Of a stretch of 40,190 nt of DNA, positions 1-40,190 are shown in pieces. Source of the DNA: a virus; IMG/VR virus record IMGVR_UViG_3300035698_011188, positions 1 to 40,190 of that record; one strand, given 5' to 3'. The notes beneath the pieces were generated by a model that was given only the letters and a program-made list of their open reading frames with translations, did not search any database and had not been told where the DNA came from. The position numbers were made by a program, and so were the translations under genes. Every line of letters begins with the position of its first letter. The first letter of the stretch is position 1.

Positions 1-1
1 A

Positions 2-100
2 TTTGTGGCCGCAAGTTTGGTCGCTGAAGGCCTGATTACCACCGGCTCCCAAGGATTGCGGATTCTTTTCCTACAGTACCAAGGGCTGACGAATACTTAA
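2..100 (+). CDS. 3'-terminal fragment of an upstream ORF
   Basis: Reading from base 2, 32 sense codons run to a TAA at 98-100, so this may be the C-terminus of a gene that begins outside the window. The peptide (FVAASLVAEGLITTGSQGLR and 12 further residues) matches no family I recognise. It is the only open frame of the three forward frames over this stretch and points the same way as everything downstream. It is too short to call with confidence and could be a chance open frame. Confidence 0.35.
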   Translation, partial: FVAASLVAEGLITTGSQGLRILFLQYQGLTNT

Positions 101-114
101 AGTAATACTTTAAG
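96..114. promoter_or_regulatory. AT-rich inverted repeat, operator or weak terminator
   Basis: CTTAAAG (96-102) and CTTTAAG (108-114) form a perfect 7-bp inverted repeat around TAATA, followed by a short T-rich run. It overlaps the stop of the upstream fragment and lies about 40 bp before the -35 box at 153. The stem has little GC, so an operator or a weak terminator are both possible. Confidence 0.35.
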
Positions 115-152
115 AAATTTTTAAAATAAAATGAGAATTTCTTGATTTTTCC

Positions 153-182
153 TTGACAACACCGCCTATTCCTTTGTATATT
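153..182 (+). promoter_or_regulatory. sigma70-like promoter for the packaging genes
   Basis: A perfect TTGACA (153-158) is followed after 18 bp by TATATT (177-182). It sits in the only sizeable gap before the small terminase gene, whose ATG is at 220, leaving room for a short 5' leader. Spacing is 1 bp above the optimum. Confidence 0.6.
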
Positions 183-219
183 GTGGTCATTATTGGAAAA
201 CACAGAACAGGAGGGGTAC

Positions 220-759
220 ATGGGAGGACGAGGACCAGCACCAGCACCGAGAGCGATTCAGGACTTGAAAGGGAACCCGAGGAAAACTCCCAAGAAGAAA
301 ATTGCCAAAGAAGTTCAGGTAACTCCCCCTGACCAAGTCCCTCAACCTCCACGGGGAATGCCCAAACCCCAAAAGGCTATATGGAATGACCTCGCCCCTA
401 TATTATGGAAGATGGGGGTTTTGACATCTCCTGACATCCCTACCTTTAAAGTATTGGTGAAATTGCTATGGAGGTGGGAAGAGTGTGAGAGTCAGTTGGA
501 TTTGCTGGGGAACGAATGGGATCCACTGGCAGGGCATTTTCAGTTAGGGCCGGGAGGGGTGGTTAAGCAATCAGAGTTATTCAAGGCCGCTATGGATACT
601 GCTAAATTGTTGAGGAATTATTTTGCTGTGTTTGGGATGGAGCCCAGTAGTCGGACTCGGATTCAGGTTAAAGGGTTGGGGAAAGGTGAGGAGGATCCTA
701 TGAAGAAGTTTTTGGCAAAGCAAGCGGAATTGGGTAAAGGGTTGAGGAAGGTGAAATGA
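220..759 (+). CDS. terS: Terminase small subunit, P27 family
   Basis: A 179-residue protein starting MGGRGPAPAPRA, the typical N-terminal pattern of P27-family small terminases (Terminase_4). It also has a Pro-rich linker, an Ala-Ile-Trp helix region around residue 50 and a C-terminal PSSRTR motif, all family hallmarks. TerS binds phage DNA and loads the large terminase at the start of packaging. The ATG at 220 was chosen over an in-frame TTG at 181 because a strong AGGAGGGG lies 6-13 bases upstream and because the family motif starts there. The large terminase follows about 700 bases downstream after a tRNA and two small ORFs. The TGA (757-759) touches the tRNA start. Confidence 0.92.
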   Translation: MGGRGPAPAPRAIQDLKGNPRKTPKKKIAKEVQVTPPDQVPQPPRGMPKPQKAIWNDLAPILWKMGVLTSPDIPTFKVLVKLLWRWEECESQLDLLGNEWDPLAGHFQLGPGGVVKQSELFKAAMDTAKLLRNYFAVFGMEPSSRTRIQVKGLGKGEEDPMKKFLAKQAELGKGLRKVK

Positions 760-835
760 TGCGGGATAGATGCAGCGGTTGCACATCAGGTTCATACCCT
801 GAAGGACGTGGGTTCGATCCCCACTCCCGCTACCA
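760..835 (+). tRNA. tRNA-Met (CAT), initiator-like, CCA encoded
   Basis: The cloverleaf can be drawn by hand. The acceptor stem is GCGGGA/TCCCGC, with position 1 (T760) facing T831, unpaired as in initiator tRNAs. The anticodon stem is TCAGG/CCTGA around TTCATAC, with anticodon CAT at 793-795. The variable loop is AGGAC, the T-arm is GTGGG-TTCGATC-CCCAC, the discriminator is A832 and CCA is encoded at 833-835. The D-stem (G769, T771-C773 with G781-C784) forms only if A770 is bulged. The anticodon stem lacks the three consecutive G-C pairs of classical initiators, so elongator Met or Ile2 (lysidine-modified CAT) are alternatives. Confidence 0.88.
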
Positions 836-846
836 AATAGTATTAA

Positions 847-906
847 CCCCGGGAGAGATGTGTATGGAGCTACACGTTTCGCGGTGGGGGACCACCCCCG
901 GGGTCC
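847..906 (+). ncRNA. Compact structured element next to the tRNA
   Basis: CCCCGGG (847-853) pairs perfectly with CCCGGGG (897-903). Enclosed are two hairpins. ATGTGTA/TACACGT (858-864/871-877, one G-T) has a TGGAGC loop. GGTGG/CCACC (883-887/892-896) has a GGGA loop. The result is a three-way junction of about 57 nt, 11 bases after the tRNA CCA. It ends in T-CCA like a tRNA acceptor, but lacks an anticodon arm and a TTC-type T-loop. It may be a processing signal, a tRNA remnant or a small RNA domain. No known class is assigned. Confidence 0.4.
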
Positions 907-946
907 ACACAAATATTGAGAGAGGAGAGAGGGGAGGGGATAAGTC

Positions 947-1117
947 ATGAATGGTCAAAAAGCTAAAACAATCAGAAAATCAATATATGGGGATTTCTCC
1001 CAACGATTCAGGGAATACACAACTAATCACAAAGGGGCAATTGTCAACTTAGGTAAGCGGCGTCAATACCTATTAGCCAAACAGTTATACAAAGTTATGT
1101 ATAGAGCGGGGGCTTAA
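947..1117 (+). CDS. Small hypothetical protein, basic, 56 aa
   Basis: ATG at 947 preceded by a strong purine-rich stretch (GGAGAGAGGGGAGGGG). It encodes a 56-residue, Lys/Arg/Tyr-rich protein beginning MNGQKAKTIRKSIYG. TAA at 1115-1117 overlaps the next ATG (1117) as TAATG, a translational coupling signature. Short basic proteins of this look are frequent beside phage terminase genes. No function is assigned. It is likely cytoplasmic and possibly nucleic-acid binding, judging only from charge. Confidence 0.7.
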   Translation: MNGQKAKTIRKSIYGDFSQRFREYTTNHKGAIVNLGKRRQYLLAKQLYKVMYRAGA

Positions 1118-1434
1118 TGAAATTAATAACCAGGCAATCATTAGCCTCAGGTGCTGCGGAAAAGTGGTTACACCAATACCCGGAGGACAAAGACGGTGTA
1201 GCTAAAAAGATATCCGCACTTGGGGATAACCCAAACCCTGACGATGTTGATAAAATAATAGGGAACTGTTCTTGGACACATTTAGGGGAGTGTAATGATT
1301 GTGGGGAAAGTGTAACAGGGGTAAAGATACAGTTGGGTGAAAAGCTTGACTATGATAGTTGTACTGCCTGTGTATGTGCAAGATGTTTAAGGTTCGCAAT
1401 GAGAATGGTTGAAGATATGGAGGGTACTGAATAG
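1117..1434 (+). CDS. Hypothetical Cys-rich (zinc-ribbon-like) protein
   Basis: A 105-residue protein coupled to its upstream neighbour by a TAATG overlap and abutting the large terminase TTG start. The C-terminal half carries Cys pairs ECNDCGE and CTACVCARC, spaced as in a treble-clef or zinc-ribbon knuckle. The N-terminal half is helical and charged, with no recognisable domain. Position between the small and large terminase suggests a packaging or HNH-accessory role, but there is no HNH His-Asn-His signature. Confidence 0.72.
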   Translation: MKLITRQSLASGAAEKWLHQYPEDKDGVAKKISALGDNPNPDDVDKIIGNCSWTHLGECNDCGESVTGVKIQLGEKLDYDSCTACVCARCLRFAMRMVEDMEGTE

Positions 1435-4404
1435 TTGACTACTCTTCACCCAACCACTCAATACGCGGAAGACATCATCAATGGGGTTATCCCATCGTGT
1501 GAGTTGGTCAAAGCCAGCTGCCAACGTCACCTAATGGATTTGATCCGGTCAGAAGTGGGGGATCCGGAATTTCCATACGTGTTTAGTGAAGACCATGCGA
1601 ATATGGTGATTGACTTCTTCCATACTTTTCTTCACCATTCCAAAGGAGAGTGGGCAGGACAGTCATTTGTTCTGGGATTGTGGCAAGCGTTTATTGTAGG
1701 GTCATTATTTGGGTGGATTCACAAAACCACTAAGTTTAGACGGTTTCGCACTGCGTATATCCAAGTTGCCAGGAAGAACGGCAAAACAACTTTAGTGTCA
1801 GGGATAGGGCTGTACATGTTTGGGTTTGACGGGGAGCAAGGGGCTGAATGCTACGTGGCTGCGGCATTAGATGTAAGCACCCCGATGTTTACTGAAGAAG
1901 GGTGGTCTACAGTTGGAGCTATTGAAATTGGTGATTATGTGTTTGGTGATGATGGGGGGTTGTGTAGAGTTAACTATATAACACCCGTTATGTATAATCA
2001 CAAATGTTATAAGGTAAAGTTTGATGACAATAGTACACTGGTTGCTGATGCAGGGCATTTATGGGAAACTGAGGCCTTCGAGTTATGTGGCAGTAATAAA
2101 GGCTCTATACGGCGACCTAAATTATATAGGTGTAACTCAAGAAACAAGGCTATGTTTTCTTTGCATAATAAATCTTACCGAGTATGTGATTGGGACGACC
2201 CTTATAGGCAAATGAAATTTGATAGAAAGTTAGATGGTTTATTAGCGAAATACCCTTTACGAGAAACCCGTGTAGCTATACGGACTACCCAACAGCTATA
2301 TGAAACGCAGCGCTGTAAAAATCCTGCAAGACTAAGTAATCATACTGTAAAATTAGCGGGAGCCTTGACATTACCTGATCAGGATTTGCCTCTTCATCCC
2401 TATGTATTAGGCGTATGGTTAGGGGATGGTAGGGCAAACCGAGGGTCAATAACACTACATCCCGATGATATTGAAATTGTAAATTATATAAACCAATTAG
2501 GGTACCCAACATCTCGTATGCCGCATGACCAAGAATTGCTAAGAATCACTATTTTGGATATTAGGAAATATTTTAGGAGAATGGGGTTATTGGATAACAA
2601 GCATATACCTAAACAGTATTTAATGGGGTCGGAATGGCAACGGCTGGAGTTACTTCGAGGCTTGATGGATACTGATGGGACATGCACCAAAACTGGAGAG
2701 TGTAGGTTTAATAACTCCGTACCCAATTTGTCTACAGGGGTTTACCATTTAGTAGCGAGTTTAGGGTTAAAACCTAACTTTAACGTAAAGGCTACTACAC
2801 ATAAGCCCACTTACATAGTTTCGTTTATGCCATACAGGGAAAATGTGAGAGTTTTTAATTTACCCAGAAAAGCTAATAGACAGCAGGTATCTCCACCTAA
2901 AGGTACCCAATGTCTGAAAAGGTATATTCGTGAAATAACCCTAATCGATCCGGTGCCTGTTAAATGTATAGAGGTGGACAATAAGTCTCACTTATTTCTT
3001 GTGGGGGAATCACTTATCCCAACTCACAATACCAAACGCGATCAAGCTCGTATTGCTCACTCAGAAGCTATCAGAATGGTCAAGGCCTCCCCATATCTTA
3101 AGGAGATGATCGGGATATTCAAGGATAACCTTCACATCACGGATACCGCATCTAAGTTCGAACCACTCGGGGCTGATGCCAACACCATGGACGGGTTGAA
3201 TATTCACTGCGGGATATTGGACGAAGCCCATGCTCACAAAACTCCTGACACAAAGAACGTTATTGAAACCGCCACAGGGTCAAGGCGCCAGTCCTTATTA
3301 GCAATCATCACCACATCCGGGTTTGACCGGGATTCAATGTGTTATGAGCAGTTTGACTACACGAGACGAATACTAAACCGGACAGTGGTTGATGAGACGT
3401 ATTTTGGTATAGTGTTTACAATTGATATCCCAGAGACGACTGTAGATGGTGCTGATAAAACCAAAGAAGAGGAAGAGGAAGCGGGGACTGCCGATGATCC
3501 ACCCCAGACATCAAAAGGTGATATCTGGTACGATGAGTCAGTGTGGATCAAGGCTAACCCCAATTTAGGTATTTCCGTAAAGCTGGATGACCTACAAAGG
3601 AAATGTGCAAAGGCCCGAGAGATCCCCAGTGAGCAGAACAACTTCCTGACTAAGCATTTAAACGTGTGGACTCAACAATTCTCCCGCTGGATAAGTTTAG
3701 AGTTATGGGATGAAAACAACCTTGAGGCAACCAACGAGGATACGTTACGGGGTCGGCTGTGCGTGGGTGGGATTGACCTCTCATCCGTATCTGACCTTAC
3801 CTGCTGGGTTATGGCGTTTCCAAGTGACCAACAGTATGGAAGGTTGGATATTGTTATGAGGTGTTGGTGTCCAGAGGCTAAGTTGTATGATGCCAGGAAC
3901 AGATACAAGGAGCAATACCAAGCGTGGGAGCGGTCTGGGTGGTTGAAGGTGACTGAGGGGTCAGCTATTGATTATGAGTTTGTGAGGCGTCAAATATTAG
4001 AGGATACCCGAAAGTTTAATGTCGAATCAATCGCGGTTGACAGGTTATTTCAGGGGTATGAGTTTGCCCAAAAGCTAAACGAGGATATGGGTGGGTATGA
4101 AAAAGAACCCAAGGTAGTGAGTTGCGGGATGGGGTATTTGAGTATGGCTGGACCCTGTAACGAGTTTGAGAAAAGGCTACTGAAGCGTCATCTTAACCAT
4201 GGGGGAAACCCTGTGTTGAGGTTTATGGCTGATTCAGTAGCGGCAAGTACTGACCCGGCAGGGAATAAGAAACCTAATAAGGATAAGTCCCAAGGTAAGA
4301 TTGATGGGATTGTGGGGATACTGTTGTGTCTGGATCGGTTGCTACGTGGGGTTGGTGAGGGGACATCAGTATATGATAGTGTAGGAATAAGGTCAGTAAG
4401 GTAA
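1435..4404 (+). CDS. terL: Terminase large subunit with in-frame intein
   Basis: A 989-codon ORF. Removing the intein (residues 144-532) leaves a 600-residue TerL of ordinary size, joined as YVAA-TKRDQARI, which is the normal family sequence. Extein features are a Walker A variant VARKNGKTT (111-119), Walker B GILDEAH with D596/E597, the motor-to-nuclease transition near residue 690, and nuclease motifs including GGIDLSSVSDL. TerL translocates DNA into the prohead and cuts it. The start is TTG at 1435, immediately after the preceding TAG, with the ORF open from there. A hairpin with a T-run follows at 4415-4446. The terminase is functional only if the intein splices. Confidence 0.95.
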   Translation: MTTLHPTTQYAEDIINGVIPSCELVKASCQRHLMDLIRSEVGDPEFPYVFSEDHANMVIDFFHTFLHHSKGEWAGQSFVLGLWQAFIVGSLFGWIHKTTKFRRFRTAYIQVARKNGKTTLVSGIGLYMFGFDGEQGAECYVAAALDVSTPMFTEEGWSTVGAIEIGDYVFGDDGGLCRVNYITPVMYNHKCYKVKFDDNSTLVADAGHLWETEAFELCGSNKGSIRRPKLYRCNSRNKAMFSLHNKSYRVCDWDDPYRQMKFDRKLDGLLAKYPLRETRVAIRTTQQLYETQRCKNPARLSNHTVKLAGALTLPDQDLPLHPYVLGVWLGDGRANRGSITLHPDDIEIVNYINQLGYPTSRMPHDQELLRITILDIRKYFRRMGLLDNKHIPKQYLMGSEWQRLELLRGLMDTDGTCTKTGECRFNNSVPNLSTGVYHLVASLGLKPNFNVKATTHKPTYIVSFMPYRENVRVFNLPRKANRQQVSPPKGTQCLKRYIREITLIDPVPVKCIEVDNKSHLFLVGESLIPTHNTKRDQARIAHSEAIRMVKASPYLKEMIGIFKDNLHITDTASKFEPLGADANTMDGLNIHCGILDEAHAHKTPDTKNVIETATGSRRQSLLAIITTSGFDRDSMCYEQFDYTRRILNRTVVDETYFGIVFTIDIPETTVDGADKTKEEEEEAGTADDPPQTSKGDIWYDESVWIKANPNLGISVKLDDLQRKCAKAREIPSEQNNFLTKHLNVWTQQFSRWISLELWDENNLEATNEDTLRGRLCVGGIDLSSVSDLTCWVMAFPSDQQYGRLDIVMRCWCPEAKLYDARNRYKEQYQAWERSGWLKVTEGSAIDYEFVRRQILEDTRKFNVESIAVDRLFQGYEFAQKLNEDMGGYEKEPKVVSCGMGYLSMAGPCNEFEKRLLKRHLNHGGNPVLRFMADSVAASTDPAGNKKPNKDKSQGKIDGIVGILLCLDRLLRGVGEGTSVYDSVGIRSVR
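1864..3030 (+). mobile_element. Class 3-type intein with LAGLIDADG endonuclease in TerL
   Basis: Residues 144-532 of the TerL ORF (389 aa) break the conserved YVAA/TKRDQA strand. The element starts ALDVSTPMF (block A, no Cys/Ser nucleophile at position 1) and ends IPTHN before Thr+1. The three hallmarks of class 3 inteins are all present: Trp in block B (AGHLW, W210), Cys in block F (VPVKC, C511) and Thr before the terminal His-Asn (T530). Two LAGLIDADG-type motifs, YVLGVWLGDG (323-332) and LLRGLMDTDG (406-415), indicate an intact homing endonuclease. Base composition is visibly more AT-rich than the flanking extein, consistent with separate acquisition. Confidence 0.93.
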
Positions 4405-4414
4405 TGACCCAGAC

Positions 4415-4446
4415 AAAAGGGTATGTTAGTCCATTCTACCTTTTTT
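4415..4446 (+). terminator. Candidate rho-independent terminator after terL
   Basis: AAAAGGGTA (4415-4423) pairs with TACCTTTTT (4437-4445), nine pairs with one G-T wobble. The loop is 13 nt and the T-run is continuous (4441-4446). It begins 10 bases after the TerL stop. The stem is AT-rich, so termination may be partial. Confidence 0.55.
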
Positions 4447-4462
4447 GTTATTGGTTTGGCAG

Positions 4463-4506
4463 GGATCATTTATCGCGTTGATCCTGATGCGTCTCGCCAT
4501 TACACT
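4463..4506 (+). promoter_or_regulatory. Candidate promoter with overlapping operator for the sugar cassette
   Basis: TTGATC (4478-4483), a 17-bp spacer and TACACT (4501-4506) form a moderate sigma70-like promoter. A perfect 6-bp inverted repeat, GGATCA (4463-4468) and TGATCC (4479-4484), overlaps the -35 box and could be an operator. It lies between the terL terminator and the first cassette gene, in a gap of 219 bp that contains no convincing ORF. Confidence 0.35.
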
Positions 4507-4575
4507 TGTCAGTAAAAATCTTTGTTGGTGGCGAGTCCTTTCTGGATGTCTGTGGTGGGTGGGGGACACCAAAAA

Positions 4576-4606
4576 TTTAATTGGGATACACCCACAAACA
4601 ATTAAA
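4576..4606. repeat. Perfect 8-bp inverted repeat in cassette leader
   Basis: TTTAATTG (4576-4583) and CAATTAAA (4599-4606) flank a 15-nt loop that contains ACACCCACA, just before the ribosome binding site GGGGGAGGGAG and ATG at 4624. It could be a leader hairpin controlling translation or mRNA stability. Confidence 0.4.
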
Positions 4607-4623
4607 GGGGGAGGGAGTAGATA

Positions 4624-5439
4624 ATGAGTGATTTAAAAGAAGCTGCAATATACGGAATGACTGGGAGTATGGGGAAACGGATTACCAACCTCTTAACCAC
4701 CCACTACCCCGATTACCACATCTATAACGGACGGGAAAAGCCCCATGTCCCAACAGTGTTTATCTGTACTCCTACTGAAACCCACATCCCCATCGCCATT
4801 GACTGTATTGTTAACCGTAATGCCAAACACATATGGGTGGAGAAACCCTTGGGGTTGGGCATTCTCCAAGCCGTTAGGTTGTGTGAGTTGGCTGATCACT
4901 ATGGGGTGAGTGTGTACTGTGCTTATCCATTACGGTTTCACCCAGGGATATTACGGGTTGCGGCGCAATCTTCACCAATCCACACCCTCCATGTCATATG
5001 TACAAGTGACGCGTCCAAATGGTCAAATAGGCTCACTGCTGCTCGGGGGGGAGGAGCGATATTAGAGTTGAGTCATGAGATTGACTACGCCTGTATGTTG
5101 GGTGGGATGCCCAAGAAGATGTCAGGGTTTGTGGCAACGCACAAGGACCAAGATATTGACATTGATCACGTTGCCCACATTACCATTACCCACGAGTCAG
5201 GGATGATCAGCTATTTGTATCTGGATATTGATTACCCTTATGACACGCGACGGTTTGAGGTTGATAAAGGCGAGGTGATTGATCTTCTTCCATTGCCTGG
5301 TGAGATGTGGAGAAGTCAATTGGATTACTTTATGGGGAATGTGGGGAATATTGAGATGGTGGGGAATGTGCATTATGCCACTCAGTTGTTGGGGCATATG
5401 TTAAAGTTTAAAGAGATCGCGTATAGGGAGGTGGAGTGA
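4624..5439 (+). CDS. Gfo/Idh/MocA-family oxidoreductase (PtmF-like)
   Basis: A 271-residue NAD(P)-dependent sugar dehydrogenase-like protein. The N-terminal Rossmann strand-loop GMTGSMG (11-17), the family signature WVEKPL (71-76) with Lys74, and the catalytic-type His151 in ELSHEIDY mark the Gfo/Idh/MocA fold. Length is at the short end, since many members have 330 or more residues. Such enzymes accompany legionaminic acid loci (PtmF in the Campylobacter ptm locus), so a role in making or remodelling the amino-sugar precursor is inferred. First gene of the cassette, with a strong RBS. It overlaps the next ORF at TGATG. Substrate is unknown. Confidence 0.85.
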   Translation: MSDLKEAAIYGMTGSMGKRITNLLTTHYPDYHIYNGREKPHVPTVFICTPTETHIPIAIDCIVNRNAKHIWVEKPLGLGILQAVRLCELADHYGVSVYCAYPLRFHPGILRVAAQSSPIHTLHVICTSDASKWSNRLTAARGGGAILELSHEIDYACMLGGMPKKMSGFVATHKDQDIDIDHVAHITITHESGMISYLYLDIDYPYDTRRFEVDKGEVIDLLPLPGEMWRSQLDYFMGNVGNIEMVGNVHYATQLLGHMLKFKEIAYREVE

Positions 5440-5681
5440 TGATTTATGAAGAAGGGGATGTAATACCAATTTACGAAGAGTTAATTGAGGAGATAGAACA
5501 AGATGTTCAGGTATGTGATGCGATAGATAGGGCAAAAAGGAGATTGATTAAAAACCTTGATGAGAGTTTAGAAGTTCGGTATCCGGGTATTACCAAAATG
5601 CATTACAGGGTAAAGGTTGAGAGTATGGAAGAGGGTGAGGTTACAATTTTAACCGAAAAAAATACTGGAACGGGAGAATGA
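5439..5681 (+). CDS. Hypothetical acidic small protein, 80 aa
   Basis: ATG at 5439 overlaps the previous TGA by one base. A GTG one codon earlier is possible but less likely. The protein is acidic (MIYEEGDVIPIYEELIEEIE), predicted mostly helical, and ends four bases into the next gene (ATGA overlap). No domain is recognised. It looks like a typical small phage accessory ORF wedged between sugar genes. Confidence 0.65.
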   Translation: MIYEEGDVIPIYEELIEEIEQDVQVCDAIDRAKRRLIKNLDESLEVRYPGITKMHYRVKVESMEEGEVTILTEKNTGTGE

Positions 5682-6085
5682 AAAAACCACGAGTCAGGTT
5701 TTGTTGGGAATGTGGTAAGCAGTTATGGGGGAACCATAACAAGGAAGTTTTGATAGATGGTCATTTGAGAATTTTACATAAACAATGTGCAGAGATGTAT
5801 AAGAAGGAGACAAGTATAATGAAAGTTGGAGATAAGATAGCCATCACAAAAGAAGACTTAATAGAAGACTTAGCTAAATGCAGCAAAATGTTAGCGTGGG
5901 GGGAGGTAACTCTTGAGATAGCCCAAAGTGCTGTCGAGTACCATAGAGACAGAGCATTAACTTTAGTAGTTGCGGAGTACCCGGAACTGTCGGAGTTTAG
6001 GTTTTCAGTTAATGGGACGGATGAAAGTACTTTTGTGGAAATAATCTCAGAGAAAGAGGAAGAAGAGAGGGGGGAGGATAAATAG
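5678..6085 (+). CDS. Hypothetical protein with N-terminal Cys knuckle, 135 aa
   Basis: Overlaps the preceding stop by 4 bases (ATGA). Residues 9-12 form CWEC followed by a His/Cys pair (LHKQC), a possible zinc site. The remainder is charged and helical with an acidic tail (EKEEEERGEDK). A good internal RBS (AAGGAG) precedes an ATG at 5819, so a shorter second product of about 88 residues could also be made. No function is assigned. Confidence 0.65.
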   Translation: MKKPRVRFCWECGKQLWGNHNKEVLIDGHLRILHKQCAEMYKKETSIMKVGDKIAITKEDLIEDLAKCSKMLAWGEVTLEIAQSAVEYHRDRALTLVVAEYPELSEFRFSVNGTDESTFVEIISEKEEEERGEDK

Positions 6086-6086
6086 T

Positions 6087-6872
6087 ATGAAAACACTAAT
6101 CACTATATGTGCAAGAGCCGGGAGTAAGGGGTTACCCGGGAAGAATACCAAACTGCTATTGGGACGCCCCTTGATCCAATACACAATCGACATTGCCAAA
6201 CATGTAAGAGCTTCAGACGTTGTCCTGTCCACTGATATAGATTTGGACAAAGATAAATGTTTGGATGTCAGTCACACCATACGTTTGGTGCGAGAGAGCT
6301 ATCTGTGTCAAGATGACACTCCCAAATTGGACGTTATCCGAGGGGCAGTTGAAGAAGGGGAGTCCCGTATTGGGGTCACGTATGACCGAGTTATTGATCT
6401 CGACGTAACCAACCCTTGCAGGGAACCCCACGATATTGACGCATGTCTTGACCTTTGTACCAAAGGGGTTGATTCAGTAGTAAGCGTAACCAGGTCCAGA
6501 CGTTCTCCATTTTTCAATATGGTTGTCAACAAACCCCATCCCCAATTAGTAGGCGCTTACTCAACCCTCCCTGTCAAAGAGTGTTGTGACGGAATCACCC
6601 GGCGTCAGGATACCCCTAATGTGTATGACATTAATGCCAATATCTACGTGTATAATCGGGATTGGCTGATGGGGGACACCAACCCTCTTCACCCGATCAC
6701 CCCTAAATCTATACTGTATGTGATGGGGGATGAGTGTGGGGTGGATATTGATAATGAAGTGGATTTTGGCATTGTTGAGGGGTTGATGGGGAGGTATTTT
6801 GGGATTAAGAAACTAAAGAAGGTAGTAACCAAGAAGGGGATATATAAGGCAGGGGTGAAGGTGAAATCATGA
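6087..6872 (+). CDS. CMP-nonulosonic acid cytidylyltransferase (NeuA/LegF/PtmB type)
   Basis: A 261-residue nucleotidyltransferase that should activate a nonulosonic acid with CTP to give CMP-NulO and pyrophosphate. Visible motifs are the CTP-binding loop ARAGSKGLPGKN (9-20), RRQDTP (172-177), the following NANIYVY strand and the metal/sugar segment DIDNEVDF (220-227), all in the order found in the CMP-sialate synthetase family. Length is slightly above the 225-235 of bacterial NeuA. The extra residues are a Lys-rich tail. RBS GGGGAGGATA lies directly upstream, and it overlaps the acyltransferase gene by ATGA. Whether it uses Neu5Ac, legionaminate or pseudaminate cannot be read from sequence. 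Confidence 0.9.
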   Translation: MKTLITICARAGSKGLPGKNTKLLLGRPLIQYTIDIAKHVRASDVVLSTDIDLDKDKCLDVSHTIRLVRESYLCQDDTPKLDVIRGAVEEGESRIGVTYDRVIDLDVTNPCREPHDIDACLDLCTKGVDSVVSVTRSRRSPFFNMVVNKPHPQLVGAYSTLPVKECCDGITRRQDTPNVYDINANIYVYNRDWLMGDTNPLHPITPKSILYVMGDECGVDIDNEVDFGIVEGLMGRYFGIKKLKKVVTKKGIYKAGVKVKS

Positions 6873-7273
6873 AGAAACCTAAATGGCAACCCCCCCACAT
6901 AACCCATGGGACCCCCACAATATACAACTGGGTAGTTCTCAACCCCCACAAACTCCTGCTCGGTACCAACACCGACATTGGGGCATTCACCCTCATCCAA
7001 GCCCTCAATGGGGTGGTGATTGATGACGATGTCCAAATAGGCAGTCACTGCTCTATATATAGTGAATCCACAATCGACAATAAATCTGGGGCAATCAGGA
7101 TTGGTAAGGGGGCAAAGATAGGGAGTCATTCCACAATCATGCCTGGGGTTACTGTAGGGGAAGGGGCGGTTGTAGGGGCGCACTCATTTGTTAACTGTGA
7201 TGTGCCAGCTGGAGTAACAGCGTTTGGTACACCAATAAAGAGATACTGGAAAGAGGGGGTGGATATACGATGA
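6869..7273 (+). CDS. Left-handed beta-helix (hexapeptide) acyltransferase
   Basis: A 134-residue protein built almost entirely of hexapeptide repeats (IGKGAKIGSHSTIMPG, VTVGEGAVVGAHSFV), ending with the family-typical AFGTPIKRYW. This is the trimeric LbetaH acetyltransferase fold. In this context it is the candidate N-acetyltransferase for the 4-amino group of the UDP-amino sugar, a LegH/PglD-like step, or an O-acetyltransferase acting on the finished NulO (NeuD/NeuO-like). It is shorter than PglD (about 195 aa) and lacks the N-terminal Rossmann-like part. Overlaps by ATGA at both ends. Confidence 0.88.
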   Translation: MKKPKWQPPHITHGTPTIYNWVVLNPHKLLLGTNTDIGAFTLIQALNGVVIDDDVQIGSHCSIYSESTIDNKSGAIRIGKGAKIGSHSTIMPGVTVGEGAVVGAHSFVNCDVPAGVTAFGTPIKRYWKEGVDIR

Positions 7274-7491
7274 GTACAAATAGCGAAGTAGCTGATGCTG
7301 TGAAAGTTTTAACTAAAGCGCTTAAGGATGACAAGGACTTTTATTATGGGTATCAATCCAATATCGCAATGGCTTTTTATGATGAGTTTAGGAGGTTTAG
7401 TGATAAGGTAGGGCGTAATACTTTACATAAAATCTCAAACAATGCTGCGAAGAATTTCTTGAGCATGTGGATATTGGAGGATAAAGATTGA
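7270..7491 (+). CDS. Hypothetical small protein, 73 aa
   Basis: Helical soluble protein (MSTNSEVADAVKVLTKALKD...) coupled to both neighbours by 4-base overlaps. Proteins with the KDDKDFYYGYQSNIAMAF pattern are, as far as I recall, common small phage ORFs of unknown function. There is no sign that it belongs to sugar metabolism. Confidence 0.65.
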   Translation: MSTNSEVADAVKVLTKALKDDKDFYYGYQSNIAMAFYDEFRRFSDKVGRNTLHKISNNAAKNFLSMWILEDKD

Positions 7492-8171
7492 ATACAGATA
7501 ATCGACCAATAGCGATAGTAGCAGGGGGGTGTGGGTTAATTGGCAAGGCCGTGGTTAAGAAATTGGTTAGCAATAGTTATTGTGTGATCAACGTAGACCC
7601 GGATTGTGATACAAGATACAGTAGAGAGGAGTTACTGCTGTTAAAAGCTGGGATTGATGATATCCCAATGCTCACTCACCTTCTCAAACAACACTCGGAC
7701 ATATCTACATTTATCAATTGCTCGTACCCGTCAGACCCTTACCAACACCTTCAGGCGTTTGAGCGGTCGACATCAATAATTGCTCAACACATGAGTAGTA
7801 ATGGAGGGGGGAGTATTGTTAATCTTTCATCAATTTACGGAGTGGTTGGGGCAAAACACTCAATCTATGAAGGGGTGGGTATAGACATGCCTCACACTTA
7901 CTCGATGATTAAGGGGGGTATTATTAGCCTTACACGGGCAATCGCTACAGCATATGGGAAGTTTAATGTTAGAGCTAATTGTGTTTCCCCAGGTGGCGTA
8001 TATGATAACCAATATCCTAAGTTTATTGATAGGTATAATGCCCGTGTCCCATTAGGGCGTATGGCAACACCAGAAGATATTGCCGACCCGGTTGTGTGGT
8101 TGGCAGGGGATGAAGCAAGGTATATCACAGGTCAGAATCTGATTGTGGATGGAGGGTTGACGGCATGGTAG
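7488..8171 (+). CDS. Short-chain dehydrogenase/reductase (PtmA-like)
   Basis: A 227-residue SDR with the NAD(P) loop AGGCGLIGK (12-20), a central NLSSIYG strand carrying the catalytic Ser, catalytic Tyr138 and Lys142 in YSMIK, and the C-terminal DGGLTAW typical of classical SDRs. It starts at TTG 7488 within TTGA overlapping the previous stop. Paired SDR (PtmA) and Gfo/Idh (PtmF) enzymes occur in legionaminic acid flagellin-glycan loci. The same pair occurs here, separated by the cytidylyltransferase. The substrate is inferred to be a sugar phosphate or nucleotide sugar. Confidence 0.87.
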   Translation: MNTDNRPIAIVAGGCGLIGKAVVKKLVSNSYCVINVDPDCDTRYSREELLLLKAGIDDIPMLTHLLKQHSDISTFINCSYPSDPYQHLQAFERSTSIIAQHMSSNGGGSIVNLSSIYGVVGAKHSIYEGVGIDMPHTYSMIKGGIISLTRAIATAYGKFNVRANCVSPGGVYDNQYPKFIDRYNARVPLGRMATPEDIADPVVWLAGDEARYITGQNLIVDGGLTAW

Positions 8172-8287
8172 AAAACCCGCAAACATTGCAGGAAGCAGCG
8201 CAGAATTTTGTAGAAGCCTTTGAGTATTTTATACTTGTGTGCTTAGAAGAATTTAGACAGGATTTAAGGAGGGTGATACCATGGTAG
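8165..8287 (+). CDS. Very small ORF, 40 aa
   Basis: ATG at 8165 overlaps the SDR stop, and the ORF ends TAG at 8287, overlapping the next start (8281). The peptide MVENPQTLQEAAQNFVEAFE continues as an amphipathic helix. The coupling to both sides is what supports it. No function is visible. Confidence 0.45.
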   Translation: MVENPQTLQEAAQNFVEAFEYFILVCLEEFRQDLRRVIPW

Positions 8288-8478
8288 GGACAATAATTAT
8301 ATGTTTACTGGTTTTATATTTGTTTGTAGATTTTATGTTTGTATGGGTTATAGCAAAATCCATGAAAGAAACCGAAGATAGACTAAGGCGTATAGAGATA
8401 CAGCTATATGATTTGCACTTTACATCCCCAGAAAAAGGGGGGTTTCCGAGTGGGTTGGGGAAGGGGGGAGTATGGTAA
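8281..8478 (+). CDS. Small single-TM protein with cytoplasmic helix
   Basis: A 65-residue protein. Residues 3-27 (GTIIICLLVLYLFVDFMFVW) form one membrane helix, then a charged coiled-coil-like segment KETEDRLRRIEIQL and a Gly-rich tail. RBS AAGGAGGG precedes the ATG. One of three small membrane proteins placed between cassette enzymes. A membrane anchor for a partner protein is conceivable, but nothing proves it. Confidence 0.65.
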   Translation: MVGTIIICLLVLYLFVDFMFVWVIAKSMKETEDRLRRIEIQLYDLHFTSPEKGGFPSGLGKGGVW

Positions 8479-8669
8479 CTGATGTATGTTTAGTATGTAT
8501 AACCATTTTAATGATCGGGGTGTTGGTCAATGTGTGTAAGGGGTTAACCCATATATCACAGCAATTGGAAGATATGCATAGTAATTTAAACATTGCTATC
8601 AGCTATCTGAACAGTATTGATTCAACTTTAGTCTATTGGGATGAGAGGGGGGAGGGTACTGATGATTAA
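8472..8669 (+). CDS. Small single-TM protein with coiled coil
   Basis: A 65-residue protein overlapping its neighbours on both sides. The N-terminal hydrophobic helix (VCLVCITILMIGVLVNVC) is followed by a heptad-like region HISQQLEDMHSNLNIAISYL. The architecture resembles the preceding ORF, suggesting an ancient tandem pair with little remaining identity. Function unknown. Confidence 0.65.
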   Translation: MVTDVCLVCITILMIGVLVNVCKGLTHISQQLEDMHSNLNIAISYLNSIDSTLVYWDERGEGTDD

Positions 8670-9801
8670 AATATGTGTAGTAACAGGATCCAGAGCAGAC
8701 TACGGAATACTTGAACCACTAATCAAACGTCTTCACGAGTCAGACGACATAACCTTAGAGCTAATCGCTACTGGTTCCCACCTTTCCCGGATGCACGGGC
8801 TAACCGGACGCCACATAAAGTACCCTCACCATCAAGTAGAGTGTACTATGGCTTCGGGCACCCCATACGGCATTTGCAAATCCCTCGGGATAGTAGTCCA
8901 TGATTTTGCCCACATCAAACCTTGGAATTTTGATTGCGTAGTCCTGCTTGGTGATCGGTATGAGATATTGGGTGCCGCATTAGCTTGCTACATCCAACGT
9001 ATCCCCATCGCCCACATCCACGGGGGAGAATCCACATATGGCAACTACGACGACGCATTCCGACACTCAATATCCCATATGGCATCCCTCCACTTCACAG
9101 CTACCCAACAATCTACTGAAAGGCTATACCAGATGGGTCAGAAACCCCAATCCGTCTACAACGTGGGCGCAATGGGAATTGAGGACTTATCAAGGGTCAA
9201 GTCCACTGAACGGATCAGATCTCAAGTTGTGGTATGTTATCATCCTGTGACATTGGACGGAGGGGAGGACAGGGAGGATTTCCAAGTACTATTGGACTAC
9301 TTGGTTGCTAATAAGAAAAAGTATACTCCAGTGTTCATTCGCCCCAATTCAGATAACGGTGGAGCAGAAATCAACAAGATGATTGACGTAACAATCAACA
9401 AAATGGGGGTAAGTGGTTATGCATGGGAGGTGTATGCATCGATGAGCAGGGGGGATTTTATTGAGTTGCTAAATGAGTCATGGTGTTTGGTTGGGAATAG
9501 TTCAGCAGGGATAATTGAAACGCCAGCAATGGGAATGCCCAGTATTAATATTGGTAAAAGGCAAATGGGTAGAGCAAAAGCAGAATCAGTGATTAATACC
9601 CCAATGACTGCTGTCGATTTGAGTTTAGCATTTAGAGTTGCTTATGATGACAATTTTATTAAATCGTTGGACTATGGGGATTATGAGCAGCCCTACTCAG
9701 GTGACCAAGACGGAGTACTTGCATCGTTGGCAATCTACAATGTGTTGAAACGAGTACTCCCAATAACCTCAACCATGAAGGAGTGGTATAATGCATCTTG
9801 A
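8662..9801 (+). CDS. NeuC-type UDP-sugar 2-epimerase (hydrolysing), LegG/PtmD-like
   Basis: A 379-residue GT-B-fold epimerase. Motifs in order are GSRADYG (9-15), GDRYEIL (97-103), HIHGGE (118-123), DDAFRHSISHM (130-140) and the UDP-binding GNSSAGIIETP (278-288). This is the pattern of hydrolysing 2-epimerases that release ManNAc (NeuC) or 2,4-diacetamido-trideoxy-mannose (LegG). The ATG at 8662 was chosen because it follows GGGGGGAGGG by about 7 bases and begins the canonical MIKICVVTGSRADYG. The upstream in-frame ATG at 8641 would put the RBS inside the gene. It overlaps the aminotransferase start by 11 bases, so coupling is likely. Confidence 0.92.
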   Translation: MIKICVVTGSRADYGILEPLIKRLHESDDITLELIATGSHLSRMHGLTGRHIKYPHHQVECTMASGTPYGICKSLGIVVHDFAHIKPWNFDCVVLLGDRYEILGAALACYIQRIPIAHIHGGESTYGNYDDAFRHSISHMASLHFTATQQSTERLYQMGQKPQSVYNVGAMGIEDLSRVKSTERIRSQVVVCYHPVTLDGGEDREDFQVLLDYLVANKKKYTPVFIRPNSDNGGAEINKMIDVTINKMGVSGYAWEVYASMSRGDFIELLNESWCLVGNSSAGIIETPAMGMPSINIGKRQMGRAKAESVINTPMTAVDLSLAFRVAYDDNFIKSLDYGDYEQPYSGDQDGVLASLAIYNVLKRVLPITSTMKEWYNAS

Positions 9802-10849
9802 TTTCGGAAACTTAAATGAAAGTGACGCAGCCCGTGTAGCAGCAAGCGTTCGTGAAGGGCAGGTATCTACCGCTTGTGACGGGGTCAACCATTTTGAACT
9901 CATGTTTAGTAATTACCTCGGGGTTGATTCCTGTATCGCTACCAACACCGGAACATCATCCCTCCACCTTGCCCTTCTCGCATGTGGGATAGGGTCAGGT
10001 GACGAGGTAATCATCCCTGCCTTAACTTTTATAGCAACAGCCAATGTCGTCCAATACGTCGGGGCCACCCCAGTGGTATGCGACGTAGACCCTCATACCT
10101 GGAACATGTCAGTAGAAACTATTGAACGACTCATAACTGATAAGACTAAAGCAATCATCCCCGTTCACTTATATGGTAACCCATGCGACATGACTCCAAT
10201 CATGGAGTTAATCAGTATTCAGCATGATAAAATCTGGGTGATTGAGGACGCTGCTGAAGCATTAGGGGCTACCTACAAATCCTCAATGATTGGGACTATA
10301 GGGGATTTCGGATGCTTTAGTCTCAATGGCAATAAAACTATCACCAGTGGGGCGGGAGGGGTGCTGGTTAGTAACCATAAAGATAGGTTGTCATTTGCCC
10401 ACAAGCTCTCTATCCCGGGACATAATCCGGAATTATGCAGTTACAACTACAGAATGCCCAATATCTGTGCGGCACTCGCGTCTTCCCAACTCCGGAAGTT
10501 GAATGAGTTCCTCCGTATCAAACGGTATCACCATGAACTATACCGTCAGAACCTTAATGACTCATTCATCCTTCAACGCCCATCACCATATTCCAATCCT
10601 TCTTGGTGGATGACTGCGGTTAGGTACATAGGGCCAGACCAACTGCTACATGCTGGGGGGTGGGTATTCCCAACAAGGCGGGTATTTCAACCTTTACAAT
10701 TTACCCCACGGTTTACAGCATTTCTGGGAGAGTCAGAGAGTGTATATGATTCTGGTGTCTGTCTTCCATCATCAACCCTTAACACTGAAGAGGAGATTCT
10801 CCAGGTATGCGAGACTTTGAATCAACTTACCACAACCCAACAATCTTAA
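9791..10849 (+). CDS. DegT/DnrJ/EryC1-family sugar aminotransferase (LegC/PseC-like)
   Basis: A 352-residue PLP enzyme expected to transaminate a 4-keto nucleotide sugar, with glutamate as usual amino donor. Visible are the NTGTSSLHLAL cofactor phosphate loop (about residues 55-65), GDEVIIPALTFIATANV, the PLP aspartate in IEDAAEALGA and the Schiff-base Lys182 in FSLNGNKTITSG. The usual internal Lys context is SF(H/N)..K, so the active site appears intact. Length is a little below the 370-390 typical of LegC/PseC. It immediately precedes, and overlaps by 43 bases, the 4,6-dehydratase gene that would make its substrate. Confidence 0.92.
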   Translation: MHLDFGNLNESDAARVAASVREGQVSTACDGVNHFELMFSNYLGVDSCIATNTGTSSLHLALLACGIGSGDEVIIPALTFIATANVVQYVGATPVVCDVDPHTWNMSVETIERLITDKTKAIIPVHLYGNPCDMTPIMELISIQHDKIWVIEDAAEALGATYKSSMIGTIGDFGCFSLNGNKTITSGAGGVLVSNHKDRLSFAHKLSIPGHNPELCSYNYRMPNICAALASSQLRKLNEFLRIKRYHHELYRQNLNDSFILQRPSPYSNPSWWMTAVRYIGPDQLLHAGGWVFPTRRVFQPLQFTPRFTAFLGESESVYDSGVCLPSSTLNTEEEILQVCETLNQLTTTQQS

Positions 10850-11763
10850 TCACTGGTGGGACCGGGACATTAGGCCAAGCACTTGCTCAACACTTCGTCC
10901 TAAACCACCCACAGGTAAAAATCATCATCTATTCCCGTAACGAGAACGCACAGGTTGAGATGAAGCGCCGTTTCCCCAATCCCAAATACAACATCCGGTA
11001 TTTCATAGGGGACGTTCGGGATTACGACCGGCTATATTGGGCAATGCACGGCGCCCATTACGTAATCCATTGTGCAGCACTCAAACACGTAGACGTGTGT
11101 GAAACCGACCCGTTTGAGGCGGTCCAAACCAACATCATAGGTGCTCAAAATATCATCAAATGTGCAGTAGACTTAAGCGTGGATAAAGTAATTGCTATCT
11201 CATCAGACAAAGCAGTCAATCCCATAAACACATACGGCGCTACCAAACTATGTGCTGACAGGATGTTTCTTGCTGCTCCAACTTACGCGGGAGCATCCGG
11301 TACTAAGTTCGCCATCGCCCGACCAGGGAATTACGCAGGATCAAGCGGGTCAGTTATACCATTATTCACATCACTAAAAACACAGGGTGTAGGGGTTGTC
11401 CCTATTACTCACCATAACATGACCCGGTTTTTCATTGACCTCCCCACTATGACGCAGCACGTCATACATTATCTCAAGAATATGGAAGGTGGGGAGGTCT
11501 ACATCCCTAAGATGGGGGCGGTGAGGATTGTGGAGTTGGCTGACGCTATATACCCAGAGGCTACAAAGGAATATATTGGGTTACGTCCCGGGGAAAAGTT
11601 GCATGAGGATATGATTTGTCCACATGAGGTGCCGTATACTTACGATAAAAAGGGGTATTATTACATACATCAATACCGAGAGGGGGTTATAAAAGTGCCC
11701 TCTGATTTTACGTATAATTCAGGGGATACCAAATGGTTGGTGGATCCTAAAACAATATTATAA
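10807..11763 (+). CDS. UDP-GlcNAc 4,6-dehydratase, PseB/FlaA1 type
   Basis: A 318-residue extended SDR of the Polysacc_synt_2 family, soluble and without the transmembrane half of WbpM/PglF. The NAD loop is TGGTGTLG (16-23). FIGDVRD and the catalytic D134/K135 (SSDKA) with Y143/K147 (YGATK) match the spacing of Helicobacter FlaA1. GLRPGEKLHE near the C-terminus is another family signature. It should convert UDP-GlcNAc to a 4-keto-6-deoxy sugar, the first committed step. PseB-type enzymes invert C5 (pseudaminate route), whereas retaining relatives feed the legionaminate route. Sequence reading cannot settle which. The ATG at 10807 lies inside the preceding gene. Confidence 0.92.
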   Translation: MRDFESTYHNPTILITGGTGTLGQALAQHFVLNHPQVKIIIYSRNENAQVEMKRRFPNPKYNIRYFIGDVRDYDRLYWAMHGAHYVIHCAALKHVDVCETDPFEAVQTNIIGAQNIIKCAVDLSVDKVIAISSDKAVNPINTYGATKLCADRMFLAAPTYAGASGTKFAIARPGNYAGSSGSVIPLFTSLKTQGVGVVPITHHNMTRFFIDLPTMTQHVIHYLKNMEGGEVYIPKMGAVRIVELADAIYPEATKEYIGLRPGEKLHEDMICPHEVPYTYDKKGYYYIHQYREGVIKVPSDFTYNSGDTKWLVDPKTIL

Positions 11764-11778
11764 AGGAGTGAGAGGGGT

Positions 11779-11970
11779 ATGGGCAGGTCATTTAAAAAGT
11801 TTCAATGGAGTAATTTCAGTAGTCAACTTGGGTTACTTACAGGGGTCCCTATAAGTTTTCTTATAGTTGGCTGTACAAATTTCGGCTGGGGGTTTGCTGC
11901 GGGTATAGGGTTAAGCTGTATGTTTCAAGCATTAACACAATATGGGCATATAAAAAAGGGGGGAAGGTAA
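11779..11970 (+). CDS. Small hydrophobic protein, 63 aa, two predicted TM helices
   Basis: Has a good RBS (AAAGGAGTGAGAGGGG). Residues about 14-32 and 35-52 are hydrophobic (LGLLTGVPISFLIVGC, GWGFAAGIGLSCMF), flanked by basic ends, so a small hairpin membrane protein is likely. It ends with TAATG shared with the NeuB-like gene. Function unknown. The size would fit a membrane tether or a small holin-like protein, but the position argues against lysis. Confidence 0.65.
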   Translation: MGRSFKKFQWSNFSSQLGLLTGVPISFLIVGCTNFGWGFAAGIGLSCMFQALTQYGHIKKGGR

Positions 11971-12782
11971 TGAGCAGCACATATATAGTCGCAGACATTG
12001 GGATTTCACACAACGGATCCCTGACAATTGCCAAACAACTTATAGGCCAGGCCAAACTCTGCGGGGTAGACGCAGTTAAATTCCAGTTATTCAAAAACTT
12101 CCCCGACTTAACACAATATGAATTGTCTGAATCAGAGATTGCTGAATGTTTCACTTATGCTAAACAACTATCAATTGACGCATTCGCCACCCCGTTTGAT
12201 AAACCCTCGATTGAATTTCTTAGTGACTACCAAACCACATGGAAAATCCCAAGTGGGTTTGCTACCAACCGAGACTATATAGGGATGGTGATTGACCAAA
12301 ACCCAGAACACTTAATATTGTCTACGGGGATGTGTAATATCTACGAGGTCATAGAGAGTGTTGGGTATATAAAAACTGCTTGGAGAGATTACTGTCACGA
12401 AAAGTTTACCGTATTACAATGCACCACTGATTACCCTGCAGATATCGACACAATAAATCTGAATGTCCTATACCAGTATGCAGGTAGGCAGTACGGGCTA
12501 TCCCTCCACACCCCCAACATCTATATCCCGGCAGCGGCGGTCGCAATGGGGGCAAAGGTAATCGAAGTCCACATCACCACCGACCGTACCCAACCCGGAG
12601 GGGATCACGCAGCAAGTTATGACGCAACCCTCCTTAAGGAGATGGTAATAGGGGTGAGACATGTGGAACGGGCATTGGGGGATGGGGTAAAGAGGCCGAG
12701 TGAGGAGGAAAAGTTGGTGGTGGAGGAGATCAGGAGTAAGATGGAGAAATCATTTAACTGTATACCGGAGGAGGCAACGTAA
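11970..12782 (+). CDS. NeuB-type nonulosonic acid synthase, lacking SAF domain
   Basis: A 270-residue TIM-barrel synthase condensing a 2-acetamido-mannose-type sugar with phosphoenolpyruvate to give the nine-carbon acid. Motifs are ADIGISHNG (8-16), VDAVKFQLF (33-41), ATPFDKPS, LSTGMCN, EVHITTDR (H201) and GGDHAAS (H213), the conserved metal and PEP region. Bacterial NeuB, LegI and PseI are about 340-350 aa and end with an antifreeze-like SAF domain that completes the active site of the partner subunit. Here the protein stops after the barrel. No in-frame continuation or separate SAF ORF was seen. It is an unusual single-domain form, probably still active but unproven. Confidence 0.9.
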   Translation: MSSTYIVADIGISHNGSLTIAKQLIGQAKLCGVDAVKFQLFKNFPDLTQYELSESEIAECFTYAKQLSIDAFATPFDKPSIEFLSDYQTTWKIPSGFATNRDYIGMVIDQNPEHLILSTGMCNIYEVIESVGYIKTAWRDYCHEKFTVLQCTTDYPADIDTINLNVLYQYAGRQYGLSLHTPNIYIPAAAVAMGAKVIEVHITTDRTQPGGDHAASYDATLLKEMVIGVRHVERALGDGVKRPSEEEKLVVEEIRSKMEKSFNCIPEEAT

Positions 12783-12997
12783 TGGCTAAATTAGAAATAC
12801 CATTAAATGTAAAATTAGACTCAGAACTACAAAGATTACTTTCCACAAGGCTATATGTTTGTAGGGCAACTAAATGTATCCACAACGACATGAATCGAAC
12901 CTGCAAGGGGCTCCACTGTGGATTCAAAGATATAAAGTTAAATGAAGGTGGAGAGTGTATTCACTATAATGAGATAAAGGAGGCTACCAAACCATGA
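12782..12997 (+). CDS. Small Cys-rich hypothetical protein, 71 aa
   Basis: Coupled to both neighbours (TAATG and ATGA overlaps). Six cysteines in the pattern CRATKCIHND...CKGLHCGF...GECIHY suggest a zinc- or disulfide-stabilised knuckle. No named domain can be assigned. It sits between the NeuB-like and amidotransferase genes but may be an ordinary phage ORF. Confidence 0.65.
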   Translation: MAKLEIPLNVKLDSELQRLLSTRLYVCRATKCIHNDMNRTCKGLHCGFKDIKLNEGGECIHYNEIKEATKP

Positions 12998-14070
12998 AAT
13001 ACTGTAAAAAATGCTTAACACCAACTACCCGACCCAGAGTCCACTTCAACCATGCCGGAATCTGCAATGCTTGTACTTATGCCGAAACTGCCCCTACCAT
13101 AGATTGGGCATCCCGGTGGTCCAAGCTCCTTGCCCTGTGTGACCAATTCCGTGGCGCTCAATACCACGACTGCATAGTCCCAGTATCAGGCGGCAAAGAC
13201 GGGTCCCATGTAGCCCACACTCTCAAACATACTCTTGGGATGAATCCACTATGCATCTCCATCTCTCCCCCATTGCAAACTCAAATAGGCCGGCACAACC
13301 TGGACAATTTCCGTAATTCCGGGTATGACTTGATTGAAATTCGTCCCGACCCCCACATCTACAAGTCTTTATGTAAACAGTTATTTATTGAACAAGCCCG
13401 GTGTAAATTCCCATTCGTAATTGGGATATCCACTGCCATCATTAAAGAATCCACCCAACGCCAAATCCCCTTAGTGTTTTGGGGTGAGCAAGGAGAAGAG
13501 ATTTATGGAGGTGACCCGTCATTCAACGACAGCTTTTTTATCCCATATGAGTTTATCACAAAGTGTTACCATGAAGGGATTAAGATGTCTGACTACACCA
13601 GTCACCATTTATGGCAAATGCCCAAGCAACGTGAAGTTGGAAGTTACCATACTTGGTGGAGTAAATGGGAGTTGTGGGATGACCAATTACACAGGGATAC
13701 GGCAATCAACCATTGTGGGATGACTGTCAGTGATGGGGAGGTGGGGACATTCACTAACTACTCCCAGTTAGACGATGTCCTCCAAGACCTTCACATGTAT
13801 GAGTGCTTTCTAAAGTTTGGTACTGGGAGAGCCACGGCTGATGTTAATTTGGCAATTCATGCGGGGAGGATGACCCGTGCAGAAGGGGTTGAGATAGTTA
13901 GGAGTCAGGATGGGGTATTCCCAATTGAGTATTTGGATACTTACCTGGACTTCTTCCAGATGACTGCTGAGGAATTTTGGATGGTGATTGATTCTCATGC
14001 AAACAGGGATATACTACTTAAAATGAACGAAAAATCTCAACCATGGATACTTAAAGAGGAGGCAATATGA
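12994..14070 (+). CDS. N-acetyl sugar amidotransferase (PseA/PtmG/WbpG type)
   Basis: A 358-residue ATP-pyrophosphatase (PP-loop) enzyme. A zinc knuckle uses C4, C7, C24 and C27, followed by the ATP-binding VSGGKDGSH (64-72) and the conserved WGEQGEEIYGG region. PseA and PtmG convert an N-acetyl group on pseudaminic or legionaminic acid into an acetamidino group, with ammonia from a glutaminase partner. WbpG acts similarly in O-antigen synthesis. No HisH-like glutaminase gene is visible, so ammonia may come from solution or a host protein. The gene follows the NulO synthase with only the small Cys-rich ORF between them, supporting a late tailoring step. Confidence 0.9.
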   Translation: MKYCKKCLTPTTRPRVHFNHAGICNACTYAETAPTIDWASRWSKLLALCDQFRGAQYHDCIVPVSGGKDGSHVAHTLKHTLGMNPLCISISPPLQTQIGRHNLDNFRNSGYDLIEIRPDPHIYKSLCKQLFIEQARCKFPFVIGISTAIIKESTQRQIPLVFWGEQGEEIYGGDPSFNDSFFIPYEFITKCYHEGIKMSDYTSHHLWQMPKQREVGSYHTWWSKWELWDDQLHRDTAINHCGMTVSDGEVGTFTNYSQLDDVLQDLHMYECFLKFGTGRATADVNLAIHAGRMTRAEGVEIVRSQDGVFPIEYLDTYLDFFQMTAEEFWMVIDSHANRDILLKMNEKSQPWILKEEAI

Positions 14071-14297
14071 CAATCAAAGCAGCGTATGGAATACCAAAAC
14101 CTGCGGTTAGTGGGCAGTTTGTGACATCTGTAACTTTTTACTTTAATAACCCCTCAGAATATAGTGGTCTAAAAAGTGTTATTGATGACTACATATCTGG
14201 TGCTATGGTGTCCAGAGAGTTACAGTGCGAGGCTGTTGACCCTGCCATTACCACTATCAATATAGACACAGTTAACATTTATGAGATACCAATATGA
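14067..14297 (+). CDS. Hypothetical small protein, 76 aa
   Basis: Linked by ATGA overlaps to the amidotransferase and the sulfotransferase. The protein has a beta-rich look with a phage-like pattern (FVTSVTFYFNNPSEYSGLKS) and no cysteines or signal sequence of note. Function unknown. Confidence 0.62.
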   Translation: MTIKAAYGIPKPAVSGQFVTSVTFYFNNPSEYSGLKSVIDDYISGAMVSRELQCEAVDPAITTINIDTVNIYEIPI

Positions 14298-15172
14298 CAA
14301 TCCCTACAAACTACACAGACTTACTATCCAATCGACTCTTACTAATCACCGGAGTGGGGCGTTCCGGAACCACCATACTCGGCAAACTCCTTGGGTCGTG
14401 CTCCCTCTCCTATTACTTGTTCGAACCGGCTATTATGAAATACTCCGGTAACTCATCCTGGTGGGATTGGGGAACAATCATGGAGGATTACTTTATCCCC
14501 CAAATCCAGGGAAGGAATATCAACACCCGTTTTACTGAGGATTCCTGGATAGGTAATTATGAACACCCTTTTGATCACCGGGATCGCAATATCCTTCTCC
14601 CCCGTCACGACAATGTTATTGAGTATATCAAACTCAATCGCCCCCTGTTCATTATCAAATCCCCAGAGATGCAGGAATACATTTCTCAATTTACACGTTA
14701 CTCTCCCGAGGGTACAAAAACTCTTGAGATAGTCCGTAACGGGTATGACGTAATCCAATCCTCCCTTAAGCGAGGGTGGTTTACTGATGATTGGTTACCC
14801 ATAGAGGTTTGCTATACCGACACCAATATCCCATGTTACATCCCCAAACGTCATGTTGTTGATTGGGGTTCCTACACTCCAACCACTCGTGCGGCGCTCA
14901 CTTGGACAACTTTGACTGGCCGTGGAATGCTCCATCGGGATCAACCCTATTACCGTTGGCTAAGATACGAAACCCTTTGTGCTTTACCTGAAGACACCAT
15001 CCATGGTATAATCAAATGGATAGGTGGGATTCACCCAACCACTATAACCGCCACCCACCTACACTCAGTACAGGTAAGGGGTACCCCCCAAACCATTTCC
15101 TTATCTGACATTCAACCCCCGGTTCGACAACTATTCACCACCACCATGGAGGAGCTCGGTTATGACATTTGA
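14294..15172 (+). CDS. Sulfotransferase-family protein
   Basis: A 292-residue protein with the PAPS 5'-phosphosulfate loop GVGRSGTTILG (20-30) and the 3'-phosphate motif VRNGYDVIQSSLKRG (147-161, R148 and S156/S157), the diagnostic pair of the sulfotransferase superfamily. It would move sulfate from PAPS to a hydroxyl, most likely on a sugar or lipid in this setting. It is the last enzyme of the cassette. No PAPS-making gene is present, so host PAPS would be needed. The sense strand is unusually C-rich throughout. Confidence 0.85.
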   Translation: MTIPTNYTDLLSNRLLLITGVGRSGTTILGKLLGSCSLSYYLFEPAIMKYSGNSSWWDWGTIMEDYFIPQIQGRNINTRFTEDSWIGNYEHPFDHRDRNILLPRHDNVIEYIKLNRPLFIIKSPEMQEYISQFTRYSPEGTKTLEIVRNGYDVIQSSLKRGWFTDDWLPIEVCYTDTNIPCYIPKRHVVDWGSYTPTTRAALTWTTLTGRGMLHRDQPYYRWLRYETLCALPEDTIHGIIKWIGGIHPTTITATHLHSVQVRGTPQTISLSDIQPPVRQLFTTTMEELGYDI

Positions 15173-15392
15173 ATCTAAATACAACACATCCCCAATAGTA
15201 ATAGTGGGAATCAACAACATCTGTAAGGCAGTGGGTATAGGTAAAACCACGTTCTACAAATGGCGGCGTGACGAAGGGTTTCCCGCTTTCAAAAAAAACA
15301 ACAAGTGGAGAGCAGTTCCTGAAGACATCAAACATTGGATGCGGGATATTTGCCACGAGCAGTACAACGCGTCATCAACATCTAACAGTTAA
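15162..15392 (+). CDS. Small helix-turn-helix DNA-binding protein
   Basis: A 76-residue protein overlapping the sulfotransferase by 11 bases. Residues about 18-58 (NICKAVGIGKTTFYKWRRDE, then GFP..KKNNKWRA...IKHWM) form the winged HTH of the MerR/excisionase/Nu1-like group: helix, turn, recognition helix, wing with a pointed Lys-rich hairpin. It may be a small regulator or an Alp/Xis-like factor, and it sits just before the promoter at 15683. Target unknown. Confidence 0.75.
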   Translation: MTFESKYNTSPIVIVGINNICKAVGIGKTTFYKWRRDEGFPAFKKNNKWRAVPEDIKHWMRDICHEQYNASSTSNS

Positions 15393-15406
15393 ACAGGAGG
15401 CGATAA

Positions 15407-15619
15407 ATGGAGTGGATATATATGGGTACTCAACTACCAACTATAGGCCAAAGAGTAATCACCTACTTCGAGCATACTGGTATAGATATAGGTACTTATT
15501 ACAAAAGTGAGGAAGTAGCCGACATGCAGTTTGACTGTTTTGAGTTCGAAGATGGTTGGTTATGTGATGATGTTACTCACTGGATGCCTTTACCCCTTCC
15601 CCCTCCTCCCCCTGCCTAA
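15407..15619 (+). CDS. DUF551-like protein, 70 aa
   Basis: Begins MEWIYMGTQLPTIGQRVITY and ends GWLCDDVTHWMPLPLPPPPP, the signature of the DUF551 domain widely found in phages and prophages (W..LP..GQ at the start, THWMPLP at the end). The AGGAGG site lies just upstream. The C-terminal proline run is encoded by a polypyrimidine tract that continues after the stop. Function of the family is unknown. Confidence 0.8.
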   Translation: MEWIYMGTQLPTIGQRVITYFEHTGIDIGTYYKSEEVADMQFDCFEFEDGWLCDDVTHWMPLPLPPPPPA

Positions 15620-15678
15620 ACCCCCTTTAACCTTCCCCCCACCACCCTCTCCTTTCCCACCACCCATCACCAACCCCT
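15591..15678 (+). repeat. Polypyrimidine tract before the structural operon
   Basis: About 88 bases of strongly C/T-rich sense strand (runs of CCCC, CTCC, CCACC) cover the end of the DUF551 gene and the gap before the promoter at 15683. There is no ORF in the intergenic part. Such asymmetric tracts can favour triplex or R-loop formation or act as a rho-utilisation site. Confidence 0.5.
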
Positions 15679-15682
15679 ATAC

Positions 15683-15710
15683 TTGACATTGACTCCCCCT
15701 ATGCTATACT
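15683..15710 (+). promoter_or_regulatory. sigma70-like promoter for head genes
   Basis: A perfect TTGACA (15683-15688), a 16-bp spacer and TATACT (15705-15710) match the sigma70 consensus well. It lies 22 bases before the small ORF at 15732 and just ahead of portal, protease and capsid, so it probably drives late structural genes. Confidence 0.7.
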
Positions 15711-15731
15711 TCACAATGAAAAGGACTAGCA

Positions 15732-15893
15732 ATGGGGAAATGGGTCAAAACACACACAGATATCATACTTCAAGCGCTTAGCCTGTCGTCAATCGCAACA
15801 GGACTCTATTTATACGACCCACGAATATCCCTGATCGTCATGGGGGTTGTATCATTTCTCATTGCTGAACTCGCACCTACTACTAAGGAATAA
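15732..15893 (+). CDS. Small TM protein, 53 aa
   Basis: ATG at 15732 after AAAAGGAC. The 53-residue product has two short hydrophobic stretches (ILQALSLSSIATGLYLY and ISLIVMGVVSFLIAEL) separated by a short polar turn. First ORF after the promoter, with the portal gene 5 bases downstream. Possibly a small membrane protein. Function unknown. Confidence 0.6.
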   Translation: MGKWVKTHTDIILQALSLSSIATGLYLYDPRISLIVMGVVSFLIAELAPTTKE

Positions 15894-15898
15894 CCACC

Positions 15899-17974
15899 TT
15901 GGGTATACTATCAAGATTTGTGAATAATCAGCAACAAACCCCTGCACTGCGTACCCACCCGTCCAATCCAGCGAGTTGGCTACTTTCAGCATTTTCAGGT
16001 GGGGCCAAAACCACCACCGGGATTACTGTTACTGAAGAGTCTTCTTTAACAGGGTCTGCGGTATGGTCGGCGGTTACTCAGTTAGCCCAAACCCCCGCGT
16101 CACTCGACTTAAACTACTATAAACGAATTCTCCCCAGGGGCAAAGAAGAGCGCCCCAATGACCCGTATTTTCGTCTTCTCCATCTTCAACCTAACCCGGA
16201 GCAAACTGCAATGGTGTATAGGGAACAGCAAATGGGGCAGACCCTGCTGTATGGGACAGGGTATTCAGAAATTGAACGCGGATCACGCAACGAAATAGTC
16301 GGACTATGGCCTTTACAATCATCTCGTATGGAGATAGGGCGTACCCCAGACGGAGAAATAGGGTACATATACCACCTCCCAAATGGCGCTCCTAAAACAT
16401 TCCGGTCAAACTTGATCTTACGTATCACAGGGTTTTCCCTGACAGGTATAGCCGGGGTCAAAGTCATCCAAACCCACGCCAACACCATCGGCATCGCTCA
16501 AGCTCTTGATCAATGGGCGGGGTTATTCTTTTCCAATAACGCAACCCCTCCTGCAGTACTTGAACACCCAGGGAGGTTGTCTGAAAAAGCCCATGACAAT
16601 CTTCAAGTATCATGGAATGACTCCCATCAGGGGTTGGAAAACTCTAACCGTATCGCCATCCTTGAAGAAGGGATGAAGCTCAACCAATACGGAGTATCCC
16701 CTGAGCAAGCCCAGGCAATTGAATCGCGTCAGTTCTCAATAGGAGAGGTTGCCCGTATATTCAATATGCCTATGCATATGCTCAAGGATTTAGAGAACGC
16801 AACTTACTCAAACATCGAACAACAATCATTGGAATTCGTAATCAACACATTGCGACCGTGGCTGGTTCGACTTGAGCAAGCCTACATAACTCAACTCTTA
16901 ACAGTTAAAGAGCAGAAGAAATACTTTTGGAAACACAATGTTGACTCTCTACTTCGTGGGGACACCGAAAGCCGCCACAAATCATACACGTCAGGGCGGC
17001 AATGGGGCTATATGTCAGCCAATGATGTGCGGGAATTTGAAGATTGGAACAACATTGGCAAGAAGGGAGATATTTATCTTCAACCAATGAACATGGTAGA
17101 AGCAGGGACTGTCCCAGTAGAGTATGACCCAACTTCTAACCCCCAAACCCCTCATCCTGACCCCCAACCCCCTGGAGCACCAATAGCCGAAGAGGAAAAT
17201 AGTAATGACCCTATCAAACGACGCAAATCAGAGTACCGAGATTCCGACGACACCCCTATTGGCAGAGATCGGATACAAGCTACTTTCTCGCGCCTATTTC
17301 TTGACGGCGCTACTCGGGTTGTCAATAGGGAGATTACAGCAGTCAATAGGGCGTTGGAGAAATACGTTAAAACCCGGGACCAAATAGATTTTGAGGTATG
17401 GTTACAACGATTTTATAAAGACCTCCCGGCACATATACAAAAAACCTTAGGACCTATATTCAGGTCTTATGGGGAAGAGATAATGGTCCAGGCCTCGGGT
17501 GAGATTGATTTTGAACCTGACTTAACCCCGGAATTAAAAAGGTTTCTAACAGATTATATAACCAATTACGCAAATCGCCACACTCAATCGTCCATGGGAC
17601 AACTCATTTCCCTTCTCCATGATCCTGACACAGAAGATCCAACCCAAGTTCCGACACTTATTGAAGACAGGGTTAATCAGTGGGGGGAGAAGCGTCCTGA
17701 GAAAATCCAGGTTAACGAAATAACCCGACTTGGGTCAGCAGTTGCCGCATTCACCTTCTTTGGGGCGGGGCTGTCAACTATCTGGAGAATCCGTGGGCCT
17801 GAGACGTGTGATTATTGCAAAACCCTAAACGGTAAAGTCGTCCGTCTTGGTGGGGTGTTACTAAAACCGGGATCAGAGGTTTATGTTCCCCAAAAAGATC
17901 CAATGCTGGTACGGGGGTTGGTTAATCACCCGCCTCTGCATTCCCATTGTGATTGCTTTATCAGTAGTTGGTAA
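15899..17974 (+). CDS. Portal protein fused to a C-terminal MuF-like domain
   Basis: A 691-residue protein with a TTG start. The N-terminal 400 or so residues carry HK97-type portal signatures (WSAVTQLAQTPASLDL, LLYGTGYSEIERG, NMPMHMLKDLENATYSNIEQ). After a Pro-rich linker (about 405-425) the C-terminal part ends with CDYCKTLNGKVV and HPPLHSHCDCFI, the Cys/His pattern of the phage Mu F head-morphogenesis domain. The portal forms the dodecameric DNA channel, and the MuF part is normally a separate minor capsid protein. Fusions like this are known in some phages. A strong start codon is lacking, but AAGGA is present upstream. Confidence 0.93.
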   Translation: MGILSRFVNNQQQTPALRTHPSNPASWLLSAFSGGAKTTTGITVTEESSLTGSAVWSAVTQLAQTPASLDLNYYKRILPRGKEERPNDPYFRLLHLQPNPEQTAMVYREQQMGQTLLYGTGYSEIERGSRNEIVGLWPLQSSRMEIGRTPDGEIGYIYHLPNGAPKTFRSNLILRITGFSLTGIAGVKVIQTHANTIGIAQALDQWAGLFFSNNATPPAVLEHPGRLSEKAHDNLQVSWNDSHQGLENSNRIAILEEGMKLNQYGVSPEQAQAIESRQFSIGEVARIFNMPMHMLKDLENATYSNIEQQSLEFVINTLRPWLVRLEQAYITQLLTVKEQKKYFWKHNVDSLLRGDTESRHKSYTSGRQWGYMSANDVREFEDWNNIGKKGDIYLQPMNMVEAGTVPVEYDPTSNPQTPHPDPQPPGAPIAEEENSNDPIKRRKSEYRDSDDTPIGRDRIQATFSRLFLDGATRVVNREITAVNRALEKYVKTRDQIDFEVWLQRFYKDLPAHIQKTLGPIFRSYGEEIMVQASGEIDFEPDLTPELKRFLTDYITNYANRHTQSSMGQLISLLHDPDTEDPTQVPTLIEDRVNQWGEKRPEKIQVNEITRLGSAVAAFTFFGAGLSTIWRIRGPETCDYCKTLNGKVVRLGGVLLKPGSEVYVPQKDPMLVRGLVNHPPLHSHCDCFISSW

Positions 17975-17989
17975 AAGAGGATACCGAAC

Positions 17990-18184
17990 ATGAATGACCG
18001 ACAACTAACAGATGTAGTGGATGAGTTAAAAGCCCTAAACAATACGGTAGGGTTAATGAAAAAGCAACTCCAGGAGTTGGTGAACAAATCCAGAACCACC
18101 AAATCAATCTCCCCAACTCCTAATTACGAAACACGAGGTAAGGATGTCGCTGCCCCAACCAAAAAAGGAAGAGCTAGAAAGTAA
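17990..18184 (+). CDS. Small coiled-coil protein, 64 aa
   Basis: The heptad-like segment LTDVVDELKALNNTVGLMKK is followed by a Ser/Thr/Lys-rich tail ending GRARK. The gene overlaps the protease start by 41 bases. Its position between portal and protease suggests a head assembly accessory. No family recognised. Confidence 0.6.
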   Translation: MNDRQLTDVVDELKALNNTVGLMKKQLQELVNKSRTTKSISPTPNYETRGKDVAAPTKKGRARK

Positions 18185-18995
18185 CTTCCTAAACAGGTGT
18201 ATGAACGACACCACTATGACATTTGAGTACAAAGACCCGGAGCAACGTGTATCAATATGTAACACTGTATGGGCAAACAACGAGCTTAATTCTCAAGAGC
18301 TAAATGAGGATATTACCATGAAAATAGAACATAGATCATTCCCAGTAAGTGAATTACGGGCTACCACCAACTCCAAAGGCAAAGTAGTCATTACCGGATA
18401 CGCAGCAGTATTCAATTCTCTGTCCGGTGATTTGGGTGGGTTCCGCGAAAAGATCGCTGAGGGCGCATTCTCTAATGCATTAGCCAATTCCGACACTCGG
18501 GCAATGTGGCAACACAACAGGGAAAAAATCATAGGACGTAAATCCGCAGGGACATTACGTTTATCCCAAGACACAGCAGGATTAAAAATAGAAATAGACC
18601 CTCCGGATTGGGCATCAGGCTATGTGGAATCCATCAACCGTGGGGATGTTTCAGAAATGAGTTTCGGGTTTGTGGTAGAACGCGATGAATGGGAAGATAC
18701 TGACAGTGGGAAGATCCGTACCTTATTGGAAATCAGAGAACTCCCTGACGTTTCCCCAGTCACATTCCCCGCTTACCCAGCAACATCAGTGGATGTAGCA
18801 CTTCGGTCCTTAGACGTTTGGACCAAGTTGAACAATAATGAATTACGATCTGAGCCAGATGCCGATGCACCGTGCCCAGATGTTCCTCCCTCCGGTGAGA
18901 CGCCGATGCGCAAAGCTGATGACGAGGACACCCCGGCTATGAAGAAGTTGCGACAAAAGCAACGTAAACTAAATTTGAAAACACGGAGGACTTAA
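18144..18995 (+). CDS. HK97-family prohead protease (peptidase S78)
   Basis: A 283-residue maturation protease. The N-terminal extension (PKKEELESNFLNRCMND) is the Cys-containing segment common to these proteins. The catalytic domain carries VITGYAAVFNSLS, His124 in MWQHN and Ser173 in EMSFGF, followed by the typical LPDVSPVTFPAY. It cleaves the scaffold (delta) region of the capsid protein and itself during prohead maturation. The ATG at 18144 was kept because the extension is family-typical, although a second ATG at 18318 (MKIEHRSF) would give just the protease core. The major capsid gene begins 3 bases after its stop. Confidence 0.92.
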   Translation: MSLPQPKKEELESNFLNRCMNDTTMTFEYKDPEQRVSICNTVWANNELNSQELNEDITMKIEHRSFPVSELRATTNSKGKVVITGYAAVFNSLSGDLGGFREKIAEGAFSNALANSDTRAMWQHNREKIIGRKSAGTLRLSQDTAGLKIEIDPPDWASGYVESINRGDVSEMSFGFVVERDEWEDTDSGKIRTLLEIRELPDVSPVTFPAYPATSVDVALRSLDVWTKLNNNELRSEPDADAPCPDVPPSGETPMRKADDEDTPAMKKLRQKQRKLNLKTRRT

Positions 18996-18997
18996 CT

Positions 18998-20341
18998 ATG
19001 AGTAAACTTCAAGAATTATATGATAAAAGAGATGGTATCGGTCACGATCAGCAAGCATTGATCGACAAGGCTGGCCCTGGTGGGGAAATGACTACCGAGG
19101 ATGAAACCAGATATGACGCCATGGATGTTGATTGGAATACAGCTGACGAAGCTATCAAGGCTGAAGAAGCCAAACAGGATCGGATGGCTGAACGTACCAA
19201 GACTCTGGAGGAACGTAAAGAAACCCAGTCTCGTCAGAAACAAACCGTGACTAAACCGGAAACAGGGAGTAAGGTAGAAGACAAATCAGAAACTCGGGAA
19301 ACCGCTACCCTTCCTGAATACGGGGATGCCCGATTCAACAAGGCTATGGTGGAATATCGTGACCGGACAGGCGGGATATATGCAACCGACGAATACAATG
19401 CAGCGTTTTGTAGTTACTTGCTAAGAGGGGGTAAAATCCACGAGCAAGAAATGCGCGCACTCCAGGTCGATATCGACACAGTCGGTGGGTATTTGGTAAC
19501 TCCGGAACAGTTTATTGCCAGGTTGATCAAGAAAGTTGACAACATGGTGGTGATGAGACAACTCGCAACTGTATTCCCGGTAGCTAATGCTGATTCTCTG
19601 GGCGCACCTGCCTTAGAGAACGATATTGACGATTCTGAATGGACATCGGAACTCCGTACAGGTAGTGATGATTCTACAATGAGTTTTGACAAACGCTCCC
19701 TGACTCCTCACCCGTTAGCCAAACGGATTAAGGTCAGCAAGACCCTGTTGAGAAAATCCCTGATTGCCATTGACGCGCTTGTTCGTGATAGGCTTGCATA
19801 CAAAATGGCTATATCTCAGGAAAAAGGGTTCCTTAACGGCACAGGCTCTAACCAGCCGTTAGGTGTGATGACCCAATCTAACCTGGGTATCTCCACATCT
19901 CGGGATGTTTCCACAGGTAACCCTTCGGCGGCTATTGCAGCTGATGGCCTTATTGAGGCGAAATATTTCCTCAAGGCTCAGTATTGGGGCCAGTCACGTT
20001 GGGGATTTCACCGCACAATAATTAAAGCCATAAGGAAACTCAAAGATGGTGATGGTAACTACCTGTGGCAAGCAGGAATAGCCAACGACCGTCCCGACAC
20101 AATCCTGGATGTACCTTACTTTATGAGTGAGTATCTGGAATCCACACTGTCAGCGTCTGCCTTGGTAGGGATCATCGGGGACTTTTCCAACTACTGGATT
20201 GCCGATGCTCTCAACATGCAGGTCCAGGTCCTTACTGAACTCTACGCAGAGTCTAATCAAAACGGTTATATCAGCAGGTCAGAAACTGACGGTATGCCCG
20301 TGTTGGAAGAGGCCTTTGCCAGAGTGAAATGTGGGGCGTAA
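18998..20341 (+). CDS. Major capsid protein, HK97 fold, with N-terminal delta domain
   Basis: A 447-residue protein. Residues 1 to about 105 are charged and coiled-coil-like (KAEEAKQDRMAERTKTLEER), the scaffold-like delta domain expected to be cut off by the upstream protease. The remainder has HK97 capsid signatures: DTVGGYLVTPEQFIARLIK, FPVANADSLGAPALE, RIKVSKTLLRKS, FLNGTGSNQPLGVM and the C-terminal ISRSETDGMPVLEEAFARVK. The cleavage point is probably in the polar stretch around 95-110. The next ORF follows after 52 bases with an AGGAGGAAA site. Confidence 0.95.
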   Translation: MSKLQELYDKRDGIGHDQQALIDKAGPGGEMTTEDETRYDAMDVDWNTADEAIKAEEAKQDRMAERTKTLEERKETQSRQKQTVTKPETGSKVEDKSETRETATLPEYGDARFNKAMVEYRDRTGGIYATDEYNAAFCSYLLRGGKIHEQEMRALQVDIDTVGGYLVTPEQFIARLIKKVDNMVVMRQLATVFPVANADSLGAPALENDIDDSEWTSELRTGSDDSTMSFDKRSLTPHPLAKRIKVSKTLLRKSLIAIDALVRDRLAYKMAISQEKGFLNGTGSNQPLGVMTQSNLGISTSRDVSTGNPSAAIAADGLIEAKYFLKAQYWGQSRWGFHRTIIKAIRKLKDGDGNYLWQAGIANDRPDTILDVPYFMSEYLESTLSASALVGIIGDFSNYWIADALNMQVQVLTELYAESNQNGYISRSETDGMPVLEEAFARVKCGA

Positions 20342-20393
20342 TCACCATTACCCTTTACAATAACCAATTATATATTTCATAGGAGGAAATATA

Positions 20394-20849
20394 ATGAACT
20401 TAATAAATAATGTAAATATCGATAGAGCAGTTGTTGGTCAGTCCAGTGCTGGCACATCTACTGGGTTGGCACTTGACATGCAAGGTTACGAAGGATGCTG
20501 CTTTATTCTTGCTGGGAGTTCCTTAATGGAAGGGTCTTCCAATATCACATTAAAGGCTGCGGGGGCTGCATCCACAACCGCTACTTTTATTACCTATAAC
20601 GCAACTGGCGCCGCTTCAACCATGACCACTGCGGTATGGAAAAATAAAGTACTGGCAGCAGACTACTACAAACCACTCAAACGGTACATCATGGCCGAGG
20701 TAACCGGATCATCCAGTGACGTGGGAACAGGTATTTTCCAGGTGGTGGCGATCAGATACGGATCTCGTAAACCTGGGTCTACAGCAATTGCAAGTGTTGG
20801 ATCGTCCTATGTTGGGGATACTCAACTTCAGGTTGGCGCAACGTCCTAA
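20394..20849 (+). CDS. Virion protein, candidate capsid decoration protein
   Basis: A 151-residue protein rich in Ala, Thr, Ser and Gly with a beta-rich pattern and no charged clusters (TLKAAGAASTTATFITYNAT). Placement directly after the major capsid gene, an excellent RBS (AGGAGGAAAT) and this composition fit a capsid decoration or head-stabilising protein, but no family is recognised. Confidence 0.65.
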   Translation: MNLINNVNIDRAVVGQSSAGTSTGLALDMQGYEGCCFILAGSSLMEGSSNITLKAAGAASTTATFITYNATGAASTMTTAVWKNKVLAADYYKPLKRYIMAEVTGSSSDVGTGIFQVVAIRYGSRKPGSTAIASVGSSYVGDTQLQVGATS

Positions 20850-20866
20850 TCAATAATCAGGAGGTG

Positions 20867-20898
20867 GGTAGAGGGGATTACCACTCCCCCCCTACCTT
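20867..20898 (+). terminator. Candidate terminator hairpin
   Basis: GGTAG-A-GGGG (20867-20876) pairs with CCCC-C-CTACC (20887-20896) with one A-C mismatch and a 10-nt loop, followed by TTCTTCTT. It sits between the possible decoration protein and the next virion gene. The T-run is interrupted, so this may be an attenuator rather than a strong terminator. Confidence 0.4.
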
Positions 20899-20924
20899 CT
20901 TCTTAATATAAGGAGGAATTTCCT

Positions 20925-21629
20925 ATGGGAACAACAGGCGTAGGTTATCAACCAAGAACAATTACAAGAGAACAGCCTACCTCCAGTGGTCAGGAACAAT
21001 CATATTCAAGTGGTTGTAAGCAGATCATGAGGGTGGGGTCTGAGATTGAGTTTGAATCAGGGTCCAAGATTGATATGGAATCAGGCTCCTCATTTAACCT
21101 TTTGACTGGGGCTGCGGCTAATTTACCGGGGACTGTTAATTTGACTGGTACCAACAATATGTCGGGTACGCTCAACCTATCAGGTTCGGTAATTAGCACT
21201 ACAGCGTCAGCAAACCGTATCGCGGTTAATACATTAACAACAGCGGTTGGAGCGGCTTTCACAATGCGGGGTGGGGTAACAGTTATCACCCCCGCTACTC
21301 AAGTATTGGCTGCTTCGACAGCTGCAACACTAAACCTGACTCAACCCCAAAAGGGTGACTTTGAGACTTTTATTGTGTACAATTCCACATACGTCACGGA
21401 GCTTGCAGCCTCAACAGCTAAGGCAGTAGCGTTTGGTACTGTAGCTGGTAAGGGGTTTGCGTTGAATATCGCCCCAACTACCAAGATGAAATTATACGGT
21501 GTGACTGTTGATTTAGTGGCGCTATCAACTACGGTGATTATAGCAAAATACGCTAAGACTCCGATTGCTGATTCGACAGCGTTTGTCAATGATCCCGTTA
21601 CTGTAACTTCTGCTACATTGGGCGCATAA
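20925..21629 (+). CDS. Low-complexity virion protein, 234 aa
   Basis: A strong RBS (AAGGAGGAATTT) precedes the ATG. Residues about 40-95 form short repeated beta-hairpin-like units (SEIEFESGSKIDMESGSSFN, then TVNLTG, GTLNLSG) like the right-handed helical or fibre-like repeats seen in phage appendages. The C-terminal half is Ala/Thr/Val-rich and soluble. It is probably a capsid or head-fibre component. Location between the capsid and connector genes supports a head role. Confidence 0.65.
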   Translation: MGTTGVGYQPRTITREQPTSSGQEQSYSSGCKQIMRVGSEIEFESGSKIDMESGSSFNLLTGAAANLPGTVNLTGTNNMSGTLNLSGSVISTTASANRIAVNTLTTAVGAAFTMRGGVTVITPATQVLAASTAATLNLTQPQKGDFETFIVYNSTYVTELAASTAKAVAFGTVAGKGFALNIAPTTKMKLYGVTVDLVALSTTVIIAKYAKTPIADSTAFVNDPVTVTSATLGA

Positions 21630-21631
21630 CA

Positions 21632-21964
21632 ATGGCTGATGAATTCACAACAGGATATCAACAACTTTACCTGGGAAAGAGTACTAAAACCAAACCCTCT
21701 TTCCCGGGTTTAAGTATTGGTACACAATTTGTGGAGTTGGACACAGGTGACATGTATGTGTTTGATGGTGAGGAGTGGGTATTAGGTAATGATAATGTCA
21801 ATATAGGCGCCACGCTTATCACAGGTGGTAGAGGGGTTGAAGCTCAAGTTGTAGATGTTCAGACGGTTGGGCTCCTGGAGCAAATATTGATAACACTAAA
21901 AAAGATTGAATATCATTTGATGCTTTCAACTGATGTCAATTTACAAGATCAAGATGTAGAATAA
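21632..21964 (+). CDS. Hypothetical virion-associated protein, 110 aa
   Basis: Starts two bases after the previous stop. The motif GTQFVELDTGDMYVFDGEEW resembles the short beta-hairpin of phage fibre or head proteins that read as G..FVELDTG..Y..DG.EW. The C-terminal half is helical. Likely a partner of the preceding protein. Function unknown. Confidence 0.62.
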   Translation: MADEFTTGYQQLYLGKSTKTKPSFPGLSIGTQFVELDTGDMYVFDGEEWVLGNDNVNIGATLITGGRGVEAQVVDVQTVGLLEQILITLKKIEYHLMLSTDVNLQDQDVE

Positions 21965-21973
21965 GGAGGAGTT

Positions 21974-22555
21974 ATGCCTACAGTAAATAATCCTGATGGT
22001 ACCTACGCAGATGTTAATGGAGAGCATCGGATGTTAACTCAAGGAGTTAATTCATCCCTTGAGCATCACGTAAATCACCATGAGAAACAAGCATACAATC
22101 TTATCTTTAGCCAAAGTCCTACAGCGGCAGACGATTGTATAGGGTACATTAAAAATAGTGCTGATGATGATATGATATTGGAAGGTGTCTGGATAGGGTT
22201 TAAAAACGCAACCGCTGTGGATGCTGAGGTTTATTTTAAAAAAGGCCCAACAGGTACAAGAAATACTGCTACTGACATAACACCGGCTAATGCTAATGCG
22301 GGAGCTTCTGAAGAAGCGGAAGGGGATTTTGAGAAAGGTGCTGACCTTGATGGTGGGGGGGTGACTCTTGCAGGTGGAGTTGAAACAGACAGGTTTTTGT
22401 TTGCAGATATCCAAAACCTTACTTCTAAGTTTTTTAACTTTGAACAAGACATTATTATTCAAAAAAATAAAACGTTTACATTTTGGGCGACTGATGCAGG
22501 GGCAACCTATTACTTTACATTAATTTTTAATTACCACCATCAAGAGATTGGTTAA
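21974..22555 (+). CDS. Hypothetical virion protein, 193 aa
   Basis: AAGGAGG lies 9 bases before the ATG. The N-terminus is His-rich (LEHHVNHHEKQ), and the rest is beta-rich with GVWIGFKNATAVDAEVYFKK and TFTFWATDAGATYYFTL. It looks like a jelly-roll structural protein. Gene order suggests a head appendage. No domain name is supported. Confidence 0.6.
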   Translation: MPTVNNPDGTYADVNGEHRMLTQGVNSSLEHHVNHHEKQAYNLIFSQSPTAADDCIGYIKNSADDDMILEGVWIGFKNATAVDAEVYFKKGPTGTRNTATDITPANANAGASEEAEGDFEKGADLDGGGVTLAGGVETDRFLFADIQNLTSKFFNFEQDIIIQKNKTFTFWATDAGATYYFTLIFNYHHQEIG

Positions 22556-22560
22556 TTATA

Positions 22561-23934
22561 ATGTGGAAAATAACCATAGCAGATGCTGATGGAAACCCTC
22601 CTGATGTTGATATAACAGTCGGTGAGGTTCCAGGTTTAGTTGTCGCTACCAGACCGTTGAAGACTTTTTTAAACAAAGTTGAGTTTTTCCAGAATGACGA
22701 GTATGGAATTGACCTAAACCAAGATGCTTCTGCTGGAGGTACTCCTGAGATAGTTCACGATGGTGCGGATCAGATCGAGTGGACTGCTACGGATATTGTA
22801 GGTGGGGGCAAAACTACTTTTGATAATGATGATGAACATGCTCATGGTGGGACAGTAACTATTGTTAATGCCAATAACTGTGCAGGAATTGTCCATACAC
22901 TCGTTGTAAGCGGTACGACCCACACAATAACCGAAGGTGGAGGGGCTGATTGGGCATTAGTAGCAGCTGACAATACAGCAACCGCCACTGCTTTAGCCGC
23001 CTATATAGCCACTTTAGCAAAGGTGAGCGCAACGTCTTCTGGTGCGGTTGTAACCGTTACAGCTGATTCATTGATGGATATAACAAAACTTGATTCTGAT
23101 GACACTACGAATGGGCCAGCAACAGCAAGGGCGGTAAAGGTTGATAACTCTCCGGTTAACGATGTATTCCAGTTTGATAAGGGGAGCGATTTAAATTGCT
23201 CTGGGTATGTTGCTATATCTTTATGGATTTATGTAGATAAAGACTGGAAAGCGGGAGATTCAATATCTCTATATGGGTATGATACAGGAAGTGTAATTCA
23301 AATTGGTGATAGTATACTATTACAAGATTACTTTAGTTTTTTAACCTACAAGGTATGGCATAAGATTTCTATACCTTTAACCGATTTTGGGGCTTTATCG
23401 AGCAGTACAACGCTTGATGCTTTACGAGTCAGAATATTAGCAGCGGAGGGCAAAAGTCCTAAGTTTTATCTTGATGATATTAGATTCGAGCAAACCGGGA
23501 CACCTGTGCAGTTTTGTATAGAACCCACTAATTTAACATGGCTTCATGTTAGTTCAATAAATATCCAGATGGCTGACACTTACTCGTCCATAGTTGCAAA
23601 TGGAACTATGCCAAGCCTACCTTATGACTCGTTCCTTGGTTTAACAGGGTTAGGGGTTGGGGTTATTTACCAACGGGTACAAGATGAGGATATAACAAAC
23701 ACTGCAAGTTTAAAAACCCTTGCTGATTTAATGCTTTTTTCAAACGCTTCACTATCGTATGGAGCGGACAATACTGGAGCAACTACATGGTTCAATGTAC
23801 TAATAACCTTAACCGAACCATTAATTTTAAAGGCCGAAGATAATGATAAAATATGTCTTACAATTTCAGAAGACTTTTCAGAGTTATTAAGATTCCGTGT
23901 AACTGCGGGATGTAAAGAAGAGCAACGAACATAA
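22561..23934 (+). CDS. Virion protein with carbohydrate-binding-like jelly roll
   Basis: A 457-residue protein. The N-terminal part has phage-type Ig-like repeats (TVTIVNANNCAGIVHTLVVS, then VSATSSGAVVTVTA). Residues about 208-312 have the look of a galactose-binding or CBM jelly roll, with VAISLWIYVDKDWKAGDSIS, WHKISIPLTDFG and the closing KFYLDDIRFEQ. The C-terminal domain is also beta-rich. In a phage with a sugar cassette a glycan-binding head or tail appendage is plausible but inferred from pattern only. Confidence 0.6.
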   Translation: MWKITIADADGNPPDVDITVGEVPGLVVATRPLKTFLNKVEFFQNDEYGIDLNQDASAGGTPEIVHDGADQIEWTATDIVGGGKTTFDNDDEHAHGGTVTIVNANNCAGIVHTLVVSGTTHTITEGGGADWALVAADNTATATALAAYIATLAKVSATSSGAVVTVTADSLMDITKLDSDDTTNGPATARAVKVDNSPVNDVFQFDKGSDLNCSGYVAISLWIYVDKDWKAGDSISLYGYDTGSVIQIGDSILLQDYFSFLTYKVWHKISIPLTDFGALSSSTTLDALRVRILAAEGKSPKFYLDDIRFEQTGTPVQFCIEPTNLTWLHVSSINIQMADTYSSIVANGTMPSLPYDSFLGLTGLGVGVIYQRVQDEDITNTASLKTLADLMLFSNASLSYGADNTGATTWFNVLITLTEPLILKAEDNDKICLTISEDFSELLRFRVTAGCKEEQRT

Positions 23935-23959
23935 ACTAAAAAAGAGGAAAGGATCAACC

Positions 23960-24862
23960 ATGACTAAAAAAGAGGAAACCAAGAAACCAGTAAAAAAGAA
24001 AAGCAGTGGGATTATTATGCCACCTGATGCAATCGCAAAATGCCAACTACCCCCAGGAGCAACACCAAATAACCCGGCACCATTGGGGTATGTGTCAGGT
24101 ACCAACATCCCACGTACCCGGGAGAAAGTTGTCATTTGTGGGTTTGCCCCCTCCAGTATGGCTGATGCCAAAATGTTCTTCGGCAACCCGGAATACGAAA
24201 TCTGGACTCTTAACCAAATCTACATGCCATTCCCAGCAATGGCTACCAACGCCACCCGGTGGTTTCAAATTCACCATCGTCACAGTTATGACCAATCAAT
24301 CAACCGGGATCACTCCCACCATGAGTGGTTGGCTAAACAAACGTTGTTTCCAATATACATGCAGGATCAACAACCTGATATTCAATGTTCAGCAAAATTT
24401 CCTAAAGATGAAATAATGAGTCACTTTGGGAATTATTTCACTAACACTATATCTTGGATGGTAGCACTTGCTATTATGGAAGGGTTTAAAGAAATTCAAT
24501 TATATGGGGTAGATATGGCCCAAGATGGGGAATACAGTTATGAGCGTCCGAGTGTTGAATTCTTTCTTGGATGGGCACGGGGCGCAGGTATCCACCTCGT
24601 CCTCCCGGAAAAATGTGACCTCCTCAAAACCTTATGGCTCTACCCTTTCGACGACTCCGCACCTTTCCGCGCCAAAGTCACTGCTCGCCGTCAGGAACTC
24701 CGTCAACGCATGGCAGAAATGTCCAGCCAGGAGCAGCAATCCCACGATTCCCGTATGCAATTAATCGGGGCACTTGACAACATGAACTATGTAGAAAAAT
24801 CATGGGAGAATTCAGCCCGTGAAATTGCAGTTACAGGTGGGGGTCAACCCCCTCTACACTAA
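23960..24862 (+). CDS. GT42/DUF115 (Maf-like) glycosyltransferase-fold protein
   Basis: A 300-residue protein whose N-terminus is Lys-rich. KVVICGFAPSSMADA (56-70) and WTLNQIY (82-88), then ISWMVALAIMEGFKEIQLYG and VDMA (164-187), follow the order of sialyltransferase GT42 (IIAGNGPSL..., CNQFY..., A.ALGYKEIYLSGIDF) and DUF115/Maf flagellin glycosyltransferases. Maf and GT42 enzymes use CMP-activated nonulosonic acids. Relatives of this protein occur, as I recall, in many phages annotated only as hypothetical or morphogenetic. It lies among head genes, not in the cassette. A NulO transferase role is inference. A retained fold with another role is the alternative. Confidence 0.65.
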   Translation: MTKKEETKKPVKKKSSGIIMPPDAIAKCQLPPGATPNNPAPLGYVSGTNIPRTREKVVICGFAPSSMADAKMFFGNPEYEIWTLNQIYMPFPAMATNATRWFQIHHRHSYDQSINRDHSHHEWLAKQTLFPIYMQDQQPDIQCSAKFPKDEIMSHFGNYFTNTISWMVALAIMEGFKEIQLYGVDMAQDGEYSYERPSVEFFLGWARGAGIHLVLPEKCDLLKTLWLYPFDDSAPFRAKVTARRQELRQRMAEMSSQEQQSHDSRMQLIGALDNMNYVEKSWENSAREIAVTGGGQPPLH

Positions 24863-24881
24863 CCAATAAAGGAGACACACC

Positions 24882-25295
24882 ATGTCTTTTCTTGAAAAAC
24901 ACTCGTTTACTGTTACCACAACCTCTGGGGATTACGGGGTGTCAGCATCTACTCTGCTTAGGTACGGATACATCCATGCTATAGAGTACAGAGCAGGGGC
25001 TACCCCGTTTATCGCAGGGTCAAGTGCGAGGGTGCAGATCCGTAGAGGGTCCACAACTGGAGTTGTGTTAGGACGTACCAGCAGCGGGCTATTAGGTGTT
25101 GATAAACACTACGAACCTCGCATACCAGCCAGCGGTACTACCAGCGGAGCATACCTATTAACAGCGCCCAGCTCTGATGGTAATTATTTACAGGCTGATC
25201 GTATGCCGGTTGTAAATGATGTGTTGTATATTTGCACAAAAGCATCGTCTTCATCCCCTACACAGACAGGGTTTTTAGACGTGTATATTGGATAA
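24882..25295 (+). CDS. Hypothetical structural protein, 137 aa
   Basis: RBS AAAGGAG precedes the ATG. The protein is small, beta-rich and Ser/Thr/Gly-rich (ARVQIRRGSTTGVVLGRTSS), with no TM helix. It lies after the GT-like gene and before the head-tail connectors. The 87-base gap after it contains a pyrimidine-rich stretch and no ORF. Function unknown. Confidence 0.6.
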   Translation: MSFLEKHSFTVTTTSGDYGVSASTLLRYGYIHAIEYRAGATPFIAGSSARVQIRRGSTTGVVLGRTSSGLLGVDKHYEPRIPASGTTSGAYLLTAPSSDGNYLQADRMPVVNDVLYICTKASSSSPTQTGFLDVYIG

Positions 25296-25382
25296 CCATT
25301 GAGTGGTATTGGTAGGGGTTAGTTTTGATATCCTCTTTCTCTCTCTTATTTTACGCCACTCTTGAACAGGAGGAATCACACG

Positions 25383-26000
25383 ATGGCATTTCGAACCACG
25401 GTAGTGACATCCGCAACAGGTGAGCCGGTAACGGTTGCGGATCTCAAGTCCCAACTCCGGATTACCTCTACTGATGAGGATACTGAAATTGCGGGGTTTG
25501 GATTAGCAGCACGGAAACGGTTAGAAAAAGATACCGGGATGGTGCTGATGCCACAAACCAGGCGGGTATACTTGGATCAGTGGACCACGGGTGGAGATGG
25601 GTATGGTTCAATCAAAATCCCTCACCACCCTTTGCGCGGAGTTGGGTCTACTGGGATTGTGTATACTGATTCTGATGGGGACTCAACCACTTGGGGATCA
25701 ACCAACTGGAGTGTGGATGATGTGTCAATGCCAGGGAGGATAGTGTTGGATGCTAACGGGGATTACCCCTCTGCCACTCTTGCTAATGATCGGCCAATAG
25801 CCATAGATTTTACTTGTGGGTACACTACAGCAACAATCCCTGGAGATCTACAACTTGCTATCAAGATGCTCACGGGACATTATTATGAGAATAGGGAAAA
25901 CAGTTATCTAACTCAATTTGGCGGCGGGGGAGTTACCCTTGTCCCAATGACATATCAAGATATAGTTAATGACTATACTGATTGGACAAAGAGGTTTTAG
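25383..26000 (+). CDS. Head-tail connector, gp6-like
   Basis: A 205-residue protein of the phage gp6-like head-tail connector family: EPVTVADLKSQLRITSTDED, LAARKRLEKDTG, IKIPHHPLRGV and PGDLQLAIKMLTGHYYENRE are hallmarks (early LK..L...D..ED, late P..L..AI..L...Y.NRE). It forms the ring under the portal. The ATG at 25383 was chosen over the TTG at 25362 because the AGGAGG lies between them, 9 bases before this ATG. Confidence 0.9.
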   Translation: MAFRTTVVTSATGEPVTVADLKSQLRITSTDEDTEIAGFGLAARKRLEKDTGMVLMPQTRRVYLDQWTTGGDGYGSIKIPHHPLRGVGSTGIVYTDSDGDSTTWGSTNWSVDDVSMPGRIVLDANGDYPSATLANDRPIAIDFTCGYTTATIPGDLQLAIKMLTGHYYENRENSYLTQFGGGGVTLVPMTYQDIVNDYTDWTKRF

Positions 26001-26002
26001 CT

Positions 26003-26359
26003 ATGCCACCTAACATCAGATCAGGAGGGAGAAGTTTTAAAGTAGGGTTGCAGAAACCGTCATCCACCAAGAATAATTACGGGGAGGCGGTTGTGGGGTG
26101 GAGTACAGACTCCAAGCCGTGGGTGAAGATAACTCCGATGATGGATTTGACCCGGGGTGGAGAGTATTTTTACGCTAAACAGCTCCATTCCAACATATCC
26201 CATAAGGTGGAGATGAGGTACCAAACCTTATCAACAGGTAACGCAATCACCCCTGAGTGTAGATTTAGGTGGGGGGCCAAATACCTAAAGATCCTATCCA
26301 TCACTAACGAGTCAGAAATGGATAGAAAACTTGTATTTAGATGTGCGGAGGACCAATAA
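26003..26359 (+). CDS. Head-tail adaptor (Phage_H_T_join / SPP1 gp16-like)
   Basis: A 118-residue protein with the family layout: basic N-terminal segment (RSGGRSFKVGLQKPSSTKN), GEAVVGWSTDSKPWVKITP and the late RFRWGAKYLKILSITNE, which is the typical RI.W.G..Y.I..I.N pattern of head closure proteins. ATG at 26003 was chosen because the upstream TTG start at 25982 overlaps the preceding gene and the only Shine-Dalgarno-like sequence (AAAGAGG) sits between them. Followed without a gap by the gp10-like gene. Confidence 0.87.
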   Translation: MPPNIRSGGRSFKVGLQKPSSTKNNYGEAVVGWSTDSKPWVKITPMMDLTRGGEYFYAKQLHSNISHKVEMRYQTLSTGNAITPECRFRWGAKYLKILSITNESEMDRKLVFRCAEDQ

Positions 26360-26908
26360 ATGGCAACAGCACTGGATCACGCTACCCTTCAGGGAATGCC
26401 TGAATTAGTAAAAGCGTTTGAGGAAATAGCCAACGCCCCTAATACCAGGAAGTATGAAACCCGGCTGATGAAACCTGCCAGAAAACTCCGGAATAGTATT
26501 AGGGCCGCTGCTCCGGATGGCCCAGCAAAACAAGGCCCGCCGGGTAGAGTCCCAAACCCTGCAAAAACCATTAAGAACTCTATAATTGCCAAGAAGTTTA
26601 AAAAAAAGCGTAAAGACCACCCGGCAGTTATGGTAGCGGTTCATTACCGTATAGCTCCACATTCCTACTTAGTAGAGTACGGGACTGCGGGAAGACGCCA
26701 CCCTAAGAAAGGGGAGTATGTGTGGTTTAGACGAGAATCAGATGGGGAGTTAATCAGGAAGAAAAGTGTGGCACCAATGCCAGCAAACCCTTTCTTCCGT
26801 AAAACATTCGACAACAACAAATCATCTATAATCCGTGAAATGAAAGTTGAGACATTAAACTTTATTGATGAGGCGGCAGCAGAGGCGAGTAAAAAAACCC
26901 TTAAATAG
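26360..26908 (+). CDS. HK97 gp10-like tail component
   Basis: A 182-residue protein that starts directly after the adaptor stop. Family signature parts are GMPELVKAFEEI, RKLRNSIRAAAP, RVPNPAKTIKNSI, then HSYLVEYGTAGRRHPKKG and a helical tail. HK97_gp10 proteins bind at the head-tail junction. It is basic and soluble. Confidence 0.88.
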   Translation: MATALDHATLQGMPELVKAFEEIANAPNTRKYETRLMKPARKLRNSIRAAAPDGPAKQGPPGRVPNPAKTIKNSIIAKKFKKKRKDHPAVMVAVHYRIAPHSYLVEYGTAGRRHPKKGEYVWFRRESDGELIRKKSVAPMPANPFFRKTFDNNKSSIIREMKVETLNFIDEAAAEASKKTLK

Positions 26909-26917
26909 GATACTCCT

Positions 26918-27337
26918 ATGGCAGTACTTGACGTAGAACAATCACTACAAATCAAACTAACAGCGTCTACCCAGCTAACCGATATAATTGGGAGTAATGG
27001 GGTCCAACCCATGCTGACTGCTCAGGATAAAGCCTTTCCAACTGTCACGTACCAGCTAATCAGTAACCCCCCTCATCACGCAATGGGGGTTGATGCCCCA
27101 GTATACTCCCCTCGGTACCAATTATCAGTATGGTCAACAGGGTATGAGCAAGCCAAATCCATAAGCAAACTGGTTAAATCCACTCTCAAGGATTTTTCAG
27201 GGGTGATGTGTACATCCGGGGTGACTGCCCAACGAATATTTTTTGAGCACGAAAACGCCATGGTTACTGTTGAAGATAGCCGTGAACAGATAACATACCA
27301 CTTGATTCAGGACTTTATCATATGGTATACTACGTAA
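26918..27337 (+). CDS. Tail terminator/completion protein (DUF3168-like)
   Basis: A 139-residue protein whose order (DVEQSLQIKLTASTQLTDII, FPTVTYQLISNPPHHAMGV, YQLSVWSTGYEQAKSISKLV) is that of DUF3168 tail completion proteins that cap the tail tube. It lies between gp10-like and tail tube genes, as expected. Confidence 0.85.
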   Translation: MAVLDVEQSLQIKLTASTQLTDIIGSNGVQPMLTAQDKAFPTVTYQLISNPPHHAMGVDAPVYSPRYQLSVWSTGYEQAKSISKLVKSTLKDFSGVMCTSGVTAQRIFFEHENAMVTVEDSREQITYHLIQDFIIWYTT

Positions 27338-27361
27338 CTAATAACCAACAGGAGTAATGTC

Positions 27362-28123
27362 ATGGGAGAATTTGTATTAAAAAATTGTAAACTGGTTGTT
27401 GACGGAAAGGATCTGTCATGTGATCTCAACGAAGTCACCATGACATACAGTGCGGACGTGTTGGATAGGACGACGTTTTGTTCTTCAGCACGTAGACGGA
27501 AAGCAGGATTACAAGACACCCAAATCACTGGTGGGGGGTTTACCAACATGGCTGACGAAAAGAATGAGCCTACAGTATTCCCATTAGTGGGGTCTACCAA
27601 TGAGGTAGTTACCCTTGTTCCAAATCCTTCGTCAGGCCAACCTATAGTGGGGGACAGAGCTTATCACTTAAAACTCATCACTGGGGATTTTGCCCCGGGT
27701 GGGAGTATAGGGGACATGGCGGCAATGAACTTCTCAATGATGGGGGATGGGATGCCGGCACGGGGAGAGGTGATGCAGCGGTCCACAGCGTTGTCCTCAT
27801 CAGCAGTTGCCACAATCAGAGTGTTAGGGGTTCGTGGGCCACAAGTTCAACTTTCCCTTGGTGTCCAGGTATTGTCGGTGAGTAGTAGTGGGGCAGGGCT
27901 TACTCTTCATTTAGAGCAGGATAGTTCCACAGCATTTGCCACCACCCCCTCTACCGCAATCACTCTTGTTTTAACCGATGCCAGCGCCAACAATGGGTAT
28001 TTTTCATCAACCGCTGCCGGGTCCACACTCGACACCAGTTACCGTATATCAGTTACCAATACAGCAGGAACCACAGACAGTTCCATGGATATTTTAGCAA
28101 CTGTGGGGCTGACTAACCAATAG
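27362..28123 (+). CDS. Major tail tube-like protein with C-terminal extra domain
   Basis: A 253-residue protein. The N-terminal 150 residues (KNCKLVVDGKDLSCDLNEVT, then DVLDRTTFCSSARRRKAGLQD) look like a tail tube protein and are clearly related to the next gene. Residues about 150-253 are Ser/Thr/Ala-rich and beta-structured, perhaps an Ig-like decoration. The second gene lacks this extension. Confidence 0.75.
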   Translation: MGEFVLKNCKLVVDGKDLSCDLNEVTMTYSADVLDRTTFCSSARRRKAGLQDTQITGGGFTNMADEKNEPTVFPLVGSTNEVVTLVPNPSSGQPIVGDRAYHLKLITGDFAPGGSIGDMAAMNFSMMGDGMPARGEVMQRSTALSSSAVATIRVLGVRGPQVQLSLGVQVLSVSSSGAGLTLHLEQDSSTAFATTPSTAITLVLTDASANNGYFSSTAAGSTLDTSYRISVTNTAGTTDSSMDILATVGLTNQ

Positions 28124-28148
28124 TTAACATTTAACAAGGAGTAAAATC

Positions 28149-28580
28149 ATGGCTGAATTTGTATTTACCGACGCAAACTTTGTAGTAGGATCCTCTGGTG
28201 CTGGTGTAGATTTGAGTGATCATGTAACGTCCGTAACTGTAACCTACTCCGCTGAAGTCCTTGATAAGACTGCCATGGGAAGTTCAGCACGGGGAAGGTT
28301 GTCGGGGTTAAAGGACGGGAATTTTTCAGTGGAGTTTAATCAGGATCTGGCAGCGTCAGAAGTTGAAGCGACATTATGGCCGTTGATCGGGGCTGATTCC
28401 ACAACGGTATGGGTAGCGGTTAAGCACCATTCGTCAGCGTGTAATTCGCTCAACCCTAAGTATTATGGGAAGACCGTGCTGGAGTCACTACCCCTGGGTG
28501 GTGGAGTTGGTGATCTTGCCAAAACCAGTGTGACGTTTCAATGTGATGGATTGATTAACAGGTCGGTGACGGCTACCTAA
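28149..28580 (+). CDS. Second tail tube-like protein (paralogue)
   Basis: A 143-residue protein sharing the segment VTYSAEVLDKTAMGSSARGR and L-G-K-D spacing with the N-terminal part of the 27362 gene (VTMTYSADVLDRTTFCSSAR). One of the pair is probably the tube subunit, and the other a minor or regulatory tube protein. The genes are adjacent with 25 bases between and each has its own RBS. Confidence 0.78.
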   Translation: MAEFVFTDANFVVGSSGAGVDLSDHVTSVTVTYSAEVLDKTAMGSSARGRLSGLKDGNFSVEFNQDLAASEVEATLWPLIGADSTTVWVAVKHHSSACNSLNPKYYGKTVLESLPLGGGVGDLAKTSVTFQCDGLINRSVTAT

Positions 28581-28636
28581 CCACCTATCACTTATCACCC
28601 AACCATAACCATTTCAAAAAGAGGATACTAATTACT

Positions 28637-29035
28637 ATGAGTGAACCAACATTAAAGGACCGGATACGTAACAAAACCGACCATGATTCAGAAATCATGA
28701 TTATTTCCAAATGGGATAACGAAAAAATCGAAGTCAGGTCGATGATGGGAAGTGACCGTTCTGTATTTATGGATACGTGTTTCCAGGAATCAGGGGATTT
28801 AGACAAAAAGATCTCTATACCATTCTTGATCATTGGGTGTTGTTTTGACCCAACCACAGGGGAGAAGTTATTCGCCCTGGAGGATGAGGAATGGTTGATG
28901 ACCAAAAACTCCACAGTGTTGGAAGGTATCGCCACTACCGCTTTAAAAGTCTCCGGGTTGACTACTGGGGCAGTTGAAGGAGCGGAAAAAAACTCGGATT
29001 CGGCAACACCACCAGATACTTCCTCTTCCAGTTAG
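28637..29035 (+). CDS. Tail assembly chaperone, G-type (unshifted product)
   Basis: A 132-residue acidic protein between the tube and tape measure genes, the fixed place of the G/GT chaperone of long-tailed phages. It ends in a Ser/Asp tail (TPPDTSSSS) in the 0 frame. The slippery site at 28987-28993 leads into a second frame that encodes the T domain. The RBS (AAAGAGGAT) lies about 10 bases upstream. Confidence 0.85.
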   Translation: MSEPTLKDRIRNKTDHDSEIMIISKWDNEKIEVRSMMGSDRSVFMDTCFQESGDLDKKISIPFLIIGCCFDPTTGEKLFALEDEEWLMTKNSTVLEGIATTALKVSGLTTGAVEGAEKNSDSATPPDTSSSS

Positions 29036-29211
29036 CGGAACACCTACACCGAACTGTTGCTGAGTTGTCCAGTACCATAAGCAGTTATGAGATCACGGAG
29101 TGGATGGCATACTTTAAGATCAAAAATGAGCACGATAAAAACCGTCAGCAAAAGCGTAAGTTAGAAAAGAGTGTAAGAAAACAAGGTAAGTCTAAATTAA
29201 GAAGGGGGTAA
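28637..29211 (+). CDS. Tail assembly chaperone GT, -1 frameshift product
   Basis: If ribosomes slip back one base on A-AAA-AAC (28987-28993), reading continues as KLGFGNTTRYFLFQLAEHL and on to TAA at 29209-29211 with no stop in between, giving a fusion of about 191 residues. The T part (TVAELSSTISSYEITEWMAY) is a recognisable T domain that recruits the tape measure. The heptamer is the canonical X-XXY-YYZ type. The T part has no obvious start codon or RBS of its own. Confidence 0.85.
28987..28993 (+). promoter_or_regulatory. Slippery heptamer for programmed -1 frameshift
   Basis: AAAAAAC in register as A-AAA-AAC relative to the G reading frame (codons GAA AAA AAC at 28985-28993). A -1 slip joins the T frame, which is open to 29211. 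Base-paired stimulatory structure downstream was not resolved by eye. Confidence 0.82.
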
Positions 29212-29216
29212 TACCA

Positions 29217-32200
29217 ATGCCTGGAGGTGGAGTAGGATCATTATTAGTCACTCTTAAGTTAGATAACCGTGAGTTTACTAAGCAACTCAAGATCACCAAA
29301 AAAGATATGGTTGAGGTTGATAATAAGACCAAAAACCTTAACAAATCTATGGGTAGCTTAAAAGGTGCTGTGAAGTTAGCAGCAGCCGCCCTTGCTGTGT
29401 TGGGTGTGGCTAAAGTAACTAAGTCGTTTTTTGACGCTGGCTTACAAGCTAATCGAATGGACAAGGCCCTATCGGCTGCAACAGGGAGTACTACAGGTGC
29501 GGCAAAGGCTACCAAGTTTTTGTGGGATCAAAGTAATAAACTTGGTTTAAGTTTTGAAGAACAGCTGAGTAACTATACACGGTTAGCAGCATCCGGTAGG
29601 GAGTTGGGGTTTAGTAGTAAAGAGATTGAACGTACCTGGAGTGGGTTGGCTAAAGCAGGTACAGCGCTTCAGTTATCAACGGAGGATATGACGGGGATAT
29701 TCCGTGCCGTTGATCAGATGATGAACAAGGGTAAAATCCAGGCCGAAGAATTGAGAGGCCAACTGGCTGAACGTCTCCCTGGGGCATATGCCATGACTGC
29801 TCGAGCCATGGGGATTACCACCCAGGAACTCTCCAAACAATTAGAATTAGGCAAAGTTTACACCGCAGACGTCCTTCCCAAACTCATTGACTTAATGCAC
29901 AACGAATACACTGAAGGTGCCAAAGCTGGCGCTGAAACCCTCAATGCTGCTGTGGAAAGATCCAAATCAGCATGGTTTGGGTTACGTAAAACTGTCATGG
30001 ATGCTGGGATCAGTGAATTATTAGCAGACAACCTAAACGCTATGACAACTGCTACTAATGAATGGCTAACCACTAACGAAACGGCCATTCAAAAATTTGT
30101 AAAAGACTGGGCGATGGGTATACGGGGTGTGGGTGGCATGTACGAGGATATTGCTACTCAAGCAGGGGTATTCTTTAGCGTAGTAGCTGATGGTAAAGGG
30201 TTATCTGAATACCGGAAAGTTCTAGAAGAAATGGGGGAGATGGGTAAACTCTCTGGTATGGACACTGACCAGGCAATTATTAGCCAAATAGGGATTGGGA
30301 AATTTCAGGCATCCCAGGCCAATTTAAAAAAACTAAGGCAGTTAGAGAGTGGGGAATTTGTTCCAGGGGAAAGAGGCCCTAAAAGAGCCAAGGAGGCGGC
30401 AGACGCAGAGCGGCAATTACTGCGAGATACTAAAACCTTACGGGACGCTACTGCTAAAGACCGCGAAAAAGCAATAGAGAAATTGCATAAACAGATAATG
30501 AACAACAATCGTCAAGAGGAGATTGGGTCTGTGAATTGGTGGGCTGGGGAGCGAGATAGGGTCCAGGATGGGTTTGAGTTACGTGCAACAGCCGAGATGG
30601 GTTTGGGAGAGTTAATTAAATACAGTCAGACTCAAGAAGCGGGGTTATCTGCACAGATTACTAAACATAATATAGATCAGAAATTCAAAGAAGTAGAGGC
30701 AGTCCAAAAACTCTCAGATAAAAGTTTCAAAAAAGCTACTGAGAATAATAAAAAGTTCAATAGTATGTCTGATAAGTATACTGAGCAACAAAAGCAAAAA
30801 GCGCAAGAAAGGTTTGATTACAATAAAACACTGATAGAAGCGTCAGATATATCTATTGATGCTAATTATAATAAAAAAGTAAACCTTCTCAATAAAGAGT
30901 TTGAGGCCGAGCAGGATAAGTATGGTAAATCCAAAATGGCCCAACAAACCCATGATAAAGAGATGGAAGATCTTGCTAAACTCCACGCAGAGGAAAAACT
31001 CAAAGCGGATAAAACCTTTACGGGTGGTGTTAAATTAGGGTTAGCAGGTATAACCCAGGACCAAATAACGTGGGCTGATCTTGGATTATCTATAACTGAG
31101 GGGGCAGCCGGGGGGATGAGTGGTGCCCTAAAAACCATGTTTATTGATGCCGCCACTGGCGATCTTCAAGGGTTTTCCACATACTGGGATACTTTCTTTG
31201 GGGGGTTACTAACCAAAGTCACTGACACAGTTGTTGATATGGGAGTCCAATGGGCGTTAGGTGCTGTCCAAGACGGTATGGCTGGGTGGTGGCCTTTTGA
31301 TCAAGGCGCATGGCAAGTAGGTAAAGACCAAGTAGCAATGATCCACAAAGACGAAATGATTATCCCTGCTGACGCCGCAAGTGTACTAAGGTCAATGTCC
31401 AACAGAGGGTTTGGTGGAGATAACTTACCTAAGTCAGCTGATATGAAAGGATCTATGCCGCCGGGGTTGGCTACACCGTTTGGTGCACATGCAATGGGGC
31501 CATTAAAAGCTAATGTTGGTATGGGGTTTGCTCAATTAATCAAAACAGGTGACCCATCAGGGCTTGCTAATCTTGCTGGTCCGGGGATGGCGGCAAATAT
31601 GATAGGAGCAGAGGTTACAGGGAGTATAAAGGATGCACTTGGGTTATATGGAAAGTTTGCCAACTATGGAGGTATGGTGGGTCAGGGCTTGGCTATGGCG
31701 GGGACAGGTGCAACAGGGCCTTTTTCTACAATTATAGGCGGTGTAGGTAATATAATAGGGGCACTTGCGGGGGATGCGTTAGGGGATATTTTTAATGCGA
31801 GGGACAATGAGGTAAACCGTGATGCTTTTGAAGATGTTTACGGGAGAATTAAAGGCAGTAAGGTTAACAGAGATGTTGAAAAGGCCTTGGATATAATAGC
31901 TAAAAACATTGATATGTTTGGTGGGTATGGAGCGTTTGTAAAGCGTGATAGTCACCTTAGCGGAATGGACACAAGAGGTGGGGATGGTAGAGGCGGCGGT
32001 GGAGGTACTGGCACAACATCACATTCTGTTGCTGACGCTTCAAAGTTCCATGGTGGGGGCAGGTTAGGCCCAGGTGAGGGGTATTTTTTAGGCAAACAAA
32101 ACGAAGAAGTGCTTAGTGAAATAAACGTAGACAGAATTGAAAAGGCCCTTATGGCAGGAGGGGGTGGGGCTTCAATAGTGGTAAACAATTATGGCGCCAT

Positions 32201-32315
32201 CACCTTAGAGGATTTTGCCGTAATGATCGCCAAAGTCATGCAGGACAACAACCAAAACCGTATGGGGAATATCTACACCCCAGGGTCACCAACCAGTGCA
32301 GGATTAAGGATGTAA
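29217..32315 (+). CDS. Tail tape measure protein
   Basis: A 1032-residue protein, the longest spliced product of the window. The N-terminal region (LLVTLKLDNREFTKQLKITK) and the tape-measure domain about 80-250 (GFSSKEIERTWSGLAKAGT, MNKGKIQAEELRGQLAERLP, GITTQELSKQLELGKV) are typical, followed by long charged helices at about 450-600, hydrophobic Ala/Gly-rich segments and the hallmark MIHKDEMIIPADA (708-720). It sets tail length and helps DNA ejection. By the usual 1.5 angstrom per residue rule the tail would be roughly 150 nm. The gene follows the chaperone GT by 5 bases. Confidence 0.95.
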   Translation: MPGGGVGSLLVTLKLDNREFTKQLKITKKDMVEVDNKTKNLNKSMGSLKGAVKLAAAALAVLGVAKVTKSFFDAGLQANRMDKALSAATGSTTGAAKATKFLWDQSNKLGLSFEEQLSNYTRLAASGRELGFSSKEIERTWSGLAKAGTALQLSTEDMTGIFRAVDQMMNKGKIQAEELRGQLAERLPGAYAMTARAMGITTQELSKQLELGKVYTADVLPKLIDLMHNEYTEGAKAGAETLNAAVERSKSAWFGLRKTVMDAGISELLADNLNAMTTATNEWLTTNETAIQKFVKDWAMGIRGVGGMYEDIATQAGVFFSVVADGKGLSEYRKVLEEMGEMGKLSGMDTDQAIISQIGIGKFQASQANLKKLRQLESGEFVPGERGPKRAKEAADAERQLLRDTKTLRDATAKDREKAIEKLHKQIMNNNRQEEIGSVNWWAGERDRVQDGFELRATAEMGLGELIKYSQTQEAGLSAQITKHNIDQKFKEVEAVQKLSDKSFKKATENNKKFNSMSDKYTEQQKQKAQERFDYNKTLIEASDISIDANYNKKVNLLNKEFEAEQDKYGKSKMAQQTHDKEMEDLAKLHAEEKLKADKTFTGGVKLGLAGITQDQITWADLGLSITEGAAGGMSGALKTMFIDAATGDLQGFSTYWDTFFGGLLTKVTDTVVDMGVQWALGAVQDGMAGWWPFDQGAWQVGKDQVAMIHKDEMIIPADAASVLRSMSNRGFGGDNLPKSADMKGSMPPGLATPFGAHAMGPLKANVGMGFAQLIKTGDPSGLANLAGPGMAANMIGAEVTGSIKDALGLYGKFANYGGMVGQGLAMAGTGATGPFSTIIGGVGNIIGALAGDALGDIFNARDNEVNRDAFEDVYGRIKGSKVNRDVEKALDIIAKNIDMFGGYGAFVKRDSHLSGMDTRGGDGRGGGGGTGTTSHSVADASKFHGGGRLGPGEGYFLGKQNEEVLSEINVDRIEKALMAGGGGASIVVNNYGAITLEDFAVMIAKVMQDNNQNRMGNIYTPGSPTSAGLRM

Positions 32316-32319
32316 TAAT

Positions 32320-34722
32320 ATGGGTACAATACTTATAGCAGAAAATATACTAACAGATAGTGATTTCTCGGCAGCTACACAGCAGGGAGCGTATATTGGT
32401 CAGCCGGTGGCGGGGAGTACCAACACCGGAAGTGCAAGGCCTGTTACGAGTGGGACACTATCAGATTTTAGTTTCTCAGGGACTGCTGATTCAACAGGGT
32501 CTGCTACCAAGATGGTTGATGCAACCCTGAATGTGTTGGGGGATAATTACCTAAAGGGCGCCACTATTGAGTTTGTGAGTGGGGAAAACTCCGCTGGGAC
32601 AGCCACAATTACCGCGTCTTCTCAGGCTACAGGGGCAGTGAGTTGGTCATCAAGTGTTAACCCTACCAAGGTGGGGGATACGTTTACTGTTACTCGGGAT
32701 GTGGATGATGTGGATTTTGCCGTAGAGATTGAAGAGAGTGGGATGATGTCTGTTGGAGATGGTACTTTTAAATGGAGCCATGACGGTGGGAGTAATTATT
32801 TAGGGAGAGATGACCCGTATCAAGCAACATGGCTCGGCGAGCAAACTCTTGTAAGTGGCAACCTCCAATCTGCGTTAGGACATGCAATTGGGGAAGCAGC
32901 AGACGAAACACGTTTGATTGCATACCTCCACTCAGATAATACTCTTAGGCTGTTAAAATCATCCGATGAGGGGGTGTTATGGTCTGAATCAACAATTGCC
33001 ACTGGATTAGCATCCTATGCACCACAAAGTATTGTTACCATGCCTACTGGTCGAGTTATAATATTTTTAACATATACTTATTCTGCCTATCTTTATTCTG
33101 ACGATGATGGGGGTACTTGGTCCGATATTGTAAATTATGGGGTATATTATAGTGGGTATGTAAATCTACTATTAAATGGTAGTTTAGGAAATATAACCTA
33201 TAACGGGAGTTTTTACCCTGTGTACCATACATCTGCAGATGGGGGTATTACTTGGAGTTCAGGTACACTCATTGTATCCGCTGTTAGATACGGGGGGCAA
33301 ACGGTAGAATTAAACAATGGCACTTTATTTGCCATATATACAGATGGAAGTAGTAATGTTCTACATGCCTCCTCGACTGATGGGGGCTCTACTTGGACAG
33401 AAGCAAGTGGGAAGATTTATGATGCAGCAGGGTCAGGTAAACTCTGGACAACACCAAATGTTCTTGTAGACATAAACGGGGACTTGTATGTTACTGCTAC
33501 TAATTGGACTGATGGCGGTATATATATAAATAAATCCGTTGATTATGGAACCACGTGGACTGCAACTGGCTCTACTTTACAAGTATCCAGTAGAAAGGGT
33601 ACTTCAAGGGTAAAATTATTTAATGGACACAGTATATTAGCAATTTTTGATGATGGGTCAAACAATCTTTATTGCGTAAGGCGTGGGGTATGGGAAACCT
33701 TCTCCTCAAATGCCTGTCCATGTGCAAGAAATGTGATTCCCCAAAATCTTATTTGTGGTACAGATTTAACATGGGAAGGGAGTTATGCGACAGATGGTGA
33801 CACCTGGACGTTTGCCCCACAATACCAGTTCCCAATGACCAGTTTGATTACGGACTCCCCATCCAAGCAATGGAAATCCCTTTCAGACAACACTCCTATC
33901 ACTATCCTAATCGACATGGGGGCTAACGAACGTCACTTTGCTGACGGTGTAGCATTCTTTGGTTGTAACATCAGAACTTTTGATTTTCAAATGAACGCTA
34001 CCAACGTGTGGACTTCCCCATCAGTTGATGAGACAATTTCATTTGACCTTACCTCCTCAGGGGTTGTTGACTCAGTATCTGGTAATTACATTGAAGACGC
34101 CGCACTCATGGCAAATTACAAAGATCATGAATTGGTAGACAAATACATAGCTATGACTTCAGGTACTGATAACGGGATGACTTGGAAAATCAAAGACAAC
34201 GTAGGGGATTATATAGTTCTTGATACTACCTCCGCAATCAATGTGGGTGCTGCTGATACATTTGCCATATTTAATCACCGGGTAGCCAAAACCTTTACCG
34301 CAGGGGTGTATAGGTATATCCGTATTTCAATTGGCTCACTTCAAACAGCAGATAACTATTATCAAATAGGTACTATGATTGCCGGTAAAGCCGTCACCCT
34401 ATCTGATGACTGGTCTGTAGGGTATGGGCATGGCACATCTTTTGACAACATCAACCTATTGCAAACCCCGTCAAAACAGGTCTATGCAATTAAATCAGGG
34501 GAGGAACGTGATACATTCGACCTTACATGGGCAGTTAGCGATGACGGAATCAAAGAAGTCGTCCACACTCTTAAATACCTTGACGGAAAAAACATTGCTT
34601 TAATCCCTGATTCATCTACAATGACATCGTGTTGGCCTGTTAAGTTATATGGGGATGTGGGTCGGTCACAAGTATTCAAAGATGAAGACACAATGACAAT
34701 CAACCTTCGGGAAATTGTATAA
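32320..34722 (+). CDS. Distal tail protein with sialidase-like Asp-box propeller
   Basis: An 800-residue protein after the tape measure. Five clear Asp boxes (S-x-D-x-G-x-x-W) occur at about 214-221 (SSDEGVLW), 260-267 (SDDDGGTW), 305-312 (SADGGITW), 352-359 (STDGGSTW) and 406-413 (SVDYGTTW), plus a degenerate one at 153-160, at 45-61 residue spacing, the mark of a BNR/sialidase beta-propeller. No F/Y-R-I-P motif was seen, so catalysis is uncertain. The flanking N-terminal (1-150) and C-terminal (500-800) parts are tail-type, suggesting an inserted propeller. It shares one base (A of TAATG) with the next gene. Confidence 0.8.
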   Translation: MGTILIAENILTDSDFSAATQQGAYIGQPVAGSTNTGSARPVTSGTLSDFSFSGTADSTGSATKMVDATLNVLGDNYLKGATIEFVSGENSAGTATITASSQATGAVSWSSSVNPTKVGDTFTVTRDVDDVDFAVEIEESGMMSVGDGTFKWSHDGGSNYLGRDDPYQATWLGEQTLVSGNLQSALGHAIGEAADETRLIAYLHSDNTLRLLKSSDEGVLWSESTIATGLASYAPQSIVTMPTGRVIIFLTYTYSAYLYSDDDGGTWSDIVNYGVYYSGYVNLLLNGSLGNITYNGSFYPVYHTSADGGITWSSGTLIVSAVRYGGQTVELNNGTLFAIYTDGSSNVLHASSTDGGSTWTEASGKIYDAAGSGKLWTTPNVLVDINGDLYVTATNWTDGGIYINKSVDYGTTWTATGSTLQVSSRKGTSRVKLFNGHSILAIFDDGSNNLYCVRRGVWETFSSNACPCARNVIPQNLICGTDLTWEGSYATDGDTWTFAPQYQFPMTSLITDSPSKQWKSLSDNTPITILIDMGANERHFADGVAFFGCNIRTFDFQMNATNVWTSPSVDETISFDLTSSGVVDSVSGNYIEDAALMANYKDHELVDKYIAMTSGTDNGMTWKIKDNVGDYIVLDTTSAINVGAADTFAIFNHRVAKTFTAGVYRYIRISIGSLQTADNYYQIGTMIAGKAVTLSDDWSVGYGHGTSFDNINLLQTPSKQVYAIKSGEERDTFDLTWAVSDDGIKEVVHTLKYLDGKNIALIPDSSTMTSCWPVKLYGDVGRSQVFKDEDTMTINLREIV

Positions 34723-36437
34723 TGAGTTCTGTAATCCAATCAGCCATAGCTAATTCCAGACAGATATACCTATTAGTTGATATTCAATTTGGCGGGGTGA
34801 ACAAGCGTATCTCCACCAAAAACATATCCGTGCCAGTGTCTGAGACATCCCGCACAGCATCCGGACAAATGGAGTGGGACACTGGTATGGATTGGGACAC
34901 AGGAATGAGCTGGGATACAGATTCTGACACTGTAGGGGCAATCTCAGAGTACTTTTTTGATGGGATTATCCTTAACCAACTTACCATAGCTAAAACCTTT
35001 GATATTCGAACATTCCGGTATTCCACCTCTGATGTTCAAATCCTTATTTCCAATCACGATAGGTTTCAGGATTTCGAAACCAAATACAGGGTTGAAGGGA
35101 GTGTGGGGAAAGTGTATGTGTGGTCACCGGGGTTAACATGGGCGCAGATCTCTACTGATGGGCTGATATTTGAAGGGGTGTTCCAAAAAAACTGGCATAC
35201 TAATTTCCAATATTCATTTTCACTTATTGAACGATCTCGTAACAAGGTGTTATCAATACCTAAACTTCAAATCAATACTGATACATGGTATCGCCATAAA
35301 CAAACTGATGATGGCATGGGTAGCGTTTCAGGACTACCAGTCCCTGTTATATTTGGCGAGACTACTGGTGGACAGTTACTATATATGGTAAACACACTTG
35401 CTGATCTAAGCCATGACCCTACTTATGCCATAGCAGAAGGTGGGAACAAAATCGCATCAAGCGACTTTTCTTCTTCGGGGACAAAAAATGTATGGAATGC
35501 GGATGGTACGGTAGTTGCCACTTCGTATATTAGTTACTCGGAAAGTGTGGATGGGTTGGGCAACCCTGTGTCACAAATTGCGTATACCACTGGTGGAGTA
35601 GCGGCGTATGGATCTTCTAACCAGCCAATGACTTGTAGTTTTGCTGGAAAGGTTGACGGCAGCGGTGAGTACACAGGAACTGCCAACACACTCATTGAAC
35701 ACCCTGCTGACATAACTAAATTCCTATTAGATAAAAACTCAATCGATGGTGTTGACATTACTGAGGATGTTACGTTTGGCACAATGAAATCCATACTGAA
35801 AAGTGGGTGGAAGTTTACCACTACGGTTAATGTGTTTGCTAATGTATTGGATGTGGTTGATAGGTTACTATACCAGTGTCAAGCAGCCTTAGTAACCCGT
35901 ATAGGTGGGAAATTAGGGGTGATGACATTAAACACTGATGGCGTGTCAATAGGTAGAATAGATTTGGATAAAGAGGCTATTGCATCCGACATCCCTATAT
36001 CCCGTACACCTTATGACATGGTCTACAACAACATAAATGTTAATTACCAATACAATCCAACAAGTGAAAAGTTTGAGAAGAGCGCGCCTGTGTATGGGCC
36101 AAACAGCACAGTGGAAAAGATCAAACAGTCAAGAGGGGAGTATGGAATACAGCCCGAGTTCCAGCTTAATTGTACTGACATAGGGCAAGCATATACCGCA
36201 GTTTACAGCGCTAAAAGATTTATGGATATATTTGCTTTCAGACACGATACTTTCACTATTGACTTGCCTTATAGGGTGGTGTGGGATATGGTAGAAGGGG
36301 ATGTGATAGAGGTGACTTATACAGGTGGGAGTAGCAAAGACGGTAGCGGATGGGTGGACGAAAGGTGTATATTGTTGAGTAGGAGTTTTCACAGCGACAG
36401 GATTACCACTACTTGGTGGAGAATAAGTACGGAATAA
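34722..36437 (+). CDS. Tail hub/baseplate-like protein
   Basis: A 571-residue protein with a mostly beta-structured, soluble pattern. Residues 51-66 contain three WDTGM-type repeats (EWDTGMDWDTGMSWDT), an unusual Asp/Trp-rich patch. Elements such as GVNKRISTKNISVPVSE and SDVQILISNHDRFQDFET resemble siphophage tail proteins downstream of the tape measure (Tal or DUF2163-like). Location after the Asp-box protein fits a tail tip component. Confidence 0.72.
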   Translation: MSSVIQSAIANSRQIYLLVDIQFGGVNKRISTKNISVPVSETSRTASGQMEWDTGMDWDTGMSWDTDSDTVGAISEYFFDGIILNQLTIAKTFDIRTFRYSTSDVQILISNHDRFQDFETKYRVEGSVGKVYVWSPGLTWAQISTDGLIFEGVFQKNWHTNFQYSFSLIERSRNKVLSIPKLQINTDTWYRHKQTDDGMGSVSGLPVPVIFGETTGGQLLYMVNTLADLSHDPTYAIAEGGNKIASSDFSSSGTKNVWNADGTVVATSYISYSESVDGLGNPVSQIAYTTGGVAAYGSSNQPMTCSFAGKVDGSGEYTGTANTLIEHPADITKFLLDKNSIDGVDITEDVTFGTMKSILKSGWKFTTTVNVFANVLDVVDRLLYQCQAALVTRIGGKLGVMTLNTDGVSIGRIDLDKEAIASDIPISRTPYDMVYNNINVNYQYNPTSEKFEKSAPVYGPNSTVEKIKQSRGEYGIQPEFQLNCTDIGQAYTAVYSAKRFMDIFAFRHDTFTIDLPYRVVWDMVEGDVIEVTYTGGSSKDGSGWVDERCILLSRSFHSDRITTTWWRISTE

Positions 36438-36453
36438 TTAATAGGAGAAGGTA

Positions 36454-37977
36454 ATGTTAAAAAAGCAGTGGTTGGTTTACATATTAGCAATGGTTATGGT
36501 GGTTGCGAGCAGTAATTTTACGTATGGTGCAAACAAAGCCTACCATAAATTGGGGTTGAATGGTGGTGGCGGGACTGATTTAGATGGGATCAATCATTCA
36601 GTGTTGGTTAATAATGATATTGCTTTTGTGCGGGTCCAATCCACTAATGCTATAGTTACCTATTATTATAATTACGATTCTGATAGAGGTGGTGCGGAAG
36701 ACATCCCCAAATATATTAATCCAGATTCTGGTGGGAGTGGGCAATGGGTGTTGGAAAATAAAACAGTTGAAAATTTAACCGCTAACGGTACCATTACTGA
36801 CGGAGCATTCTCTACCACGGCGGGTGCAGTGACCGGGGTAACAGAGTTTACAACTTCAGGAGCAATTAATGCTAATGGTGATTCAATAACTTGTGATGGG
36901 GTGTTGGTGATCAATGCCACATCTGCTACGTCTTTTAATGATGAAAACATTACCAATGTGGGGCAGCTTGATGTTGATACAATTATTGCTGATAACGTAG
37001 GCATAGGCACTGCGAGCCCCACATTTAAGTTAGAAATGACTGGCGCAAATGCAACAGTTTTATCAGATGCCTCACCACTTTATAACCTGGACAGCAACTC
37101 TTTTGTTCGGATAGCCAATAGTAACGAGGTCGGGACTGAGGAATCGGGGATTGTTTTATCAGCAAAAAATTCTGGCTCCGCTAATTGGGCAATATATGCA
37201 AAACAAACAGGCACTTATGACGGAGATTTAATTTTCAGAACGAGGACAGACGCAAATGCCTCCGCAGAGCGTATGAGGATCTTGAATTCAGGGGATGTAG
37301 GTATTGGAACGCCGAGTCCAGTAGAAGCATTAGAAGTATCTGGAGGCATAAAGTCTACATCGACACTTGTTACTGCCTCGGGAGCGGGGGCGGTACTTGA
37401 CTATTCTAGTGCTGGAGCGGGTCATGGTATGCGATTAGCGTCATTTGGCCCAGATGCCACGACAGTTGGGACATTTAATTTTTACTCTGCGGAATCCGAT
37501 AATGGTAATAGTGGCATTAAGATGTTTATTGATACTACGGGCAATGTAGGCATTGGGACTGAGAGTCCAAATCAAAAACTTACAGTTGAAAGCTCTATGT
37601 CTCTTTTAGAAATCGCGGTGGCTAATACTGATGCGGAAACCTATGGTCAGATTTGGGTGAAAAATACAGATCCGAATGAATTATATTATACTGATGGAGA
37701 TGGGACAGACACGCAAATATCTCCGCATCCGCAAGACGCACCCGAAAGCATGTATGTTCTTGGTTTGGGCCGCGGTAAGGAAATGATTGATAAAAGGGTT
37801 TATACAAATGAGAATAGAGTAATTTGGGTTAACCTGAAAGCTGATGTTTATCAGGAAACCATTGAGGAATATGAGTCGAGAGTTAAATTATTAAAAGAAA
37901 AAACAATTAGGGAAAAAAGTCGCAAGTGGTGGAAAGATCCTAAAAAGAAAGTCGAGGATGAAAAAGGATTGATGTAA
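36454..37977 (+). CDS. Tail fibre with apparent N-terminal signal peptide
   Basis: A 507-residue protein. The first 26 residues (MLKKQWLVYILAMVMVVASS, then NFTYGA) look like a Sec signal peptide: two Lys, a 15-residue hydrophobic core, cleavage near YGA/N. Later are three fibre-type repeats VGIGTASP (182-189), VGIGTPSP (282-289) and VGIGTESP (365-372), as in peptidase S74-associated fibres. No S74 domain is visible at the C-terminus. Instead it ends in a charged coiled-coil-like segment. A secreted fibre-like protein is odd for a virion. Confidence 0.75.
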   Translation: MLKKQWLVYILAMVMVVASSNFTYGANKAYHKLGLNGGGGTDLDGINHSVLVNNDIAFVRVQSTNAIVTYYYNYDSDRGGAEDIPKYINPDSGGSGQWVLENKTVENLTANGTITDGAFSTTAGAVTGVTEFTTSGAINANGDSITCDGVLVINATSATSFNDENITNVGQLDVDTIIADNVGIGTASPTFKLEMTGANATVLSDASPLYNLDSNSFVRIANSNEVGTEESGIVLSAKNSGSANWAIYAKQTGTYDGDLIFRTRTDANASAERMRILNSGDVGIGTPSPVEALEVSGGIKSTSTLVTASGAGAVLDYSSAGAGHGMRLASFGPDATTVGTFNFYSAESDNGNSGIKMFIDTTGNVGIGTESPNQKLTVESSMSLLEIAVANTDAETYGQIWVKNTDPNELYYTDGDGTDTQISPHPQDAPESMYVLGLGRGKEMIDKRVYTNENRVIWVNLKADVYQETIEEYESRVKLLKEKTIREKSRKWWKDPKKKVEDEKGLM

Positions 37978-37980
37978 ATA

Positions 37981-38496
37981 ATGGAGCACAACAGCAAGTA
38001 TGCCCAGATAGCAATATATAATGCTTTTCATTATTACGGAAAACCAGTTTCAAGCGGCGATATTTTATCCCAGAATTATGTTGATTGGCTATTAAATATA
38101 GATAGCGAGGCTCAGATGAAAATGATAGAACTTAGAAAAGTGATACTTGAAATCTTCAGAGCATTAGAAGATAACCCAGGCAAATACAAACTCGTGATGG
38201 TTCCCGATGCAAGCCTCGATGGATTTTATGGTTTCGCTCTTCATAATCCTAAAGACAGGAAGATTTATATTTCGGACAAATTCAAGGGCAGGGGTGATGA
38301 ACTCAGGGCATTACGAGAACATGAAGAGGCCCACAAAGATACATCGTTCGATAATTATCCTATTCTGGACGAGTTTGTGGCTAATCTTGTATCCTGTATC
38401 GAGGAGCCAGAGGGATTTTTTAAACTCCTTTGGCGAACAGTATCAAGTTGGGAAAGAATTAGATTTTATTGGGATACTTATGTGAGGAAGGTATGA
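37981..38496 (+). CDS. Putative HExxH zinc metallopeptidase
   Basis: A 171-residue protein with REHEEAHKD (112-120), giving HEEAH at 114-118, and a later DEFVANLV (130-137, E131) that could be the third zinc ligand of a gluzincin. It starts four bases after the fibre gene. No signal peptide is present. Substrate is unknown. Protein processing or host-target cleavage are open. Composition differs from the neighbours. Confidence 0.65.
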   Translation: MEHNSKYAQIAIYNAFHYYGKPVSSGDILSQNYVDWLLNIDSEAQMKMIELRKVILEIFRALEDNPGKYKLVMVPDASLDGFYGFALHNPKDRKIYISDKFKGRGDELRALREHEEAHKDTSFDNYPILDEFVANLVSCIEEPEGFFKLLWRTVSSWERIRFYWDTYVRKV

Positions 38497-38500
38497 CATT

Positions 38501-38593
38501 ATGGGAATCCAAGGAAGAAACGAGAAAAGAACGCTAAAAATCTATAATTATATGGAGTATTTAGCATGGAAACAATCACAGTTGAGCAAGTAA
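38501..38593 (+). CDS. Very small ORF, 30 aa, doubtful
   Basis: ATG at 38501 opens MGIQGRNEKRTLKIYNYMEY and ends at TAA 38593, overlapping the next ORF. The Shine-Dalgarno-like AGGAAGG is just upstream. It is short, basic and without a recognisable feature. Confidence 0.25.
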   Translation: MGIQGRNEKRTLKIYNYMEYLAWKQSQLSK

Positions 38594-38733
38594 AAGTTGC
38601 GTTTTCAAAAATGTATACTGATGATCATAAAGAAGATTTTGTGAAAATTCCTCCAGATGAATCAGGCTGGTTAATTCAATGCGTATGGGAAAAATTCGAG
38701 CGGTATCTGAAAAAGGAAATTGATAATGTCTGA
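38566..38733 (+). CDS. Hypothetical small protein, 55 aa
   Basis: METITVEQVKVAFSKMYTDD... ends at TGA 38731-38733, overlapping the next gene's ATG (38726) by 8 bases. The upstream RBS is poor (GGAG, 10 bases before). Soluble, helical, acidic then basic. No family recognised. Confidence 0.5.
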   Translation: METITVEQVKVAFSKMYTDDHKEDFVKIPPDESGWLIQCVWEKFERYLKKEIDNV

Positions 38734-38932
38734 CTTTGTAAAGACTAAAATGTTTCTATGGATTATGGGAGTTGTTGTAGGTTGTCTAATGGCTCTTGCG
38801 GGGTTTGGTTATGCCTTGAGTTGTGAAGTCCATAATATAAAAACAGAATTAAAAGCTAATGTCGCCCAAATAAGGGAGGATGTTGCTGAGATTAAAACAG
38901 ATGTTAAGTGGCTGGTAAAGGAGCAGAGATGA
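38726..38932 (+). CDS. Small TM protein with coiled coil, 68 aa
   Basis: ATG 38726 was chosen (an alternative TTG at 38720 lies within the previous gene). One hydrophobic helix (FLWIMGVVVGCLMALAGFGY) is followed by the heptad-like VAQIREDVAEIKTDVKWLVK. The architecture is a membrane-anchored coiled coil, like spanin or XhlA-type lysis helpers but with the TM segment first. Position before the endolysin fits a lysis role. Confidence 0.62.
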   Translation: MSDFVKTKMFLWIMGVVVGCLMALAGFGYALSCEVHNIKTELKANVAQIREDVAEIKTDVKWLVKEQR

Positions 38933-39132
38933 AACTATACAACCCATACGCAATAGGTCTTAATTGGTTTTATGAAAGATTAGATGCCCTTATAAAATTA
39001 AACAAACGAGTAATAGGTGTTCAATTAAGGGGTATGGGGGAGCGGCAACGGAGCGGTCCTGAGAACCGGCAAAGGAAACACGATAAAGAACTCAATAGGG
39101 TTCATGGGTATACCCCGGAGGAGTTAAGATAA
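38929..39132 (+). CDS. Hypothetical protein, 67 aa
   Basis: ATG 38929 overlaps the previous TGA (ATGA), and the TAA at 39130-39132 overlaps the next ATG. The sequence is basic and Arg-rich (RGMGERQRSGPENRQRKHDK). Upstream in-frame ATG at 38908 would lie inside the previous gene without RBS. No function is visible. Confidence 0.6.
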   Translation: MKLYNPYAIGLNWFYERLDALIKLNKRVIGVQLRGMGERQRSGPENRQRKHDKELNRVHGYTPEELR

Positions 39133-39524
39133 TGCCAGAATTCAGCAAAAGATCCCGGGAAAATCTATCATCATGCCATCCTGACCTTCAACAACTATTC
39201 AACACAGTGGTGAAATATTATGACTGTTCAATCATTTGTGGTTTTCGTGGTAAAGCGGCTCAAGCAGAAGCATTTCAAAAAGGATTTAGCAAAGCTCGTT
39301 ATCCTTTTTCCGCTCACAATACCCACTTGTCTACTGCTGTTGATGTTGCTCCATTCATTATTGATTGGGAGGATATTGAGCGATTCAGACACTTTGCGGG
39401 ATTTGTTAAACTCGCTGCGAGAGTATTAAAAATAGATGTGGGTTGGGGAGGGGACTTTACAGTAAATGGTAAGCCGTGGTTTGACGGGGCGCATTGGGAA
39501 TTGATAATTACAGATAAGGAGTAA
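39132..39524 (+). CDS. Endolysin-type M15 peptidase (VanY/T5 endolysin-like)
   Basis: A 130-residue compact enzyme. The zinc ligands appear as His62 and Asp71 in SAHNTHLSTAVDVAPF and His121 in AHWEL, matching L-alanyl-D-glutamate or D-alanyl-D-alanine-type peptidases used as phage endolysins. The conserved IDW and GWGGDF segments also fit. It lacks a cell-wall-binding domain and signal peptide, so a holin would be needed. Starts within TAATG. Confidence 0.92.
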   Translation: MPEFSKRSRENLSSCHPDLQQLFNTVVKYYDCSIICGFRGKAAQAEAFQKGFSKARYPFSAHNTHLSTAVDVAPFIIDWEDIERFRHFAGFVKLAARVLKIDVGWGGDFTVNGKPWFDGAHWELIITDKE

Positions 39525-39531
39525 CCAATAT

Positions 39532-39726
39532 ATGACTTGTATAAAGATAAAAATACCAGGGTGTGTGATTCAGTACCAGTGTGGGTTGTCAGCATCCCAC
39601 CAGACAGAATGTGATTATTATAGAGCAGATGTGGCTTATCCACCTTATTGCTTGTCACATAATAGTAATTCAGGAGGGTGTTCAGATATCAGGGCAAGAA
39701 AAGCGGCAAAATCAAAAATCGATTAA
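39532..39726 (+). CDS. Small Cys-rich protein, 64 aa
   Basis: Six cysteines (CIKIKIPGC, QCGLSASHQTEC, YC, GGC) suggest zinc or disulfide bonds. No signal peptide or TM helix is clear. It lies between endolysin and holin-like genes. The start ATG is at 39532, 7 bases after the endolysin stop. Confidence 0.58.
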   Translation: MTCIKIKIPGCVIQYQCGLSASHQTECDYYRADVAYPPYCLSHNSNSGGCSDIRARKAAKSKID

Positions 39727-39741
39727 GGAAGGGGGGGTATT

Positions 39742-40188
39742 ATGGGTTTAGATATTTCAGGTATAGGGTCAGCAATCAACGGTATATCGGGAATGGTAAA
39801 AACAGGGATTGACAAATTTTTCCCTGATAAAGCATCCGAAGTAGATAAACTTAAGTTTACTACTGATATGCAGCAATTTGTGATGGATAATGCCTTGAAG
39901 GAAGACGGTCAGTTGCGGGATTTCATTATTGCCTATGAGGGTGCAGCTAAAGACATACCTAAAGGCCTTGTGTGGCTCAGATCATCAGTTAGGCCAGTCC
40001 TTACTTATCTTATCAGTGGGACTTTTGTATGGGGTTTTATCCATCCAGGGACTTTCACGCCGGCTCAAATGGATCTCCTTTCACCGGCTATGATTATGAC
40101 TCTTACCTTTTGGTACGGAGAAAAAATCATACAGAATACAGGACTTAATGATCGGATATTGGGAAAGCACATTAAAAAGGAGCAATAG
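39742..40188 (+). CDS. 3TM holin-like protein (GTA holin type)
   Basis: A 148-residue protein resembling holins of 3 TMs found in phages and gene transfer agents: FIIAYEGAAKDIPKGLVWLR then RSSVRPVLTYLISGTFVWGF and PAMIMTLTFWYG as hydrophobic stretches. It sits just after the endolysin. Starts with GGAAGGGGG, 10 bases upstream. A poretic role is inferred from family and place. Confidence 0.82.
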   Translation: MGLDISGIGSAINGISGMVKTGIDKFFPDKASEVDKLKFTTDMQQFVMDNALKEDGQLRDFIIAYEGAAKDIPKGLVWLRSSVRPVLTYLISGTFVWGFIHPGTFTPAQMDLLSPAMIMTLTFWYGEKIIQNTGLNDRILGKHIKKEQ

Positions 40189-40190
40189 CG

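Follow-up and report, generated by a model that had tools for sequence, protein, structure and literature searches.

The propeller gene occupies positions 32320-34722 (+ strand) of the window, a stretch of 40,190 nucleotides covering positions 1 to 40,190 of the IMG/VR virus record IMGVR_UViG_3300035698_011188, and encodes a protein of 800 aa. The upstream neighbour (29217..32315, + strand) is a tape measure protein, identified by both Pfam (TMP_3, 2e-25) and PHROG (tape measure, 2.4e-46). The downstream tail gene (34722..36437, + strand), a putative hub, shares 1 base with the stop codon of the propeller gene; its product matched no Pfam or PHROG family, and in 11 related records a homologue with 32-39% identity follows the propeller gene. 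An earlier note on this DNA, made by reading the sequence, had set an Asp-box protein between the tape measure and tail hub genes. The position behind the tape measure and ahead of another tail gene, with tail-type segments on either side of the boxes, was upheld, but the “tail hub” label is positional, since 34722..36437 is without a Pfam or PHROG match, although the gene order is kept in the 11 records. The propeller protein gave no significant PHROG match. Among the other tail genes, two major-tail-protein-like genes form an adjacent pair at 27362-28123 and 28149-28580, and the tail-fibre-like protein encoded at 36454-37977 (PHROG tail fiber, 1.2e-14) begins with an apparent signal peptide, which is unusual for a virion protein.

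Five canonical Asp boxes of the form S-x-D-x-G-x-x-W were located by motif scan on the + strand: SSDEGVLW (residues 214-221, 32959..32982), SDDDGGTW (residues 260-267, 33097..33120), SADGGITW (residues 305-312, 33232..33255), STDGGSTW (residues 352-359, 33373..33396) and SVDYGTTW (residues 406-413, 33535..33558). Their starts are spaced by 46, 45, 47 and 54 residues. Composition-preserving shuffles of the protein (n = 100,000) gave an expectation of 0.033 boxes per shuffle, and four boxes were reached in none of the 100,000. Only one further S-x-D-x-G-x-x-W motif was found elsewhere in the window across all six frames. Motif count and shuffles thus confirm the five canonical boxes at 45-54-residue spacing that had been reported previously. 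A sixth, shorter Asp-box-like element, the hairpin SHDGGSNY (residues 153-160, 32776..32799, + strand), lies outside the propeller and is kept in most homologues.

The canonical boxes fall within a six-bladed Asp-box beta-propeller spanning residues 172-459 (32833..33696, + strand). Pfam BNR_2 (PF13088) was matched at 4.4e-13 with 49.7 bits against a cut-off of 31.4, and at E ≤ 0.01 in 12 of the 14 rows of the family alignment (A5). AlphaFold2 supplied with this alignment returned the six-bladed propeller at a pLDDT of ~80-90, while the single-sequence model was useless (pLDDT 33). The N-terminal strand 172-178 apparently closes the last blade in the AlphaFold2 model. The predicted strands likewise gave six blades, with the boxes between strands 3 and 4; five blades carry canonical boxes and the sixth has a degenerate box at R454/R455. 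The propeller is flanked by an N-terminal tail-scaffold region (residues 1-171, 32320..32832, + strand) and a C-terminal one (residues 460-800, 33697..34719, + strand), both modelled partly poorly with pLDDT often <50.

A Foldseek search against the PDB identified the P. aeruginosa pseudaminidase 2w38 as the best match, together with many GH33 sialidases and strong matches to the non-enzymatic Photorhabdus propeller lectins PLL/PHL. The rmsd was ~3.7-4.4 Å in the shorter alignments and large in others, the large values probably stemming from alignments that reach into the badly modelled flanks. Against BFVD, 129 viral matches were obtained at E ≤ 0.001, and such propeller folds are therefore not rare among viral proteins. 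A sequence profile compared with GH33 structures gave a best match of 3.4e-16 (4fj6). The claim of a sialidase-type Asp-box propeller in a tail protein was therefore borne out by BNR_2, AlphaFold2, Foldseek and the GH33 profile, and the structure prediction that the earlier note had proposed as a check did yield a propeller. Duplication of a BR0599-like small domain on either side of the propeller was also considered and rejected, as the Pfam match (E 0.079) was below cut-off and comparing the two halves with each other showed no convincing similarity.

Whole-protein scans of phage, viral and genome collections gave no relatives. With the C-terminal 270 residues as query, two full-length viral homologues were found, and alignments built from these recovered more, for a total of about a dozen uncharacterised viral homologues, most of which adjoin the same downstream tail gene. 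Full-length or nearly full-length sequences were available for the window protein and L091, L092, L093, L094, L095, L096, L098, L101, L113 and L116; L099 and L100 are partial homologues, and L103 and L104 are distant. The full-length homologues recovered by the C-terminal scaffold query all carry propellers, and every homologue covering the region has Asp boxes, even where it was recovered by patterns drawn from outside the propeller. The propeller thus belongs to a conserved, uncharacterised tail-protein family with no PHROG match. No relative of the propeller protein was detectable in L002-L004, which contain tape-measure matches, or in L006, which contains a capsid match. Microcystis phage Mwe-JY05, which has its own BNR_2 propeller, gave a weak tblastn match (E 0.07) and was left out of the comparison.

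Several relatives carry additional modules in the scaffold, for which a loop of the N-terminal region (within residues 1-171) serves as an insertion site. A CBM_4_9 domain is inserted in the scaffold of L092 (E 1.8e-9) and a laminin-G-like domain in that of L098 (E 2.5e-18), whereas L096, L100 and L116 have other scaffold inserts with no Pfam name. The window protein itself contains no inserted carbohydrate-binding module apart from the propeller. In L098 (6001-9465), long Ser-rich stretches flank the laminin-G-like domain in the C-terminal scaffold.

Non-viral sialidases share an (F/Y)RIP motif, an arginine triad and conserved Asp, Glu and Tyr residues (PMC9782813). No (F/Y)RIP motif with its first arginine was found in the window protein; FRIP-like strings occur in relatives only (NRFP in L092, DRIP in L098 and YRFP in L101) and at differing places. 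In the profile alignment to 4fj6, whose catalytic residues were assigned from the motif pattern, its Glu, Arg2, Arg3 and Tyr are matched in the window protein by S278, Y294, S344 and T378, and the family columns at these four positions are mixed or Asp-rich and do not hold the required residue. Because this alignment shifts the blades by one relative to natural propeller closure, blade starts and strand ends were also inspected in the natural register, where no conserved R, E or Y was found except Y340, which is located in a strand. In either register, the window protein has no arginine triad, nor is one conserved among 12 relatives; the same is true of the nucleophilic Tyr with its Glu. The only conserved arginines of the propeller are R245, in a turn on the Asp-box face, R455 and, in part, R454, none of which is at an active-site position. 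An Asp corresponding to the acid/base residue of the first blade may be seen in D206, which lies in the corresponding loop; Asp is common there in relatives but inconsistently aligned, and D206 carries no weight without the other catalytic residues. Judged by its sequence, the propeller fails the residue tests for a sialidase-type enzyme. The earlier remark that neither FRIP nor a clear arginine triad could be seen was correct by both motif and family alignment, and the further search it advised for the triad and Tyr/Glu did not find them.

Conservation is distributed unevenly over the protein. Identity to the window protein is 38-57% in the N-terminal flank across 12 viral homologues and 40-52% in the C-terminal flank, but 21-30% in the propeller. 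On the Asp-box face of the propeller, the turns that hold a box have a mean pairwise identity of 0.59 and the remaining turns one of 0.47, and all of them are nearly free of indels. The loops of the opposite face have mean pairwise identities of 0.14 and 0.17, with gaps and insertions; faces were assigned from predicted strands and general propeller topology, not from coordinates. In Asp-box glycosidases the active site is on the face opposite the boxes (PMC2716378), and the variable face here is therefore the one that sialidases use to bind substrate.

These observations are most readily accounted for by a conserved tail-tip scaffold bearing a non-catalytic Asp-box propeller that binds a host glycan through its variable face, a reading that we regard as probable. 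A non-catalytic adhesion role is the most likely one because the sialidase fold is present and the sialidase active site is absent. The scaffold regions would hold the propeller between them, and the variable face, presumably exposed, would grip its ligand, in all likelihood a glycan of the host surface, reversibly; the propeller would then aid first contact or orientation, with other proteins completing infection. Gene position suggests a place at the tail tip, where the protein would form a ring or a Dit-like component, the Dit-like role following from position because the flanks are poorly modelled. The combination of a variable face with added CBM_4_9 or laminin-G modules is, by analogy, typical of an adhesion device: the receptor-binding protein of phi11 has a propeller for which sugar binding is proposed (PMC4901313), and hosts are bound by Dit proteins that carry CBMs in their loops (PMC7291167). 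The suggestion in the earlier note of receptor recognition or cleavage is accordingly plausible for recognition but unsupported for cleavage, for which the catalytic residues are missing. The true receptor binder might be the product of the separate tail-fibre-like gene at 36454-37977.

Several known systems are close to the protein. GH33 exo-sialidases, including 2w38, resemble it in the six-bladed propeller, in the Asp boxes of the outer-strand turns and in the profile match to 4fj6; the window protein differs in lacking the FRIP arginine, the triad and the Tyr/Glu pair and in being embedded in a tail protein. The GH58 endosialidases of phages such as K1F and phi92 are likewise phage tail proteins with a six-bladed Asp-box propeller. 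They are trimeric tailspike enzymes with a chaperone-type C-terminus, whereas the window gene adjoins the tape measure and its product ends in a conserved tail-scaffold region; Pfam detected no endosialidase, S74-type or intramolecular-chaperone domain in the window protein. Evolved Dit proteins are similar in gene position, immediately downstream of the tape measure and ahead of a further tail gene (whose Tal/hub identity is putative), and in the carbohydrate-binding modules seen in the scaffolds of relatives L092 and L098. Here, however, the module that is always added is an Asp-box propeller, and the likeness of the scaffold to Dit, which has an N-terminal ring domain and a galectin-like domain, is positional, with low-confidence models of the flanks and no Pfam match to a Dit family in the window protein. 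The Photorhabdus PLL/PHL lectins are non-enzymatic sugar-binding propellers but have seven blades and are bacterial. Gp45 of the S. aureus phage phi11 also has a propeller, with a proposed sugar-binding cavity, in a host-recognition protein; it is likened by fold class and not by Asp-box kinship, has five blades, and is a side receptor-binding protein rather than a neighbour of the tape measure.

A sialidase-fold propeller appears to have been turned into an adhesion surface, diversifying on the side where sialidases take up substrate. Should binding be confirmed, the “evolved Dit” principle would extend from small CBMs to a sialidase-type propeller. Such tail proteins should not be annotated as sialidases.

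A purely structural role, in which the propeller is a spacer in a tail-tip ring that binds nothing and its loops drift under weak constraint, was judged unlikely. Hypervariable loops can also reflect relaxed constraint, and the presence of the propeller in every family member covering the region is what would be expected of an integral part. Against this, conservation would be expected of a structural interface, whereas one entire face is hypervariable and indel-rich beside scaffold of ~50% identity, and proteins of this family also carry inserted carbohydrate-binding modules. Less probable still is another Asp-box-propeller glycosidase or lyase (exo-arabinanase-like or BNR_4-like) acting on a host polysaccharide. 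Asp-box propellers are known in several glycosidase families (PMC2716378), and exo-arabinanase 3a71 was among the profile matches (E 2.3e-6), but, the Asp boxes apart, no pair of acidic residues is invariant: the near-invariant D384 belongs to a turn of the Asp-box face, and at the E346 column the window protein has no acidic residue.

The window also contains a near-complete NulO (legionaminate-like) biosynthesis island of ten genes (4624..15172, + strand). The island encodes GFO/IDH, cytidylyltransferase, hexapeptide transferase, SDR, NeuC, LegC-like, PseB/LegB-like, NeuB, WbuX-type amidotransferase and sulfotransferase proteins. A sister record, G009 (L096 for the propeller protein), carries this island with its gene order unchanged at 28-53% identity (L106:4307-15214), and its synteny with the window extends over terminase, portal, capsid and tail. 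Scanning bacterial genomes for LegC indicated no host, as the enzymes were only 32-41% identical and came from many phyla. The earlier note had called the pairing of a sialidase-like propeller with synthesis of a sialic-acid-like sugar a striking coincidence. The island is real and its order is kept in G009, but a special link is weakened, as NeuB occurs in 2 of the 15 records with the propeller tail protein, namely the window and G009. No NeuB was found in the 76-kb and 99-kb records carrying the tail protein, nor was the tail protein found in three further viral records that have a WbuX-like gene; many related records are fragments, and a missing NeuB or tail protein is weak evidence because the records may be incomplete. 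A fixed coupling of propeller and NulO synthesis is unsupported on these counts, as is a functional link. In the window and G009, the island and the tail module may simply have been inherited together. That the propeller is a catalytically dead NulO binder tuned to the phage's own sugar, with synthesis and recognition co-evolving, is very doubtful. The least probable reading is an active sialidase or NulO-hydrolase (pseudaminidase- or legionaminidase-like) cleaving host or self-made NulO: despite the top Foldseek match to pseudaminidase 2w38, the GH33 sialidases as nearest solved sequences and the NulO genes in the phage, the required residues are missing from the window protein and not kept across the family, the window protein has no FRIP, the conserved arginines belong to an Asp-box-face turn (R245) and the degenerate sixth box (R454/R455), and the similarity in searches comes from the Asp boxes and the common fold.

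The NeuB ORF as listed (11970-12782) encodes 270 aa with an apparently short N-terminus; because the open frame extends over 319 codons, translation probably begins further upstream, at a codon that the listing does not include. The large terminase ORF (1435-4404) encodes 989 aa, compared with ~520 aa for its counterpart in G009. Between the ATPase and nuclease parts of the 989-aa product lies a LAGLIDADG_3 match (E 3.5e-4, slightly under the cut-off), which suggests that the terminase is interrupted by an intein with a homing endonuclease.
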